Assembly (NCBI GenBank): GCA_002304445.1
Contig: NEVA01000005.1
Span: 124,001 to 188,000, forward strand
DNA from: Opitutia bacterium Tous-C4FEB
GTDB lineage: Bacteria; Verrucomicrobiota; Verrucomicrobiia; Opitutales; Opitutaceae
Direction of reading: 5' to 3'
DNA: 64,000 nt
The notes under the pieces were generated by a model. It worked only from the letters and a program-made list of their open reading frames with translations, ran no database searches and had not been told where the DNA came from. Position 1 is the stretch's first letter. Every line of letters begins with the position of its first letter. Below are positions 1-64,000 of this stretch, one piece after another. A program made the translations under genes and the position numbers.

Positions 1-246
1 TTGGTCGAGCTCTTCGCCGGCACTCACCGCGCCGAGATCGAGCCCATGGCGAGTTGCCGACAACTTGAACGCACGAAAATATTGGGCCTTCCCGACTCGA
101 GGGTGATTCCGAAGGCCTCTGGCATTTTTTGGCAGAGGCCTTCCCGCGTGGGCTCAAACCTTACCCCGTTGCCGGCAAGCAAAACATTCCGATGATCTGC
201 ACACGTCTTTTTGCAGCAACGACCTGACTCCGCCCCATCCCGGTTC
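1..246. other. window-edge region without a supported gene
   Basis: No convincing gene is seen before the ComM/YifB start. Short open frames cross the region on both strands, but none carries a recognisable motif. The inverted GC-rich piece around 107-145 (GAAGGCCTC ... GAGGCCTTC) could form a hairpin and may be the terminator of a gene lying to the left of the window. Confidence 0.4.
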
Positions 247-1791
247 ATGCTCGCTACGATCTCATCCGCCGCCCTCCAAGGCATCGACGCGGAGCCCGTC
301 CACGTCGAGGTAAACGCAGGCGAGGTCGGCGAACCCCGCATCTATCTCGTCGGCTTGCCCGATGCGGCCGTCAAGGAGTCCGAAGACCGCGTCTTCTCCG
401 CGCTGGGCAACAGCGGCTTTCGCCCGCCGCGCACGCGCACCACGATCAATCTCGCCCCCGGCCACCTCCGCAAGGAAGGGCCGATTTACGATCTGCCCAT
501 TGCTCTGGGTATTCTCGTCGCGACCAAGCAGCTCATCGCGCCTGCGCTCGACGATTTTCTCATCGCCGGCGAACTCAGTCTCTCCGGCGCCACCCGCCCC
601 GTGCGCGGAGCTTTGGCCATGGCTCGCTTGGCCCGCTCCTTGGGTAAACGCGGCGTGCTCCTCCCCGCCCTCTCGGCCGAGGAGGCCTCGCTCGTCGAAG
701 GCGTCGCCGTCTATCGCGTCACCTCGCTCGACGAAGCGTTCCGTTTTCTCAGCGGTGAAAAACCTCTGACCCCGCTCGACCCGCTGCTCGCGCGCTCTCG
801 TCCCGCGAGCGCTCAAGTCACCGAGGGTCTTGGCGATTTTTCCGAGATCAAGGGCCAACACGCCCTTCGCCGTGCTGTCGAGGTTGCCGTCAGCGGCAGT
901 CACAATCTCCTGATTATCGGCCCGCCCGGCGCCGGCAAATCGATGGTCGCGAAACGGCTGCCGACGATCATGCCGCCGCCCACCCTCGACGAACACCTGG
1001 AGATTCTCAGCATCCATTCCGCCGCCGGCCGCACGATTTCAGGTGAGACCTCCTGGGGCACCCGGCCCTTTCGTTCGCCCCACCACACGGTCTCCGACAT
1101 CGCCCTGCTCGGCGGCGGCACCATTCCTGGGCCCGGTGAAATCTCCCTCGCGCACCACGGCGTGCTATTCCTCGACGAACTCCCCGAGTTCAAACGCTCC
1201 GCCCTCGAAGTCCTCCGCCAGCCTCTTGAAGATTGCAACGTCACCATCTCGCGCAGCGCGGGAAAAGTCACCCTACCCTGCGCTTTCATGCTGGTCGCGG
1301 CGATGAACCCCTGCCCCTGCGGCTACCTCGGCGACACGAAGCACGAATGCCGTTGCACGCCCTCGCAGGTCCAGCGTTACCGCGCCCGCATCAGCGGTCC
1401 TCTCCTTGACCGCATCGACCTTCACATCGAGGCCCCGGCCTTGGCTATCGGCGATCTTCGCTCGGAAAAGCCCGGCGAATCTTCGGCGGTGATTCGGGCG
1501 CGGGTTCACACCGCCCGCACGGTTCAACACAACCGTTTCTCCGGTTCCAAGACCACCGCCAACGCCCGCATGACGCACGCGCAGATCCGCAAAAACTGCG
1601 GGATCGATTCCACGCTCGGTGACCTGCTCCAGCAGGCGATGGAACAACTTTCCCTCTCCGCCCGCGCCTATGACCGCATTTTGAAGGTCGCCCGCACCAT
1701 CGCTGACCTCGCCGGCGCCGAACGCATCGAGTCCCCCCATTTGCTCGAGGCCATCCAATACCGCAGTCTCGACCGCGCGGTCTTCTACTGA
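247..1791 (+). CDS. comM: ComM/YifB family Mg chelatase-like AAA+ ATPase
   Basis: This is a 514-residue member of the YifB/ComM family, hexameric AAA+ helicase-like proteins that in naturally competent bacteria promote branch migration during integration of incoming DNA. The N-terminal ~180 residues are the Lon-protease-S5-like ChlI domain. Walker A (GPPGAGKS) is near residue 225, followed by a Walker B-type LFLDELPEF and the family's Cys-rich loop (NPCPCGY...CRC), then the C-terminal Mg-chelatase domain. I chose ATG 247 because homologues begin at [10 protein letters not shown]; the frame is open from 211 with a TTG. It stands alone, so its role in competence here is inferred from the family only. 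Confidence 0.93.
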
Positions 1792-1881
1792 CGCCGGATC
1801 GGGTCGGCCTTCTCGCCAGGAAGCCAAAAAACTCGCGCTTGACGCATCGCACAAAATCCAAAGCTTTTCGCCTCCTTCATC

Positions 1882-1956
1882 GCCCCCATCGTCTATCGGC
1901 TAGGACGGGTGGTTCTCATCCACCAAAGCGGAGTTCGACTCTCCGTGGGGGCACCA
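1882..1956 (+). tRNA. tRNA-Glu (CTC)
   Basis: A complete cloverleaf can be drawn. The acceptor stem GCCCCCA (1882-1888) pairs with TGGGGGC (1946-1952). The anticodon stem GGTGG/CCACC encloses loop TTCTCAT, giving anticodon CTC. The T-arm is GCGGAGTTCGACTCTCCGT-like, and CCA (1954-1956) is encoded. The tRNA is followed directly by a strong hairpin terminator. Confidence 0.95.
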
Positions 1957-1974
1957 ATTTAAGACCAAAAAAAA

Positions 1975-2001
1975 CCCGCGCCTTAGATGGCGCGGGTTTT
2001 T
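1975..2001. terminator. bidirectional intrinsic terminator between tRNA-Glu and ndk
   Basis: A perfect 8-bp stem CCCGCGCC/GGCGCGGG closes a 6-nt loop, followed by TTTTT on the plus strand and preceded by a run of eight A on the same strand. It can therefore stop the tRNA transcript rightwards and the converging ndk transcript leftwards. Confidence 0.9.
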
Positions 2002-2029
2002 GTTTTCAAAAAATCAGGCTAAGTCTCGC

Positions 2030-2446
2030 TCAGCCAAACAGCTCGTTCGCCTTGAAGAACCGCGCGAGTTCGATCGCTGCGTTCTCATCGGTGTCGGAGG
2101 CGTGGCAGACGTTCTTCATCATCTCGGTGCCAAAGTCGCCCCGGATCGTCCCTTTCGCCGCCTTGCGCGAATCGGTCGGCCCCAGCAAATCGCGCACTTT
2201 GGCGACGATACCCGGCCCTTTCAGCGCGAGCATGATCACCGGCTTCGAGCTCATGAAGGCCTCGATCTCGGGGTAAAACGGCTTGGTCGCGACATGTGCG
2301 TAATGCTCGCGCAACACCGCCGGGTCGAGGCGGGTCATCTTGCACCCGATGATCTCGAAGCCGGCGCGCTCAAAGCGGTCGACCACATTTCCGACATGCT
2401 TTTGGTCCATGCAGTCGGGCTTACAAATGACGAAGGTTTTATCCAT
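2030..2446 (-). CDS. ndk: nucleoside diphosphate kinase
   Basis: This 138-residue protein has the usual Ndk length and transfers the gamma phosphate between nucleoside triphosphates and diphosphates through a phospho-histidine. The N-terminus MDKTFVICKPD matches the family start. The active-site stretch is KNVCHASDTDENA with catalytic His115; most homologues read NVVHGSD here, so the Gly after the His is Ala. It lies alone on the minus strand and ends at the shared bidirectional terminator. Confidence 0.96.
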   Translation of the reverse strand: MDKTFVICKPDCMDQKHVGNVVDRFERAGFEIIGCKMTRLDPAVLREHYAHVATKPFYPEIEAFMSSKPVIMLALKGPGIVAKVRDLLGPTDSRKAAKGTIRGDFGTEMMKNVCHASDTDENAAIELARFFKANELFG

Positions 2447-2491
2447 AAACCTCCAACAAATCGCCGCCCCCTCCCGATGGGAAGCCTGTTT

Positions 2492-3742
2492 TTAGACCCG
2501 CCCTGACAGACGCCCCGTCTCGCGCAAAATCGCCTCCGCCACGTTCTCCCCGCTTTCCATGGCTCCTTGGATCGACGCCGAGTTCACAAAGTCCCCCACC
2601 ACCCACACCCCTGGCCTCACCGCCCCGGCCCCCAGCCGCGTCAACGGCCACCGCACTGGTAAAGCCCGTTTCACCTGATAACTGCGCAAATGCCTCCAGT
2701 CCTTCACCTCCGCTCCGAACCACACGGCTAATTCCCCGCTTATCTCCGCCACCAACGGCGCCTCGTCCATCGCCTGATCGCCCAACACCGAGACCGATAC
2801 CAGCGCCTCACCCTTGGGTGCGTAGCCCAGCGCCACCTCGCTCAGCACCGCGACGTTGTTCACCCTCCCCCGGCCCGTTCCATTCAGCATCAACGTCGGC
2901 TCACCCAGCGGACTTTTCTTCGCCGCAAAATACACCGCCGTCACCTCCCGCCACGTCGGCGCCTCAACCTCCGGTAGCAACTCCGCAGCGCCCGCTCCCT
3001 CCGTCGCAACCACGATCTGTCGACCTTCAATCCTCTCGCCGCTCACCAGCCGCAGCGCGCCCGTTTCCACCGCTGCCACCCGCGCGTTCAGTCGCACCGT
3101 GCCCGGGGCCAATCCTGCCGCCAGTTGCTCGGGGATCGCCTGCATGCCCAAGGCCGGCACCGCCGTATCGCCCTCGGCAAACATCCTGAAAACAAACTCC
3201 AACATCCGGCTCGAGGTCTCCAGTTTCGCATCCAAAAAAACGCCCCCGAGCCACGGCCGCATAAAGCGCTCGATCATCCGCTCACTAAAGCCGTGCGCCC
3301 GCAACGCGCTCAACGCCGTCGTCTCCGGCCGGGCGAATAGCTCGGCCATCGTCCCGCGCCGCGCCGCCGCCCGCAGTGTCGCGATTCTCAACTTGTCCCC
3401 CAGCGAACCCACCGGCGCCCGCAACGTATCCCACAGCGCCCCCGGCTCCCGCCATGGATCACTCACCCGGTGCATCCGACCCTCGCACCACACCCGCGCC
3501 CCCGCCGAAAATCTCTTCAACTCCAGGCGCTCGTAATCCAACCACCGCTTCGCCGCCGGATACGCCGTGAGCAGCACCTGAAACCCGCGGTCCAAACGAA
3601 ATCCCTCCACCTCGTCCGTGCGCACCCGGCCGCCCACGCCGTCGCTCGCTTCGAGCACCGTGCAGTCCACTCCGTCCGCCTGCAATCGCCGCGCGCAGGT
3701 CAGCCCCGCCAACCCACCACCCACGATTACTACGTCCTTCAT
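2492..3742 (-). CDS. FAD-dependent amine oxidase/desaturase-like protein
   Basis: A 416-residue flavoprotein with a dinucleotide-binding motif VIVGGGLAGLTCARRL at residues 5-20 and a following GGRVRT motif typical of the amine-oxidase/phytoene-desaturase/protoporphyrinogen-oxidase superfamily. A C-terminal second FAD contact (VWVVGDFVNSASIQGAMESG) is present. The exact substrate cannot be read from sequence; desaturation or oxidation of a lipid or pigment is possible. ATG 3742 overlaps the stop of the upstream gene by 4 bp (ATGA). It is the last gene of the photolyase operon. An open frame extends upstream but only within the previous gene. Confidence 0.85.
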   Translation of the reverse strand: MKDVVIVGGGLAGLTCARRLQADGVDCTVLEASDGVGGRVRTDEVEGFRLDRGFQVLLTAYPAAKRWLDYERLELKRFSAGARVWCEGRMHRVSDPWREPGALWDTLRAPVGSLGDKLRIATLRAAARRGTMAELFARPETTALSALRAHGFSERMIERFMRPWLGGVFLDAKLETSSRMLEFVFRMFAEGDTAVPALGMQAIPEQLAAGLAPGTVRLNARVAAVETGALRLVSGERIEGRQIVVATEGAGAAELLPEVEAPTWREVTAVYFAAKKSPLGEPTLMLNGTGRGRVNNVAVLSEVALGYAPKGEALVSVSVLGDQAMDEAPLVAEISGELAVWFGAEVKDWRHLRSYQVKRALPVRWPLTRLGAGAVRPGVWVVGDFVNSASIQGAMESGENVAEAILRETGRLSGRV

Positions 3743-4689
3743 GTCCTCGCCTGCACCGCCATTCGCTCCGCCATGGCCCAGCCGGAAAGCGCCGCGCCCT
3801 CCACCCGCGGCCCGCCAAAGGCGTCGCCCGCCAAGCCCAGCCCCAAGTCGGGCAACCACACGCAGGGCTGAGCGAACGTCGCCGCCGGCTCGCTAAATTT
3901 CCAGCGCTGCAGCGCCACGTTCACGACCGGCGGCCCGAGCTGGTCCGCGATTCCCGGCACCACTAGCTCCGCCAGTTCCGCCTCCGTCTTCGCGTAGTGC
4001 TCGGCGGCAAAGGCCGAACTCAGATGCACGGTCACCGCCGCGTGGCCCTCCGGCGAGATTCCCTTTTTCGAATTGTCCGCCATCCACCGCACCGGTCCAT
4101 CGGCGAACGCGATGCCTTCGGCCGGCATCGCACTCGGTCCGGCCAGCGTAAGCAACAACGCCAAACAGGGATGATACGTCAGCGCCGCCAACTCCGCCGC
4201 CAGCAGCCGCGGCAATTCCACACCTCCCGCCTTCAGCAACGCCAGCGATTGCGGCAACGGCGCCGCCAACACCAGCCGCCCTACCCGCCAAGCCGGCCGA
4301 TTCTCGATCGTCAGCTCCCACACGCCGAATTCGCGCTGCACGTTTACCAACTTGGACTCGCGTTGGATCTCCAAACCTTCGGCCAGAAATTTCCCGAGCG
4401 CGTTCATGCTCGGTTTTGCCATCCACCGGTGCGCCGAAGCCCCCGGCCACGGCGCAACAACCCCGGCCGCCGCCCACTCTGTCACCTGAGCCGCGAACCG
4501 CTCCGACTTCGCCGTGAAATACTGCGCACCCGTGTCGAAGACCGCTTCGCCCACCCGCTTCGTCGCCATCCGCCCGCCCAAGCCGCGGCTCTTCTCAAAG
4601 ACAACCACTTCGGCGCCTCGCGCCTTCAGTTCACGCGCCAGCAACAAACCGGCAATTCCCGCTCCCACCACCGCGATCGTTTCGTTCAT
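3739..4689 (-). CDS. renalase-like NAD/FAD-dependent oxidoreductase (COG3380 type)
   Basis: A 316-residue flavoprotein. It carries GAGIAG at residues 9-14, the GGRMATKR motif, and the stretch FDTGAQYFTAKSERF that marks the COG3380/renalase-like group. The C-terminal FAD-contact segment (LGLAGDAFGGPRVEGAALSG) is present. The reaction is unknown; family members oxidise small reduced nicotinamide or amine compounds. ATG 4689 is preferred because the GAGIAG fold starts directly after it and because it follows the previous stop (4701) by 11 bp. It is co-transcribed with the photolyase genes. Confidence 0.83.
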   Translation of the reverse strand: MNETIAVVGAGIAGLLLARELKARGAEVVVFEKSRGLGGRMATKRVGEAVFDTGAQYFTAKSERFAAQVTEWAAAGVVAPWPGASAHRWMAKPSMNALGKFLAEGLEIQRESKLVNVQREFGVWELTIENRPAWRVGRLVLAAPLPQSLALLKAGGVELPRLLAAELAALTYHPCLALLLTLAGPSAMPAEGIAFADGPVRWMADNSKKGISPEGHAAVTVHLSSAFAAEHYAKTEAELAELVVPGIADQLGPPVVNVALQRWKFSEPAATFAQPCVWLPDLGLGLAGDAFGGPRVEGAALSGWAMAERMAVQART

Positions 4690-4700
4690 AAATTGAACCC

Positions 4701-6080
4701 TCAGCCTTTCCGACCAAGCACATGGCGCAATGCTGATTCCAACCCCGCGTGCCGCCACGTGAACCCGGCCTGCGCCGCCCGCACCGGCACCGCCCGCGTG
4801 CTGGCCAGCAAGGTTTCCTCGGCCATCTCGCCAAAAATCAATTTCAACGCCGCCGCCGGCACCGGCAAAATCGCCGGCCGCCGCAACACCCGCCCCAACG
4901 TCGCCGTGAACTCAGCGTTGGTCACCGGCTCGGGCGCCACCGCGTTAAACGCACCTCGCCACGTCGGATCGAGCACCGCCCGCAAGTAAAGCGCACAAAG
5001 ATCATCCGGCGTGATCCAGCTCATCCACTGCCGCCCCGTCGCCAGCCGCCCACCCGCTCCGACCAAAAACGCCGGCAACATCTTCGCGAGCGCGCCGCCG
5101 GCCGGAGACAACACGACGCCTGTACGCAGCGCCACCGTCCTCACGCCCAACGACTCGATCGCGGCCAGTTCCCCTTCCCATGCCGCACACACCTCCGCCA
5201 AAAATCCCCCACCCAACCCCGCGTCTTCACCCAAAACCGAGTCACCTTGGCTCCCGTAAAAACCCACCGCCGCCGCGCTCACGAGCACTTCCGGCCGCTC
5301 GCCTGTCGGCCGCGCCGCAATGGCCTTCGCCAATGTCCGCGCGCCATCGACGCGGCTCGAGCGGATGGCCGCCTTGCGCACCGTCGTCCAACGCCCGCCC
5401 GCCACGTTCTCCCCTCCCAGCAGAATCACCGCGTCGACTCCCGCCAGCGCACGCCCGTCGATCGTCCCCGCCGACGGATCCCATTGAAATTCGCTTTCGC
5501 CCCGCGCCGGCCGTCGCACCAGCGATCGCACCGTGCAACCCTGCGTCTCCAAAAATCCTTGCAACGCCCGCCCGACCAAACCCGAACCACCCGACACCAG
5601 CACACACTTCGCCGGCCCGCTCGCACCCATCTCCAAATCCGCCTTCGTCACCGCATGCCGATACTCAAACATGCGGTTCAACTGCGCCCGCGTAAACGCC
5701 GCCCCGCCCAGACGGCCAAGCCAGCCCAGCGGGAGCCGATAATGGATCTCGTCCGTGAGCACACACGCGTGCTCTCCCTCCGGATCGATGCGATGCAGGT
5801 GTTCCCACTTCGCAAACGGTCCGCTCAACAGCACATCCCTAAACTGCCGGCCCTCGATGTAGTCCCGGTGCTCGATTTCCCACTTAAGCCAAATCGGTCC
5901 GGCCTTCGTCCGCAGCGAAACCCGCGCGCCGTCCCTGATCCCGCCTACGTGCCGCGTGAGCTCCACACGCTCCCAAGGCGGACACAATCGCGCAAACGCT
6001 CCGGGCCGCTCATGCCAGGCAAACACCTCCGCCGCAGGCCGCGCGATTCTCACCGAGCGCTTGAAAATTTCATCAGCCAC
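4701..6080 (-). CDS. TIGR01777 family epimerase with N-terminal SRPBCC domain
   Basis: A 459-residue fusion protein. Residues 1-150 form a START/SRPBCC-type ligand-binding domain. Residues ~158-459 are a short-chain-dehydrogenase-like epimerase with NAD-binding motif VSGGSGLVG (162-170) and the TIGR01777 hallmark of a Trp-rich central region (RQWMSWITPDDLC). The family includes YfcH; its substrate is unknown. The start is GTG 6080, overlapping the end of the DUF2256 gene by 8 bp, which indicates translational coupling. Its place between photolyases and flavoprotein oxidases is a recurrent arrangement in bacterial light-responsive operons. Confidence 0.87.
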   Translation of the reverse strand: MADEIFKRSVRIARPAAEVFAWHERPGAFARLCPPWERVELTRHVGGIRDGARVSLRTKAGPIWLKWEIEHRDYIEGRQFRDVLLSGPFAKWEHLHRIDPEGEHACVLTDEIHYRLPLGWLGRLGGAAFTRAQLNRMFEYRHAVTKADLEMGASGPAKCVLVSGGSGLVGRALQGFLETQGCTVRSLVRRPARGESEFQWDPSAGTIDGRALAGVDAVILLGGENVAGGRWTTVRKAAIRSSRVDGARTLAKAIAARPTGERPEVLVSAAAVGFYGSQGDSVLGEDAGLGGGFLAEVCAAWEGELAAIESLGVRTVALRTGVVLSPAGGALAKMLPAFLVGAGGRLATGRQWMSWITPDDLCALYLRAVLDPTWRGAFNAVAPEPVTNAEFTATLGRVLRRPAILPVPAAALKLIFGEMAEETLLASTRAVPVRAAQAGFTWRHAGLESALRHVLGRKG

Positions 6081-6231
6081 GGGCGCCTCCGTTCTTCCTC
6101 ATCCGACACGCATCCGAGCAAAACTTCACTTCGTCCCACACTTTCTCCCACTTCTTCCGCCACGCAAACGGCCTTCCACACACCACGCAGGGCTTCGTCG
6201 GCAGATCGGATTTTTTGCGCATTTTCGGCAT
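6073..6231 (-). CDS. small DUF2256 Cys4 zinc-ribbon-like protein
   Basis: This 52-residue basic protein begins MPKMRKKSDLPTKPC and contains a C-x2-C ... C-x3-C pattern (Cys15, Cys18, Cys38, Cys42) around an aromatic core (RPFAWRKKWEKVWDEVKFC). That is the DUF2256/COG4338 signature. Family members are repeatedly found beside photolyase/cryptochrome genes and their function is unknown; metal binding is inferred from the cysteines. It begins 17 bp after the FeS photolyase stop and overlaps the next gene by 8 bp. Confidence 0.88.
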   Translation of the reverse strand: MPKMRKKSDLPTKPCVVCGRPFAWRKKWEKVWDEVKFCSDACRMRKNGGARG

Positions 6232-6248
6232 AGAGAAAACGTTCTGAC

Positions 6249-7832
6249 CTAAAGTCCCAAAAGTCCACCTGCCACCTTGGGCGCGCCGCCGTTACTTTGG
6301 ATTTCCTGCGCCCGCGCGCGGATCGCCGCCCGCTCGCTTTCACCGAGTCGCGCGATGTTTTTCACCTGCAATGCCATCCGCTGGTTCTTGGCTAGCAACG
6401 GCTCATGCCGCAGCAGAAAATCCCAATACAGCGTCGTGAACGGGCAAGCCTCTTCCCCCACCGACTTCGCCGGATCGAATCGGCAGCCCGCGCAATAATT
6501 GCTCATCCGATCGATGTACTTGCCCGTCGCGGCGTAAGGCTTGGAAGCCATGATGCCCCCGTCTCCATACTGCGACATCCCGAGCACATTCGGCAGCTCC
6601 ACCCACTCCACCGCGTCCACGTAAACCGCCAAATACCACCCGTGGACTTTCTGCGGCTCCACTCCGAGCAGCAGCGCATACAGCCCGGTCACCATCAGCC
6701 GCTGGATGTGATGAGCGTAGCCGTGTTCCAGCGTCTGCCCGATGCTCTGCTTTAGACAGTTCATCTCGCACTTCCCCGTCCAATAAAAGTCCGGCAATTT
6801 CTCCTTCGCGCCCAACGCGTTGAGCCCCGCGTAGGCTGGCATCTTCAACCAGTAAATCCCCCGCACATATTCCCGCCACCCGAGGATCTGCCGGATGAAG
6901 CCCTCGGCGCTCGCAAGATGGACATGTCCTTCCCGAAACGCCCGCTCCGCCGCCGCCACGACTTCGCGCGGGTTGAGTAATTTCAGGTTCAACGCCGCCG
7001 AAATCCGCGAGTGAAACAGCCACGGCTCCTCCGTCCACATTGCGTCCTGAAACTGCCCGAAATTCGGCAACCGATGTTCGATAAAGTCAGCCAAGGTCGC
7101 CCGCGCCGCCTCCGGTGTCACCGGCCAAGCGAAATCCTTCAGCTCGCCCGGGTGACTCGCGAACCGTTTCTCCACCATCGCCAAAACCTCTCGCGTCGTC
7201 GCGTCGGGTTGGCTCAACCACGGCGCCTTCAGTTTTTCCGCGGCGGGACCGCCTTTCTTAAACGCTCCGCGATTGTCGTGATCGTAGTTCCATTCCCCGC
7301 CCTCCGGCTCTCCTTTCTTGTCGAGCAACACGCGATGCTTCCGCCTTACTTCCCGGTAAAAAAACTCCATTCGCAGCATTTTCCGGCCTTCCGCATGGGC
7401 CGCAAAATCCGCCCGCGTTTGGAAAAAGTGCCGGTCATCCCGCACCTCGAGCGGCCGCTTCACCATCTTCGCCAGCGCCGTCATCGCCTCCTGCACCCGC
7501 CACTCGCCCGCCTCAGTCATGATGAGCCGCTCGGGCTTCAACTCCGCCACCGCGCGCGCCAACTCCCCCGCCAGCGTCTGCGTGTTTCCGGCGTCATCCA
7601 GTTCCACATAGTTTACCTGCCGCCCGAGCTTTTTTTGCGCATCCCGAAAGTGCCGCATCGCCGCCAAAAACACCGCGATTCTCGGTTTGCTCGTCCACAC
7701 ATGCTCCGACTCTTCCGCGACCTCCGCCATCCACACCGCATCCTGTTTCGCATCGAAGCCGTCGAGCGCCGATGCCTCCGCGTCCAACTGGTCGCCCAGC
7801 ACCACCACTAGATTCCGCACCGATTTGATCAT
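6249..7832 (-). CDS. FeS bacterial cryptochrome/(6-4) photolyase (PhrB/CryB type)
   Basis: A 527-residue deoxyribodipyrimidine photolyase-related protein. The N-terminal Rossmann antenna domain begins LVVVLGDQL, and the C-terminal half is the FAD-binding helical domain. Four cysteines suited to a [4Fe-4S] cluster are at 359, 447, 450 and 463; the spacings 88-3-13 equal those of Agrobacterium PhrB as known from the literature. His374-His375 lie in the YAHHIQRLM segment near the lesion site of the family. It probably repairs (6-4) photoproducts with blue light, although a photoreceptor role is also possible. It follows the class I photolyase by 12 bp in the same operon. Confidence 0.93.
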   Translation of the reverse strand: MIKSVRNLVVVLGDQLDAEASALDGFDAKQDAVWMAEVAEESEHVWTSKPRIAVFLAAMRHFRDAQKKLGRQVNYVELDDAGNTQTLAGELARAVAELKPERLIMTEAGEWRVQEAMTALAKMVKRPLEVRDDRHFFQTRADFAAHAEGRKMLRMEFFYREVRRKHRVLLDKKGEPEGGEWNYDHDNRGAFKKGGPAAEKLKAPWLSQPDATTREVLAMVEKRFASHPGELKDFAWPVTPEAARATLADFIEHRLPNFGQFQDAMWTEEPWLFHSRISAALNLKLLNPREVVAAAERAFREGHVHLASAEGFIRQILGWREYVRGIYWLKMPAYAGLNALGAKEKLPDFYWTGKCEMNCLKQSIGQTLEHGYAHHIQRLMVTGLYALLLGVEPQKVHGWYLAVYVDAVEWVELPNVLGMSQYGDGGIMASKPYAATGKYIDRMSNYCAGCRFDPAKSVGEEACPFTTLYWDFLLRHEPLLAKNQRMALQVKNIARLGESERAAIRARAQEIQSNGGAPKVAGGLLGL

Positions 7833-7844
7833 AAAACTACCTGG

Positions 7845-9317
7845 TCAGTCAGCGACCACAGCCTCCGGCCCACGCAGCGCCTTAAACGCCGCCAACGCTT
7901 CATCGCGCGCTTTGGCGTGGTTCACCATCGGCCCCGGATAGTTCTTCCCGAGCTCCACTCCCGCCCGCGCCAGTACCGCTGCCGGCGCCTCCCAAGGCGC
8001 GTGAATGTGCTCTGCCGGCAGCTTAGCCAACTCGGGCACCCACCGCCGCACATAGTCGCCATCGGCATCAAAACGCGTCCCTTGCAGCACCGGCGCAAAC
8101 ACGCGGAAATACGGTGCGGCATCCGCCCCGCACCCCGCACTCCACTGCCAGCCGAGCGTGTTGCTCGCGAGATCCGCATCGACCAGCGTGTCCCAAAACC
8201 ACGCCGCGCCGTGCGTCCAATTGAGTCGCAGGTGTTTCACCAAAAACGACGCCACCACCATGCGCACGCGGTTGTGCATCCAGCCCGTCGCGTAGAGCTG
8301 CCGCATCCCCGCGTCGACGATCGGATAGCCCGTCCGGCCGCGTTGCCATGCCCGCAATTTTTTCCCGTCCGCGTCCTCAGCCCAGCGGAATTTTTCAAAG
8401 TCTGCCCGCAGCGGCCGCTCCGGCGTGTGCGGAAAATGAAACAACAGGTGATGCGCAAACTCCCGCCACCCGATCTCGCTCAGAAAAACCCGCGCCCCGT
8501 TGCTCGACGGAAACACCCCGGACGCCTTCGACTCCGCCGCCACCGCCGCCCACACTTGCCGCGGCCCGATTTCCCCGAAATGCAGCCACGGCGAGAGCAT
8601 CGAAGTGCCATCGCGGTCCGGTAAATTTCGCGCGTCCGCATAGCTGTCCATCGCGCGCGCGACAAAGGTCCTCAACCGCGCCGCCGCGCCCGCCTCACCC
8701 GGCTGCCACGTCGCGGCAAGCCCCGAGTCCCACTTGATTTTCGGCCGCAGCTCCAGCTCCGCGAGCTCCAGCGATTTCGGCCACGTTGCCGGCGTAGCGA
8801 TCGTCGTTTCGGTGAACTTCACCGCCGGCGGCACCGGCAACGTCAGGCAGTGTTTCCAATACGGCGTAAACACCTGAAATGGTTTGCCCTGCTTGTTCTG
8901 AATCAGGTGCGGTTCAAACAGCACCGCGCCACAGAAACTCTTCGCCTCGACCCCGCCCGCCAACAGCTCGGCTTTGATCGACGCATCCCGCGCGATCACC
9001 GCCGGTTCATATCGGCGATTCCAGAACACCGCGCCCGCACCGGTCACCTTCACCAATGACCGCACCACTTCCACCGCGCTGCCGCGGGCGATCACCAGCC
9101 GCGATCCGCGCTCGCGCAAACTCGCGTCGAGCGCCGCGAGCGCGTGATGCAGCCACCACCGCCCCGCTCCGCCCATCGGCCAATTTCCCTCGGCCGCATC
9201 GTCCAAAACATACACCGGCACGACGGGACCGCCTCGCCCCACTGCCGCCGCGAGCGCCGGATTATCCTTCAACCGCAGATCCTGCCGAAACCAAATGAGA
9301 GTGGGAGTGACCGACAT
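7845..9317 (-). CDS. phrB: class I deoxyribodipyrimidine photolyase
   Basis: A 490-residue DNA photolyase that reverses cyclobutane pyrimidine dimers using light and FADH-. The N-terminal antenna-binding domain starts PTLIWFRQDLRLKDNPAL. The C-terminal FAD domain contains WREFAHHLL, GYPIVDAGMRQL, MHNRVRM and DTLVDADLASNTLGWQW, all hallmark stretches of class I CPD photolyases and related cryptochromes. ATG 9317 is chosen because the family begins a few residues before WFRQDLR; the frame stays open upstream to 9401. It is the first gene of the minus-strand operon running to 2492, so the operon promoter should lie in 9318-9500. Confidence 0.93.
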   Translation of the reverse strand: MSVTPTLIWFRQDLRLKDNPALAAAVGRGGPVVPVYVLDDAAEGNWPMGGAGRWWLHHALAALDASLRERGSRLVIARGSAVEVVRSLVKVTGAGAVFWNRRYEPAVIARDASIKAELLAGGVEAKSFCGAVLFEPHLIQNKQGKPFQVFTPYWKHCLTLPVPPAVKFTETTIATPATWPKSLELAELELRPKIKWDSGLAATWQPGEAGAAARLRTFVARAMDSYADARNLPDRDGTSMLSPWLHFGEIGPRQVWAAVAAESKASGVFPSSNGARVFLSEIGWREFAHHLLFHFPHTPERPLRADFEKFRWAEDADGKKLRAWQRGRTGYPIVDAGMRQLYATGWMHNRVRMVVASFLVKHLRLNWTHGAAWFWDTLVDADLASNTLGWQWSAGCGADAAPYFRVFAPVLQGTRFDADGDYVRRWVPELAKLPAEHIHAPWEAPAAVLARAGVELGKNYPGPMVNHAKARDEALAAFKALRGPEAVVAD

Positions 9318-9519
9318 GTGCCCGAAGAAGCCGCACCCCCGCCGCAAAGCAAGCCGCCCGGGAGCAAATTTCAGCGCAACCGCGCCAAACGCCTTCCCCA
9401 AGTCGGTAGCGGACTCCGACCCGCTCGCATCTTCATCGGACCGACAACACTCCTGTCGCCGCTACGCCTCAACCTCCACCTAGCCGCAATGACCGCCACT
9501 TACCCACATCGTCTAGCCC

Positions 9520-10077
9520 ATGTTCAACGGTATGGGTAGCGCGCTAAAAAAATTTCAGACGGAAGGCGCACCTACGGACGGTGCTATTACAAGAGAGCCG
9601 GGCGTGCTCGGGCACCGCAGCGACGAACACCCGATTGTTGGGCGGGCGAATTCCACAAGATTCCGGGGATGTTCCTGCGGCGAAAAAAAGGCGCATGGCC
9701 TTGAATCCACCGCTCTGCCCGACCACGCCGCGGTCTGCGCGCAAGCCGCATTGGAAATGCTGGAAAATCTTCGTTCCTTTAACCGCCGCTACCAGATCGA
9801 TTGGGCGGAGCGCATTGGAATGAACAGCGGCCCGGTTATTGGTGGCAGCATCGGCACAAATAAATTCGCTTACGATCTTTGGGGAGTGACCGTAAACATC
9901 GCCAGCAGGATGGAGTCACATGGCCAGCCTTGGCGGATTCAGGTCACCGAAAGCACCAGGAAGCTATTGGGAGACAAGTTCGTGACCGGAGAACGGGGCG
10001 TGATCGAAATCAAAAACTCCGAACCGATGCGCGTATTCCACCTGGCCAACACCAGCGCTGCATCAACGCGGTCTTGA
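9520..10077 (+). pseudogene. decayed class III adenylate/guanylate cyclase catalytic domain
   Basis: From about 9715 to 10060 the frame encodes the C-terminal half of a class III cyclase homology domain: DHAAVCAQAALEML, then the GMNSGPVIGGSIGTNKFAYDLWGVTVNIASRMES-type core and a terminal IQVTESTRKLL segment. The first half, including the metal-binding Asp of the usual FADIVGFT-like motif, is missing. Residues 1-60 match nothing typical of the family and look like out-of-frame debris. An enzyme lacking that half should be inactive, so I call it a remnant although the frame is open. Confidence 0.75.
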
Positions 10078-10118
10078 TCGGACTGTTTTCCAGGAAGGCC
10101 GATCAAAAAGTGAATCGC

Positions 10119-12332
10119 TCAACCGGCCGACCACCGGAATACGCTCGTCGAAAGTGGAGCCAGCTTGAGGTTTACCGACTGCGCAAACCCGTCCCGCCCA
10201 ATCGCCGCAGCCTCAAGCCCCCCCTCATTGCCCAGTCCGGTTCCTCCGTAATACTCGCTGTTTGAATTGATCACTTCCCGCCAGAAGCCACGACGCGGCA
10301 CCCCCACCGAATAGGAGCGGGTCGCTCCGCCGAAGTGGGCCACGATCAGGAAGAGCGTTTGCTCGAAGACATCCATTCTCAGGTAAGCGATCAGGTTCGC
10401 ATCGGCGTCCTGACAAGTGACCCAACGGAAACCATTAGGATTGTGATCATTTCGGCTGAGCACCGGCTCGTTGACGTAGAGCCGGTTCAAATCCCGCACC
10501 AGACGACGCACACCCTCGTGATCCGGATACAGGCAGAGGTGCCAATCCAGACTGGCCGAATAATTCCACTCCCGTGACTGCGCGAACTCGCTGCCCATGA
10601 AGAGAAGTTTTTTTCCGGGGTAACACCACATGTGGGCATACAAAGAGCGTAGATTTGCCGCCTTCTCCGGAATGTGCCACCCGCCCATCTTGAAAAGCAT
10701 CGAGGCCTTCCCATGCACCACTTCATCATGCGAAAACACCGTTACGAAGTTCTCCGCATACTGGTAGAGCATGCCAAAGGTAAGGTCGCTTTGGTGCCAG
10801 CGACGGTGCACCGATTCTTTCGCAAAATAGCGGAGCGTGTCGTTCATCCAGCCCATATTCCATTTATAATCGAAGCCCAAGCCGCCGTCGCCGGTCGGAC
10901 GGGTCACTTGGGGAAATGACGTGCTCTCCTCCGCGATCATCATCACGCCGGGATGATAGTGATGAACTAGGTCGTTCACCTGCTTCAGAAACTCGATCGC
11001 CTCCAAATTTTCCCGACCACCGTGCTTGTTCGGAATCCACTCCCCTGCCTTGCGCGAGTAATCGAGATAGAGCATCGACGCCACGGCATCCACGCGCAGG
11101 CCGTCGAGGTGATACCTCTCCAGCCAGGCCAAGGCGCTCGCAATCAGGAAACACCGCACCTCGTTGCGTCCATAATTGAAAATCAGCGTACCCCAGTCCA
11201 TGTGCGCTCCTTGGCGAGGATCGGCGTGTTCGTAGAGATGACTCCCGTCAAACTCCGCCAAGGCGAACGCGTCGCGAGGAAAGTGCGCCGGTACCCAGTC
11301 CAAAATGACCCCGATTCCCCGTTGATGCAGATGGTCGACGAACCATGCGAAATCCTCCGGTGCTCCGAATCGTTGGGTCGGAGCGAAAAAACCGGTGACT
11401 TGATAGCCCCATGAACCGTCGAACGGATGCTCGGCGATCGGCATGATCTCAACATGCGTGAACCCCATTTCGACCACATAGTCGGCGAGTTCCGGGGCGA
11501 GCTCGCGATAGGTGAGCGGGCGGTTATTGTCCTCCGGCTTTCGCTTCCAGGAACCAAGGTGCAACTCGTAAGCGGATATCGGTCGATCCAATTGGTTCGC
11601 CTCCGCTTTCCGCCGATCCATCCAGTCCCGGTCGCTCCATTTAAATCCATCCGTAGCACAAACGATCGCCGCATTCCCCGGCGGCGCTTCGAAAAAAGTC
11701 CCGTAAGGATCTGTCTTCACGCTCACCCGGCCCGACTGGCTGCGAATCTCAAACTTGTAGAGCTCGCCGGCCCCGAGCCCGGGCACAAACAATTCCCAAA
11801 CGCCTGAAGCGCCCAAGGGCCGCATGGGGAAAAACCGTCCATCCCAACGATTGAAATTTCCCACGACGGAGACGCGGGCGGCAGACGGTGCCCAAACGGA
11901 AAAGGCCACCCCGGGAACGCCTCCGATCACCCGCGGATGCGCTCCGAGCTTTTCGAAAATACGGTGCTCGTTGCCCTCATTGAACAGATACAGATCCTGC
12001 GCGCTCAATGTCGGCAGAAAGCTGTAAGGATCGAAAAACTGCCGGGCCTCACCGTTCGGGAAAGTGGCGCGCAACTGATACCGAAAAACATCGGGTCGTT
12101 TGGCGATGAAGCCTTCGAAAAAACCTTCATCCGTCATCCGTTTCAACTCATGCACCGCCTCAACGTTTGCATCGAGCTCGACGACCGCACAGCTCACCGC
12201 ATCGCACAACAGAGCCCTGACGACCACACCTTGGCTTCGCCCGCGCTTGTGGGGGTGCATCCCGAGCACCCCGTGGGGCGCCGCGTGAGTTGCGCTTAGC
12301 AAGGCCGCCAGATCAGATTTGGAAGTTATCAC
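10119..12332 (-). CDS. glgB: 1,4-alpha-glucan branching enzyme (GH13)
   Basis: A 737-residue glycogen branching enzyme that moves alpha-1,4 oligoglucans to alpha-1,6 positions. There is an N-terminal domain (1-130) and a CBM48-type domain (about 135-225, VWAPSAARVSVVGNFNRWDG). In the GH13 barrel the catalytic nucleophile Asp415 is in GLRVDAV, the acid/base Glu468 in MMIAEES, and the transition-state Asp in FSHDEVVHGK. Length is normal. No other glycogen gene is adjacent. Confidence 0.96.
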   Translation of the reverse strand: MITSKSDLAALLSATHAAPHGVLGMHPHKRGRSQGVVVRALLCDAVSCAVVELDANVEAVHELKRMTDEGFFEGFIAKRPDVFRYQLRATFPNGEARQFFDPYSFLPTLSAQDLYLFNEGNEHRIFEKLGAHPRVIGGVPGVAFSVWAPSAARVSVVGNFNRWDGRFFPMRPLGASGVWELFVPGLGAGELYKFEIRSQSGRVSVKTDPYGTFFEAPPGNAAIVCATDGFKWSDRDWMDRRKAEANQLDRPISAYELHLGSWKRKPEDNNRPLTYRELAPELADYVVEMGFTHVEIMPIAEHPFDGSWGYQVTGFFAPTQRFGAPEDFAWFVDHLHQRGIGVILDWVPAHFPRDAFALAEFDGSHLYEHADPRQGAHMDWGTLIFNYGRNEVRCFLIASALAWLERYHLDGLRVDAVASMLYLDYSRKAGEWIPNKHGGRENLEAIEFLKQVNDLVHHYHPGVMMIAEESTSFPQVTRPTGDGGLGFDYKWNMGWMNDTLRYFAKESVHRRWHQSDLTFGMLYQYAENFVTVFSHDEVVHGKASMLFKMGGWHIPEKAANLRSLYAHMWCYPGKKLLFMGSEFAQSREWNYSASLDWHLCLYPDHEGVRRLVRDLNRLYVNEPVLSRNDHNPNGFRWVTCQDADANLIAYLRMDVFEQTLFLIVAHFGGATRSYSVGVPRRGFWREVINSNSEYYGGTGLGNEGGLEAAAIGRDGFAQSVNLKLAPLSTSVFRWSAG

Positions 12333-12416
12333 GGTGGGAACACCGCGACCGTGACTCCTGCCACCCCTCTCGTCTAGTCGCGAATACCGAGCGATCTGTG
12401 TCCTCGCCCACGGGGC

Positions 12417-15191
12417 CTAGCCCGTGTTCTTCAGCCCCCCCGATATTCCATTGATCGTCAACTCCACCACGGCACGCGCCGCTTCGGCGTCTTCGGTGGA
12501 GAGTTTCTTCCCCGCCGCTTGAATCCGTAGACGGCGCAGCATGTCGACCTGGATGTAGTTGAGCGGATCGATGTAAGGATTCCTGAGCTGCACCGACTTC
12601 AACAGCACCGGTTCCCGCGCCAACATCTGCCGCTCGCCCGTGACCGCGAGGATCGTTCGCGCTGTTCGCTCAAACTCCACCGTGAGCAGGCCAAGAATTC
12701 GTTTTCGAATTTTGGGGTCGTCGACCAACTCGGCGTAGAGGGAGGCGATTCCCATGTCCGCCTTGTGCATCGTGAGTTGGGCATTGTTGATCATGGTCTG
12801 AAAAAACGGCCACTCCTGGTGCATCGTCCTCAGGAGCTTTTTGCCCGCAGGGCCCCGTTGCAAAATCGCCTCGAGGGCCGAGCCCAAACCAAACCACCCG
12901 GGGAAATTGAAACGACTCTGCATCCATGAAAACACCCAAGGAATCGCCCGGAGGTCTTCGACGCTGGTCGTCGCCCGCCGGAAGGTCGGCCGCGATCCAA
13001 ACTTCAGATTGCTGATTTCGTCGATCGGCGTCGCCTGTTTCCAAAAGACGAGAAATTCCGGATCATCGTGCACAATGGCCTTATAGGCGGCGAACCCCGC
13101 CGAGCTCATCGCCGCCATCGCCTCGCGCCATTCCGCCGGCACCTCGGCCTTGGTTTCCGCCGCATGCGCTCCAAGCATCACTCCATAGGCCATCTGCTCG
13201 AGAATACGATGCGCCAGGTCGGGATCATGATACCGCGTGGAAAGCACTTCGCCTTGCTCGGTCACGCGGATTCCCCCGTCGCGTAGGCCGGCCGGCTGGG
13301 CCAGAATCGCCTTGGCCGCCGGGCCGCCGCCCCGCGCGATACTGCCGCCTCGGCCGTGGAAAAGCGTGATCTTCACTCCCTGTTCAAGTCCCACGCGCGC
13401 GATGGCCTCTTGCGCCTCAAACAGCGCCCAATTCGCGGTCACGTAGCCGCAGTCCTTGTTGCTGTCCGAATATCCCAGCATCACATGCTGGTGCGCCGGT
13501 TTCTGCCGCCCGGGCAACGTAAAGAGCGTCGTCAAGATATCCGGCGCCCGCTCCAAATCATCCAACGTCTCGAACAGCGGGGCCACCGGGAGCGCCGCGC
13601 CGGTGAGTTTCTGCAAGAGCTCCAACTCCAGCACATCGGACACTCCGTCCGTCATGCTGATGATCGCGATGCCGAGCGCCTCGGCGCCAAACCGCTCCAC
13701 CGCCCGCGCCGCCAGTGCGAGCGGATCCAACACGTGCCGCGTGCCCGCCGAGTACTTCGCCACCGTCGCCGCCGGCAAAACCGTGGCGTTGGCCAGCTCG
13801 GCCAAAAGCAGCATCTGTTTCTCCGCTTCACTCAGCGCCCCGTAGTCCCGGAGCCCGAGAATCTCAGCCACCGCCGCTTCATGCTGCGATGAATGCTGGC
13901 GGATATCCAACCTGGCGGTGTGCAGACCAAACACCTCGAACTGCTCACCGATTGCCTTCAAATCGCCCTCGACCAACATCGCCCCCTTCCCCGCGGCCAG
14001 GCTCACCCGGATCGTTTCGAGCGTTTCTTCCACCGTCGCTCGGTCGAGATACCCGCCGACCAACGAGTCCGAAGAGAGCACGCTTCCGTCCCGCACTTCA
14101 TTCACCGCCTGCGCCAGACGCGCGCGCAGCACACCCAAGACGAGTCGATACGGCTCGTGCGGATAACGTTTGCTCAACTCCTCGACGTGCTTCGAAAGAT
14201 GCAAATTCTCCCGCAGCTCTCGCTTCAACGCCGGCACCACCGAATCTCTCCGATCGCTCACCGTGAGCGAGCGAGCCAGATCCCTCAACGCCAGGCGCAG
14301 CTTCTCGATCGCGAGTCGCCGATGCAGCAGGAGGACTTCCGCCGTGACCGCCCCCGTTACCCCGGGATTGCCGTCGCGGTCGCCGCCGATCCACGACCCA
14401 AACGCCAGCCAACGCCGCGGCGGCGTGACCGTGGGATAATGCCGCCCGAGCGCACGCTTCATGTCGGCGTGCAAACGCGGCAGGGTTTCGAACAACGTCG
14501 TATCAAAATACCACAGCCCCGTCTTCGCTTCATCCGTCACCTCCGGCCGGGCCGCGCGGCTACGATCGGTCAACCACAGCGAGGCGATCTCCCGCTCGAC
14601 ACATTCGGCCTCCAGCAACGCGGGATCGGTCAACAGCGCGGGCTGCGAGCGCAACCGCAGGATCTCGCCCAGTCGGCGCAACTTCGTGAGCAAGGTTCGC
14701 CGCTTCGATTCCGTCGGGTGTGCCGTAAACACGAGCTCGATCATCAGCCGGTCCACCAAGGCCTGCATCGCGGCCGCACCCACCCCGCGTCGTTTCAATT
14801 CGATCACCGCCGCTTCAATCGATTCACGCATCGGCGGGCTCGCCGTGCCTTCTTTGCCGCGGGCAGCGCGTCTCTGGCGCAGCAGCATGATGCGAAAATT
14901 CTCTTCGGCGAGGTTCACCAACTCGAAATAGAGCGTGAACGCCATCGCTTGGTTAAACGCCTCGGTCGGACTCAACTCCGCGATCCGCGCCGCCAAACCA
15001 CGCGCCGCTTTCTCGTCACCCGCACGCCGGGCCTTGGCCAATTGTCGCAAGGCCTCGACGGTGGTGAAGGTCTCCGGCCCCTCCAGTCGGGTGATCACGC
15101 GGCCGAGCGCGCTGCCGAGCGCACGCACCTCGGCTCGGAGCGAGGCGATTTCGTTGGGAGGGACCGGGAGCGGCGTCGTTGGTTTTGGCAT
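12417..15191 (-). CDS. ppc: phosphoenolpyruvate carboxylase
   Basis: A 924-residue enzyme of normal length forming oxaloacetate from PEP and bicarbonate, an anaplerotic cytoplasmic reaction. The first active-site signature FTAHPTESKRRT includes catalytic His158. The second, FHGRGGSIARGGGP, carries the essential Arg/Gly loop. The C-terminus ends NGISGGLKNTG, matching the family's conserved terminal ISAGLRNTG-like motif. It is divergent from the LptD-like gene. Confidence 0.97.
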   Translation of the reverse strand: MPKPTTPLPVPPNEIASLRAEVRALGSALGRVITRLEGPETFTTVEALRQLAKARRAGDEKAARGLAARIAELSPTEAFNQAMAFTLYFELVNLAEENFRIMLLRQRRAARGKEGTASPPMRESIEAAVIELKRRGVGAAAMQALVDRLMIELVFTAHPTESKRRTLLTKLRRLGEILRLRSQPALLTDPALLEAECVEREIASLWLTDRSRAARPEVTDEAKTGLWYFDTTLFETLPRLHADMKRALGRHYPTVTPPRRWLAFGSWIGGDRDGNPGVTGAVTAEVLLLHRRLAIEKLRLALRDLARSLTVSDRRDSVVPALKRELRENLHLSKHVEELSKRYPHEPYRLVLGVLRARLAQAVNEVRDGSVLSSDSLVGGYLDRATVEETLETIRVSLAAGKGAMLVEGDLKAIGEQFEVFGLHTARLDIRQHSSQHEAAVAEILGLRDYGALSEAEKQMLLLAELANATVLPAATVAKYSAGTRHVLDPLALAARAVERFGAEALGIAIISMTDGVSDVLELELLQKLTGAALPVAPLFETLDDLERAPDILTTLFTLPGRQKPAHQHVMLGYSDSNKDCGYVTANWALFEAQEAIARVGLEQGVKITLFHGRGGSIARGGGPAAKAILAQPAGLRDGGIRVTEQGEVLSTRYHDPDLAHRILEQMAYGVMLGAHAAETKAEVPAEWREAMAAMSSAGFAAYKAIVHDDPEFLVFWKQATPIDEISNLKFGSRPTFRRATTSVEDLRAIPWVFSWMQSRFNFPGWFGLGSALEAILQRGPAGKKLLRTMHQEWPFFQTMINNAQLTMHKADMGIASLYAELVDDPKIRKRILGLLTVEFERTARTILAVTGERQMLAREPVLLKSVQLRNPYIDPLNYIQVDMLRRLRIQAAGKKLSTEDAEAARAVVELTINGISGGLKNTG

Positions 15192-15304
15192 GAATTCGGC
15201 GCACCATGAGGCGCGCCGGAACCCGGCAAAAGCTAAAACTACGCCAGCTTGCCGCCCATTCCCGTAGGCTTGCTTGCGCCGTAGGCGACTCCTTTGCTCG
15301 GTTG

Positions 15305-17401
15305 GTGCTTCGTCGTCTCATTCTCGTCTCCATCGCTTTGCTCGCTGCCTACCCGCACGCCACCGGGCAGACGCCCAATGCTCAACCCGAGGTCCAATAC
15401 GAGAGCTCCTCGGTCGACTTCACCACGGGAGAAACCGTCTTCACCAAGGCCAGCCTCAGCGATGGGCCCTCGCTGCTCACGGCCGACGAGATCAGCTACA
15501 ACTTTATCACCAACGTCGCCACCGCCAACGGGAATGTCACCCTGACCCGCGGTCCCCAGCGACTCATCGCCCAAAAATTGATCTATCAACGGGGCACCGC
15601 ATCGTTCACCGCCGAATCGATCCGGGTCGGTTCCTACCCGTTCTACGTGTCCGGTGCCACAGCCTCCGGCACCGTTGATGAAATCAGCGTCTCGTCCGCC
15701 ACCGTCACCTTTCGCGAGCCCGGCCGGTGGCAGCCGACCGTTCAATCCGGTCGTCTGTTCTATGCGCCCGGTCGCGATCTCCGCAGCGAAGACACCCGCT
15801 TCGGTCTGGGTCGGAACCAGCCGATTCCTCTGCCCAGGATTCAGCAAAACCTGAACGAACCTCTCCTTTCCTATGTTTCCGCCACCGCCGGCTATCGACA
15901 GTTCCTTGGCGCTTATCTCGAAGCCGGGCTTCGCGTCCCTGTCGCTGCCGGGGTAAAAATCGGCGCCGATATCGGCTTCTACACGGCGCGCGGCCTCATG
16001 GCCGGTCCTTCCGCCAGCTACATCGGCGAAAACGACGGCCAAAACCTGCGCGGTCTCTTTCGTTCCGGTTACATTCGCGACTCCGGTGACAAACTCACCG
16101 ACGTGCTCCGTCGCCCCGTCCCCGAGGATCGCAGTCATGCCGAATGGCAACACACCCAGCGCTTCACCGAGAACCTCACGCTTGCCGCCCATTTTAACCT
16201 GTGGAGCGATTCCGAGGTCATTCGTGATTTTCGCCCCAGGACCTTCTTTCCCGTCCAGGCACCCAATAACTTCATCGAGTCGCTTTACACCGGTCACAAC
16301 TACTCGATCTCACTCTTCGCCCGTCTCCAGCCCAATTCCTTCGAGTCCGTGCAAGAGCGCCTCCCCGAGTTGCGCTACGACCTGTTTCCCTCCGCGATCG
16401 GTCACGGCATTTATCAACGCGCCCAAGCCAGCGTCGTGTCCCTCCGCGAGCGCCCTCCCGGAGCGATTGCGCCCCGCCTCGCCAGCGATCGCGCCGACGC
16501 CTACTACGCGCTTAACCGGCCGTTTACGCCCCGCGAATGGCTCACCGTCACGCCCACCGCCGGCGCCCGCGTAACCCACTATTCAAACCCCGCCGGTGCT
16601 TCCGAGGCCAGCCGTCGCTACACTCGCGCCCTCGGTGAGGTCGGCGTCGATGCCGCTCTGCGGGCCAGCGCCACCTACGCCTACAAAAATCCCCAGTGGA
16701 AAATAGACGGCCTGCGCCATCTCGTGACCCCGAAGTTGAGCTACCGTTACATTCCGCAAGGCGACCTCGGCCGCCGCTTCATTCCCGGGATCGACCGCCG
16801 CGAGCCTCTCACCAGTTACCTGCGTCCGCTCGGCCTCGGCGAGCAGCGTAGCATCGACGATCTCCGCGCCACGAACACCCTCCGACTCGGCCTCGACAAC
16901 ACCCTCCAGACCCGCGACGCCACCTACGGCTCGCGTGACTTGCTCCTCTTCAACAACGCCGTCGATTTCCGGTTTCACCGCGGCCCTGGCGAACGCGATT
17001 TCTCCGCGGTCCATACCGAAATTGCCCTGATGCCGGCCCCATGGCTTCAATTCGACCTCTACGAGAGCTTCACGCCTCACACCGGCACGCTCCAGGAGCT
17101 CAACACCGGCATCACGCTCCGCGACGGTGATGCTTGGTCGCTTCGCTTTGCCACCAATTTTCTTCGCCGCGAAAGCGAAGACTACCGCATCGAGGGGCGC
17201 ATCCATCTGAACGAAACCTACGACGCGCTCGCCCGCTTCCAATACGACGCCCGCGAACGCCGCCTCAACGAACAGGCCTACGGGCTCGTCCAGAATCTCG
17301 ATAACACGTGGCTCGTCGAATACGTCGTTTCCGTCTACTCCGGTCGTCGCCGTGAAAACGGCTTTGGCTTCAACGTCCAAGTCGCGGCCCGCAATTTCTG
17401 A
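15305..17401 (+). CDS. lptD: LptD/OstA-like outer-membrane LPS assembly protein
   Basis: The protein starts with a signal-peptide-like LRRLILVSIALLAAYPHATG. It continues with an OstA/LptA-like N-domain (LTADEISYNFITNVATANGNVTL) and then a long C-terminal region rich in alternating aromatic residues, as expected of an LptD barrel that inserts LPS into the outer leaflet. At ~700 residues it is shorter and more divergent than E. coli LptD. The frame is open from ATG 15206, but that start would leave only 14 bp to the divergent ppc start; GTG 15305 (or TTG 15302) puts the signal peptide at the N-terminus, so I chose it. Confidence 0.75.
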   Translation: MLRRLILVSIALLAAYPHATGQTPNAQPEVQYESSSVDFTTGETVFTKASLSDGPSLLTADEISYNFITNVATANGNVTLTRGPQRLIAQKLIYQRGTASFTAESIRVGSYPFYVSGATASGTVDEISVSSATVTFREPGRWQPTVQSGRLFYAPGRDLRSEDTRFGLGRNQPIPLPRIQQNLNEPLLSYVSATAGYRQFLGAYLEAGLRVPVAAGVKIGADIGFYTARGLMAGPSASYIGENDGQNLRGLFRSGYIRDSGDKLTDVLRRPVPEDRSHAEWQHTQRFTENLTLAAHFNLWSDSEVIRDFRPRTFFPVQAPNNFIESLYTGHNYSISLFARLQPNSFESVQERLPELRYDLFPSAIGHGIYQRAQASVVSLRERPPGAIAPRLASDRADAYYALNRPFTPREWLTVTPTAGARVTHYSNPAGASEASRRYTRALGEVGVDAALRASATYAYKNPQWKIDGLRHLVTPKLSYRYIPQGDLGRRFIPGIDRREPLTSYLRPLGLGEQRSIDDLRATNTLRLGLDNTLQTRDATYGSRDLLLFNNAVDFRFHRGPGERDFSAVHTEIALMPAPWLQFDLYESFTPHTGTLQELNTGITLRDGDAWSLRFATNFLRRESEDYRIEGRIHLNETYDALARFQYDARERRLNEQAYGLVQNLDNTWLVEYVVSVYSGRRRENGFGFNVQVAARNF

Positions 17402-17495
17402 GTCACCCGCCCTGATCCGACGCGAGAGCCCGCTTGCGGGCGATTTTGGCTCCGCGCCGCCAACACTTTCCTTCTTCAACTCCCAATCGCCCTCT

Positions 17496-18710
17496 ATGTC
17501 CCTTTTCGGCAGCCAGCAAAAAGTATTCCTCCGCCTCCTCTCCGTGCTGCGCCCGCACTGGCACACGGACCCATCCTTACCCCTGCGCATCCAGCAGGAA
17601 TTTGCCGCCAATCGCTCCTTCGGGTCCCGAGATCGGAAGCTTTACCGGGAGCTCATCTACACGACGCTGCGCTACCTCCCGTGGATTGAGCCGCTGCTCG
17701 ACACCGATCCCGCCCGTGCCTCCACCATCGTGGCTTGGCTAGCCGCCGATCTTCCCGCCACCAAAGCCTACCGCGCCGGCACCTGCGGCGACTGGCCCCG
17801 TTGCCCCGCTTCCATCGCGTCCCGGGCCGCGCACCTCCATCTCGACCCGTCGCTTCTCCTGCCCGCGTGGCTGGCCCGTCATTGTCCCGCCGCCGGCGTC
17901 GCGCCCGACCTCGACGCCTTGCACGCTCGCGCCGCCGTCTGGCTCCGCCTGCAAACGCCCGACCCGGCACCCGTGCTCGCCGAATTCGCGAGCCTCGGCT
18001 GGGCCGCCCGTCCTGCCGCTGTCCTACCCGGCGCACTCGAGCTGCTCTCGGATGCGGATATCACCAAAACCAACTCCTTTCTCTCCGGCCTCGTCGAAGT
18101 CCAGGATCTCGGTTCGCAACTGATTCTCGCCTCCGCCGCGATCGCCCCCGGGGGACGTTGGCTCGACGCCTGCGCCGGCGCCGGCGGCAAAGCCCTGCAA
18201 CTCGCCGCGATCCTTGGCCCCAACGGCCACATCGACGCCTACGACATCCGCGCCAGCGCCCTGAAAGAACTACAAATCCGCGCCACCCGCGCCCGGCTCA
18301 ACCAAATCACAATCCTCCCGGCCACGCCCACTGCGCTTTACGACGGAGTCCTCGTCGACGCCCCATGCAGCGGCACCGGCACCTGGCGCCGGTCTCCGCA
18401 TCTCAAGTGGACCACCACCCCGGCCCAAGTCACCGCGGCCGCCGAGCAACAGCTCGCACTCCTCACTCAGTACGCGGCCCTCGTTCGCCCCGGCGGCCAG
18501 CTCATCTACGCCACCTGCTCGCTCAGCCACTTTGAAAACGAAGATGTGATCCGGGCGTTTCTGGCCGCCAACTCCTCGTTTGTCCCGGAGCTCCCGGCGT
18601 CCGACCGGGCTTTTGGCTTCACCGCCGACGCCGCGACCGGCGGTCTCACCATTCTCCCCGCCCGCCACAATACCGACGGCTTCTTCGTCGCCACCCTGCG
18701 CCGGCAATAA
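17496..18710 (+). CDS. RsmB/NSUN-family RNA m5C methyltransferase
   Basis: A 404-residue SAM-dependent RNA cytosine-C5 methyltransferase. An N-terminal NusB-like helical domain is followed by the Rossmann domain with SAM motif LDACAGAGGKA (223-233). Motif IV is DAPCSGTG, with the cysteine that releases product at 291, and motif VI is YATCSLSHFENE, with nucleophile Cys341. Both cysteines are as in active RsmB-type enzymes. A 16S rRNA target is likely by analogy to RsmB. ATG 17496 was chosen because the upstream extension of the frame is non-family sequence overlapping the lptD 3' end. Confidence 0.87.
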   Translation: MSLFGSQQKVFLRLLSVLRPHWHTDPSLPLRIQQEFAANRSFGSRDRKLYRELIYTTLRYLPWIEPLLDTDPARASTIVAWLAADLPATKAYRAGTCGDWPRCPASIASRAAHLHLDPSLLLPAWLARHCPAAGVAPDLDALHARAAVWLRLQTPDPAPVLAEFASLGWAARPAAVLPGALELLSDADITKTNSFLSGLVEVQDLGSQLILASAAIAPGGRWLDACAGAGGKALQLAAILGPNGHIDAYDIRASALKELQIRATRARLNQITILPATPTALYDGVLVDAPCSGTGTWRRSPHLKWTTTPAQVTAAAEQQLALLTQYAALVRPGGQLIYATCSLSHFENEDVIRAFLAANSSFVPELPASDRAFGFTADAATGGLTILPARHNTDGFFVATLRRQ

Positions 18711-18775
18711 CCGAATCAACTTCGGCGCGCGTTTTTATTTGCCGCGCCCCATCGCCGCCCAAACCTCTCCGAACC

Positions 18776-19558
18776 GTGGCTCCCGAAACCGATTACCGCA
18801 TCAAACTTCAGGTCTTCGAAGGCCCGCTTGACCTGCTGCTTTTTCTCATCCGCAAGAGCGAGATCGACATCTACGACATCCCGATCGAGTCCGTCACGAA
18901 GCAATACCTCGAAGCCCTTCGAGCGATGCAATCGCTCGACCTCGACGTCGCCGGCGAATTCTTTGTCATGGCCGCCACGTTGATGGAGATAAAGAGCCGG
19001 CTCCTGCTGCCCAAAGGCCTCCACGCCATCGATCCCAACGCCAACCCGGACGACGACATCGACCCTCGCTGGGAGCTCGTCCACCAACTGCTCCAATACA
19101 AAAAATTCAAAGAGGCCGCCGGCGAACTTGCCGCGATCATCCGACGCCAACAGGACCTGATGGAGCGTCACGTTTCGTCGCTCTCCGCCGAGTTCAACGA
19201 GCGCCCCCTGCAAGCCGTCGGCCGGATCGAGCTTTGGAACACCTTCAATATCGTCCTCCGCCGGCTCGCCGAGAAACTCGTCGTCGGCGAAATTTACGAC
19301 GAAACGGTCACCGTCTCCGATCAGATGGAATGGCTGCTCGCCCGCATTCGGACCGAGAAGACGTTCATCTTTTCCGACCTGTTTCCCAACGGCACAACTC
19401 TCCGCCAACTCGTCGCCACCTTTCTGGCCGTGCTTGAACTCACGCGCCTCGGAAAACTTCACCTCGCCCAGAACGAAGCCTTCACCGACATCGTCTGCAC
19501 CGTGCGCGAAGAAAACCCGCTTGAAACTGCGGCCGCCACCAGCACGTTGCTCGCGTGA
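18776..19558 (+). CDS. scpA: segregation and condensation protein A
   Basis: A 260-residue kleisin subunit of the SMC-ScpAB chromosome condensation complex. The opening KLQVFEGPLDLLLFLIRKSEIDIYDIPI is the classical ScpA N-terminus that binds the SMC neck. The C-terminal winged-helix segment includes TFLAVLELTRLGKL, which binds the SMC cap. The start is GTG 18776. ScpB normally follows scpA; here only a small overlapping ORF follows and no scpB is in the window. Confidence 0.94.
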   Translation: MAPETDYRIKLQVFEGPLDLLLFLIRKSEIDIYDIPIESVTKQYLEALRAMQSLDLDVAGEFFVMAATLMEIKSRLLLPKGLHAIDPNANPDDDIDPRWELVHQLLQYKKFKEAAGELAAIIRRQQDLMERHVSSLSAEFNERPLQAVGRIELWNTFNIVLRRLAEKLVVGEIYDETVTVSDQMEWLLARIRTEKTFIFSDLFPNGTTLRQLVATFLAVLELTRLGKLHLAQNEAFTDIVCTVREENPLETAAATSTLLA

Positions 19559-19806
19559 CCAACAAGCGAAAACCTGCCGCGCCCAAAGCCAGCCTCCTCG
19601 GACTCGGATTGGACAACACCGACGGCCACAAACGGCTCACCACCGGCGAGCAATTCGCCATCGTCGGCGGCTCCGCCGAGACTCATGACCGGATGACGGA
19701 GACCGTGGTGAAAACGTTTGAAGAACTAAAGACCCGCGGAAAACCGCTGCATAAGGTCGAGCCGAACGAACTCGCCGAGATTCTCCATAAATCCACCCCG
19801 CGATAA
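19555..19806 (+). CDS. small conserved-looking hypothetical protein after scpA
   Basis: An 83-residue protein starting at GTG 19555, overlapping the scpA stop by 4 bp (GTGA), which suggests translational coupling. It is basic at the N-terminus (MTNKRKPAAPKASLLGLGLD), has no signal peptide or membrane segment, and has a predicted helix near MTETVVKTFEELKTRG. I do not recognise a family. Position suggests a role tied to ScpA, but that is inference only. Confidence 0.65.
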   Translation: MTNKRKPAAPKASLLGLGLDNTDGHKRLTTGEQFAIVGGSAETHDRMTETVVKTFEELKTRGKPLHKVEPNELAEILHKSTPR

Positions 19807-19876
19807 CCCGCAGCCCCGAGCCGCCACTTGCCTTTCGCCCTATTCCAGACCTCCTTCCCTTAACGCTCATTCCAAC

Positions 19877-20203
19877 ATGTCCGAAAAAATTGCAAATCTC
19901 ACCACCGCCGACTTCAAAACGACCGTCGCCGCTGCGACCACGCCTCTGCTTGTAGACTTTTGGGCTCCTTGGTGCGGACCCTGCAAAGCCATCGCACCGA
20001 TCCTCGAGGAGATTGCCACCGAGATGGACGGCCAAGTGAAAATTGCCAAGGTCAACATCGACGACCACGACACGATCGCCGCCGAGTATGGCATCCGCGC
20101 CATCCCGACCATGCTCCTCTTCAAAGGCGGCAAAGTCGTCGAGCAAATCGTCGGCATGATGCCCAAGGCCGCCCTCAAGGCCAAACTCACCGCCCAGCTC
20201 TAA
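19877..20203 (+). CDS. trxA: thioredoxin
   Basis: A 108-residue thioredoxin of standard length. The redox motif WCGPC has Cys33 and Cys36 in FWAPWCGPCKAIAPIL, and the cis-proline segment is IRAIPTMLLFKGG. It reduces cytoplasmic protein disulfides. It has its own strong terminator 23 bp after the stop. Confidence 0.97.
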   Translation: MSEKIANLTTADFKTTVAAATTPLLVDFWAPWCGPCKAIAPILEEIATEMDGQVKIAKVNIDDHDTIAAEYGIRAIPTMLLFKGGKVVEQIVGMMPKAALKAKLTAQL

Positions 20204-20225
20204 CCGAGTTTTCGGTCAACCCTCC

Positions 20226-20254
20226 AGCCCCGACGCCCACGTCGGGGCTTTTTT
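20226..20254 (+). terminator. intrinsic terminator of trxA
   Basis: A perfect 10-bp stem AGCCCCGACG/CGTCGGGGCT with a 4-nt loop runs directly into a T-run, just downstream of the thioredoxin stop codon. Confidence 0.92.
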
Positions 20255-20267
20255 GTAACCATCCGCC

Positions 20268-21443
20268 ATGAGTTTCCGCCTCCCCACGCTTTTGATCACC
20301 GCGCTCGGCGTTGCCGTCGGCCTGAGCGCCACTCCCTCCGCCTTCGGCTTTGCCCAGCTCCGAAAGGAGCGCGACCTCATCATCTACGAGCACCCGCGGT
20401 TCCATTCGGCTTTCCCTTCGGTGGTGCGAAGTCCGAGCGGGGAGTTGCTGCTCGCCTTTCGCCGCGCGCCCAACCGGAAAGCCTTCGGCGAAGAGAAGAA
20501 CAACCACGTCGATCCCAATAGCCAACTCATGCTCGTGCGCTCCCAGGATGGCGTGAACTGGACGACGCCCACCCTCATCTATGCTCACGCGATCGGAGGG
20601 TCGCAGGATCCCTGCCTGCTGCAGATAAGCGACGGCTCCTTGCTCTGCCTGAGCTATGGCTGGGCTTTTCTCCGCCCCGATGGAGTCAAGAACCTCAAAC
20701 CGCCTTTCCTGCAAAACTACCCGGGCTCCATCTTCACCGGGGGCTATTTTCTACGCTCGGTTGACCGCGCCCAAACGTGGCTGGGCCCGTTCTATCCGCC
20801 GCATATCGCCCCTGAAATCCTGCGCGATCCCTACGGCCAACTCGTCCCCGCCTACAATCGCGGTGCCGCGATCGAGGCGCGTGACGGTCGTTTGCACTGG
20901 GTCGTGGCCGCGACCGACCAAGAGACCCCGCGCAAGACATCCACTCACTTGCTTTCATCCACCGATCGCGGACTCACGTGGAGTTACTCGGCTCCGGTCG
21001 CCGCCGACTCCACGGCGTCATTCAATGAAACGTCGCTGATCGAAACGCCGCGCGGCGACCTCGTCGCTTTCCTCCGATCCGAGAAGCTTGGCGATCAAGC
21101 CTGCATCGCTCGCTCCACCGACGGAGGGAAAACGTTCCAACCTTGGCAAAAGATGGGCTTCCAAGGTCATCCCCTGCATGCCCTCAGATTGCCCGAGGGC
21201 CGCGTTCTCGTCACCTACGGCTACCGCCACGCACCCTTTGGCATTCGCGCCCGCGTGCTCGATGCCGAATGCACCGATTTCGCCAACGCCCCCGAAATCA
21301 TCATTCGCGACGACGGCACCACCACCGACCTCGGTTATCCGTGGTCCGTGCAACTCGACGCCCGGCGCATCCTCGTCACCTACTACTTCAAAGCCGCCGG
21401 CGAAATCCAGCACATCGCCGGCACGATTCTGCGATTGGACTGA
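20268..21443 (+). CDS. secreted sialidase-like BNR-repeat protein
   Basis: A 391-residue protein with a signal peptide (MSFRLPTLLITALGVAVGLSATPSAFG). It is a six-bladed-propeller sialidase-like protein with Asp-box-type motifs: RSQDGVNW, SSTDRGLTWS and RSTDGGKTFQ. The N-terminal HPRFHSAFPSVVRSPSGELLLAFRR resembles the sialidase family, but the full catalytic Arg triad cannot be assigned with confidence. It may be a glycosidase acting on host or algal glycans, or a non-catalytic propeller. It is convergent with menA, 6 bp apart. Confidence 0.78.
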   Translation: MSFRLPTLLITALGVAVGLSATPSAFGFAQLRKERDLIIYEHPRFHSAFPSVVRSPSGELLLAFRRAPNRKAFGEEKNNHVDPNSQLMLVRSQDGVNWTTPTLIYAHAIGGSQDPCLLQISDGSLLCLSYGWAFLRPDGVKNLKPPFLQNYPGSIFTGGYFLRSVDRAQTWLGPFYPPHIAPEILRDPYGQLVPAYNRGAAIEARDGRLHWVVAATDQETPRKTSTHLLSSTDRGLTWSYSAPVAADSTASFNETSLIETPRGDLVAFLRSEKLGDQACIARSTDGGKTFQPWQKMGFQGHPLHALRLPEGRVLVTYGYRHAPFGIRARVLDAECTDFANAPEIIIRDDGTTTDLGYPWSVQLDARRILVTYYFKAAGEIQHIAGTILRLD

Positions 21444-21449
21444 GGCCGC

Positions 21450-22334
21450 TCAAAACCGGAGCCCGCCGCTCAACAAAACCGCATATCCCGCCAGCAGTTT
21501 TCCCGTGTCGCCCAGCAAGGCGATCAGCTCCGCCGGCGTCTCGCTCACCCTCAGTCTCCGCGCCTGTCGCCAAGCCACGGGTGCCAGTAACAGCGGCGCC
21601 AAGACCCACGGGGAAAATCCTCGCGCCCAGAACACGAGGGGCATCGCAAGCGCCACCACCAAGGAGGCGTCAAACTGCGCCCGAGCCGCCCCGCGCCCGA
21701 AGCGCACGACCAACGTCCGCTTCCCTGCGGCTCGATCGGTGTCGACGTCGCGATAGTTGTTCACGACCAAAATATTTGCCGCCAACAAACCGATCGGGAT
21801 CGCGGCCAAAATCGCGTCCACCGTCACCTCACCGGTTTGAACAAAAAAAGTCGCGCCGACCGCGACCAGTCCGAAGAAAACGAATACAAACAGATCGCCG
21901 AGTCCGTTGTATCCCAGCGGAAACGGCCCGCCGGTATACGCCACCCCGCAGGCAATACTCGCCACGCCGATCACGATCAGGCCCGGTCCACCCCACGCGA
22001 TCAATCCCAGCCCCACCGCAAAAGCCAAAGCAAAGACCGCGACCATCGCCCGCTTCATCACCTCAGGCCGCACCAAACCGGCCGCCACCGCCCGTCTCGG
22101 CCCCACCCGACTCGCCGAATCGGCTCCTTGGATGAAGTCGTAGTAGTCATTCGCGAAATTCGTGCCGATCTGGATCAGGAGCGCAAAGAGCAGACACAGG
22201 CCCGCCGCCGCGTAATCGGCGCTGCCGCCGTGGGCCGCCAACGCCGTCCCGACCAGCACCGGAGCCACCGCCGCCGGCAACGTTTTCGGCCGCGTCGCTT
22301 CAATCCAGACCGACCACACCGGCGATTTTTTCAT
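21450..22334 (-). CDS. menA: 1,4-dihydroxy-2-naphthoate polyprenyltransferase
   Basis: A 294-residue UbiA-superfamily membrane enzyme that attaches the polyprenyl tail in menaquinone synthesis. The first Asp-rich Mg/diphosphate motif is NFANDYYDFIQGAD, followed by the MenA-typical GPRRAVAAGLV. The second is NNYRDVDTDRAAGKRTL. Multiple hydrophobic segments span the length. It begins 4 bp after the preceding 76-residue ORF and closes a six-gene minus-strand operon. Confidence 0.94.
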   Translation of the reverse strand: MKKSPVWSVWIEATRPKTLPAAVAPVLVGTALAAHGGSADYAAAGLCLLFALLIQIGTNFANDYYDFIQGADSASRVGPRRAVAAGLVRPEVMKRAMVAVFALAFAVGLGLIAWGGPGLIVIGVASIACGVAYTGGPFPLGYNGLGDLFVFVFFGLVAVGATFFVQTGEVTVDAILAAIPIGLLAANILVVNNYRDVDTDRAAGKRTLVVRFGRGAARAQFDASLVVALAMPLVFWARGFSPWVLAPLLLAPVAWRQARRLRVSETPAELIALLGDTGKLLAGYAVLLSGGLRF

Positions 22335-22338
22335 CGGC

Positions 22339-22569
22339 TTAGAGACCCCAAAACCTGCGCTTTAAAAACATCAACTGCTGCTTCGCGAGCAGCCCGATCA
22401 ACCGTCGCACGTTGGAATCGAAATCGTTTTTGTCCGCAGTCTTCAATTGCCGCTCATTCCTGCGTGCACGCTCGCCCCCGCATCTGAGCCGCTGCCGGGG
22501 GAAATAAAGCAGGCTCAGCCCGATCAGTAACACTACGTGATCGATCGTGAATGAGGCCATCTCCGCCAT
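22339..22569 (-). CDS. small single-span membrane protein, unknown
   Basis: A 76-residue ORF starting MAEMASFTIDHVVLLIGLSLLYF. It has one hydrophobic segment (about residues 7-23) and a strongly basic cytoplasmic tail ending LAKQQLMFLKRRFWGL. I do not recognise a family. It sits tightly between the TPR-like gene and menA (4 bp to menA), so translation in the operon is plausible. A larger open frame in register extends upstream but overlaps the neighbouring gene. Confidence 0.6.
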   Translation of the reverse strand: MAEMASFTIDHVVLLIGLSLLYFPRQRLRCGGERARRNERQLKTADKNDFDSNVRRLIGLLAKQQLMFLKRRFWGL

Positions 22570-22607
22570 CGAGAAATCTACCCGCTTCGATGTCAAAGCC
22601 GCACTCG

Positions 22608-23363
22608 TCACTTTGCCCGGTAGCGCTGCTCCGCCGGCACCGCCAACACGTTTTCCAGCTCCCGCAACCGCGCCAGCACAAGGGGCGCATCCGCCGCATC
22701 GTCCTCGGCCGGCAACTGGGGATGAAGCTCTCGCAGCCAGGCATAAGCCTCCGCGTCCTTCCCCTGCCGTCGGAGCAATTCCCCATAAATGCGCGCCGCA
22801 TAATACGGTCCCCGCGGTTCCGCCCAAGCGCGGCGATAGCTCTCTGCCGCCGCCGCCAAATCTCCGAGCTTGTTAAGTTCGATGTTCGCCTGCTCGACCC
22901 AGAGCGCAGCTTGGCCCGCCTGCACCCGCCGTGCCGCCTGAATGTGCCTGATCGCCATTTGCGCGTGCTCGACTTCGATCATCCGCCGCCGCGTGGCCGA
23001 TAAGACTTCATAGCCACCTTCCGCCGCGATCCGCCACACCGGCAGGTCGTAGGCGAGAATACGGGCTCCGTTCAGCCAGAAATAAACTGGCCGGGGATCC
23101 ACCGCCACCACCGCGCGGATCAGGGTCTGCGTGCCGGGCAAATCACGATCCTCCCATCCCGCATACATTCGCAGCCAAAGAAAATCCGCCGCCAGCGCCT
23201 TAAAGCCGCCCAGCCAGCCAAACAGCGCCCCGGCCCCCGGCGACTCTAGCATCGTCTCGTTCACCGGAACCTCCCTCGTCGGCCCGAGCGCGTAACGCAG
23301 CCCGGTCCCCGCCGCGGCCAGCACCCCCAACACCACCGCCAGCAAATATAGCTTAGACTTCAC
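22608..23363 (-). CDS. membrane-anchored TPR-like protein of the ABC operon
   Basis: A 251-residue protein with an N-terminal membrane anchor (KLYLLAVVLGVLAAAGTGLRYALG), then mainly helical, Ala/Arg-rich pairs resembling tetratricopeptide repeats (AALWVEQANIELNKLGDLAAAAESYRRA and following). GTG 23363 overlaps the end of the permease gene by 11 bp. No specific family is recognised; co-transcription with an ABC exporter suggests an accessory or assembly role. Confidence 0.7.
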   Translation of the reverse strand: MKSKLYLLAVVLGVLAAAGTGLRYALGPTREVPVNETMLESPGAGALFGWLGGFKALAADFLWLRMYAGWEDRDLPGTQTLIRAVVAVDPRPVYFWLNGARILAYDLPVWRIAAEGGYEVLSATRRRMIEVEHAQMAIRHIQAARRVQAGQAALWVEQANIELNKLGDLAAAAESYRRAWAEPRGPYYAARIYGELLRRQGKDAEAYAWLRELHPQLPAEDDAADAPLVLARLRELENVLAVPAEQRYRAK

Positions 23364-24156
23364 GTCGTCGGAAAACGTAAACCGCCAGCCCCAAAGCCAC
23401 CGCCGTGTAGCCCGCCGCATAAATCGTCAGGCGCCCCAGCCCTAGCGCCGAACCGTCCCCGGCCGCTTCTACCGCGAACCGTTGGAAATCGGGAAAAACC
23501 CAATGGATCAACTTCGCCGGCATCAGCATCACACTGGCCCCGCTCCGCTCGTAAGCCCCATGAGCGAAACCCTGCAAATGGCAGATCACGAAACCGGCAA
23601 ATCCCATCATCACCGCGTAAATCTGGGTCTGGGCAAAACTCGCCACCAACAACGTCCCCGCCGCCAACAGCATCAACTTGAGCGCGTGCAACCACGCCGC
23701 GACGACCAGCGCGCCATAATTCACCGCTCCGCCCAGGGCAAAGGCCTCGGGCTGCTCCAGCCGCAACCCGGCTTCACGCTGCCATAGCACGACGGCCAAC
23801 GTCGCGGTCAACGTCGCGCAAAACGTCACCAGCACCACGGCCACGCCGATAAATTTGCCCAGCAAAAACTCCGTCCGCCACACCGGCTTGGCGAGCAGGG
23901 TGAGCGCGGTGCGATTCTCAATCTCACTGAAGAAGAGCTGCGCCGTCAGCACGATCGCCAGCACCGCCCCGAACCCCGCGATCGCCCCATCCCCGAAATC
24001 CGCGATGAACTTCAGTTCGGGCGCGCCGAAATTAAAATCCCGCAACCCCCGCACGCCCACGACCAAGCCCGCAGCGACTAGCACCAACAAACCCACGAGC
24101 TTTTGCCGCAGCGCCTCACGCAACGTGACGGCGGCAATCAATCCCGTGCGCTCCAT
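23353..24156 (-). CDS. ABC-2 type transporter permease
   Basis: A 267-residue polytopic membrane protein with about six hydrophobic segments, starting MERTGLIAAVTLREALRQK, the usual opening of ABC-2 permeases. The cytoplasmic loop FFSEIENRTALTLLAKPVWRTEFLLGKF is characteristic of NosY/ABC-2 family permeases. It pairs with the ATPase gene 17 bp upstream. Substrate unknown. ATG 24156 was chosen since the upstream part of the frame overlaps the ATPase 3' end. Confidence 0.85.
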   Translation of the reverse strand: MERTGLIAAVTLREALRQKLVGLLVLVAAGLVVGVRGLRDFNFGAPELKFIADFGDGAIAGFGAVLAIVLTAQLFFSEIENRTALTLLAKPVWRTEFLLGKFIGVAVVLVTFCATLTATLAVVLWQREAGLRLEQPEAFALGGAVNYGALVVAAWLHALKLMLLAAGTLLVASFAQTQIYAVMMGFAGFVICHLQGFAHGAYERSGASVMLMPAKLIHWVFPDFQRFAVEAAGDGSALGLGRLTIYAAGYTAVALGLAVYVFRRREV

Positions 24157-24173
24157 TGAAAACGGCACCTTCT

Positions 24174-25046
24174 TCAAGCGCTTTCCTCCGTTTCCTTCGG
24201 CCGATTCCGCGCCACCTGTTCGATAAAAATCTGATCCAGCCGAGTGGACTGCGCCGATAGTGCCGTCGGCGATTTCCCCCGGGCGGCCAGCCATTGGTTC
24301 AATTCCTCCCGTTCCGCCCCGCTTAGGCGATCAGGTCCGCCGCCCGTCGGCATCGTCAGTTCGGCCACCGTTCCGCTCACCAACAACCGGCCCCGATCCA
24401 GAATCGCCACGCGGTCGCAGACCTCCTCGATCTGAGCCAAGAGATGGGAGGTGATCAGCACCGTCTTGCCTTGGGCCTTTAAGCCGCGAATGAGCGTCGT
24501 TATCGCCGCCGTGCCGATCGGATCAACCCCCGCCGTCGGTTCATCAAGAATCACCAGTCTCGGATCATGCACCAGCGCCTGCGCCAAACCGATGCGTTGC
24601 AGCATCCCTTTCGAATAAGTCCCGACGCGCCGCTCTGCCGCCTCCGTCAGCCCGACCCACGCGATCACCTCCGCCACCCGGGCCGCCAATTTCACTCCGC
24701 TCAAGCCGCAAATCCTCCCGTAAAACGCCACCAACTCCCGCCCGCTGAGAAAGCGGTAAAAGTTCGGCGCTTCGGGCAGATAGCCCACCGCCACCCGCGA
24801 TTCCACCCGGTCACTCGGCACGCCAAAAACCCGGCACGCTCCGGCCGTTGGCGCCAACAAACCCAGAATGACCTTGATGGTCGTGCTCTTGCCCGAGCCA
24901 TTGGGCCCGAGCAGGCCGAACACTTCACCCCCGCCGATGCGCAGGCTCAAGTGATCCACCGCCCGCAATCGCACCCCGCGCAGCCCGGTCGCAAAATCCT
25001 TCGTCAACCCTTCCAGCTCCACGGCCGCTTCGGTCCCGCCCGTCAT
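24174..25046 (-). CDS. ABC transporter ATP-binding protein
   Basis: A 290-residue ATPase with Walker A GPNGSGKST, signature-like YSKGMLQRIGLAQAL (the canonical LSGGQ is replaced by the YSKGM variant common in ABC-2 exporters), Walker B LVILDEPTAGVDP and the H-loop in VLITSHLL. It drives the adjacent ABC-2 permease. ATG overlaps the acylphosphatase stop by 4 bp, showing operon structure. Confidence 0.94.
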   Translation of the reverse strand: MTGGTEAAVELEGLTKDFATGLRGVRLRAVDHLSLRIGGGEVFGLLGPNGSGKSTTIKVILGLLAPTAGACRVFGVPSDRVESRVAVGYLPEAPNFYRFLSGRELVAFYGRICGLSGVKLAARVAEVIAWVGLTEAAERRVGTYSKGMLQRIGLAQALVHDPRLVILDEPTAGVDPIGTAAITTLIRGLKAQGKTVLITSHLLAQIEEVCDRVAILDRGRLLVSGTVAELTMPTGGGPDRLSGAEREELNQWLAARGKSPTALSAQSTRLDQIFIEQVARNRPKETEESA

Positions 25047-25318
25047 ACGATCTTAAATCCGCTGAATTGCCCGGCACGAAGTCCGTGACTGCGCTCTGCC
25101 TTGCGCACATAGCCATGCATCCGATCCTCAACCGCAGCGGTAAACGCCTTCACTTCCGCCTCCGCCCCCTCCGCCTCAAGCTGCACCCGTCCGTCGGCCA
25201 GATTGGCGACCACTCCCGCCACCTCATACTCCTTCGCGACCTGCAACACCGCATAGCGGAAACCCACGCCTTGGACGTGACCTGAAAAGAAAACGTTCTC
25301 GTGGTAAACGACTCCCAT
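25043..25318 (-). CDS. acyP: acylphosphatase
   Basis: A 91-residue acylphosphatase of normal length that hydrolyses acyl phosphates. The catalytic signature is FFSGHVQGVGFRY, with the conserved Arg, and the second conserved segment is GVVANLADGRVQLEAEG with the catalytic Asn. ATG 25318 fits the family start. It is the first gene of the operon ending in menA. Confidence 0.95.
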   Translation of the reverse strand: MGVVYHENVFFSGHVQGVGFRYAVLQVAKEYEVAGVVANLADGRVQLEAEGAEAEVKAFTAAVEDRMHGYVRKAERSHGLRAGQFSGFKIV

Positions 25319-25435
25319 GACCGGCGAACCTAGGCGCCGCCCGGCCCACGACTCAATCCGCAAAACCATCGGTCACCTAACGGGGATTTTTGTTTGCATT
25401 CGCCCGGCTCGCCCCCTCCTTTTCCCCACAACCTG

Positions 25436-26143
25436 ATGAGCAACTCAGATTCTGACGGCCCCTCCAACAACGAGTGGGAAGATCGCGGCGAAGTGGCTTG
25501 GAACGAATTCGATTGGGAACGCTACCTGCGCGAGCAGGACGCCTCGATCGCCCGTTACCGCAAACTTTACGAGGCCAACGCCGAAAGCCCCAACCGAATC
25601 GATAAAGTGGCCGAGCAGATGGGTTGGAGTATCGAAGATTGGACGGAAGAAGGCGGCGAGATTCCGGATTCGGATGACGATGACGACGAGGCGGAAGACG
25701 ACATGGACTTCGACGACGAAGACGACGTCTACACGCTGCATAAAAATCCCATTTTCATTTCGACCAAGGCCATCATCGGCGGCTTGCAGGAAAAGTGGCT
25801 GGAGAGCGCAAGCCTCGCCAAGCTTCCCGTCCCGGTTTCCATGGCGCTGCTGAATTCGCTGCACCGCAGCGAAGACCAATCCGCGCAGGCAATCCATGCG
25901 CTGGACTTTGGCGATTACGCGATGGCGATCAGCCTCTTCAAGCGCGCGCTCAACCTCGTGAACAGTACGTTCGCCCTGCTGAATTCCGCGGAGACCGCGA
26001 CGATCCCCGCGATTGTCGCCTTTCGGGAGCACGCCCAACCCGCGCTCTTTGATCTCCGCGAAATTTGGCTCCGCGTCATCAGCGAATGCCGCGAAGAGAT
26101 TGAACGTCCGCAAGAAGCCGACGAAGACGACGACAAACCGTGA
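25436..26143 (+). CDS. acidic hypothetical protein
   Basis: A 235-residue protein with a very acidic low-complexity stretch at residues ~71-97 (Asp/Glu run around SDDDDDEAEDD), flanked by a helical N-terminal part and a helical C-terminal part (YAMAISLFKRALNLVNSTFALL). No signal peptide or membrane segment. I recognise no family. It is divergent from acyP with 117 bp between starts and is followed by tRNA-Ser. Confidence 0.72.
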   Translation: MSNSDSDGPSNNEWEDRGEVAWNEFDWERYLREQDASIARYRKLYEANAESPNRIDKVAEQMGWSIEDWTEEGGEIPDSDDDDDEAEDDMDFDDEDDVYTLHKNPIFISTKAIIGGLQEKWLESASLAKLPVPVSMALLNSLHRSEDQSAQAIHALDFGDYAMAISLFKRALNLVNSTFALLNSAETATIPAIVAFREHAQPALFDLREIWLRVISECREEIERPQEADEDDDKP

Positions 26144-26227
26144 GGCGGTGTTTTGCGGGGCCCATCGAGGTTTCGCAGAAACACCTTGCTCTTCGCGGGA
26201 ACGATTTGTTCGCTAGAAAACTAAGCG

Positions 26228-26319
<92 letters not shown>

Positions 26320-26361
26320 GTTTTGATTATCAAGAACCTCGTGTGGCCGAAGTAATGGTTC

Positions 26362-27879
26362 CTAATGTTTGGAATACTCGAAGCGGTCTATGACTTTTCC
26401 GGTGTCGTAGAGCAGAGTTTTCGGATAATACGCCTCATCAAACGGTCGTGGACGCGTCGGTCCTCCCCACGTTGAGCCTGGACGGCTTCCCCAACGCCGG
26501 CGTGCCCAATGCGGACCACGGAGCGGATCTCTCGTTCGGTTCATCCATGCGAGCAATTCGTCGAGCAACCGTTCCCGTTCAGGTGTGAGCGCCGGATCGT
26601 TTACCCGGTTCTGGAGTTCGAGGGGATCGGCCGCCAAATCGTAGAATTCATCGGTATCGAGCAAGTTGATGACCAATTTGTATCGTCCATCAAAGACACT
26701 ACGTATCGGCGCGAACGCACCAAAGCCGTCGTGGTCGATTTCAAACCGATTGAATTCCATGAAGACGAAATGATTTGTGCGGTGGGCCGGATTACGCATC
26801 TGGGGCAGTAAAGAACGTCCTTGAAGAATGGACGGAACCGTCATCCCGAAGTAGTCGAGTAGCGTTGGCACCAGATCGATGTGGGATACCGGTTCTTGCG
26901 ATACTGCGCCCGCAGGCGACGCGCCGGGCCATCGGACGATGAACGGGATGCGGACAATTTCTTCATACATGCACGGGCCTTTGCCATAGAGACCGTGGCT
27001 GCCAAACATGTCACCATGGTCACTGGTATGGATGACGAGGGCCCCGGGTGTTTCGCCATCAATTGCCTCCATCACCCGGCCTACCTGGGAGTCGCAAAAA
27101 CTATTGCATGCAAAATGGTGGGGATGGCGCAAGTATGCCTTGTCTCCGATGCGAGCCAATTGGGTCCGATGGGACTCGGTATGCCGGGCCCACTCTTTTT
27201 GTGAGAGCGGTTTGTCCGAAAGCGGATCGTCCGCATTGGGCACGGGATAGAGGAACTCGTCGAATGCGCTGGCGTAGGGTTCCGGAGCAATGAACGGGTG
27301 GTGCGGTTCGTCGATCGAGACGACCAACAGGAAATCCCGATCCCGGTGAACGCGGATGAATTCCCTAGCCCGTTCGGCTATTCGCCACGCATGGGTGAAA
27401 TCGGCGGTAATCCCGTGTGCGGCCACCCCTTTGGCATCCAATACGCACCGAGAGAGAGCGCGCGCTTCGTCATTGGGCAATGAGTCCAGGTAATTTCGTC
27501 CGTCCATCCAATAACCCGGGTCCCAGCCGGGCGGACAGCGTCCGTCCCCAAAGTAGTCACTGCCGTCCAAATGCCACTTGCCGATGTAACCGGTCGCAAA
27601 TCCGGCGTCGCTTAGGCGCTGACCTAAGGTGGGCAGATCGAGGTGGGGCGCCATATCGTTACCGAGGACGCCGTTGCTGTGCGGATAAAGCCCCGTAAAC
27701 AGGGCCGAGCGCGAGGGCCCGCAGACCGGCGAGCACGTATAGGCACCGTTAAACCGCACTCCCTCGGACGCGAGTCGGTCGATGTTCGGAGTGCCCAGCG
27801 CCAACTCGGGGCGGTAGCAACCGACGCAATTGGCTCCCTGGGTATCGATGAGGAAGAGAACGGTCTGTCGTTTAGACAT
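26362..27879 (-). CDS. leaderless S1-type sulfatase
   Basis: A 505-residue type I sulfatase that hydrolyses sulfate esters after conversion of the active Cys to formylglycine. The maturation motif is CGPSR (Cys53-Arg57) within TCSPVCGPSRSALFTG. Metal ligands are suggested by LIDTQGANCVG near the N-terminus and TSDHGDMFG in the middle. No signal peptide is present (MSKRQTVLFLIDT starts directly in the first strand), so it should act in the cytoplasm. It ends the receptor-symporter-regulator unit, which suggests desulfation of an imported substrate. Confidence 0.9.
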   Translation of the reverse strand: MSKRQTVLFLIDTQGANCVGCYRPELALGTPNIDRLASEGVRFNGAYTCSPVCGPSRSALFTGLYPHSNGVLGNDMAPHLDLPTLGQRLSDAGFATGYIGKWHLDGSDYFGDGRCPPGWDPGYWMDGRNYLDSLPNDEARALSRCVLDAKGVAAHGITADFTHAWRIAERAREFIRVHRDRDFLLVVSIDEPHHPFIAPEPYASAFDEFLYPVPNADDPLSDKPLSQKEWARHTESHRTQLARIGDKAYLRHPHHFACNSFCDSQVGRVMEAIDGETPGALVIHTSDHGDMFGSHGLYGKGPCMYEEIVRIPFIVRWPGASPAGAVSQEPVSHIDLVPTLLDYFGMTVPSILQGRSLLPQMRNPAHRTNHFVFMEFNRFEIDHDGFGAFAPIRSVFDGRYKLVINLLDTDEFYDLAADPLELQNRVNDPALTPERERLLDELLAWMNRTRDPLRGPHWARRRWGSRPGSTWGGPTRPRPFDEAYYPKTLLYDTGKVIDRFEYSKH

Positions 27880-27981
27880 AGGAATTACTTTCGTGGATTA
27901 GCGGTGTTTGCCCATCACGGCGCGCGGAAACCTCGCCGCCTGGGGACGCTGTTACTCAAACCCATCAGGAATTGCCGCGCT

Positions 27982-29058
27982 TCACTCATGGCGCGGGTCC
28001 GGTTTGACGACGGCGAGGGACGTTTTGCGGAACGACTGTCGATACATGGTCGGAGTCCGTTGCGTGATACGCTTGAACAGACGGCAGAAATAAAAGGGGT
28101 CCTCATAGCCGACCAGGTGAGCGATGCTTTCGACCTTCGTGTCGGTTTCGACGAGGTATTCACACGCCTTGGCAATCTTCTGTCGGTTGAAAAAGCTTCG
28201 CGGGCTTTGACCGGTGTGCTTGCGGAACTGTTGGGTGAAATAGGCGTGAGACATACCGGCGCTGGCCGCCAACTCGTGGATGCTCACGTGCGCGCGGAGG
28301 TTTTTGCGCATCATCGAGAGCGTGCGTTCGATCCGGGTCGCCGTTGATTCCTGCACGGCCGCGCGATGGCACACCTTTGCAAAGAGATCGCCGAGCAGTT
28401 GATGCATCGCCGAGGAGGCCTGCACGAGATCCTTGTAGGCCTGGCCTGCGCGGTAGATCCCAAGAATCTTTTCGAAGGTCTCGACGAAACGGAGATCGGA
28501 TTGAACAGCGATGCAGGTGTCTTTTCCGCCGGTGGTCAGAACATCGTAATACTGCTGGGCGCCCGTACCGTTGAAGTGAATCCAATAGTAGGACCAAGGG
28601 TCGCCCGGATCGGCAGCGTACGCGTGGAATTCAAACGGCCGCAGCAGCGCGATGGTGCCAGGGGTGATCCGGTGTTTGCTTTCGCGGAGATCGAGCGTAC
28701 CCGCTCCGTCGAGGCAGTAGAGCAGCGTGAACGCCCAATCCCCGTTTGCTCGGGAAACTTTCTGTCCCTTGGCCCGGGGGAAGTAGCCGAGACGGCAAGG
28801 CAGCAAGGCCGCCGTCAAGGGTTGCCGGTTGGCCGATTCCACGACTTTGGTGGGAAGCTTGAAAATCCGTTCACCCGGAAAGTCCTCACGACCGAGCACC
28901 GAGACGAGCTTGCGGCCATTGAAACTGAACACGCGGGTCTTGTCGTCCGCCATGTAGCCCTCCAGCGAGAAAGCCTTCGGATCCAACGGCGGCAACACGC
29001 GGTTGCGCGGTTTGGCCGGCGCGGCGCCAGGACGTTTGCCTTCGGTAGGCTTGCTCAT
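27982..29058 (-). CDS. AraC family transcriptional regulator
   Basis: A 358-residue regulator with an N-terminal cupin-like sensing domain (about residues 60-200, including RITPGTIALLRPFEFHAY) and a C-terminal tandem helix-turn-helix (VSIHELAASAGMSHAYFTQQFRKHTGQSP and VESIAHLVGYEDPFYFCRLFKRITQRTP). It starts at ATG 29058, 11 bp after the symporter stop. It lies inside the sulfated-glycan unit and is the obvious candidate to bind the shared 35-bp elements upstream of the receptors; that link is inferred. Confidence 0.92.
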   Translation of the reverse strand: MSKPTEGKRPGAAPAKPRNRVLPPLDPKAFSLEGYMADDKTRVFSFNGRKLVSVLGREDFPGERIFKLPTKVVESANRQPLTAALLPCRLGYFPRAKGQKVSRANGDWAFTLLYCLDGAGTLDLRESKHRITPGTIALLRPFEFHAYAADPGDPWSYYWIHFNGTGAQQYYDVLTTGGKDTCIAVQSDLRFVETFEKILGIYRAGQAYKDLVQASSAMHQLLGDLFAKVCHRAAVQESTATRIERTLSMMRKNLRAHVSIHELAASAGMSHAYFTQQFRKHTGQSPRSFFNRQKIAKACEYLVETDTKVESIAHLVGYEDPFYFCRLFKRITQRTPTMYRQSFRKTSLAVVKPDPRHE

Positions 29059-29069
29059 GGCCGTAGGTC

Positions 29070-30725
29070 TTAGCCGGAATGGGCGAGACGCCACAGGGAA
29101 AAATAGAGCACGACCGCGAGTATGGAAACCACCACCGAGGCCACACGCAGGCCGCGCCACGGCGTGAGATCCACGGCGACGTCGGCCGGCAGGCCGTCCC
29201 GCTTCGGGCTTGCGGAGGAGGGCGCAGCGGGGGCGAACCAACCGACGACCAACATGAATCCGCAGAGCAACACGGTGTTGAGGGCGGCGAGATGGAGCCA
29301 GTGAATATGCAACGCGGAAACGTTGAAGCGCCCCAGCCCGAGGAAACCATCGCCCCACAAGCAGTTCAGAAGAATCGACGTAAACACGCCGAGGATCATC
29401 GACACGTTGGCCGCCCAGGCAGGCACCCGTCGGCTGAACATACCGGTGACGACCACGGCGAGCAGGGGTAACTTAAAGGCGGACATGACCTGCTTCATCA
29501 TCGTGAAGATTCCCTCAGACGAGCTGCCCAGCAGGCTGGCGGTGAGGATGGACACGAACACGATCACGACGGAGAAGAGCTTGCCCGCTCGGACCATCTC
29601 GCGGTCCGAAGCTCCCGGCCGGAGCCAGCCCCGATAAAGATCCAAACTAAACATAGTCGAAACACTGTGCAGTCCGCCGTTGAATGAGCTGATCACGGAG
29701 CCGAGGAAAACCGCGGCGAACAAACCCACCAGATAGGGCGGCAGCACGGCATCAACCAGCAGCGAATAAGCGAGGTCGCCGTTGCCGATCGCTGCGGCGC
29801 CAAACATTTCCGCAGCGATGATGCCGGGGATCACGAGGAAGAACGGCCCAAGCAGCTTGAGACCGGCGGTGGCGAGAATTCCCTTTTGAGCCTCCGCGAA
29901 ACTTTTCGCACCGAAGGAGCGCTGCACGATCATCTGGTTGGTGCACCAGTAGAAGAGATTGATGAAAAGCATCCCCGTGAAGAGCGTGTCGAACGGCACG
30001 TTCGAACGAGGCCCACCGACGGGGTCGATCTTCGCGGCTTGGTGCTGCAGCACGCGGTTCATGCCGGCGAGGAAGTCACCGTCACCCAACTTGAAAAGCG
30101 CGAGCACCGGGATGAGCAGACCGCACACGAGCAGGCCGGCACCGTAGAGGGTGTCGGACAGTGCCACCGCCTTCATGCCGCCGAAGAGCACGTAGCAGGT
30201 GCCGATGATGCCGATGCTCCACGCCATCAGCCGGAAGGAAGCCTCCTCGGAAATACCCAGCTGCGTATGCACATGGAAGATCGTGCTCATCGCCAAGCCG
30301 CCCGAGTAGAGCACAAACGGCAGGATGTTCAGCGCGATCGTGATGATAAAAACGATGCCCATGATCCGGCGCGCCGTCGCATCGAAGCGCTGCTCGAGGA
30401 ACTGCGGCACCGTAGTGATGTTGCCGGACCAGTAACGCGGCAGGAAATACCACGCCATCGCGATCAACGCGAACACCGGCACGACTTCCCACGCCATCAC
30501 CACCGCGCCGTGGATGGATGCCGCACCGTTCAAACCAATGAGTTGCTCGGTGGAAAGGTTGGTCAGCAACAGAGCCATGGCCACTTGGATCCACGGCAAT
30601 TTCCGACCCGCGAGGAAGTAGGTTTGCGCGTCGCTGTTGTCCTCCCGGCGGGTCTGCCACCACGAAATCAATGCCACCACGACGGTGAAAAAAACGAATG
30701 AGCCGACGGCGAGCGGAAGATTCAT
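29070..30725 (-). CDS. sodium:solute symporter (SSS family)
   Basis: A 551-residue inner-membrane symporter with many hydrophobic segments, starting MNLPLAVGSFVFFTVVVALISWW. SGLT-like family features are GRKLPWIQVAMALLLTNLSTEQLIGLNGAA near the N-terminus and the R-x-T-G-like core FGAKSFAEAQKG. It likely imports a sugar or sugar acid released from the glycan handled by the neighbouring receptor and sulfatase. It follows the receptor by 67 bp. Confidence 0.92.
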   Translation of the reverse strand: MNLPLAVGSFVFFTVVVALISWWQTRREDNSDAQTYFLAGRKLPWIQVAMALLLTNLSTEQLIGLNGAASIHGAVVMAWEVVPVFALIAMAWYFLPRYWSGNITTVPQFLEQRFDATARRIMGIVFIITIALNILPFVLYSGGLAMSTIFHVHTQLGISEEASFRLMAWSIGIIGTCYVLFGGMKAVALSDTLYGAGLLVCGLLIPVLALFKLGDGDFLAGMNRVLQHQAAKIDPVGGPRSNVPFDTLFTGMLFINLFYWCTNQMIVQRSFGAKSFAEAQKGILATAGLKLLGPFFLVIPGIIAAEMFGAAAIGNGDLAYSLLVDAVLPPYLVGLFAAVFLGSVISSFNGGLHSVSTMFSLDLYRGWLRPGASDREMVRAGKLFSVVIVFVSILTASLLGSSSEGIFTMMKQVMSAFKLPLLAVVVTGMFSRRVPAWAANVSMILGVFTSILLNCLWGDGFLGLGRFNVSALHIHWLHLAALNTVLLCGFMLVVGWFAPAAPSSASPKRDGLPADVAVDLTPWRGLRVASVVVSILAVVLYFSLWRLAHSG

Positions 30726-30792
30726 AGGTGGGAATATTGACCGGCTCCCCGGAAGCCGGCCGCGGTCAGTTAGATCTACAGGGAGACTTTAT

Positions 30793-33675
30793 TCAGAAAC
30801 TGAACTTGGTCGTGATAATCCACTCCAAGGGAGGATTGAACCGATAGGCCGTCAACACGCCGTCCCGAGCGGTGTTGATCCGGATGAAGGCGTCATTGTT
30901 GAGTGCATTGTTGATGTTCGTCTGCAGGGACCAAGCGACGGATTTACCCATGATCTGAAGCTTTCGCCGATAGGCGGCGTTGAGGTCGAGAAATACCTGC
31001 TCGGACCCATATGAAACCGTGCTCGTCACTCCTCCGCCAGGAGTTCCGGTGGCGCGGTAGCCATTAATTGGCCGGCCGGTGTATCGCACGCCGCCGCCCA
31101 CGGTGATGCCCTTTAAGGCTCCTCGGGAAAACTCATAATTTGATACGAGATTCAGCTTATGCTCCATCTGTCCAAGCGCCGGCCTCCCGTTGGCGAGCGT
31201 AAAGTCGGTGAACGTCCGGACATCGAGCGCCGCGAGCTGCGTGCCGATTGTGCCGACGCCGGTGCTTAGCGGCAGCGCCGCGTTGGCCTCCCAAGTCGGG
31301 CGCCAAAAGGCGATGTAAGCAAAATCCTCTTGCCCAATGTTGGTTTGGGCGGACTTCGATTGGCTATAGTTGAGGAATACCCGCCAATACGCCGTGGGGT
31401 TGGCCGTGATTTCCACCTCATAGCCTTGGGTGCGGTTATCGAAGGTTCTGCCGGTGCCGCTTTGAACGGTTCCGCTCGGAACTTTTCCGGCCAACGCGAG
31501 GGCGCTCCAAATGGGGTTGATCGACGATGCGATGTTGCCGAAATCAAAATCTCTTTCGGCGCTGGTTTGAAAATACTGCGCGGTGACAAACAGCCGGTTC
31601 TTCAACAAATCCAGTTTAAATCCGCTGTCTTGGCTCTTGCCTTTTGGGGTGGGCGGACGAGAGAACGCGGCCACATCTGAGTTGGGGACGTTCAGCCGTC
31701 CCCCAAAGCTCGGCAGGCCGCTGTTGCCGGCTTGGCTGTAGGTCAGACCTAACCAATCGGTGGCTTGTAGCACGCCGCTGAATGAAACACTGGTGGCGAC
31801 CGTATTTATAGGGGTCTGGCTGCGCACCGGGCCCGGTATGCCGGAAGCAAATCCAGCGACGGGCGTTAGCACCGACGTGGATGCGTAATCGTTGCGGTCA
31901 TCGCGGCTGGTGCCGATGATGGTCTTGATTCGATCTTTCCAGAACGAGCTTTGCAGCATCCCGATCATGCTCCGGCTATCGAAACTGTTAAGGATGCCGT
32001 TAACGTTGAAAGGCACCAAAGCGGTGGTGTACGTTCTGCCGCTGAGGGTTTCGGTAAACGTGCCCAAAGCCTGTCGGTTGTAGGGCGCCATCACGATGTT
32101 GCGGCTCGGGCCGGCGAGATCGACATAGGTGCGGCGAAATATCCGGTTGTTGTTGTTGATCGCGCTGGTCAGGTTCGGAGCGTTCGGCGAGATGATCTGC
32201 TCGCGGACAGCGATTTGAGACAATTTCGTAAAATCATATATGTAGACGCCAGCCAACGTGTGTTTACCCCACCGGCCGAAGTCTCTCGCGTAGGAAAGCA
32301 CCGCCCGCACTGAGTCGCTGCGGGTGTCACTGAATCCGATCTGAGGCAGTCCCTCGATGTAGGTTTTGCCGACATTGGGGTTAACGGCGCCGGACGGCAG
32401 GGTCGGGTTGGTGTCGACGATGATGGCCCGGGTGTTGGCGGTCTGCGGGTCCGAGTTCTCCGTATGGCTATCGGTGCGCATCCCCGCGATTTCCAGATTG
32501 AGGTTGGCGGTAAACGAGTGGGTCAAATAGGCCCCGAGACGGGCGTATTTCGTATCAAGACCAAAACCCGGCCCATAAACCGACGTCTCCTTGGGCAACA
32601 CGTTGAAATCAGACATGGGAACATTTTCGCCATCAATCGCCGTCCAAAGGGTGCTCCTGGTTTTGTTGACCCAATTGGTCACGGCGCTCGAGGCGGTGTC
32701 CAAAACCATGTAGGGCGTGTTGTTGGCTGCGACCCTCGAGATTTGCAGAGCGGCATTGGCCGCGCCGACGTTGCGTCCGGCAGCCGCCCAGCGGGTGTAG
32801 GCATCGTAGGCCGTGCTGGAACGGATGGTGCGCTTATTGAGGTCCGCCTTCTCCAGATCGAAATTGAACTCGGTTTTCCGCCCCATGCGCCATTTACCGG
32901 TGAGATAGGCACGTTCCGAGTCGCTAAACTCATAGTTGCGCCAACTGCCGCGTTGTTCCTTCACGGCGGCGACCCGGATGGATAGATCATCACCGATCGC
33001 CTGATTGTAGTCGGCGTCCTGACGGAGACCGCCCTCCGAGCGGCCCTGCACGGTGCCCGAGAAAGCGTTCTTGCCCAGCATCGCCCGCTTGTTCGTCACA
33101 TTGATGAGACCTCCGGGTGAGCCGATACCGAACAGGATCGAATTCGGGCCGCGCGCTTGGTCGATGCGCTCCGTGCTGAACGTGTCGGCCGGGAAATCGG
33201 ATTTGAAAAAATTAACGGCGACGGTGCCGCCAGGGAGCCCGCGCATCCGCAATGATCGCGTGCTCGAACTCGCAAGAAAGTTCTGCCCCGGCCCGGCATT
33301 CTCACCGAAGTCATACTCGGTGCTGAGCATGTAACGCGCGAGGTCGTCAGTGTTCGTGATGCCGACGTCGTTAAGAAATTCTGCGGTGAAGGCCGTGGTG
33401 GGCGCGGCGACGTCCTTAAGATTGGTCCTCAGGCGACTGCCACCCAAGGTCGACTGCGCTTGATAGCCACGATCCAACGTCGACGTGACGGAGAACGGAG
33501 TGAGTTCAACCACTTCCGAAGCGGTGGTATTCTTCGGATCATCCGTCGGCGAGGCCGGAGAGGAGGAATTCGCGACCGCTTGGGCGCAAGCGACGGAGGC
33601 CAACCCGGATAGACAAAGCAGAATCGTCAACGGGAACCGACACGAGATGACAGGTATCGGAGAATAAGTCAGCAT
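30793..33675 (-). CDS. TonB-dependent receptor (glycan uptake)
   Basis: An outer-membrane receptor of about 960 residues. From ATG 33675 a signal peptide (LTILLCLSGLASVACAQA) leads to a TonB box VVELTPFSVT, a plug domain (LGGSRLRTNLKDVAAPTTAF ... RMRGLPGGTVAVNFF, RIDQARGPNSILFGIGSPGG) and a large barrel ending in WIITTKFSF with terminal Phe. It starts the unit containing symporter, AraC regulator and sulfatase. The frame is open to 33765, but that would put 30 extra residues before the signal peptide. The 35-bp element lies 68 bp upstream. Confidence 0.93.
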   Translation of the reverse strand: MLTYSPIPVISCRFPLTILLCLSGLASVACAQAVANSSSPASPTDDPKNTTASEVVELTPFSVTSTLDRGYQAQSTLGGSRLRTNLKDVAAPTTAFTAEFLNDVGITNTDDLARYMLSTEYDFGENAGPGQNFLASSSTRSLRMRGLPGGTVAVNFFKSDFPADTFSTERIDQARGPNSILFGIGSPGGLINVTNKRAMLGKNAFSGTVQGRSEGGLRQDADYNQAIGDDLSIRVAAVKEQRGSWRNYEFSDSERAYLTGKWRMGRKTEFNFDLEKADLNKRTIRSSTAYDAYTRWAAAGRNVGAANAALQISRVAANNTPYMVLDTASSAVTNWVNKTRSTLWTAIDGENVPMSDFNVLPKETSVYGPGFGLDTKYARLGAYLTHSFTANLNLEIAGMRTDSHTENSDPQTANTRAIIVDTNPTLPSGAVNPNVGKTYIEGLPQIGFSDTRSDSVRAVLSYARDFGRWGKHTLAGVYIYDFTKLSQIAVREQIISPNAPNLTSAINNNNRIFRRTYVDLAGPSRNIVMAPYNRQALGTFTETLSGRTYTTALVPFNVNGILNSFDSRSMIGMLQSSFWKDRIKTIIGTSRDDRNDYASTSVLTPVAGFASGIPGPVRSQTPINTVATSVSFSGVLQATDWLGLTYSQAGNSGLPSFGGRLNVPNSDVAAFSRPPTPKGKSQDSGFKLDLLKNRLFVTAQYFQTSAERDFDFGNIASSINPIWSALALAGKVPSGTVQSGTGRTFDNRTQGYEVEITANPTAYWRVFLNYSQSKSAQTNIGQEDFAYIAFWRPTWEANAALPLSTGVGTIGTQLAALDVRTFTDFTLANGRPALGQMEHKLNLVSNYEFSRGALKGITVGGGVRYTGRPINGYRATGTPGGGVTSTVSYGSEQVFLDLNAAYRRKLQIMGKSVAWSLQTNINNALNNDAFIRINTARDGVLTAYRFNPPLEWIITTKFSF

Positions 33676-33742
33676 GGTAGCAAGGGGGTTGACGAAACAG
33701 GGGAACGAAGACCGAGGTAAGATACCAATCCCCAACGCATCG

Positions 33743-33777
33743 GACATAGACGAATTTGGCATCAATCTAGACTTTTT
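33743..33777 (-). promoter_or_regulatory. copy 1 of shared 35-bp element upstream of TonB receptor
   Basis: On the minus strand this reads AAAAAGTCTAG, then 14 bp, then CGTCTATG. It matches the copy at 39602-39636 in 31 of 35 positions. The two GTCTA half-sites are 21 bp apart, two helical turns, in direct orientation, as for many AraC-family tandem sites. Confidence 0.7.
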
Positions 33778-34343
33778 GAATTATGCACGGACTTGGCCGT
33801 GTTGCTTGGTGCTTGGCTAGCCATTAAGATCGACCTCTGGCCCCTTCGCCCAAGTCGCGTAGACAAAAAGTCCAGCGAGCCATGCGGAACGTCTATGGGC
33901 TCGCAGGGCAGGAACACTTAACCTCAGCCCCTGAGATTATGGCAACCGCTGCCGTGCAGTTCGCGCTCCTTCATTTCTTTCACCGTCCACCGCTACCGGG
34001 TTTTCCCCCTCCAAAGAACCCGAGCCGCTCACCCTACCATGCCCCTCTCCTCCCCTACCTCACCGAGCTGCTTCTGGCGCCGATCGCCCCACTGGGTGCG
34101 GATTCGTCGTCGCCGCCCAGCGTCCTCCCGCCGGCAGCATCCATCCCCAGCGATCCAATCGTGGAACTGCTCCTTTCATGGTTAACGCTGGCGGGCAAAA
34201 ACGGTCTCGCCAACCTGGGAACGAGGAAGGTTCGCAATATCAGCACAACCGCGGCGTCGGGGAATTTCTTCCCGGTTGCACCGCCGATGTGAAATCTTGA
34301 TCGCACGCCCCGCGACAGCGCCAGGTGCGGCCACCCTTCTACA
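33766..34343. other. divergent intergenic region with regulatory element and possible gene debris
   Basis: This 578-bp gap separates the receptor unit from the secreted glycosidase-like gene. It contains a plus-strand copy of the 35-bp element (33865-33899). A plus-strand frame over 34060-34110 reads LLLAPIAPLGAD, resembling the signal peptide ends of the decayed sulfatases at 35990 and 42890, so it may hold another decayed gene start. I see no convincing intact gene. Confidence 0.45.
33865..33899 (+). promoter_or_regulatory. copy 3 of the shared 35-bp element (plus strand)
   Basis: It reads AAAAAGTCCAG, a 14-bp unconserved spacer, then CGTCTATG, with exactly the same 25-bp offset between block starts as the two receptor copies. 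The spacer does not match the others, so only the two blocks are conserved, as expected for protein contacts rather than recent duplication. It faces the glycosidase-like gene at 34344. Confidence 0.6.
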
Positions 34344-35993
34344 ATGAAAACAATAATGTATGTGTGTCTGTTCGCCGCGATGGCTACCGGGGGTGCGGCG
34401 GAAGGGAAACCGGGCTACGGAATATCCAGCTGGGCGGGGTGGAAGCCGGGGCAGATTTCGCCGGCGGAATGCCCGGAGCTGCGCAGTGTTCCGCTCATTC
34501 TGAAATGGGATTCGCTGGAACCAGCCTCGGGGCGCTACGCGTTCGCCGAAGAACTCGGGCGACCGTTGCAAGCGGCGCAGGAAGGCGGGCTCTATATAAC
34601 CCTGATGATCTGGGTTGGCCCCGCGGCACCTGAATGGATCTATCAAAGCGGAGTTCCGCGGGTGATCACGAACCGGAACGTCAATGCGCTGGGTCAGAAA
34701 ACCGATGGGCAGAAAGAATATCCCTACTATCTGCATCCGGAGTATAAAAAGCGTTTCATGGGGCTGATTGATGCCTTCGGCAAATATGTCTCCGCCCTGC
34801 CGCCAGCACTGCGCGCGCGCATTGTGTTTGTGCAGTGCGCCGAGGGATCCACCGGCGACGGCCAGCCCTATAAGGGCAAACCGCTCGATCAAAAATATGC
34901 CATCTCCGACGAAGTGTGGAATGACTTCCGACTGGAAGCATGGAAGCGCTACCGGGACGCCGTGCCCGGAATTCCGATCCTGGTGAACTCCGACGCCAAC
35001 GGCGGTTTGGAAACCCAATGGCTGCTGGAGAACATGGACGTCATCGCGCTGAAGCAGGGCATGTTCAGTCACGGCTTCCAGGTCAGCGACAACGGCGAGC
35101 GGCTGGCCAAGTTCCAGGCGTTGGAAGCCGCGGCGAAACAACGCGGTAAGCCGGTGCTCACCCGCGGCGAGATGGACGGCGAGTTGTTTGAAATGGGTTG
35201 GTCGAAACGCAACATTCCGCAGGCCCTCTACTGGTCGGGGATCTTCGCGACCCATTGCCGGTTGGATATCTGGAACGTGCCCTATCAAGCATTGAAGGAC
35301 AGGGCGAATTGGCCGGCTGGCGCCTTCTTCAACAAATATGCCGGGCACAAGGATCCGGCGACCGCCCCGGCCGCCTTTTGTGCGCTGCGTGACGGGCTCG
35401 ACGCCTCCGACTTTAACCGCTTCCCGGCCTCAGAATTCGGCGGAAAGCCGGGACAGAAAAAGGAAGTGGATCGTTACCTCCGCATCACCAAAGCCTACGC
35501 CAGCTACGGCGCGCTTATGGCCGATCCTGAAAAGGCAATTGGCGGCGGCATGATCAACCGCAAGAGCAGCGGACCCAACGATGTGGGCTGGGATATTTTG
35601 TCGGGCAACTACTCCCGCTTCCTGACGCAGATCGAACCGGGCTCCGGCGATGTGGGCCGGTGGAACATCGATGAGTCCATTTATGGGCGCTTTGGCCGCG
35701 CCTTTGAGCATCAATCCGGCAAAAAGCAGCTGCGCTTCCAACTCGACCCGCGCTTTGCGGCCAAGCAGGTGAAGGTGAGCGTCACCTATCTCGACCAAGG
35801 GACGGGATCCTGGTCGATCGGAATCCCGGGAAAAGAGGGCGCCACGCGTATTCAGAACACCAATAGCCGCGATTGGCGCACCCAGGTGGTCTCATTATCC
35901 GGAATGACGGAACTGGTCCTAAACTATGAAACCGGCGACAATACCCTTTTCCATCTGATTGAGGTGGAGCGCGCGGCGTCGCACGCAAAATGA
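34344..35993 (+). CDS. secreted glycoside-hydrolase-like protein (TIM-barrel), unknown specificity
   Basis: A 549-residue protein with a signal peptide (MKTIMYVCLFAAMATGGAAE). The opening PLILKWDSLEPASGRYAFAE is the substrate-side pattern of clan GH-A barrels such as beta-galactosidases. Candidate acids are Glu167 in VQCAEGSTGD and Glu276/Glu280 in TRGEMDGE. The C-terminal ~110 residues look like a beta-sandwich. No named GH family is assigned. It overlaps the following sulfatase start by 4 bp (ATGA). Codon choice leans to G-ending codons more than the housekeeping genes here, hinting at a foreign origin. Confidence 0.7.
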   Translation: MKTIMYVCLFAAMATGGAAEGKPGYGISSWAGWKPGQISPAECPELRSVPLILKWDSLEPASGRYAFAEELGRPLQAAQEGGLYITLMIWVGPAAPEWIYQSGVPRVITNRNVNALGQKTDGQKEYPYYLHPEYKKRFMGLIDAFGKYVSALPPALRARIVFVQCAEGSTGDGQPYKGKPLDQKYAISDEVWNDFRLEAWKRYRDAVPGIPILVNSDANGGLETQWLLENMDVIALKQGMFSHGFQVSDNGERLAKFQALEAAAKQRGKPVLTRGEMDGELFEMGWSKRNIPQALYWSGIFATHCRLDIWNVPYQALKDRANWPAGAFFNKYAGHKDPATAPAAFCALRDGLDASDFNRFPASEFGGKPGQKKEVDRYLRITKAYASYGALMADPEKAIGGGMINRKSSGPNDVGWDILSGNYSRFLTQIEPGSGDVGRWNIDESIYGRFGRAFEHQSGKKQLRFQLDPRFAAKQVKVSVTYLDQGTGSWSIGIPGKEGATRIQNTNSRDWRTQVVSLSGMTELVLNYETGDNTLFHLIEVERAASHAK

Positions 35994-36446
35994 AATACCC
36001 TCTTCTCGTCCTCGCCGTTGTGCTGCTGGCTCCACTGGCTCGGCTCGGTGCCGACGAGTCGAAGCCCCACGTCCGGCTCATCCGCCCGGACGATCATAGC
36101 TATCCGCACGTCGGCTGCTGCAGGAACAAAGACATTATGACGCCGAACCTCGACCCGCTCGCCGCCGAGGGCATGCGCTTCGATCGCGCCGATATGATGA
36201 GCCCGCATTGCGTGCCGTCGCGCGCGCAGCTTCACCGGGGTGGCCGGACGAATGGATCACATGGAGGACGCAAATATGAACGTGGCGGAATCGCAGACCG
36301 TGTTTAACAAGCATAAACTCATAACGTTTCCCGACCACCTCGACTACATGAAGACCGGCAACGGCAGTGGTCTCTTCCCGTCGCGGCGTCGGCCCTGCCG
36401 ACGGCCCGGCCCAACCGCTCAACGCATTCCTTTCACCCGACTATGA
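35990..36446 (+). pseudogene. decayed sulfatase with frameshift and deletions
   Basis: The first frame (35990-36240) encodes a signal peptide, a degenerate first strand (IRPDDHSYPHVGC), the metal/nucleotide-side TPNLDPLAAEGMRFDRA and an intact maturation motif CVPSR. Then the frame breaks. A second frame from about 36240 encodes AGRMDHMEDANMNVAESQ and VFNKHKLITFPDHLDYMKTG, which is the segment normally found some 35 residues later in S1 sulfatases. The C-terminal two thirds are absent. The next sulfatase starts at 36443. Confidence 0.82.
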
Positions 36447-37969
36447 AAAAATTCCTGCCCCTTTTTGGCTCCGCTGTTTTTCTCTCATCGGCGCTGACCC
36501 TGTCCGTCGCCGCGGCGGAAACGTCGCCGCCTTCGCCAACCGCTCCCAGCAAGAGCTACAACGTTATCTTTATCGCGGTGGACGATTTGAACGACTGGAT
36601 TGGCGCTTTCGGTGGCCACCCACAGGCAATCACGCCGAACATGGATCGGCTAGCCAACGAGCGGGCGATGGTAATGAACAAAGCGTATGCCGCCTCCACT
36701 GTTTGCTGCCCGAGCCGCTCGGCGCTGCTCACTGGCAAGCGGCCTTCCTCGACCGGGGTTTACGGCAATACCCACAATCTAAAAAGAGCGCCCAAAGCCA
36801 AAGACCTCGTGACCTTGCCGGAATATTTCGGGAAACACGGATATCATACGCTCTCGACGGGGAAGATTTTCCACAAGCACGCCACCCCAAACGGTCTGGA
36901 TGAAGGCCAGTGGGCGTTTCATGAGATCGGCACACCTGAAAGCCGCGGAGGCACGGGAGGAATACTGTGGCAGAAACAACCCGTCGCGACCGAGAGCGGC
37001 GAAAAAGGTGACGAGTTCCGTTGGGGGGCGATCAAGGGCCCGGTGGAAAACACCAAGGACTACGTGGCCAGCAAATGGGCCGCAGAGCAGCTCCAACGTG
37101 ACTTTGACGGCAAACCGTTTTTCCTGGCCTTGGGTCTCTCCAAACCGCATCTGCCTTGGGAGGTTCCGCAGCAGTTTTTCGACCTGTATCCCCTCGATAA
37201 ATTGAAGCCGGTCGAGATCGTGCGCGACGACCTCGATGACATCGTCGGCAAAAACGGTAAGCCGATCTTTGGTCCGGATTCACGTTTTCTCGCGGCGGAC
37301 CGCGCCAACCTGCATCTCGAAGCCCAGCAGGCCTACCTGGCTAACGTGAGCTATGTCGATTATTGTCTCGGCGTGCTGTTCGATGCTTTGGCGAAAAGCA
37401 AATATGCCGACAACACGATCATCATGCTCTGGGGCGACCACGGCTGGCACCTCGGAGAAAAGCTGAAATATGGAAAGACCGACCTTTGGGAAGAATCCAA
37501 CCGCGTCCCCCTCATCGTCCGCGTGCCCGGCCTGACGCCAAACGGTTTCAAGTGCGAGGGCGTGGTCAATCTTTTGGATATGTATCCTACGCTGATCGAA
37601 CTATGCGGCTTGCCGGCCAATCCGGAAAATGAAGGGCGCAGTTTCGCCCCGCTGCTCAAGAATCCGACGATGGTGTGGAACCATCCGACGCTCACCACCT
37701 ATAATTTTAGCAACCATTCTCTCACCGACGGGCGCTATCGTTACACTTGGTATGGCGGCAAGGCTGTCGGAGCCGAGGAACTCTACGATCATGCCACCGA
37801 TCCTCTTGAGCGAAAGAACCTGGCCGCGAATCCCGCCTCGCAAGAAATCATCGCCCGCTTCAAACCGCATTTGCCCGCTCACAATGAGCCCGCTGCCCCC
37901 AAGAATAACCCGGGCGTTGGTGACAAACGAGCCCAACGCAAGGGCGGTAAAGCCAAACAGAAATCCTAG
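36443..37969 (+). CDS. secreted iduronate-2-sulfatase-like sulfatase
   Basis: A 508-residue S1 sulfatase with a signal peptide (MKKFLPLFGSAVFLSSALTLSVAAAE). NVIFIAVDDLNDW is the iduronate-2-sulfatase-type metal-binding start. The formylglycine motif is CCPSR (Cys88-Arg92). The mid-protein metal segment is IIMLWGDHGWHLGEKLKYGK. It probably acts in the periplasm on a sulfated polysaccharide or oligosaccharide; the exact sulfate position cannot be read. It ends in a Lys-rich tail after KNNPGVGDK. Confidence 0.93.
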   Translation: MKKFLPLFGSAVFLSSALTLSVAAAETSPPSPTAPSKSYNVIFIAVDDLNDWIGAFGGHPQAITPNMDRLANERAMVMNKAYAASTVCCPSRSALLTGKRPSSTGVYGNTHNLKRAPKAKDLVTLPEYFGKHGYHTLSTGKIFHKHATPNGLDEGQWAFHEIGTPESRGGTGGILWQKQPVATESGEKGDEFRWGAIKGPVENTKDYVASKWAAEQLQRDFDGKPFFLALGLSKPHLPWEVPQQFFDLYPLDKLKPVEIVRDDLDDIVGKNGKPIFGPDSRFLAADRANLHLEAQQAYLANVSYVDYCLGVLFDALAKSKYADNTIIMLWGDHGWHLGEKLKYGKTDLWEESNRVPLIVRVPGLTPNGFKCEGVVNLLDMYPTLIELCGLPANPENEGRSFAPLLKNPTMVWNHPTLTTYNFSNHSLTDGRYRYTWYGGKAVGAEELYDHATDPLERKNLAANPASQEIIARFKPHLPAHNEPAAPKNNPGVGDKRAQRKGGKAKQKS

Positions 37970-38150
37970 ACATTTCCCGCATCACAACCGGACGTTTTTT
38001 GATCACATAAAATCCACCCTAACACCCTTGTCCCGCCCCGGCACGGCTGCACGAATCGCTCCGGCGGTCGGAGTCTTGAAGAAATACACCGACCGCGGTG
38101 GCATTGGCATCCCCGCCGGCAACTTGAAATTGGCCCACTAGCATCGCCCC
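37970..38150. other. short gap with possible sulfatase C-terminal remnant
   Basis: A plus-strand frame closing at 38141 reads ARIAPAVGVLKKYTDRGG near its end, reminiscent of the C-terminal helix of arylsulfatases (LLEKYV..G). It has no start of its own and the resemblance is short, so it may be debris or chance. The inverted repeat GCGGTCGG ... CCGACCGC also lies here. Confidence 0.3.
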
Positions 38151-39569
38151 ATGAAAAAACATCACCTCCTCCCTCTCTTGATCCTTTTGGCGCTCGCACC
38201 GCGGAGCGCGCTGCCGGGCGCCGTCCCGTCCGCCCCGCCGCTCAAGCCCAACATCATCTACATCCTGCTTGATGACGCCGGCATCGGGGATTTCTCGGCT
38301 TACGGCTGCAAGTATGGCGTGACGCCCAACATTGATCGCTTGGCCACGGAAGGCATGAAGTTCACCCGGGCCTACAGCGGCAGCGCGGTCTGTGCTCCAT
38401 CACGAATGGTGCTGATGACGGGCCAACATACCGGTCATATTCTGCGTCGCGCCAACCAAAGCAAAGTCGGCCTGCTCGCACTCCCCGCCGGCCAGACCAC
38501 GGTCGCTCGTATGCTGCAGAACGCCGGTTACGCCACCGGTGGCTTCGGCAAATGGGGCTTGGGCAATCCTGAAACCACCGGAGTAGCGGAGAAACAAGGC
38601 TTCGATGTGTTCTTCGGTTACTACGACCAAAAACACGCTCATAACCACTACACCGACTATCTGATTCGTAACAGTGTCAAAGTGCCCATCCAACAATCGG
38701 GCAAACACACGTGGGCGGACTATGCTCCCACCCGCATCGCCGACGAGACTCTCAGTTTTATCGAGCAAAACAAAGACCGGCCCTTTTTCTGTTATGCCGC
38801 ATGGACTCCGCCACACGGGGACTACGTCATCCCGGAGAATCCGGTTTTCGCCGGGAAGCCGTGGCCGGAGGAGATCAAGAGCTACGCTGCGATGGTTGCC
38901 CTCGCTGACCGGGATGTCGGCCGCGTGATGCAAAAACTGAAGGACCTCGGCATCGATGACCGGACGTTGGTAATTTTCAGCTCCGACAACGGCGCCAACC
39001 CGGAGTTTATCGAGCCACTCGGCAGCACGGGAGGACTGCGCGGGCACAAGCGGATGCTTTACGAAGGCGGCACGCGTGCCCCGCTTATCGTGCGTTGGCC
39101 CGGCAAGATTCAGCCGGGCACGACCAGCGACCTACTCACCGCGTTCGTTGATTTTTTGCCGACGGCCGCAGAACTTAGCGGGCTCCCGGCACCGAAAGGT
39201 ATCGATGGTCATTCGATCGTGCCGACCTTGCTCGGGAAGGGTCAACCAACGCGGCACGAATCGCTCTATTTTGAAATCTACGAGCCCTACTTCCAACAAG
39301 CCGTGCGCATGGGGGATTGGAAGGGATACCGGCTCGGCACCAAAGCCCCGCTCGAGCTTTACGACCTAAAGGCCGATCCCGCCGAAAAGCAGAATATCGC
39401 CGCCGCCCACCCGGACATCGTTCGAAAGATCGAAGCGATCATGAAAGCGGAACACTCCCCGTCGCCGTATTACGACGCACCCGAGCAAGGCAGCCCAAGA
39501 CCGACTAAAGGAAAGAACGAGCAAAGCGCGAAGCCCGCCGCCTCAAGCAAAGAGACCCCAAGTCTTTGA
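38151..39569 (+). CDS. secreted arylsulfatase
   Basis: A 472-residue S1 sulfatase with a signal peptide (HLLPLLILLALAPRSALPGA). PNIIYILLDDAGIGDFSAYG carries the paired Asp ligands, and the maturation motif is CAPSR (Cys81-Arg85). The segment VIFSSDNGANPEF supplies the later Asp-Asn metal ligands typical of arylsulfatase A / GALNS types. It is the third sulfatase-derived frame in a row on this strand. Confidence 0.94.
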   Translation: MKKHHLLPLLILLALAPRSALPGAVPSAPPLKPNIIYILLDDAGIGDFSAYGCKYGVTPNIDRLATEGMKFTRAYSGSAVCAPSRMVLMTGQHTGHILRRANQSKVGLLALPAGQTTVARMLQNAGYATGGFGKWGLGNPETTGVAEKQGFDVFFGYYDQKHAHNHYTDYLIRNSVKVPIQQSGKHTWADYAPTRIADETLSFIEQNKDRPFFCYAAWTPPHGDYVIPENPVFAGKPWPEEIKSYAAMVALADRDVGRVMQKLKDLGIDDRTLVIFSSDNGANPEFIEPLGSTGGLRGHKRMLYEGGTRAPLIVRWPGKIQPGTTSDLLTAFVDFLPTAAELSGLPAPKGIDGHSIVPTLLGKGQPTRHESLYFEIYEPYFQQAVRMGDWKGYRLGTKAPLELYDLKADPAEKQNIAAAHPDIVRKIEAIMKAEHSPSPYYDAPEQGSPRPTKGKNEQSAKPAASSKETPSL

Positions 39570-39601
39570 CGGACCGCAAGAATTCGGTCCAAGCGGGACT
39601 A

Positions 39602-39636
39602 AAAAAGCCCAGATTGAGGCTAAATTCGTCTATGTC
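39602..39636 (+). promoter_or_regulatory. copy 2 of the shared 35-bp element upstream of a TonB receptor
   Basis: It reads AAAAAGCCCAG, then 14 bp, then CGTCTATG. It lies in the 253-bp gap between the arylsulfatase and the receptor gene, about 190-230 bp before the receptor start. It matches the minus-strand copy at 33743-33777 in 31 of 35 positions, including most of the spacer. Confidence 0.7.
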
Positions 39637-39822
39637 GAATTCGCGGGTATTGCGTAGGATTTAGCTTAGCTCGATTTCCACGTTCTGTTAAACCCCAAGC
39701 CCCAACGGCGACCTCGCACGGATCTGTTAGCACCCTCTGCTTCTGATCGCGAGTCTAGCCCCATCTCATCGCACACGACTAGTTCCACCACTTCGGCGTT
39801 TTAGACCTCGGCCGCATCCGGT

Positions 39823-42804
39823 GTGACTGACTTTCTCATCCAACCAGACAACCCATCCCCTAACGTGAATCATTACTCCGCCCGCTCCCTGCGCTGCCTT
39901 CGACCGCTCTTTTGCTACCTCTCTCTCTTCTGCGTTCTCTCCCTTTCAGCCGCGCATGCCGCCACTCTCACCGGCAACGTCTCTAACGTCGCTACCCGCA
40001 ATCTCCTTGAGGGCGCACGGGTCGAAGTCCCCGCCCTCGGTCTCACGGCTCTGACCGATAATACGGGCCGCTACGTGCTCGCTGCTATCCCCGCGGGCGC
40101 GCACGAAGTCGTCGTGACCTACGTCGGCCTCGATTCGGTCCGCACCACCGTCATCGTCGCCGACTCGGCCAGCACCACGCGCGACTTTGATCTGACCAGC
40201 GTCGTCTACAAACTCGATGCCTTTAAAGTCACCGGCGAGCGCGAGGGCGGTGCCGCCGCCATCACCGCGCAGCGCAATGCCGAGAACGTGAAGAATATCG
40301 TCGCGATGGATTCGTTCGGAAACTTGCCGAACATGAATGCCGCCGAGGTTGCCATCCGCCTGCCCGGCGTCGCCGGCAATCTCTCGGACGAAAACCTTGT
40401 CGACGGTTTCACGATCCGTGGCATCCGTCCGGGCCTCAACACCGTTACTCTCGACGGCTCACCGCTCACCAGCCAAGGCGCCCTCAACCGCGCCACGAAC
40501 ATGAACAACCTCACGGGCGCCATGTTCGACCAAATGGAACTCACCAAGGGCCACACACCCGACAAAGAGGCCGGCTCCATCGGTGGCACCATCAATCTCA
40601 AGAGCCGTTCCCCTCTCTCCATGAGCGAGCGCCGACGTCTCACCTACAGCGCCGGTGTGCGCTACGCCCCGCCGTTCACCGAGCAAACTCCGACGCGCGA
40701 AAAACATCGTGCGCATCCGCTCTTCAACATCGGCTGGCAGGAACTCTTCGACGTCAACGGTGGCGAGCGCAACCTGGGCGTTTCGCTCAATGTGTTTTAC
40801 TCCGAAAACGCCGTCGGCGGTTTCCGCACCACGCGCGATTTCGAAAATACCACCGCCCAGCCCGCCTACCTCTGGGACTACCGCACGTGGGACAACTACA
40901 ACAACCGCAAGCAGGCCAGCGTCAGCCTTAAAGCGGACTACCGTCTCTCGCCTTCCACCAAGCTCTCGATCAACACCGTCGCGAGCGACGCCATCGAGAC
41001 GTTTCGCCGCCAATACGAGACGCGGGCCTTCACCACGCAACAGGTCGGCACCACCGGCACGGCCGGCATTCTGCCCGGCTACACCGATCAAATCACGCAG
41101 GTCCGCGCCGCCGCCGGCTCGACCATCGACCAGACGTCCACCGGCCCGGGTAATTTCCACAACCGTATGCGCCGCCTCGACCTCGGCGCCGAACACGTTT
41201 TCGGCGCCCTCCAGGTCGATTACAACGCCATCTACACCCAGTCCAATATCAACGGCGGCGGCGGCGGGCGCGGCGGGATCTTGGTGAACCGCATTACCGC
41301 GGTCGGCTGGCGTCTTGATCGCACGGACTCCGATCTCCACCCGCGCTTCACGCAAACCGAAGGCCCCGATTTCACCAATCCCGCCAACTACCGCCCAACC
41401 ACCTACAACAACTCGATCCTCCAAAACGACGATCAGATCAAAGAGGTCCGCGCCAACCTCCGCTATACGCTGCCGGTTTCCTTCCCTCTCTCGCTCAAGT
41501 CCGGCGCGGTCTGGCGTGAGCACTACGCGAATGCCGAGAGCGTCGCGCGCCGTTGGAACTACGCCGGCACCACCGCCCTCCCCGCCGATCCCTCGATCAT
41601 CACCTTCGATTCCGTGAAAACCGGCCGCCGCATTCCGCAGTGGGAGCCGGTCCAGTTTTTCGCCGATCGCCAGCCGGTCACTCCCGCGCTCTGGCGCGAG
41701 GACCTCTACTTTTTCGAGCAAAACAAATACACCGCTAACCGCGCCGTCACCGAAACCGTCACGGCCGGCTACGCGATGGCATCGGGCCGATTTGGCCGCA
41801 CCGGCCTCGTCGCCGGCGTGCGCACCGAGCGCACCGAAACATCGAGCTGGGGCTGGGTGCGCACGCGCACCGGCAGCACCGTGGCCCAGCAGACCGCCGA
41901 TCCCGTCGGCTCCGCCACCCGCGACTATGCCGGCACCCGGCGCGATCTCAGCGGGAGCTACACGAAATCGTTTCCCAGCGCCCATCTCACGCACGATCTC
42001 ACCTCCAACCTCAAGGCCCGGCTGAGTTGGTCCACCAGCTTCGGTCGTCCACCATTGAACAACGCGCTCCCCAACGAAACCATCTCCGAGGCGAACCAAA
42101 CCCTCACGGTCAACAACCCGAGCCTGCTCCCGCAGACCGCCGCCACATGGGACGCCACGCTCGAGTATTACTTCGAACCCGTCGGCACACTTTCTGTCGG
42201 CTGGTTCAATAAGACCATCGAAGACTACATCGTCACCGGCACCAATGCGGGCACGATCGGTACCGGCTCCGACAACGGCTACAACGGCGAATACCCCGGC
42301 TTCACGCGTCTCACCTCGTCTAACGCCGGCACGGCCAAGGTCCAGGGCTGGGAGTTCAACTATCAGCAGCAGTTCACGTTTCTCCCCGGCCTGTTCAAGG
42401 GCTTCGGGGCCTCGGCCAACTACACGCTGGTCAGCACCAGCGGAGATTTTGGCGGCACGACCTCACGCAGCACCAACGAGGTCCCCGGTTTCATTCCGCG
42501 CACCGGCAACGCCACGCTCTCTTGGCGCTACCGCAAATTTAGCACGCGCGTTCTCTACAATTTTACCGGCAGCTACATCACCGCCTTCACCGCCGCGACA
42601 CCCGGCCGCAATCTCTACCGTTTCGACTACGCTTCCGTGAACGCCGGCATGGCGTATCAGATTCGTCCCGACGTCCAGCTCACACTCGACGCCGCCAACC
42701 TAACCAACGAGCCCCAGGCTTTCTACCGCAGCGTCCGTTCCCAGATGCAGAACACCATTCTCAACGGCACAACGCTCACGTTCGGTGTCAACGGACGCTT
42801 CTAA
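39823..42804 (+). CDS. TonB-dependent receptor with carboxypeptidase-regulatory-like domain
   Basis: A 993-residue outer-membrane receptor. A signal peptide (CYLSLFCVLSLSAAHA) is followed by a CarboxypepD_reg-like beta-sandwich (LTGNVSNVATRNLLEGARVEV ... LDSVRTTVIVAD), a degenerate TonB box (YKLDAFKVTG), a plug (IVAMDSFGNLPNMNAAEVAIRLPGVAG and ELTKGHTPDKEAGSIGG) and a barrel ending LTFGVNGRF. The plug type, with NAEN..K.IVAMDSFG, is the TonB/oligosaccharide receptor group often linked to glycan loci. GTG 39823 and GTG 39865 are both possible starts; the second gives a shorter n-region. Confidence 0.92.
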   Translation: MTDFLIQPDNPSPNVNHYSARSLRCLRPLFCYLSLFCVLSLSAAHAATLTGNVSNVATRNLLEGARVEVPALGLTALTDNTGRYVLAAIPAGAHEVVVTYVGLDSVRTTVIVADSASTTRDFDLTSVVYKLDAFKVTGEREGGAAAITAQRNAENVKNIVAMDSFGNLPNMNAAEVAIRLPGVAGNLSDENLVDGFTIRGIRPGLNTVTLDGSPLTSQGALNRATNMNNLTGAMFDQMELTKGHTPDKEAGSIGGTINLKSRSPLSMSERRRLTYSAGVRYAPPFTEQTPTREKHRAHPLFNIGWQELFDVNGGERNLGVSLNVFYSENAVGGFRTTRDFENTTAQPAYLWDYRTWDNYNNRKQASVSLKADYRLSPSTKLSINTVASDAIETFRRQYETRAFTTQQVGTTGTAGILPGYTDQITQVRAAAGSTIDQTSTGPGNFHNRMRRLDLGAEHVFGALQVDYNAIYTQSNINGGGGGRGGILVNRITAVGWRLDRTDSDLHPRFTQTEGPDFTNPANYRPTTYNNSILQNDDQIKEVRANLRYTLPVSFPLSLKSGAVWREHYANAESVARRWNYAGTTALPADPSIITFDSVKTGRRIPQWEPVQFFADRQPVTPALWREDLYFFEQNKYTANRAVTETVTAGYAMASGRFGRTGLVAGVRTERTETSSWGWVRTRTGSTVAQQTADPVGSATRDYAGTRRDLSGSYTKSFPSAHLTHDLTSNLKARLSWSTSFGRPPLNNALPNETISEANQTLTVNNPSLLPQTAATWDATLEYYFEPVGTLSVGWFNKTIEDYIVTGTNAGTIGTGSDNGYNGEYPGFTRLTSSNAGTAKVQGWEFNYQQQFTFLPGLFKGFGASANYTLVSTSGDFGGTTSRSTNEVPGFIPRTGNATLSWRYRKFSTRVLYNFTGSYITAFTAATPGRNLYRFDYASVNAGMAYQIRPDVQLTLDAANLTNEPQAFYRSVRSQMQNTILNGTTLTFGVNGRF

Positions 42805-42889
42805 CGGCACTCATGAAATCTCGAAGAGACTCCATTCGCGCCGCACTCTTTTCGCGCTCGGCAGCACTGCTGCCAGAGGCCCCGGTGTA

Positions 42890-43392
42890 ACAACGACACT
42901 GCTCCTATTCGCCGCCCTGTTGCTGGCTCCGCTCGCCGCCGCCGAGCCGAAACCGATCGTCCTGCTCATCCTCTCCGACGACCATAGCTACCGCACGTCG
43001 GCTGCAACGGAAACAAGGACATCATGCCCACCGTGCTCGCAGTCAGCGGGGCGCAATATCCGGGTGCCTCGAAGCAGGCCATGATTCCTCCGCTGGACGG
43101 TGTGAGCCTGTTGCCCGCCTTCAAAGGCGAGCCGATTGCACGAGCGAAACCGTTGTTTTTTCAATTCGGCCGAGGCTCCGCGGTGCGCAATGGACCGTGG
43201 AAGCTCGTGCGCATGGGAGCGACCTGGGAGCTGTATGACTTAGCGTCTGATCGCAACGAGTTGAGCGACCTCGCGGCGAAGCGGCCCGAACTGGTCAAAC
43301 AATTGGACGCCGCGTGGCTGGCCTGGTGGAAGGAATCCACGGGCAGCGAGTGGACGGGCAAGAACACTAAAGATCGCAAACTTGAGCAGTGA
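42890..43392 (+). pseudogene. internally deleted sulfatase remnant
   Basis: The 5' part encodes a signal peptide (LLLFAALLLAPLAAAEPKP) and the first strand IVLLILSDDHSY. After a frame change near 42990 it continues HVGCNGNKDIMP, then jumps directly to a sulfatase C-terminus: PPLDGVSLLPAFKGEPI, KPLFFQFGRGSAVRNGPWKL and WELYDLASDRNELSDLAAK. The middle ~350 residues, including the formylglycine motif, are gone. The 3' part is an open frame from 43024. It cannot encode an active enzyme. Confidence 0.85.
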
Positions 43393-43724
43393 GAGCGGAG
43401 TCGATTGCGGAAGTCGCCCTACTATGGGGAGAGATTGGCGCCCAACATTTAATCTGCGGCACTGCGCCGGAATCATTCGAGCGGCGGCGATGGGCTTACA
43501 TGAAAGCGGCGGTTGGGCGTAAAGGTGCCCGTGGCCGAAATGGCACAAATCCATCCTGCAATCTCCCGCTAGCCAAATCCAGCGACGCCAAAATTGCCGT
43601 TGTTGCAGCACTCACCCGAGGGAAATTTTCCACGCAATTCCCCTTTATAGACACTTATTCGCGCCACGTTCGTTCTTATTAAAATTATGTCTGCTCCGCC
43701 ATTTTCCGAGCAGACCGCCTTTCC
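43393..43724. other. gap between sulfatase remnant and AraC gene
   Basis: No recognised gene is present. A 97-codon open frame on the plus strand (43389-43682) shows no motif I can name. The right end holds a hairpin suited to terminate the AraC gene. An AT-richer stretch lies at 43620-43690. Confidence 0.4.
43689..43715 (-). terminator. hairpin downstream of AraC regulator
   Basis: GTCTGCTC and GAGCAGAC form a perfect 8-bp stem with an 11-nt loop, 9 bp after the AraC stop. On the minus strand it is followed by ATAATTTTAAT, a weak U-rich tail, so it is a plausible but not ideal intrinsic terminator. Confidence 0.55.
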
Positions 43725-44693
43725 TTAATTTGCCTTGGGTGGGACCGGGGTGTGGCTTGAGGGCCTGGGCGGCGATGAAAACGGTCCGTGTTGCGCCCGA
43801 AACTGTCGCGGCGACAAACCGACATGACGTCGGAAGAGCTTTGAAAAGTGGTAGGGGTCCGGCAAGCCGACCGCCTTGCCCACCTCCGAAATCGCCAGCG
43901 TGGTGCTCAACAGCAATTCGCGCGCTTCACGCAACTGCCGCCCGACTACATGTCCTTTGGCCGATATCCCCAAGTGACGCCGGAACAGCTTCAACACATG
44001 CGAACGACTCCGGCCGATGATGGCGGCCAGATCCTCGATGCGCGGCGATAGCTGGAAGCCTTTCTCAATGTGCACCAGTAGTCGGCGCAACTCCTCCGGC
44101 CTGCTTTCCGGCGGCTCGACCCGGGCTTCGACCGCCCGAAAGAGTTCGCGCTTCAACAGGAGCCCGAGGGCGCGGCCTTCGCGTTCGTCCCGCTTCGACT
44201 GGAGAAACCAGCGAACGGCATAGTCCATCAAACGGCCGAGCGGGTCATCCGCTTCCGTCCGCAATCGGACTACTTCCGCCGGCAACGGCCACACCAGATC
44301 ACGGCGGTCCGGCGAATCGAACTCCGGCTCATCTCGCTCGTGGGGCACATTGGGCACCCAGGTGGCTCCGGCCCGATACCACGGCACGATGTGCACGTGC
44401 GCGGTATACATGGGTTCGTCCGCCGACGGCCGATAAGTGATCCGCCGGTTCCACGGCAGCACATACAAGTCGTGCGGCTTCAAGCTGTGCTCTACCCCGT
44501 TCACTTCAAACGTCCCATGTCCGCTTTTGCACCAGAACAACGCCCGGCTTTGCACGCAGGCGTTCGTGAAATCTTGCCCCGCCGCGAATTGAAAAAAACC
44601 CGCACGGCAAACTGCGGGTCCGCCGAGGGCTGGGTCCGACGCCTCTGCGTCTGACTTGGTAATTTTTTTCCCGGGACCGGCCACAGAACGCAA
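43725..44693 (-). CDS. AraC family transcriptional regulator (divergent to receptor)
   Basis: A regulator of about 320 residues. The N-terminal cupin-type domain includes SGHGTFEVNGVEHSLKPHDLYVLPW, and the C-terminal tandem HTH includes RIEDLAAIIGRSRSHVLKLFRRHLG and AISEVGKAVGLPDPYHFSKLFRRHVGLSPRQFR. The frame begins with TTG 44693; GTG 44684 is an alternative start. It is divergent from the receptor at 44888, so it likely controls the receptor-lyase-sulfatase-symporter unit. Confidence 0.9.
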   Translation of the reverse strand: MRSVAGPGKKITKSDAEASDPALGGPAVCRAGFFQFAAGQDFTNACVQSRALFWCKSGHGTFEVNGVEHSLKPHDLYVLPWNRRITYRPSADEPMYTAHVHIVPWYRAGATWVPNVPHERDEPEFDSPDRRDLVWPLPAEVVRLRTEADDPLGRLMDYAVRWFLQSKRDEREGRALGLLLKRELFRAVEARVEPPESRPEELRRLLVHIEKGFQLSPRIEDLAAIIGRSRSHVLKLFRRHLGISAKGHVVGRQLREARELLLSTTLAISEVGKAVGLPDPYHFSKLFRRHVGLSPRQFRAQHGPFSSPPRPSSHTPVPPKAN

Positions 44694-44887
44694 AACAACA
44701 AGACATTCCCCACTTGTCTATGGTTTTTCCGGGCGCTCGCTGCTACCTTCGACCGCACTGGCGATTGGGCAACCAAGCGTCGGCGCCCACCCCCAACCCC
44801 TCCGTCTCATCCTTCGCACGGAACAACTCCGTCACCAAATCCGTCCCGGCGGCTACCCGCTTCCCAAACCCATTCCCGCGCCCTCCC

Positions 44888-47800
44888 ATGAACAACCTCC
44901 GCCCGCTTCTGCTTACCGGTCTAGGCCTCGCAATTCCCCTGCTAGTCATAGGCCAAACCGCTCCCGTGAACCCCACCCTGCCCGCCGAATCCGAAGCAGT
45001 CATCTTGTCCCCGTTTGTCGTCACCAACCAGAGCGACGAGGGCTACCGCTCCCAGTTCACCACCGCCGGCAGCCGCCTTAAAACCGACCTCAAGGACATC
45101 GCCGCGTCCGTCTCGATCCTGACCGATGAATTCATGAACGACCTCGCGGCCAACGATGTCGCGTCCGCCCTCGCCTTCGTCTCCGGCGCGGAAAACGACT
45201 CCACCTACCATCAGGAGGGCCTGACCTTTAGCGGCGCCAACAATTACGTCGGCGGCGACTTCGGCGACAACAACAACCGCTCCGGCGAGGTCCGCGTGCG
45301 TGGCCTGGGCCGCGCCACGACCACCATCAATTACATCGAGGTCCTCGGCTCCACCGACCGTTACAACACCGAGCGCTCCGAATTCCTCCGCGGCGCCAAT
45401 TCCATCCTCTTCGGCCTCGCCGAGCCCGCCGGCCTCATCAACTCCTCCACCAAAGCCGCCCGTCTCAACCGCAACGCCAGCAAGGTTGAGACCAAGGTCG
45501 ATGACCTCGGCTCCAACCGCCTCGTGCTCGATCACAACCAAGTCCTCATCAAGAACCGTTTGGCCGTGCGCGGCGTCGCCCTCTACAACGACCAACAATA
45601 CGCGGTCAAAAGCGCCTTCCAGCGCGACAAGCGGCTCTTCGCCACCGGCACTTACACGCCTTTCTCCGGCACGACAATCCGCAGTTACTACGAGGCCCAA
45701 AACTCAAAGGGCCGCCGGCCCAATTTCCGCACCGTGCAGGACAACGTCTCGACTTGGCTCAACGCCTACAACACCTACGCCCCGCAGATGACGGCCGCCC
45801 AGATCGCGGCCACGTTTTACTGGGACGGTGGCTTCCGCAATCCGGCCAACGCCGCCGGCAACCCGCCTGTCTCGGTGGCCACGCTCGCCGACGGCCGCAC
45901 GGTCAACCTCGGCCTCATCCGGCGCGATCTCGACAGCTCGGCGCAGAGCACCGCCCTCCTCTACAGTCCGGGCCAGTGGGATAACCCGCTCGATAATCGC
46001 GCCACGATCCTCAGCACCCGGAACAACACCGGCGCCGCCGGCAACGCCAGCCCGAACGCCCGCTTCATCCGCTCCGGCGACCCTCGGGAAAACACCGTCG
46101 GCTTCCTCGATCCCCAAGTCACCAGCAGCGGAATCTTCCCTTTCGAAACGGTCGAGATCGGCGCGTTACCCGGCAATTACCGTTGGGAAAATGACCACAA
46201 ATACTACGTGAACCTCGAGCAGCGCATCACACCGGACTTGTATTTCTCCGCCGCTTTCCAACAGGAAACCCGCACCACCGAGCAATATTTCGCCACCATC
46301 AGCCAAACCAACCAGATCTCCATCGACATCACCACCCGGCTCCCCGACGGCCGGACCAACCCCAATTTTCTCCGGCCGTTTATCTACGGTCGCAACATCG
46401 GCGAACACGTCGACGCCTCTCTGAAGAGCCTCGTGCTCCAGGCCAACTACGACTTCGACTTCGCCAAAAAAACCAAGTCCCTCGGCTGGCTCGGCTTTCA
46501 CCGCTTCACCACCGTGCACACGCGCTCCGAGCAGGACCGGCTTCGTTACCAATTCAATTATCAGTATGGCGACGACATCCCCGGCGTCCTGCCCCAATCG
46601 ATCGCCGGCAACTCCCAAGCCCGATTCAACATGCAGCTCTGGTATGTCGGCGACCCGGTAAAAGTCGGCGACACGTCCCTCCGCTTCACCGGCTTCCCCA
46701 CCAACCTCGCCGCCCAAAAAGAGCGCTCCTACAACTACCAATACTTCAACGCGGCCTCGAACACTTGGGAGATGTCCCCCACCCCGATCACCTCCAACCG
46801 TTACCTCCTCGTCAACGGTCGCACCTATACCATCAACAAAAACAGCGGCACCGGTTTCTCCCTCCAGAGTTTTTTCTGGGACAAAAAAATCATCACGCTC
46901 TTCGGCTGGCGCACCGACAGCGTCGACAACATCCAGCGCAGCCTGGTCAATACCGCGTCCGTCGCGCCCTTCCCGACGCTTCTCGGCAAGACCCGCGCCG
47001 ACTACCTCAACACCGGCGCCCGCTTCCAATTCGATCAGGCCACCACCACCCAGAGCATCGTCTATAAACCGCTCCGGTGGGCGCGCGTGTTTGCCAGTGC
47101 CTCCGAAAACTTCGCTGCTTCCGCCCAGCGCCAGGATAATCTTTACCGCCCCATCGATCCGCAGAGCGGCGAGACCCGCGACATCGGCCTCGGATTCAGC
47201 TTCTTCAACGATAAGCTCGACATCCGCATCACCCGTTTCGCGTCTTCGCAGAAAAATGCCTCTTCCGGCGCATTCGGCCAAGTCCCCAATAACCGGATCA
47301 CCGCCTTCGAGGGCCGCCTTTACAACGCTCTCGCCGCTGCCGGCCGACTGGCCGAGTGGACCACCATCGGAGAATTCGGCAGGCCGAGCACCGCGCCCTA
47401 CGTCACCCCCAACGCCACCGCCGCCACGGAGTCCCGCGAATCCAAAGGCACCTCGCTGGAGTTGTCCTTCGCTCCCATCCGTCAGATCGACCTCATCTTC
47501 AATATCGATCAGATCGAAAACAAAATCACCACGGTGGGCTCCGAGCTGGCCGACTTCTTCGCCGCCCGCGCATCATTCTATCGCAAATACTTTGACGAGG
47601 GACTCATCACCAACGGCCTCAACCCCGCCGCTACGGACTTCGCCAATGGTGTCGCCGCCGAGTATTCCGCCGGCGCCGCTTTCGTCGGCACCTCCAACCG
47701 CGGCCTCGCCGACTACCAAAGCTCGCTCGTCGCCCGCTATAAATTCCTCACGGGCTCGCTCACCGGTTTGACCATCGGCACCAATCTGCGCTGGGAATCG

Positions 47801-48106
47801 GGAAAAATCATCGGCTACCGCCTCAAGCCCGCGACGTTTAACTTCGGCGGTTTGCAGAACTACGCCGGCCAAGTATTCGACGTCGACTCGCCATTCACGG
47901 GCGACGCCACTTTGACCGGCGGCATGCAAGCCACCTATCGCCGCAAGATTTTTGGCGGTCGCATCAACTGGCGCGTGCAACTCAACGCTCAGAATATCTT
48001 CAGCGAGACCGGCCTCCGCGTCATCGGCGCCAACTCCGACGGCTCGTCCGTCTTCGGTATCGCCCCCGCCCGCGCCTACGAGCTTTCCAACACCTTCGAG
48101 TTCTAA
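44888..48106 (+). CDS. TonB-dependent receptor
   Basis: A 1072-residue outer-membrane receptor. ATG 44888 opens a signal peptide (MNNLRPLLLTGLGLAIPLLVIG), followed by a TonB box VILSPFVVT, plug (TTAGSRLKTDLKDIAASVSILTDEF, VRVRGLGRATTTINYIEV, RSEFLRGANSILFGLAEPAG) and a long barrel ending YELSNTFEF. The open frame extends upstream to 44714 but without signal-peptide character. It is followed after 54 bp by the heparinase-like lyase. The plug style is the same as that of the 33675 receptor and the truncated one at 53886. Confidence 0.93.
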   Translation: MNNLRPLLLTGLGLAIPLLVIGQTAPVNPTLPAESEAVILSPFVVTNQSDEGYRSQFTTAGSRLKTDLKDIAASVSILTDEFMNDLAANDVASALAFVSGAENDSTYHQEGLTFSGANNYVGGDFGDNNNRSGEVRVRGLGRATTTINYIEVLGSTDRYNTERSEFLRGANSILFGLAEPAGLINSSTKAARLNRNASKVETKVDDLGSNRLVLDHNQVLIKNRLAVRGVALYNDQQYAVKSAFQRDKRLFATGTYTPFSGTTIRSYYEAQNSKGRRPNFRTVQDNVSTWLNAYNTYAPQMTAAQIAATFYWDGGFRNPANAAGNPPVSVATLADGRTVNLGLIRRDLDSSAQSTALLYSPGQWDNPLDNRATILSTRNNTGAAGNASPNARFIRSGDPRENTVGFLDPQVTSSGIFPFETVEIGALPGNYRWENDHKYYVNLEQRITPDLYFSAAFQQETRTTEQYFATISQTNQISIDITTRLPDGRTNPNFLRPFIYGRNIGEHVDASLKSLVLQANYDFDFAKKTKSLGWLGFHRFTTVHTRSEQDRLRYQFNYQYGDDIPGVLPQSIAGNSQARFNMQLWYVGDPVKVGDTSLRFTGFPTNLAAQKERSYNYQYFNAASNTWEMSPTPITSNRYLLVNGRTYTINKNSGTGFSLQSFFWDKKIITLFGWRTDSVDNIQRSLVNTASVAPFPTLLGKTRADYLNTGARFQFDQATTTQSIVYKPLRWARVFASASENFAASAQRQDNLYRPIDPQSGETRDIGLGFSFFNDKLDIRITRFASSQKNASSGAFGQVPNNRITAFEGRLYNALAAAGRLAEWTTIGEFGRPSTAPYVTPNATAATESRESKGTSLELSFAPIRQIDLIFNIDQIENKITTVGSELADFFAARASFYRKYFDEGLITNGLNPAATDFANGVAAEYSAGAAFVGTSNRGLADYQSSLVARYKFLTGSLTGLTIGTNLRWESGKIIGYRLKPATFNFGGLQNYAGQVFDVDSPFTGDATLTGGMQATYRRKIFGGRINWRVQLNAQNIFSETGLRVIGANSDGSSVFGIAPARAYELSNTFEF

Positions 48107-48160
48107 TCTGTGCCGCGAGCGCGGCCGCTCCCGGTTCGGGAAGCATTCGGCCACCGCCAC

Positions 48161-50749
48161 ATGAAACTGTTCCTCCGCGCCGCCCTCTCCCTGCTCTTTG
48201 TCGCCCCGGTCGCCGTCTTGATCGCGGCGGGGATTCCGCCGGTTTCTCCCCGCCCCATGATCTGGGTCACCGCCGCCGACCGCGCTGCGATTCTTTCCAA
48301 GATCGAAACGCAGCCGTGGGCGCAGACCGCCTTTGCCGCCATGAAGGCCCGCGTCGCCGACTCCGTCGCCGCGCACGCGCGCGATCCCGATGCGTTTCTC
48401 CGCGGCCTTCCTTTCGTCGCGCATCCCACCGATCCCTCGCGCCACCCGACCTTCGCGCTCATCGGCGGCAACATGGCCAGCACCCCCGACAGTCGCCGCA
48501 ACCACAGCCTGCAACGCTATCTCCACATCGGCACCGATTGCGCCGTCATCTTCTACCTCACCGGCGAGGAATCCTACGCGCGCTGCGCCGCCGACATTCT
48601 CTCCACCGCCACGCGCGCCCTCGCCCTCATGCCACGCAACGACGCCACCGAAAGCGGCGGCATCGTTTACCCCGGCGACGTCCTCTACGAAGCCCGCGCC
48701 GTCGGCGCCCAGCTTCCGATCCTCTACGATTTCCTCCATCCTTGGCTCGTGCGCGGCGTCCGCGTCCACGACGTCGTCACGCGTGCACCCGTCGCTTTCG
48801 ACTTCGCCGTCGCCCAAGCCGTCTTCCGCGCATATGCCCGCCTCATCGTCGAGCACGGCCAAATCGACAGCAACCACCCGGTCCTCGAGATGCCGTGTCT
48901 CGCCGTCAACGCTCTCGCCCTCGACGACCCCGCCGAGCGTGCCGACCTGATTGCCTACCTCACGGTGAAAGACTCGCCCAATCAGGACTCGCTCAAAAAG
49001 GTCATGCGCATTTTCCGGGAGTCCGGCGGCATCTGGCCCGAATCGTTCCAATACTCCGTCGGCGTCTCCGGCCGCGTCGCTTTTCTCGCCGCGCTGCTTC
49101 GCCGCCAAACTCCGCCCGCAGTTCCGCTCGACGGCGTGGCCGCCTTTCCGCTTTCGCTCGTTCGCCTCACCGATTTTCGCTTTCCCAACGACGACAATCT
49201 TCGCCTCGGCGACGGCCCGCGCCGCTCCGGCGAGCCGTGGGAAGCCCTCGAGATCGCCTACGCGCTCGCCCTCCGCGAGGGCGACACCGCCACGCAGCAG
49301 ACGATGGGCGGACTGCTCAACCTCGGTATCGCTCAGGGCCGCTACGACCGCGCAAACCCGCTCGGCTTCACCGGCGGCGCCAACAGCTACCAAGGCCCGC
49401 TGCAACTGCTCTGGTTTGCGCCCACGATCACCGGCACCATGACCGCCCCGGTTCCGCGCACCACCGACGCGCTGCCCTTCGCCGGCGCCGTGCTCCAGCG
49501 CAACCTCTCGCCCACCGGTGACCCGGCGCACGCCTTGATGGCCGCCGTCAGCGGCGCGTCCTACGTTCACAGCCACGCCACCGGCATGGCCCTCGAACTC
49601 TACGGCGCCGGCCACGTCCTCGGGGCCAACGCCGGCAAGGGCACCTACACCACCGACGAACACGAGAACCACCGCCGTCTCTTCGCCGCCGGCAACGGTG
49701 TGATCGTCAACGGCTCCTCCCGTAGCACCGGTGGCTGGGTCAACCTCGGCACCGATACCGTCACGCCCGTCGTCCTAGAGCCCGCTCTCGGTGCCGCTCC
49801 CGTCTCGCCGAATCACTCGTTCACCGTCACCCGCTTCACCGACCGTTCCGCCGGCGACACCAAGGCCGAGCAGCAACGGCTCGTCGGCCTCGTGCGCACG
49901 TCCGCGACGACCGGTTACTACGTCGATGTCTTCCGCTCGCGCACCACGCAGACCGAGCAATTTCACGACTACCTGTATCACAACCTCGGCGACCGCCTCA
50001 CACTCACGGTCGCCGGCCAACCGCTCCCGCTCGCCGATTCGCCCGAGCGCTTCCGCCCCGCCGCCGGCACCTCGTGGTCGCGCAACCGCAGCTTCCTCTT
50101 CCCCGGCTGGCATGTCTTCAAATCCGCCCGCACCTCCCCGCCGTTTGCCGGCGATGTCGCCGCCGAGTTCACGGCCGCAAAACTGAAACCGTCCCCCGCC
50201 GCGATGCGCGTGTTTCTCCCCGGCACCGAGGGCCGCGAGTATTCGTCGGCGCTCTCGCTCGAAACCAAGGAGGCTCCGTCGCCCTACGACAAAGCCCCCA
50301 CGCCCGTCCTCGTCGTCCGCCAACGCGGCGAAGCGTGGGACCGGCCTTTCGCCGCCGTCTTCGAGCCCTTCGTCGGCGCCGGCGCCATCCGCGCCGTCAC
50401 GGCGCTCACCTCGCGCGGCTCCTTCTCCGGTTTCAAAATCGTCAGCCACGTCGCCGATCGCACACTCACCCAGCTCGTCCTGGTCTCCGCTTCCGCCGAC
50501 GGCGAATTCTCCGACTCCGATCTAGGCCTCACGTTTCGCGGTCGCTACGCCGTCGTTTCCCTCGACGACCGCGACCGTCTCACCTCGCTTTATATCGGCG
50601 AGGGCACCTCGCTGCGTTTCCGCGGCCACGAGCTCTCCACCGCCCAGGCCGCCTTCGCCGACTGCGGACCCAATCCCTCTCTCACCGCCGTCGGCCCGGG
50701 CACGCTCACGTTGCCCGACGGACGCCGTCTCGATGCCCGCTCCCGTTAA
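48161..50749 (+). CDS. secreted heparinase II/III-like polysaccharide lyase
   Basis: An 862-residue protein with a signal peptide (MKLFLRAALSLLFVAPVAVLIAAG). The N-terminal half looks like an alginate-lyase/heparinase alpha-toroid (RHPTFALIGGNMASTPDSRRN, DSNHPVLEMP). The middle contains SYVHSHATGMALELYGAGHVLG, the heparinase II/III metal/active-site pattern, followed by a beta-sandwich. It probably cleaves a uronic-acid-containing, possibly sulfated, polysaccharide by beta-elimination. Its stop is 4 bp before the sulfatase start. Substrate (GAG, ulvan, alginate or other) is not resolved. Confidence 0.85.
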   Translation: MKLFLRAALSLLFVAPVAVLIAAGIPPVSPRPMIWVTAADRAAILSKIETQPWAQTAFAAMKARVADSVAAHARDPDAFLRGLPFVAHPTDPSRHPTFALIGGNMASTPDSRRNHSLQRYLHIGTDCAVIFYLTGEESYARCAADILSTATRALALMPRNDATESGGIVYPGDVLYEARAVGAQLPILYDFLHPWLVRGVRVHDVVTRAPVAFDFAVAQAVFRAYARLIVEHGQIDSNHPVLEMPCLAVNALALDDPAERADLIAYLTVKDSPNQDSLKKVMRIFRESGGIWPESFQYSVGVSGRVAFLAALLRRQTPPAVPLDGVAAFPLSLVRLTDFRFPNDDNLRLGDGPRRSGEPWEALEIAYALALREGDTATQQTMGGLLNLGIAQGRYDRANPLGFTGGANSYQGPLQLLWFAPTITGTMTAPVPRTTDALPFAGAVLQRNLSPTGDPAHALMAAVSGASYVHSHATGMALELYGAGHVLGANAGKGTYTTDEHENHRRLFAAGNGVIVNGSSRSTGGWVNLGTDTVTPVVLEPALGAAPVSPNHSFTVTRFTDRSAGDTKAEQQRLVGLVRTSATTGYYVDVFRSRTTQTEQFHDYLYHNLGDRLTLTVAGQPLPLADSPERFRPAAGTSWSRNRSFLFPGWHVFKSARTSPPFAGDVAAEFTAAKLKPSPAAMRVFLPGTEGREYSSALSLETKEAPSPYDKAPTPVLVVRQRGEAWDRPFAAVFEPFVGAGAIRAVTALTSRGSFSGFKIVSHVADRTLTQLVLVSASADGEFSDSDLGLTFRGRYAVVSLDDRDRLTSLYIGEGTSLRFRGHELSTAQAAFADCGPNPSLTAVGPGTLTLPDGRRLDARSR

Positions 50750-50753
50750 TTCC

Positions 50754-52229
50754 ATGAGTCCGCCCAATATTCTCTTCATCATGACCGACCAGCAGCGGTT
50801 CGACACGATCGCCGCCCTCGGTCATGGCCACGCGCGCACGCCCAATCTCGACCGCCTCGCCGCGCGGGGCATCGCCTGCACCAACGCCTACTCGTCCTGC
50901 CCCGTCTGCGTGCCCGCCCGCTATACGCTCATGACCGGCTGCGAGCCGTCGAAGACCAGTTGGCTGAGCAACTGGGCGCCCGGCGACAACGTCTCCACCC
51001 GTTGCGGCCCTTACCTCGCCGAGACCCTCGCCGCCCGCGGCTACCGCACCTGGGGCCTCGGCAAGTTCCACACCGAGCCCCGGCATGAGCCCCTCGGCTT
51101 TGAGACCCATGAATACAGCGAGGAACTTTGGCCGACCGAGGAAGATTTTCTCCGCGACGATTACGTCGCTTGGCTCCGCCGCCGCGATCCGTCGTTCAAC
51201 CATCTCGAACAGGTCCACGGCGAGCGCACCGACATGTATTACGTCCCCCAGACGCGCGCCGTGCCCGCCGCGCTCACCGTGGAATCGTGGGTCGCGACCC
51301 GCGCCGTCGAGGAACTCAACCGGCCCGATCCGCGCCCCCAGTTCGGTTTCATGTCGTTTGTGACGCCGCATCCGCCGATCGCGCCGCCCGTGCCTTACAA
51401 CCGCCTCTTCAACCCCGACGATATGCCCGACCCCGCCCTCGGCGATCCCGCGATCGACTCCGCCGACGACTACCTCGGCTGGATGAACCACGCCGTCTGG
51501 GCCGAAGATATTTCCAACGCCCAAGCCCGCCAACTCCGCGCGCGTTACGCCGGCTCGATCACCTTCATCGACGAGTGCATCGGCAAAATCCTCGACGCGG
51601 TCGAAGCCCGGCCCGACGCCGCCAACACCCTCATCTGCTTTTTCTCTGACCACGGCGACCACATGGGCGACCACGGTGCGTGGCAGAAAGAAAGTTTCTT
51701 CGAGGCCTCCTGTCGCGTCCCGTTTCTCGTGAGCTGGCCCGCGCAACTCCCCGCCGCCGCCCGCCACACCGGACTCGCCGCCCTCACCGATCTCTTCGGC
51801 CTCGCCACCGCCGCCAGCGGCGCGCCCGAACTCCGCGACGGCCACCACCTGCTCGCTACGCTGCGCGACTCGGCCCCGGCCCGCGATTTCCTCGTCGGCA
51901 TGTTCGGCACCCCGGGCACCAGCCAGTTCAAATGCATGATCCGGCGCGGCGATTGGAAATATATCTGGCTCGCCAACGGCGGCCGCGAATTGCTCTTCAA
52001 CCTCCGCCTCGATCCCGCCGAGTCCCGCTCGTTTCTCACCGCAGAGCCCGCGCTCGTCACCGCCTTCCGCCGAGAGGCGGCCGATCTGCTCGCCGCCCGC
52101 GAGGTCACCCGCCCCGCCGTCCTCGACGGCGGCCTCCGCTCCTTCCCGTTCGCGCCGTTTCCCCGCGTGCGCATCAAACAATTCGCCCGCGGTGTCACCG
52201 ATTTCGGTCAAGGCCCGTGCGCTTCCTGA
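50754..52229 (+). CDS. leaderless S1-type sulfatase with CVPAR motif
   Basis: A 491-residue sulfatase. PPNILFIMTDQQRFDTIAALG carries the first Asp ligand. The maturation motif is CVPAR (Cys52-Arg56), with Ala instead of the commoner Ser at position four, still within the C-x-P/A-x-R rule. FFSDHGDHMGDHGAWQK supplies the second metal site. No signal peptide is present when started at ATG 50754; the in-frame ATG 50733 overlaps the lyase stop. A cytoplasmic location fits the sugar symporter encoded next. Confidence 0.9.
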   Translation: MSPPNILFIMTDQQRFDTIAALGHGHARTPNLDRLAARGIACTNAYSSCPVCVPARYTLMTGCEPSKTSWLSNWAPGDNVSTRCGPYLAETLAARGYRTWGLGKFHTEPRHEPLGFETHEYSEELWPTEEDFLRDDYVAWLRRRDPSFNHLEQVHGERTDMYYVPQTRAVPAALTVESWVATRAVEELNRPDPRPQFGFMSFVTPHPPIAPPVPYNRLFNPDDMPDPALGDPAIDSADDYLGWMNHAVWAEDISNAQARQLRARYAGSITFIDECIGKILDAVEARPDAANTLICFFSDHGDHMGDHGAWQKESFFEASCRVPFLVSWPAQLPAAARHTGLAALTDLFGLATAASGAPELRDGHHLLATLRDSAPARDFLVGMFGTPGTSQFKCMIRRGDWKYIWLANGGRELLFNLRLDPAESRSFLTAEPALVTAFRREAADLLAAREVTRPAVLDGGLRSFPFAPFPRVRIKQFARGVTDFGQGPCAS

Positions 52230-52404
52230 TGCCGACGTCCGTGCCCAACTCCGAACCCAAAACACCCCTATCCAGTCCAATAGGCCCGCGACACTCCTCT
52301 CGCCTCGCGCTTCGCCGATTAGGCGAAGCCTGCAACCTCCGCCCAACCGCTCCGCCTCCGAAAAATTAGCGAAGATTAGCGGTTAAAAAATCTGAAACTT
52401 CCTG
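52230..52404 (+). promoter_or_regulatory. short gap with AT-rich repeat-like tract before the symporter gene
   Basis: The last ~45 bp contain an imperfect repeat (AAATTAGCGAAGATTAGCGG) followed by TTAAAAAATCTG just before ATG 52405. A related style of tract (ATTCGCGTAATTCGCGGG) occurs at 55093-55110. These look like dispersed intergenic sequence; a promoter role is possible but not shown. Confidence 0.3.
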
Positions 52405-53823
52405 ATGTCTGCCCCTGCCTCATCGCCCCCTCCGCCCGCGCCCGCAGCCGAGCCACCGCTCTCGCTGGGCACCCGCCTGGCCTACGGCGCCTCGGCTCCG
52501 GCCGAGAACTTGGCGATCAACTCGATCAACCAACTCGCCAACGCGGTCTTCAATATCACGCTCGGCGTCCCGCTCCTCCTCGTCGGCCTGGCCTTGTCGT
52601 TGCCGCGGCTGATCGACGTCTTTCTCGATCCGTTCATCGGCAATTGGAGCGACCGGCTGGAATCCCGCTGGGGCCGGCGGCGTCCGTTTATTCTCGTGGG
52701 CTCGCTGCTCTGCGCGGCCATCGCGACCGCGATCTGGTTCTTCCCCGCCGGCCAATCGACGATGTTTTATTTCTGGTGGCTGCTGGGCGGCTGCGCGGCG
52801 ATGTCCGTGGCCTACAGTATTCTGATCGTGCCCTACGGCGCGCTCGGACTCGAGTTGGTGACCAACTACCACGAGCGCACAAAGCTCATGGGCACCAAAT
52901 CCATTTTGCACAAAGCCTCCGGCGTCGTGAACCAATGGTTGCTCAAGTGGGTCCGCGAAGCCGGGGCCGGCGATCTCGTGGTCGGCGGCCGTTTCTGCGC
53001 ACCCCTCATCGGCGGCACGATCGCCGTCCTCGGCTTCATCACCGCGTGGCGCACGCCGGAACGCCCCCGGCCCGTCACGCGGCAGGCCCGGCCCAAAACA
53101 TCTATTTGGCAAAGTTGGAAAATCACCATGAGCCAGCCCGATTTCCGGCGGTTGGTCCTCGCGCAGATTTTCATCTACATGAGCTTCCTAGTCATCGATA
53201 CGACCGGGTTTTACCTAAACGTGTTTTACGTCAACGGCGGCGACATGGGCGTCGGCGCCGGCATGAAGGGTTGGTATGGCACCGCCTTTCAACTCTGCGG
53301 ACTGCTCGCCGTCCCGCTGATCGTGCGCCTGTCGCGCCGCATCGGGAAAAAACATACCTTCCTCCTCTGCACGCTCACGATCGCGGTCGGCGGCGTGGCC
53401 AAATGGTTCTGCTACGCGCCCGGCGCGGGCTGGTGGCTGCTGCTGCCCTCGGCGTTGATGGGGCCCGGTCTCGTCGCGGTCATGGTTCTCGTGCCCTCGA
53501 TGACGGCTGATATCTGCGACCTCGACGCCGCCGAGAGCGGCCAGCGCCGGGAGGGCATGTTCAACTCGGTCCTGAGCTGGGCGCTGAAACTCGCGCTCAC
53601 CGGCTCCATCCTCCTGGCCAACGTCGTGCTCCATTTCGTCGGCTGGGAAACGGCCCTCAAAGCCGCACAGAGCGAGGGCACGTTCTTCGCCATGCGCATC
53701 GTGTTCGCCGGAGGCACGGTGGTGCTCGCCGGCCTGGCGGCAGTTTTCATCTACCGCTACTCCGTCACCGCCGAAGCCGTCGCCGCCGCCCAAGCCCGCG
53801 CCACCCGCGTCGCCGCGAATTAA
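52405..53823 (+). CDS. GPH-type (glycoside-pentoside-hexuronide) MFS symporter
   Basis: A 472-residue inner-membrane transporter with about 12 hydrophobic segments. The early motif FLDPFIGNWSDRLESRWGRRRPFILVG is typical of GPH-family cation/sugar symporters (MelB/UidB/XynB type). Mid-protein APLIGGTIAVLGFITAW and C-terminal DICDLDAAESGQRREGMFNSV also fit. It likely imports the unsaturated uronide produced by the lyase. It is in the same direction as lyase and sulfatase. Confidence 0.92.
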   Translation: MSAPASSPPPPAPAAEPPLSLGTRLAYGASAPAENLAINSINQLANAVFNITLGVPLLLVGLALSLPRLIDVFLDPFIGNWSDRLESRWGRRRPFILVGSLLCAAIATAIWFFPAGQSTMFYFWWLLGGCAAMSVAYSILIVPYGALGLELVTNYHERTKLMGTKSILHKASGVVNQWLLKWVREAGAGDLVVGGRFCAPLIGGTIAVLGFITAWRTPERPRPVTRQARPKTSIWQSWKITMSQPDFRRLVLAQIFIYMSFLVIDTTGFYLNVFYVNGGDMGVGAGMKGWYGTAFQLCGLLAVPLIVRLSRRIGKKHTFLLCTLTIAVGGVAKWFCYAPGAGWWLLLPSALMGPGLVAVMVLVPSMTADICDLDAAESGQRREGMFNSVLSWALKLALTGSILLANVVLHFVGWETALKAAQSEGTFFAMRIVFAGGTVVLAGLAAVFIYRYSVTAEAVAAAQARATRVAAN

Positions 53824-53885
53824 AACCAATATTCAATTCCGAAGTCCTTTATCTGACCTCCGACACTTTACCTTCACCAAAACCC

Positions 53886-54203
53886 ATGAAACCACATTCC
53901 GCTTACCGCCTACCTCACGCCTGCCTCCTCCTCGGTCTATTCGCCGCCGCCTCGACGCTGTCGGCCCAAACCGCCCCAGCCTCGGCCTCGACGCCGGCTC
54001 CCGCCGTCGCCCCGGCGAAAGCATCGCCGACCACCGCCGCCGCCGCTCCGGTGGAAGAAAAACCCGTCGAACTCAGCCCCTTTACCGTCACCTCCGACGA
54101 CGACCAAGGCTACCGTGCGCAGAACACCCTCGCCGGCTCGCGCCTCAATTCGGCGCTGAAGGACACGCCGGGCGTGCTCGACGGACTCTTCGCCTCCGCC
54201 TGA
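53886..54203 (+). pseudogene. truncated TonB-dependent receptor N-terminus
   Basis: 105 codons encode a signal peptide (LPHACLLLGLFAAASTLSAQ), a Pro/Ala linker, TonB box VELSPFTVT and the start of the plug (DDQGYRAQNTLAGSRLNSALKDTP). After that the sequence turns to GVLDGLFASA and stops. Plug and barrel are missing, so it cannot form a receptor. A toxin-antitoxin pair follows 73 bp later, so deletion at that boundary is likely. Confidence 0.85.
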
Positions 54204-54240
54204 GGCAGAGGGTCATCACCCGGTCTCTACGGTGCGCATC

Positions 54241-54273
54241 TTGACACGCCACAAAATGGAGCATCATGATGCT
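54241..54273 (+). promoter_or_regulatory. promoter with palindromic operator of the VapBC-like pair
   Basis: TTGACA (54241-54246) is a perfect -35 box. A perfect 14-bp palindrome AGCATCATGATGCT (54260-54273) covers the expected -10 region and ends 3 bp before the antitoxin ATG. This placement fits autorepression by the ribbon-helix-helix antitoxin. Confidence 0.6.
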
Positions 54274-54276
54274 TAA

Positions 54277-54558
54277 ATGCGCACCACCGTCACCCTCGAT
54301 CCCGATGTAGAGCAACTGCTCCGTCACGCGACCCACGGCTCCCAGCAGAACTTCAAAGAGGCGCTCAACGACGGCCTCCGCCGCGGTCTTGCGCACCTCG
54401 CCCCCGCCGTCGCCGCCGAGCGCTTCGTGGTAAAAGCCCGGCCCATGGGCCTGCGCGCCGGCGTGGACCCGTCACGGCTGCACGACCTCGCCGATGACCT
54501 CGAAGCCGAGGCCTTCGCCGCGACGACCCGCAAGCTCCTCAAGGCGCTGAAGAAATGA
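54277..54558 (+). CDS. ribbon-helix-helix antitoxin (VapB-like)
   Basis: A 93-residue protein. The opening MRTTVTLDPDVEQLLRHA is a classical ribbon strand plus helix of RHH/DUF2191 antitoxins, and NFKEALNDGLRRGL is the second helix. The C-terminal ~45 residues would wrap the toxin. It should dimerise, bind its own operator and neutralise the PIN toxin encoded next. The genes overlap by 4 bp (ATGA). Confidence 0.9.
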   Translation: MRTTVTLDPDVEQLLRHATHGSQQNFKEALNDGLRRGLAHLAPAVAAERFVVKARPMGLRAGVDPSRLHDLADDLEAEAFAATTRKLLKALKK

Positions 54559-54986
54559 TCATCCCCGACGCCAATCTCATTCTCTACGCCTACGACTCCG
54601 AGAGCCCCTTTCACCGGGAATCAGCGCGCTGGTGGTCCGCTTTGCTCTCCGACATCGAACCCATCGGGCTCTGCCCCGTCGTCGTCTTCGCGTTCCTGCG
54701 GCTGTCCACCCACGGCAAAGTCTTCGAAAACCCGCTGACCGTCCGCGAAGCCGGCCAACACATCACCTCTTGGCTGGCTCGCCCCAACGTCCGCCTCCTT
54801 GTCGCCGGCCCAAGCCACGTAGAAGCGGTCTGCCGCCTCCTCACCAAAGCCGGCACCGGCGGCAACCTCGTCACCGACGCCCAAATCGCCGCCCTCGCCT
54901 TGGAATACGGCGCCACCGTCCACAGCGCCGACACCGACTTCGCCCGCCTCGCCGGGGTAAGTTGGGAGAATCCGCTCATCGCCTGA
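54555..54986 (+). CDS. PIN-domain toxin (VapC-like RNase)
   Basis: A 143-residue PIN-domain protein. IIPDANLILYAYD holds the first catalytic Asp (Asp5), and VTDAQIAALALEYGATVHSADTDF provides the later acidic residues. At the usual Glu position it reads VVVFAFLRLSTH, the variant seen in one VapC subgroup. VapC toxins cleave RNA, often tRNA or rRNA; the target here is unknown. Confidence 0.92.
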   Translation: MIIPDANLILYAYDSESPFHRESARWWSALLSDIEPIGLCPVVVFAFLRLSTHGKVFENPLTVREAGQHITSWLARPNVRLLVAGPSHVEAVCRLLTKAGTGGNLVTDAQIAALALEYGATVHSADTDFARLAGVSWENPLIA

Positions 54987-55344
54987 ACCGCGCGGTGGCA
55001 ACGGGCAGAACCCTTGAATCGACCGAGTTTCTGCTCTCTCTCCCTCGTCGCTTGCTTTCGGCTCTCTGCCAAAGACCGAATTATTCCGAATTCGCGCCTA
55101 TTCGCGTAATTCGCGGGCCAACTTCCGTTCCGATATCTTCGTGAAGCCCGTATTCCTAGCCGCTGCCTCCCCATTCTCCATCCCGGCTTCTACATTGCCA
55201 TTCGCGGCCATAGCCCGCCCTTCAAAATAATCGTGGTCCCGATGGCGGGTTCGGGCCACTCTCTTGTCGTGAAGGCTACCGGTGAACTCATCTTCCGCCC
55301 AAACGCTCCCTCGGATCGCGCTCCCGCCCAAGCCCGTCGCCGCC
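54987..55344. other. gap between toxin gene and sigma factor gene
   Basis: No gene is recognised. At 55085-55112 there is an AT-rich repetitive tract (TTCGCGCCTATTCGCGTAAT followed by TCGCGGG). The rest shows no clear hairpin terminator or gene motif. A promoter for the sigma factor operon should lie near the right end, but I cannot pick one with confidence. Confidence 0.4.
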
Positions 55345-55932
55345 ATGCCTGACTCCACCCCGCCCGCGCCCCCACCGGCTCCGCCTCCGCCGGCCGGCCG
55401 CGACTTCGCCTCGATCTACCGCGCCACGCTGTCGCCGCTCCGTCGCTACCTTTCCCGGCTGTTGGGCAACTCCACCGAGGCGCAGGACGTCGCTCACGAC
55501 GCCTATCTTCGCGTCTTTCCCTCGATCAGTCAGTCCTCGACCGAGCAGCCCGAGGCCTTGCTCTACGTCACCGCCCGCCGCCTCGCCATCAACCGGCTCA
55601 AGCGCCGCAGCATCTCGCCCATCCAGTCCGGCCCCGCCGACTTTGACACCGCCGCCTCTGCGGCTCCGAGCGTCGAACAGCAGGTCATGGCCCGCCAGGA
55701 ACTCACCCTGCTCGAAGCCGCCATCGCCGAATTGCCGGCCGGTTGCCGCGCCGTCCTTCTCCTGCGCAAAGTCGAACTCCTTTCCCACCGCGAAATCGCC
55801 GAGCGTCTCGGCATCGCCATCAGCACCGTCGAGAAACAACACGCCCGCGCCCTCCGCCTCCTCCGCGCCGCTCTCCCCGCCGAATCCACCGCCTTTTCCT
55901 CTCCACCCTCCGACCCGGAGGCCCACGTATGA
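55345..55932 (+). CDS. ECF sigma factor (FecI-like)
   Basis: A sigma-70 family ECF factor of about 195 residues. Region 2 is SIYRATLSPLRRYLSRLLGN ... AQDVAHDAYLRVF, and region 4 is PAGCRAVLLLRKVELLSHREIAERLG followed by ISTVEKQHARALRLLRA. It directs RNA polymerase to the receptor operon in Fec-type signalling. ATG 55345 avoids a long unrelated N-terminal tail; the frame is open to 55282. It overlaps the FecR gene by 4 bp. Confidence 0.92.
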   Translation: MPDSTPPAPPPAPPPPAGRDFASIYRATLSPLRRYLSRLLGNSTEAQDVAHDAYLRVFPSISQSSTEQPEALLYVTARRLAINRLKRRSISPIQSGPADFDTAASAAPSVEQQVMARQELTLLEAAIAELPAGCRAVLLLRKVELLSHREIAERLGIAISTVEKQHARALRLLRAALPAESTAFSSPPSDPEAHV

Positions 55933-56924
55933 ACCCTTCACCTGCTCCCATTTCCCCCGCCATCGACACCGACGCTGCTCTTTGGGCCGCCCGCCTCGAA
56001 GGCGGCACGCTCGACGCCGCGGACCGCAACGCCCTCGAGGCTTGGCTCGCCGCGTCGCCCGCCCACCGCGCCGCGCTTTCGATGTATTGCCAATTTTCCG
56101 CCGATCTCGAAGTGCAACTTCCCGCGCTCGTTGCCGCCGGCCGCGTCGCCCTACCCACGCCGGCACCGCGCCGCTTGTGGTCCTTGAAACTTGTCACGGC
56201 CTCCGCGTTCGCCGCCGTCGCCGCGATTGCTCTCGCCGTCGTTCTCACCCGGCCCGCCGCACCCGAGGCCCACGCCACCGCCGTCGCGCAGCGCCAGACT
56301 ATCACCCTCGCCGACGGCACCCGCATCGAGCTCAACGCCCGCACCCAGCTCACCGTCGCCCTCGGGTCCGCCGAACGCCGCGTGCGCCTCGCCTCAGGCG
56401 AAGCGTTTTTCCAAGTCGCCAAAGATGCGTCGCGTCCGTTCCACGTCGAAACTCCCGCCGGCACCGTTCGCGTCACCGGCACGGCCTTCAACGTCCTCTC
56501 CGAGTCCGCCTCCGCACTCGATGTCACCGTCCTTGAGGGCTCGGTCGCCGTCAGCCCCGCCGCTTCCAACGCCGCCCGCGGCACCCCGTTCGCCCTCACC
56601 GCCAGCGACCACCTTTCCTTGCGGCCCGGCTCCGGCGTGATCGTCAACAAACTCTCCGCCGCCACCCTCGCCAACACGCTCGCTTGGCGCCAGGGCGCGG
56701 TCATCTTCGATGATGTCCCGCTCGCCGCAGCCCTCGCCCGTTTCGCCCATTACCACGATCGCCGGATCACCGCTTCGCCCGACGTCGCTGATCTCCGCAT
56801 CAGCGCCCGCTTCGAACTCGACGACCTCGATGGTTTCTTCGCCAGTTTGGCCGAGCTGAAGAATGTCCGCGCCATCCGCGACGCCTCCGGCGCTTACGTC
56901 GTTTCCCTTCGCTCCCAAAAGTGA
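55929..56924 (+). CDS. FecR-like anti-sigma factor / sigma regulator
   Basis: A 331-residue inner-membrane protein. The N-terminal cytoplasmic DUF4880-like segment (ALWAARLEGGTLDAADRNALEAWLAASPAHRAAL) binds the sigma factor. One transmembrane helix follows (ASAFAAVAAIALAVVLT), then the periplasmic FecR beta domain (ITLADGTRIELNARTQLTVAL, RLASGEAFFQVAKDASRPFHVET, GTAFNVLSE) and a secretin/STN-like C-terminal segment. It relays receptor occupancy to the sigma factor and overlaps both neighbours by 4 bp. Confidence 0.93.
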   Translation: MNPSPAPISPAIDTDAALWAARLEGGTLDAADRNALEAWLAASPAHRAALSMYCQFSADLEVQLPALVAAGRVALPTPAPRRLWSLKLVTASAFAAVAAIALAVVLTRPAAPEAHATAVAQRQTITLADGTRIELNARTQLTVALGSAERRVRLASGEAFFQVAKDASRPFHVETPAGTVRVTGTAFNVLSESASALDVTVLEGSVAVSPAASNAARGTPFALTASDHLSLRPGSGVIVNKLSAATLANTLAWRQGAVIFDDVPLAAALARFAHYHDRRITASPDVADLRISARFELDDLDGFFASLAELKNVRAIRDASGAYVVSLRSQK

Positions 56925-59900
56925 TCCGCCCTTCGCCCATTGGAGCCGCGACGCCCCCGTCGCGTTCTCCCGCCCGCCTGCTCGCGTTCCTTCCTGCTCT
57001 CGTCCTTTTCTTTTCCTGCGGGCCTTCCCTCCGCGCCGCCCCCGTCACGTTCGATCTTCCCGCGCAACCCGCCGGTCAGGCCGTCCTCGCGTTTTCCCAA
57101 CAGGCCCAAGTCGAAGTCATCTTCTCCACGGACGATCTTCGCTCCGTCCAATCCGCCGCCGTCGTCGGCCCGCATGAACCCGCCGCCGCTCTCGCGCTCC
57201 TGCTCGCGCCCACCGGCTTCACCGCCCGCCGCAATCTCCGCGGCAAGTTCGTCCTGGTCCCCGCCCCACCTCCCGTCGGGGCCTTGCGCGGCCGCATCCT
57301 CGCGCCCGACACCGGCGGCGCCCGCGGCATCCGGCTCAATCTCGATGGCACGCGCTTCACCACCACGACCGACCGCGCCGGCGCTTTCTCGTTTTCTGCC
57401 CTGCCCACCGGTACCTATACCGTCGTCGCCACCAGCAGCGGATTTCAACCGCTCCAGATCACCGGCGTCCCGATCGAGCCGGGGCGCACGTTCACCCTCG
57501 ACGCCCAGACGATGCGCGTCGCTTCCGAAACCACCCAACTCGAGGCCGTCGTCGTCCAAGGTTCATCCTCGCGCCTCCGCCCATTCGACCGCGGGCAACG
57601 TTCCGACGCTCCCCGAGTCGCCGCCGGCAATCTCGATCTCCCGCGCACCGAAGACGACGTGCTCCCTTACACCGTTTACGACCGACAACAGGTCGCGCGC
57701 AGCGGTGCAGTCAGCCTCAGCGAATTTCTCGCCCGTGCCGTCGTCGACAGCGACGCCACCTCCCGTCCGCCCGAGCAAACCGCCGGCGCCGACCTCGCCT
57801 CCGTCACCGGCAGCACCAACCTCAATCTCCGCGGCTACAAATCCGAAGAGACCATCCTCCTGGTCAACGGTCGCCGGCTGCCCGAAGTCGCCATCACCAG
57901 CTCCGGCGGCGGCCAATCCAGCCAACAGCCCGACGTAAATTTCATTCCCCTCAGCCTCGTGCAACGCGTCGAGGTGCTCCCCGTCTCCGCCTCTGCGCTC
58001 TACAGCGGCAACCCCGTCGGCGGCGTGATCAACATCGTCCTCCGCCCCGAAGCCGAGGGCACCGAGGTCACCACCACCTACACCAACGCCCTCCGCCGCT
58101 TCGACGCGCCGCAATCCAGCGTCTCGCTCTTGCACGGCCACTCGTTCCTCGAAGGCGCGCTCCGGGTGCTCTTCAGCGCCACGTTCTCCCGCACCGAGCC
58201 CGCCACCGAAGCCGAGCTCGGTCACATCCGCGCCCACCCCCGTTTGTCTCCGCCGCTTTCAGATCCGCTCTACCACGCCACGCCCAATCTGCGCAGCGCC
58301 GCTCAACTCCCGCTCTTCGGCCCCGGCACGTCACCGGTCACGTCCGTCGCCCGCGGCGCCGACGGCACCGGCGGTCTCGCCGCTTTCACCGGCCGCGCCG
58401 GCGTGCGCAACTTTGATCTCTTCGACTCCGTCGGCGGCCTCGCCAACTCCGCCGCTTCCATCGATTTCTCCTACGGCCGCCGCCAACAGGGTGAGAGCTA
58501 TTTCGGGTCGGCGACCTACGAGCTTACCCCCTGGCTTCAGCTCGGCTTCAACGGCATTTACACCCGCACGACCGCGCATCGCGGCTATCAGGTTTTTCGC
58601 GGCGACCTCACGCTCGGCGCCGCCAATCCCCTCAACCCGTTCGGTCAACCCGTGCTCGTCTCATTGCTCGAAACCGCCCCCGCCCTCGGCGCCGATTACA
58701 ACGAGGCCCGCGTCGATTTCTCCTCGTTCGTCGTCGGTGCCCTCGTTCGCCTGCCAGCCGATTGGCGCGCTTCCGGCGACCTCCAATACGGCCGCAACCT
58801 CACCCACTACCGCGGCCTCGCCGGCGTCGATTCCGAGCGTTGGCAACAGCTCGTCGATCAACGGATCTACAATCCGCTCCGCGACACCCAGCTCTCCGGC
58901 CCGCCCGCCGCCTTCTACGACCGCGCACTCAGATACTACGGCGCCCGCGACCGCTTCGTCACCCTCGGCGACTACACCACGCTCGACGCTGCCCTCCGCA
59001 TCACCAACCAAAACCTGCTGCTCCCCACCGGCCGCACCACCGTCAGCTTCGGCACCGACTTCCGGGAGAACCAAATCTCCAGCTACGCCGGCCGCCGCGT
59101 CTACGGTGACGGCTCGCTCGCCGAGACGCCCGCGCCCACCGGCGCCCGCCGCGTCGAGCGCATCAGCCTCTTCGGCGAGGTCCAAACTCCGCTGCTTCCC
59201 GCCCGTTGGCTCCCGTCGTTCATCCGCGAAATCAAAACCGAAATCGCCGCCCGCTACGTCGCGGCCGATACGTCGCAGGAGTCGAACCTCGCCCCCACCG
59301 GCGGTCTCAAACTGGATCTTGCCGGTGGCTTTTCCCTTCGCGCTACCGTCGCCACGTCCAACCGCTTGCCCGCGCCCGTCCTCTCGCGTGCCGTCGCCGC
59401 CCCGCCGGTTAACCCGGGCAGCGGCGGCGGGGAGATCAGCTACGTCAGAATCACCGACCCGCGCCGGGGCAACGAGACCAACGAATTCGTCACCGCCAGC
59501 GAACTCATCAACACCGCCCTCCGGCCCGAATCCGCCGTCACGCGCACGCTCGGCATCGTTTACCAACGCGGCCACGTCCACCGTTTCCGCGCCTCGCTCG
59601 ATCTCGCCGACACCCGCAAATCCGGCGAACTCCAATTCCTCGACGAGCAAAGCATCGTCAATTTCGAGTCGCTCTTTCCGGGTCGCGTGACCCGCGCCGC
59701 CGCGTTACCCGGCGAAGCCGCCGGGCGCGTGCAATCCGTGCTCACCGGCACGTTCAATCTCGCCTACCGCGAGTCCCAAAACTGGACCGCCGCCCTCGAC
59801 TATGCTTGGACCCAATGCCTCGGCGGTCGCCTCGATCTCTACACCCGCTGGCTCATGTTTCAGCGCTTTGAAACCCAGCTCCTCCCCGGCAGCGCGCCCG

Positions 59901-60283
59901 TGGATCAACTCACCACGCCCGACGGCGTCACGCCCGGCCTGCTGCGTCACCGGGTGAATTTCGGCGCCGGTTGGTCGTCGCCTGTTTTCGGCTTCGGCGT
60001 GGACGGCCATTACTTCCACTCGCGCACGCTCCCCGTTTACGAGTGGTCCGCCCAAGGGGCCCGCGAGCTGCCGGCCCAGTGGCAATTCGACGCCTACTTG
60101 CAGAGCGACGTCGCCCGCTGGCTCCCGTGGAGAAACGATCGCTTCGGCCTGCGCGCCCAGTTTCGCGTCAATAATTTCCTCGCCGCCGAGCCGCTCCGCC
60201 ACGCCTCCGCCCTCACCGGCGTGCAACCCTACGGCGACTGGCGCGGCCCCGTTTACTCCCTGTCGCTCACCGCGACTTTCTGA
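56921..60283 (+). CDS. FecA-like TonB-dependent transducer receptor with STN domain
   Basis: A 1120-residue receptor starting at GTG 56921, overlapping fecR-like by 4 bp. Signal peptide (LLAFLPALVLFFSCGPSLRA), then an STN domain (FDLPAQPAGQAVLAFSQQAQVEVIFS ... LLLAPTGFTARRNLRGKFVLVP) that contacts FecR, a carboxypeptidase-regulatory-like domain (GALRGRILAPDTGG ... SALPTGTYTVVATSSGFQPL), plug (LNLRGYKSEETILLVNGRRLP, RVEVLPVSASALYSGNPVGG) and barrel ending YSLSLTATF. The ligand is unknown; the STN domain makes it a signalling receptor rather than only a transporter. Confidence 0.93.
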   Translation: MIRPSPIGAATPPSRSPARLLAFLPALVLFFSCGPSLRAAPVTFDLPAQPAGQAVLAFSQQAQVEVIFSTDDLRSVQSAAVVGPHEPAAALALLLAPTGFTARRNLRGKFVLVPAPPPVGALRGRILAPDTGGARGIRLNLDGTRFTTTTDRAGAFSFSALPTGTYTVVATSSGFQPLQITGVPIEPGRTFTLDAQTMRVASETTQLEAVVVQGSSSRLRPFDRGQRSDAPRVAAGNLDLPRTEDDVLPYTVYDRQQVARSGAVSLSEFLARAVVDSDATSRPPEQTAGADLASVTGSTNLNLRGYKSEETILLVNGRRLPEVAITSSGGGQSSQQPDVNFIPLSLVQRVEVLPVSASALYSGNPVGGVINIVLRPEAEGTEVTTTYTNALRRFDAPQSSVSLLHGHSFLEGALRVLFSATFSRTEPATEAELGHIRAHPRLSPPLSDPLYHATPNLRSAAQLPLFGPGTSPVTSVARGADGTGGLAAFTGRAGVRNFDLFDSVGGLANSAASIDFSYGRRQQGESYFGSATYELTPWLQLGFNGIYTRTTAHRGYQVFRGDLTLGAANPLNPFGQPVLVSLLETAPALGADYNEARVDFSSFVVGALVRLPADWRASGDLQYGRNLTHYRGLAGVDSERWQQLVDQRIYNPLRDTQLSGPPAAFYDRALRYYGARDRFVTLGDYTTLDAALRITNQNLLLPTGRTTVSFGTDFRENQISSYAGRRVYGDGSLAETPAPTGARRVERISLFGEVQTPLLPARWLPSFIREIKTEIAARYVAADTSQESNLAPTGGLKLDLAGGFSLRATVATSNRLPAPVLSRAVAAPPVNPGSGGGEISYVRITDPRRGNETNEFVTASELINTALRPESAVTRTLGIVYQRGHVHRFRASLDLADTRKSGELQFLDEQSIVNFESLFPGRVTRAAALPGEAAGRVQSVLTGTFNLAYRESQNWTAALDYAWTQCLGGRLDLYTRWLMFQRFETQLLPGSAPVDQLTTPDGVTPGLLRHRVNFGAGWSSPVFGFGVDGHYFHSRTLPVYEWSAQGARELPAQWQFDAYLQSDVARWLPWRNDRFGLRAQFRVNNFLAAEPLRHASALTGVQPYGDWRGPVYSLSLTATF

Positions 60284-60308
60284 GGGTCACTCCTCCGCGA
60301 CCTTCCGA

Positions 60309-60374
60309 GCGGTAGGGACGCCTCTCCGAGGCGTCCGATGTCATTGCGAGAAGCGCAGCGACGAAGCAATCCAG
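60309..60374. repeat. two dispersed-type palindromic repeat units
   Basis: GGACGCCTC/GAGGCGTCC (60316-60336) is a perfect 9-bp hairpin with a 3-nt loop. It is followed by ATTGCGAGAAGCGCAGCGAC and GAAGCAATCCAG (60343-60374), with ATTGC/GCAAT ends. Both look like the short dispersed intergenic palindromes known from many bacterial genomes. They follow the receptor stop and could also act on mRNA 3' ends. Confidence 0.6.
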
Positions 60375-60507
60375 CCCACCGCTCCACGCGCGAAGCGCAC
60401 CCCACAGCACCGAGAGATTTCAACTGCGCCCCGCCCCAAAAAAATTCGCGGCCGCACTGGCGGTTCCCGCGCCGAGCCTTGTCTCTATCGGCATCCACCC
60501 ATCTGCC

Positions 60508-60897
60508 GTGTCCCCCACCGCCTCCCCCGTGCTCTCCGCCCCCGCCGACACCGCCCCCGCTCCCGCCGACGACCTTCGCTCGCTCCTCAAGCGTTGCTCC
60601 CCTCCCACCTACACCGCCGCGCTCAACTACCGCCGCACCCGCGACCCCGCGCACCTCCCCGCGATTGTTTTCGGTATCATCGAGCGGTATGTGGACCGTC
60701 CGCTCCGTCCGCGGCTCCAGATGCCCGCCGAGGAAATCCGCCTCACCGCCGACCTCGGCCTCGATTCTCTCACGCTCACCGAGCTCGTCATCTTGATCGA
60801 AGAAACGCTCCAGCTCACTCTCGCGCCCGAGGAACTCCCCCGCCTCCGCACCCTCGCCGATCTCCACCGCTTCATCGCCGCCAAACTCCCCAAGTAG
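60508..60897 (+). CDS. acyl carrier protein with N-terminal extension
   Basis: A 129-residue protein starting at GTG 60508. The C-terminal ~70 residues are an ACP fold with the 4'-phosphopantetheine attachment motif DLGLDSL (Ser87) and helices EIRLTADLG, TELVILIEETLQL and LADLHRFIAAKLPK. The first ~60 residues (RSLLKRCSPPTYTAALNYRR ... AIVFGIIERYV) are unusual for an ACP. No ketosynthase or other lipid gene is adjacent, so its partner is unknown. A second, truncated copy lies at 62160. Confidence 0.88.
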   Translation: MSPTASPVLSAPADTAPAPADDLRSLLKRCSPPTYTAALNYRRTRDPAHLPAIVFGIIERYVDRPLRPRLQMPAEEIRLTADLGLDSLTLTELVILIEETLQLTLAPEELPRLRTLADLHRFIAAKLPK

Positions 60898-61117
60898 GGC
60901 AGGTCTCCGACCCGCCCTTGCCGAATCTCACCCGCCAACTCCGCCAGCCGCCGCGCACCGTCGTTCCGTTTTTTTCACCGCCCTCGCCCGCTCGTGTTTT
61001 TCACCAGCGGCGCCTCCGGTCTTCACGTTTGCTGCGGATCGCCGTTATTTATTTTACCTCAGAACCGACGGCATCCTTTAGGCTCTCGTTAATAATCGTT
61101 CAGCCGATTTTGGGGAT
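60698..61117 (+). repeat. direct repeat copy A (ACP 3' end plus downstream segment)
   Basis: This segment matches 62139-62601. It covers the last ~66 codons of the ACP gene, an AGGGCAGGTC/GACCCGCCCT hairpin at the stop (60896-60918), and a downstream piece including CTCGTGTTTTTCACCAGCGG and GCCGTTATTTATTTTAC. Copy B has a short internal duplication of about 35 bp near 62375-62430. Confidence 0.85.
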
Positions 61118-61250
61118 TCTCGTCCTCGATACCACCGTTCTCTTACCCACCGTCTTGGTGCCGGGCACGTGACGCGAATTGTTGAAAAAACCAGGCAGGT
61201 CCGCGCCCTGCGGTTGACACCCACGTCTGCCCGGCGATGTTCCTCGCGGC
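60898..61250 (+). pseudogene. debris of a secreted protein gene after the ACP gene
   Basis: At 60990-61027 the sequence encodes LVFFTSGASGLH, nearly the same as the signal peptide of the RCC1-type gene at 63830 (LVFFASGASCLH). It has no start codon and continues into CCGSPLFILPQ and a stop. This looks like the 5' end of a related gene after deletion. Nothing else is recognised up to the antitoxin-like ORF at 61251. Confidence 0.6.
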
Positions 61251-61433
61251 ATGGCCATCAAAACACCCATCACCGCCACCGAGCGGCCGACCACCGGGAC
61301 TGCCATTGCGGAGAAAAACCGAGCAAAGATGAACCACCTCGGCGATTCGCAACGTAGCGCTCTATTCGCGAAGGGTATGCAGTTGATTTATGGCGGCACC
61401 CAGGCTGCAAAAGCCCCTGCTCGTAGCCGTTGA
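61251..61433 (+). CDS. small antitoxin-like ORF upstream of PIN protein
   Basis: A 60-residue basic ORF starting MAIKTPITATERPTTGTAIA and ending GMQLIYGGTQAAKAPARSR. It overlaps the following PIN-domain gene by 44 bp, the arrangement of a small antitoxin before its toxin. No DNA-binding fold is obvious, so the antitoxin call rests mainly on position and size. Confidence 0.5.
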   Translation: MAIKTPITATERPTTGTAIAEKNRAKMNHLGDSQRSALFAKGMQLIYGGTQAAKAPARSR

Positions 61434-61911
61434 TACCAACGTCCTGCTCGACTTGGCGGACGGCAACGAGGCGGTATGGGGCGCGGTGGAAACCGTGCGC
61501 CGCCGACTGAAGGGCGTGCAAATCGTGGTACCGCCCACCGTCGTGCAAGAACTCGCCCATCTCATCGAGCACGGGGCTACCGATCGCGAACGCACCTTGG
61601 CCCTGCTCGCGGCGCAACAGCTCTTGGGCAAATGGAAATTCGTCCCGATCAATTTCATTCCCGCCGGGCACGGCATCACCGAGCAGATCGCGGACGGCCT
61701 GCGGGCCGACGGCTTACTCCCGGAAGAGGAAATCAACGATTCCTTCATCGTCGCCGAGAGTGCGCTGGCGGGCTGCACCTTGCTCTTGTCGTCAGACCGT
61801 CACATCCGCGAAATCTCCGCCCATCGCCTGAACCCCTTGCTCGCCGCCGCGCACGTCTCCCCGCTCCTACTCGCTTCCCCAAGCGACATCGCGCGGAAAT
61901 TCGGTTGGTAG
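61390..61911 (+). CDS. PIN-domain protein (putative toxin)
   Basis: A 173-residue PIN-domain protein. The first acidic motif is VAVDTNVLLDLADG (Asp15), the second VPPTVVQELAHLIEHGA with Glu, and the third EINDSFIVAESALAGCTLLLSSDRHI with two Asp. All four PIN acidic positions appear filled, so it should be an active RNase. It is longer than typical VapC. It pairs with the small upstream ORF. Confidence 0.83.
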   Translation: MAAPRLQKPLLVAVDTNVLLDLADGNEAVWGAVETVRRRLKGVQIVVPPTVVQELAHLIEHGATDRERTLALLAAQQLLGKWKFVPINFIPAGHGITEQIADGLRADGLLPEEEINDSFIVAESALAGCTLLLSSDRHIREISAHRLNPLLAAAHVSPLLLASPSDIARKFGW

Positions 61912-62001
61912 TCCTCGCCGACGATCCCCGGCGATGCCGTGGGGCCTAACCTCCGCGATCACATTGCCTGCAGCGGTTGGTAAACCTTTCAGTTTTTTTG
62001 T

Positions 62002-62136
62002 GGTGCGACTGAGGCGGCGTATGCGCTCGCCGCAACCACCACCGCCAACGCGGGCAGCTACACCGTGCTGATCACCAACTCCGTCGGCAGCGTCACCCGC
62101 ACGCCCGCAACCTTGACCGTCAACCCGGCCGGCGTC
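62002..62136 (+). pseudogene. Ig-like domain fragment
   Basis: The frame reads GATEAAYALAATTTANAGSY, then TVLITNSVGSVTRTPATLTVNP, which is the C-terminal half of an immunoglobulin-like domain of the type found in large secreted verrucomicrobial proteins. It has no start and joins the truncated ACP copy out of frame at about 62137. It is a remnant of a larger gene. The stretch 61912-62001 before it shows nothing recognisable. Confidence 0.7.
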
Positions 62137-62138
62137 GC

Positions 62139-62601
62139 CCCCTCCGCCCGCGACTCCAAATGCCCGCCGAGGAAATCCGCCTCACCGCCGATCTCGGCCT
62201 CGATTCTCTCACGCTCACCGAGCTCGTCATTTTGATCGAGGAAACGCTCCAGCTCACTCTCGCGCCCGAAGAGCTTCCGCGCCTCCGCACCCTCGCCGAC
62301 CTCCACCGCTTCATCGCCGCCAAACTCCCCAAGTAGGGCAGGGTCTCCGACCCGCCCTTCCGAATCTCACCCGCCAACTCCGCCAGCCGACCCGCCCTGG
62401 CCGAATTTCACCCGCCCACTCCGCCAGCCACCACGCACCGCCGTTCCGTTTTTTTCCACCGCCTTCGCCCGCTCGTGTTTTTCACCAGCGGCGCCTCCGG
62501 TCTTCACGTTTGCTGCGGATCGCCGTTATTTATTTTACTTCAGAACCGACGGCATCCTTTAGGCTCTCGGTCATAATCGTTCAGCCGATTTTAGGGATTC
62601 A
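62139..62601 (+). repeat. direct repeat copy B (ACP 3' end plus downstream segment)
   Basis: Second copy of 60698-61117. The left junction is at about 62137, where Ig-like coding sequence gives way to the ACP sequence. The match ends at about 62600 (GCCGATTTTAGGGATTC). It again contains the CTCGTGTTTTTCACCAGCGG signal-peptide remnant. Confidence 0.85.
62160..62336 (+). pseudogene. N-terminally truncated second acyl carrier protein copy
   Basis: From ATG 62160 a 58-codon frame encodes the C-terminal ACP part, MPAEEIRLTADLGLDSL to RFIAAKLPK, with an identical protein sequence to residues 72-129 of the ACP at 60508. All nucleotide differences I count in the shared frame are synonymous. The first helix of the ACP fold is incomplete, so it may be non-functional, although the phosphopantetheine Ser is present. 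Confidence 0.75.
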
Positions 62602-62744
62602 GACGTGGACGAGCTGCTCGTTACCGCGCCTCGGCGCGCTCTCGCCACTGCGCCCATCACGGCTCCAGCCCTTTTTAAGTGCGGGACTGCTTGCCTTCTG
62701 GCCCATTCCGACCAGTCCTCCGACCAGTCCAACCTCCTTCTCAC
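62337..62744 (+). promoter_or_regulatory. repeat tail and upstream region of a Phd-type pair with tandem 12-bp repeats
   Basis: The left two thirds are repeat copy B. Just before the antitoxin start, TCCGACCAGTCC occurs twice in tandem (62707-62718 and 62719-62730), 15 bp upstream of ATG 62745. Direct repeats there could be the operator for antitoxin autorepression. No gene is seen. Confidence 0.45.
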
Positions 62745-63008
62745 ATGATCGCTCCACCTACTGCACCGTCCAAAATCGTCGGGGCTTATGAAGCCAAATC
62801 AAAACTCTCGGAACTCCTCGATCTCGTCGAGAGCGGCCGAACCGTCACGATTACCCGTCACGCCCGCAATGTTGCGCGGCTAGTCCCGGCCGCCGAACCC
62901 GCCGCAGATCGATCGGTGTTTACCCGCATCCGGGAGCTCCACGCGAAGCTTTCGCTCCCCGATGGGATGTCTGCTCGCGACCTGATCAACGACGGCCGGC
63001 GGATTTGA
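62745..63008 (+). CDS. Phd/YefM-type antitoxin
   Basis: An 87-residue antitoxin. KIVGAYEAKSKLSELLDLVESG and TVTITRHARNVARLVPA form the Phd/YefM (VapB-type) fold, where the N-terminus binds DNA. The C-terminal IRELHAKLSLPDGMSARDLI would bind the toxin. ATG 62745 is used because the family begins just before the conserved AKxxLSELL helix. The toxin gene follows 3 bp after the stop. Confidence 0.92.
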   Translation: MIAPPTAPSKIVGAYEAKSKLSELLDLVESGRTVTITRHARNVARLVPAAEPAADRSVFTRIRELHAKLSLPDGMSARDLINDGRRI

Positions 63009-63011
63009 TCC

Positions 63012-63431
63012 ATGAAAGCTCTCGTCATCGACGGCTCAACCGCTCTCGGCTTTTTGATGCATGACGAGCAGCATCCCGATGCCCTCAAATCACTCGAAGC
63101 CATCGAGCGTGGCATCCCGACCTTCGTGCCGGCGCATTGGTGCGTCGAGGTCGCAAATGGTCTTGTGATGGCAGAGCGACGCAAGCGCGCCAGCCAAGCC
63201 AACATTACCGAGGCGTTGCATCTGGTATCGGCGCTTCCCGTGATCGCCGACGACGAGACCGCACGACGCGTCGGCAGCGACACCACTGCGCTCGCTCGCC
63301 AATACGGGCTCACGATCTATGACGCCGCTTACCTCGAGCTTGCGATGCGGCGAGGCGCCTCGCTCGCAACCAGCGACCACGCTCTCGCCAAAGCGGCAAA
63401 GCAAGCAGGCGTCGCCCTATTTCCCCCCTGA
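63012..63431 (+). CDS. PIN-domain toxin (VapC-like)
   Basis: A 139-residue PIN-domain RNase toxin. LVIDGSTALGFLMHDE has the first catalytic Asp (Asp6), HWCVEVANGLVMAERR the Glu, and LTIYDAAYLELAMRRGASLATSDHAL the last two Asp. It matches the VapC type that partners with Phd-like antitoxins. It is the third toxin gene in 9 kb. Confidence 0.93.
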   Translation: MKALVIDGSTALGFLMHDEQHPDALKSLEAIERGIPTFVPAHWCVEVANGLVMAERRKRASQANITEALHLVSALPVIADDETARRVGSDTTALARQYGLTIYDAAYLELAMRRGASLATSDHALAKAAKQAGVALFPP

Positions 63432-63498
63432 AACTCCTCGCGCGCGGCGCACCGGGGGAAAACGTCTTATACCCACGGCACATGAGATTTGGACTTTT

Positions 63499-63549
63499 GT
63501 AGGCCGTCCGCTTGCGGACGCACCGAGCGCCTGCAAGCAGGCTGCCTAC
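63499..63549. repeat. REP-like compound palindrome
   Basis: Outer arms GTAGGC/GCCTAC enclose two perfect inner hairpins, CGTCCGC-TT-GCGGACG (63505-63520) and GCCTGC-AA-GCAGGC (63529-63542). The cloverleaf-like layout resembles REP/BIME elements mobilised by RAYT transposases; no such transposase is in the window. Confidence 0.7.
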
Positions 63550-63772
63550 GACGGAAAGTCTAAAAACCAAACGGCGCTGGTCTTAGCTCACCGTGAGCGT
63601 TCAGACGGCAGTTGCGATCCGGTGGGCCGAGCCGAATGGGTCAAAGCGTTGCCCAATTTCCGGTCGCCCGTCGGAGCGGACCGGCGGCAGCCAACGGTGC
63701 CCAGCCCAACCACTTTTTCAGAAATAAATCTCACAAAAGACTGGCGGGGTTTGCCCGGCGGTTTGTCCTACT

Positions 63773-63790
63773 TTGGCAGCCCCACTGCTT
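63773..63790 (+). promoter_or_regulatory. candidate sigma-54 (-24/-12) promoter
   Basis: TTGGCAGCCCCACTGCTT keeps the invariant GG and GC exactly 12 bp apart and matches TTGGCA and TGCT of the consensus TTGGCACG-N4-TTGCT. A start site about 12 bp after the GC would leave a leader of about 30 nt before ATG 63830. Confidence 0.5.
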
Positions 63791-63829
63791 TTCTTCACTC
63801 CAAGCCCTCGCCTGCCCGCTCGCTTCCAC

Positions 63830-64000
63830 ATGATATCCACCTCTTGCTCTCGCCTATTACTGCTCCTCGCGCTCGTGTTTTTCGCCAGCGGCGCTTCCTG
63901 CCTTCACGCTCAGCCCCGGACGGTCACCCGCGTGGCAGCTGTGGGCAACGCGAGCTATTTTGTGCTGGACGATGGGTCGCTGTGGGGAGCGGGACAAAGC
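63830..64000 (+). CDS. secreted RCC1-repeat-type protein, 5' part only
   Basis: 57 codons are visible before the window ends. A signal peptide (RLLLLLALVFFASGASCLHA) is followed by RTVTRVAAVGNASYFVLDDG and SLWGAGQS, the start of an RCC1/BNR-like propeller repeat (VAxGxxHxxxLxxDGxLWxxG). In Opitutaceae such proteins are often large, with Ig-like domains. The Ig fragment at 62002 and the signal-peptide remnants at 60990 and ~62480 are probably pieces of paralogues. The 3' end lies outside the window. Confidence 0.78.
   Translation, partial: MISTSCSRLLLLLALVFFASGASCLHAQPRTVTRVAAVGNASYFVLDDGSLWGAGQS

Follow-up and report, generated by a model that had tools for sequence, protein, structure and literature searches.

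The window analyzed here, a 64-kb stretch of Opitutaceae DNA, carries a 35-bp element of two conserved blocks three times within a region of sulfated-glycan genes. What is this element, and which protein acts on it? The original prediction had proposed one regulon, perhaps run by the AraC-family protein encoded at 27982-29058. On re-check, its coordinates, its strands, the blocks AAAAAGYCYAG and CGTCTATG, and the constant 25-bp offset between them proved exact in all three copies, which are as follows.

33743..33777, minus strand: copy 1, type A; predicted activator site of the form AAAAAGTCTAG-N14-CGTCTATG (profile R1, 42.2 bits)
33865..33899, plus strand: copy 2, type B; back-to-back with copy 1 and facing the gene at 34344-35993 (R1, 45 bits)
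39602..39636, plus strand: copy 3, type A; 5' of the second TonB receptor gene (R1, 39.9 bits)

The start-to-start distance from copy 1 to copy 2 is 120 bp. The GTCYA half-sites form a direct repeat with a period of 21 bp, again as proposed. One detail had to be reassigned: a 31/35 match does exist, but it joins copies 1 and 3 rather than the first and second copies, and copy 2 shares only the blocks with either of them (19/35).

The three copies are real and far beyond chance. When up to three mismatches were tolerated, AAAAAGYCYAG-N14-CGTCTATG matched three times in the window, where shuffles predict 0.01. With up to two mismatches, the window's three copies were the only matches in the whole 3.76-Mb genome; the three extra genome matches that appeared at three mismatches are close to the yield of a reversed control pattern (two matches).

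The neighbors were also correctly called, copies 1 and 3 lying 5' of TonB receptor genes and copy 2 facing 34344-35993. The genes around the copies are listed here.

30793..33675, minus strand: TonB-dependent receptor (plug domain), the first gene behind copy 1, with a likely ATG start at 33675
29070..30725, minus strand: sodium:solute symporter (SSF), NCBIfam equivalog with a score over the cut-off
27982..29058, minus strand: AraC-family regulator of 358 aa, the proposed activator (AraC_binding and HTH_18 domains, distribution and HTH conservation)
26362..27879, minus strand: sulfatase (Sulfatase and SGSH_C domains), the final gene of the conserved operon
34344..35993, plus strand: secreted glycosidase-like protein, probably a distant clan GH-A (GH42/GH35-like) TIM barrel; predicted target of copy 2
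36443..37969, plus strand: sulfatase, 3' of the 34344 gene in the same direction
38151..39569, plus strand: sulfatase, stopping just 5' of copy 3
39823..42804, plus strand: TonB-dependent receptor (CarboxypepD_reg and barrel domains), predicted target of copy 3, with a GTG start at 39823 or 39865

Behind copy 1, the minus-strand genes run in the order TonB receptor, sodium symporter, AraC regulator, sulfatase. A receptor, an inner-membrane transporter, degradative enzymes and a regulator are thus clustered as in a TonB-dependent carbohydrate utilization (CUT) locus. Such loci, with regulators, are known from freshwater Verrucomicrobia (PMC5615132), and the likeness extends from the receptor, transporter, hydrolases and regulator to the sulfatase-rich character of those freshwater genomes; that paper makes no mention of AraC regulators, promoters or operator sites.

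The least certain gene product in this region is that of 34344-35993, which has no direct sequence match in Pfam, NCBIfam or PDB. Its paralogues match GH42 weakly and its structural model, mediocre and of low confidence (pLDDT 60), resembles GH35, GH42 and GH5 barrels in Foldseek, so that "glycosidase-like" seems a fair label for the family. The gap from copy 2 to this assumed target is 446 bp. No remnants of a lost sulfatase were found between the two, and only the start of a 34344 homologue matched there.

We scanned 252 genomes of the family Opitutaceae and found the element in 18 genomes besides the window's own; in most cases two sites stand back to back, some 120 bp from each other. Two types of site recur. 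Type A sites, with the spacer ATTGATGCCAAATT, point to the TonB operon; type B sites, with CGAGCCATGCGGAA, point either to a sulfatase gene or to one like 34344. The operon of TonB receptor, SSF symporter, AraC regulator and sulfatase is kept behind type A sites across loci. The first genes behind the sites mostly encode TonB receptors, sulfatases, 34344-like proteins and melibiase/GH31-like proteins; where the TonB receptor is missing, the symporter is the first gene, and a few sites have no long gene within reach. In this genome and its relatives, matches were concentrated 5' of TonB receptors, sulfatases and glycosidase-like genes, the pattern that the original prediction had named as support for a regulon.

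Alignment of the sites revealed the anatomy of a promoter. The column profile was built from 44 sites in 14 genomes (19 fetched loci and the window), and about 57 copies gave the consensus AAAAAGTCCAG-N12-wYGTCYATG. Among the 44 sites, conservation is confined to AAAAAGTCCAG at columns 1 to 11 and wYGTCYATG at columns 25 to 33, is low thereafter, and then returns as isolated T55, A56 and T60; the GTCYA repeat is fixed at 21 bp across all of them. The isolated columns spell TANNNT, 20 to 21 nt 3' of the second block. Of 41 non-redundant sites, 39 have this hexamer starting at columns 54 to 56, whereas other downstream three-column windows average about 0.7; for 13 held-out sites outside the profile, the figures are 9 and 0.5. 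In the window, the corresponding hexamers are these.

33719..33724, minus strand: TATCTT, predicted -10 hexamer of the copy 1 promoter (20-nt spacer; conserved TANNNT columns)
33919..33924, plus strand: TAACCT, predicted -10 hexamer of the copy 2 promoter (conserved TANNNT columns)
39655..39660, plus strand: TAGGAT, predicted -10 hexamer of the copy 3 promoter (20-nt spacer; conserved TANNNT columns)

Despite the conserved -10, the element promoters have no recognizable -35, and no A-box-like conserved element was found 5' of either half-site among the aligned sites. In class II AraC-type promoters, the -35 is poor and the direct repeat, of 21-bp period, stops some 21 nt short of the -10. The element has this geometry: the two direct half-sites lie about two helical turns apart, and the proximal one adjoins the -35 region, with the -10 at a fixed distance. 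The alignments support the reading of the element as a predicted activator site directly next to the -35 position in a sigma-70-type promoter, and we read it as class II because the 21-bp direct repeat stands next to the -35 and is followed by a fixed -10.

The closest known system is E. coli araI1-araI2, with 21-bp half-site spacing and a proximal half-site overlapping the -35. Sites for E. coli AraC also have an A-box. The element resembles araI1-araI2 (class II, araBAD) in pairing an AraC-family protein with direct half-sites 21 bp apart that adjoin the -35, and it resembles the araBAD system in its sugar-utilization genes and divergent promoter region. It differs in its half-site, GTCYA(T)G with an A-tract and without a conserved A-box. 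At araI1/araI2, E. coli AraC recruits RNA polymerase (PMC4760080).

Instead of simply activating, the AraC protein might act here as a repressor, or in a dual manner by looping the DNA that joins two back-to-back sites. When arabinose is absent, E. coli AraC does loop DNA (PMC4760080), and the start-to-start distance between paired sites is mostly constant, at 111 to 129 bp at most loci. However, the distance shifts by single bases, two pairs stand 162 bp apart, and in another genus the distance is about 200 bp. With all this variation, no helical phasing is kept between the paired sites, and the sequence between them has neither conservation nor a third element. Moreover, activator-dependent promoters lack a recognizable -35, and the combination seen here, a conserved -10 without a -35, is of that kind. 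We regard repression or looping as unlikely, and an araO2-like loop is no part of what we propose for the element pair.

If the element is an activator site, which protein would occupy it? The 27982-29058 product has a C-terminal double-HTH DNA-binding domain (PF12833, 1.6e-20; PF00165, 5e-19) and an N-terminal cupin-like ligand-binding domain (PF02311 AraC_binding, 1.5e-16). It is only distantly similar to E. coli AraC, scoring 93 bits against the NCBIfam AraC equivalog cut-off of 208. Judged by these matches, it is an AraC-family protein and not the arabinose regulator. The residues MSHA and DPFYFCRLFK of its HTH are nearly invariant in orthologues down to 62% identity, the exception to the latter being one locus with Ala for Pro.

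The distribution of the element follows that of this protein. Orthologues occur in 18 of the 252 genomes, and the element is found in all 18, as against 1 of the 234 genomes without AraC (G074). Counting strong matches only, the co-occurrence has a Fisher p of ~1e-18. Profile R1 gave strong matches in 14 of the 18 AraC-positive genomes. In the four genomes of genus g49, where the AraC is 62 to 64% identical, the best R1 matches are weaker and lie within about 5 to 8 kb of the AraC gene; they form a back-to-back pair 5' of the same operon. These four genomes and G075 were outside the R1 training set. The element is close to the AraC orthologue in every AraC-positive genome except G226, where the sites are not on the contig that holds an AraC fragment but stand 5' of the same operon's symporter on a broken contig. 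Outside the 18 AraC genomes, strong R1 matches occur only in G074, an assembly of 540 contigs that is 80% complete; AraC was not detected in it, and the contig with the site stops inside the TonB gene.

Because the AraC gene is linked to the main pair of sites, part of this co-occurrence reflects the inheritance of a single locus. Stronger evidence comes from unlinked sites, and sites on contigs other than that of AraC were found in G231, G232, G233, G081 and G100, all of them AraC-positive; G074 is the sole exception. Regulator and element co-occur as expected of one regulon, and the proposal that the 27982-29058 protein runs it has good comparative support, every element-bearing genome but one encoding the regulator.

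The genome has 17 genes with an AraC-type HTH, two of them inside the window, and the sites could be genuine operators for the second (43725-44693) or for a regulator encoded elsewhere. The second AraC gene does belong to this block, with a TonB receptor gene on either side. Its distribution is nevertheless wrong: it is present in 35 of the 252 genomes, many without the element, and absent from the element-bearing G225, G226, G060, G079 and G094. The first AraC, on the other hand, follows the element from genome to genome, and its gene is part of the controlled operon. The second was dropped as regulator on distribution, and we consider it quite improbable that any protein other than the first reads these sites.

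A different class of regulator has also to be weighed. TonB receptors are classic targets of FecI, and CGTC-type blocks suit the -10 elements of ECF sigma factors. The two blocks, 25 bp apart and with a CGTC-type second block, could be read as a -35 (AAAAAGTC) and a -10 (CGTCTATG) for a FecI-type sigma factor such as that at 55282-55932, which is encoded beside FecR and a TonB receptor in the same window. This locus shares with FecI/ECF-sigma systems its target class and the presence of a FecI-FecR-TonB set, but it fits them neither in promoter architecture nor in gene distribution. An ECF promoter would not be expected to carry a further conserved TANNNT at a fixed 20 to 21 nt past the second block, and the blocks here repeat directly at 21 bp. 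Homologues of the local sigma factor (only that at 55282 was compared) occur in 86 of the 252 genomes and are absent from the element-bearing G226, G231 and G233, and no element stands 5' of the FecI-FecR-TonB genes. The downstream TANNNT conservation and the sigma distribution led us to drop the ECF promoter, which we hold to be highly improbable. Finally, that the copies play no part in regulation and belong to some dispersed repeat or mobile-element family, as the near identity of copies 1 and 3 could suggest, is practically impossible, the genome scan having found three copies only, all in promoter position, and the spacers differing across genera while both blocks and the -10 stay fixed.

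We return, then, to the AraC protein of 27982-29058. The three-copy element very probably represents the landing sites of one sugar-sensing AraC-type activator encoded next door, and we are confident in predicting that every copy serves as the operator of a promoter that depends on this protein as its activator. In the mechanism that we propose, a dimer of the protein would sense a glycan breakdown product and bind AAAAAGTCCAG and wYGTCYATG as direct half-sites 21 bp apart. With its proximal half-site abutting the -35, it would recruit RNA polymerase bound to the housekeeping sigma factor, and the TANNNT -10 lying 20 to 21 nt downstream would then be read. Copy 1 would drive the operon of TonB receptor, sodium symporter, AraC and sulfatase, copy 2 the divergent glycosidase-like gene and probably also the sulfatases behind it, and copy 3 the second TonB receptor. 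Because its gene sits in the operon behind copy 1, the AraC protein is probably autoregulated, which would create a positive feedback loop; in E. coli, unlike here, araC is not inside the activated operon. The analysis itself demonstrates the sites and their spacing, the conserved -10, the genes behind the sites and the matching distributions of AraC and element; binding, activation rather than repression, the inducer and autoregulation are all parts of what we infer.

The type of switch is familiar, and it is this particular regulon that is recognized, from the letters of the genomes alone. We found no published AraC operators in Opitutaceae, and no account of this regulon, in the open literature. 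For the use of sulfated glycans by freshwater Opitutaceae, the analysis offers a specific pair of regulator and candidate operator, together with predicted promoters and transcription starts, and scans with the motif and profile can locate glycan genes under shared control in other genomes. It also suggests that Opitutaceae use activator-dependent promoters with a sigma-70-like TANNNT -10.

The second receptor gene may show how such a regulon grows. Orthologues of the 39823 receptor carried a site in 4 of the 9 AraC-positive genomes for which upstream sequence was available, versus 0 of 20 AraC-negative ones. The four site-bearing orthologues are all in the window's genus, and one of them, in G233, has a weak partial match. 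A tentative reading is that the half-sites are read mainly through one HTH (GTCYA) plus the A-tract, without an A-box, and that separate receptor genes could be recruited by gaining a single 33-bp site. If so, the growth of a glycan regulon would be readable in an uncultured group without genetics. As to where these bacteria live, the named relatives of the 27982-29058 protein are Opitutaceae, Opitutae or Verrucomicrobia metagenome bins, and several of the isolate names (e.g., Baikal) seem to point to lakes.

Among the orthologues of the TonB-dependent receptor at 39823 in related Opitutaceae loci (L164-L166 and L168-L185) are close ones (up to 89%) that carry no upstream copy of the 35-bp two-block element, and membership of this receptor in the regulon is therefore lineage-specific. 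The secreted glycosidase-like protein faced by another copy of the element (34344-35993, plus strand) belongs to a multiplied family of secreted proteins, with paralogues in L040, L042, L044-L046, L048, L049, L054, L056 and L141. At standard cut-offs neither Pfam nor NCBIfam places these proteins in a known family; they probably form a divergent glycosidase family of clan GH-A. At four loci, the genes behind further element sites code for divergent proteins resembling melibiase/GH31, a hint as to which sugars the glycan contains:

L046:4750-6828, divergent melibiase/GH31-like gene
L058:3584-5479, divergent melibiase/GH31-like gene
L136:10125-12089, divergent melibiase/GH31-like gene
L141:4292-6187, divergent melibiase/GH31-like gene

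Elsewhere in the window, genes for a FecI-type ECF sigma factor, FecR and a TonB receptor lie consecutively at 55282-60283 (plus strand); the element was not found at these genes. The window also holds the remnant of a broken sulfatase (42815-43393, plus strand). Its N-terminal part (...EPKPIVLLILSDDHSY) is secreted, its C-terminal part (...GPWKLVRMGATWELYDL...) lies in a different frame, and the catalytic middle is absent. Within the sulfated-glycan block, a second AraC-family regulator is encoded at 43725-44693 (minus strand); it was found in 35 of the 252 family genomes, a distribution that differs from that of the element.
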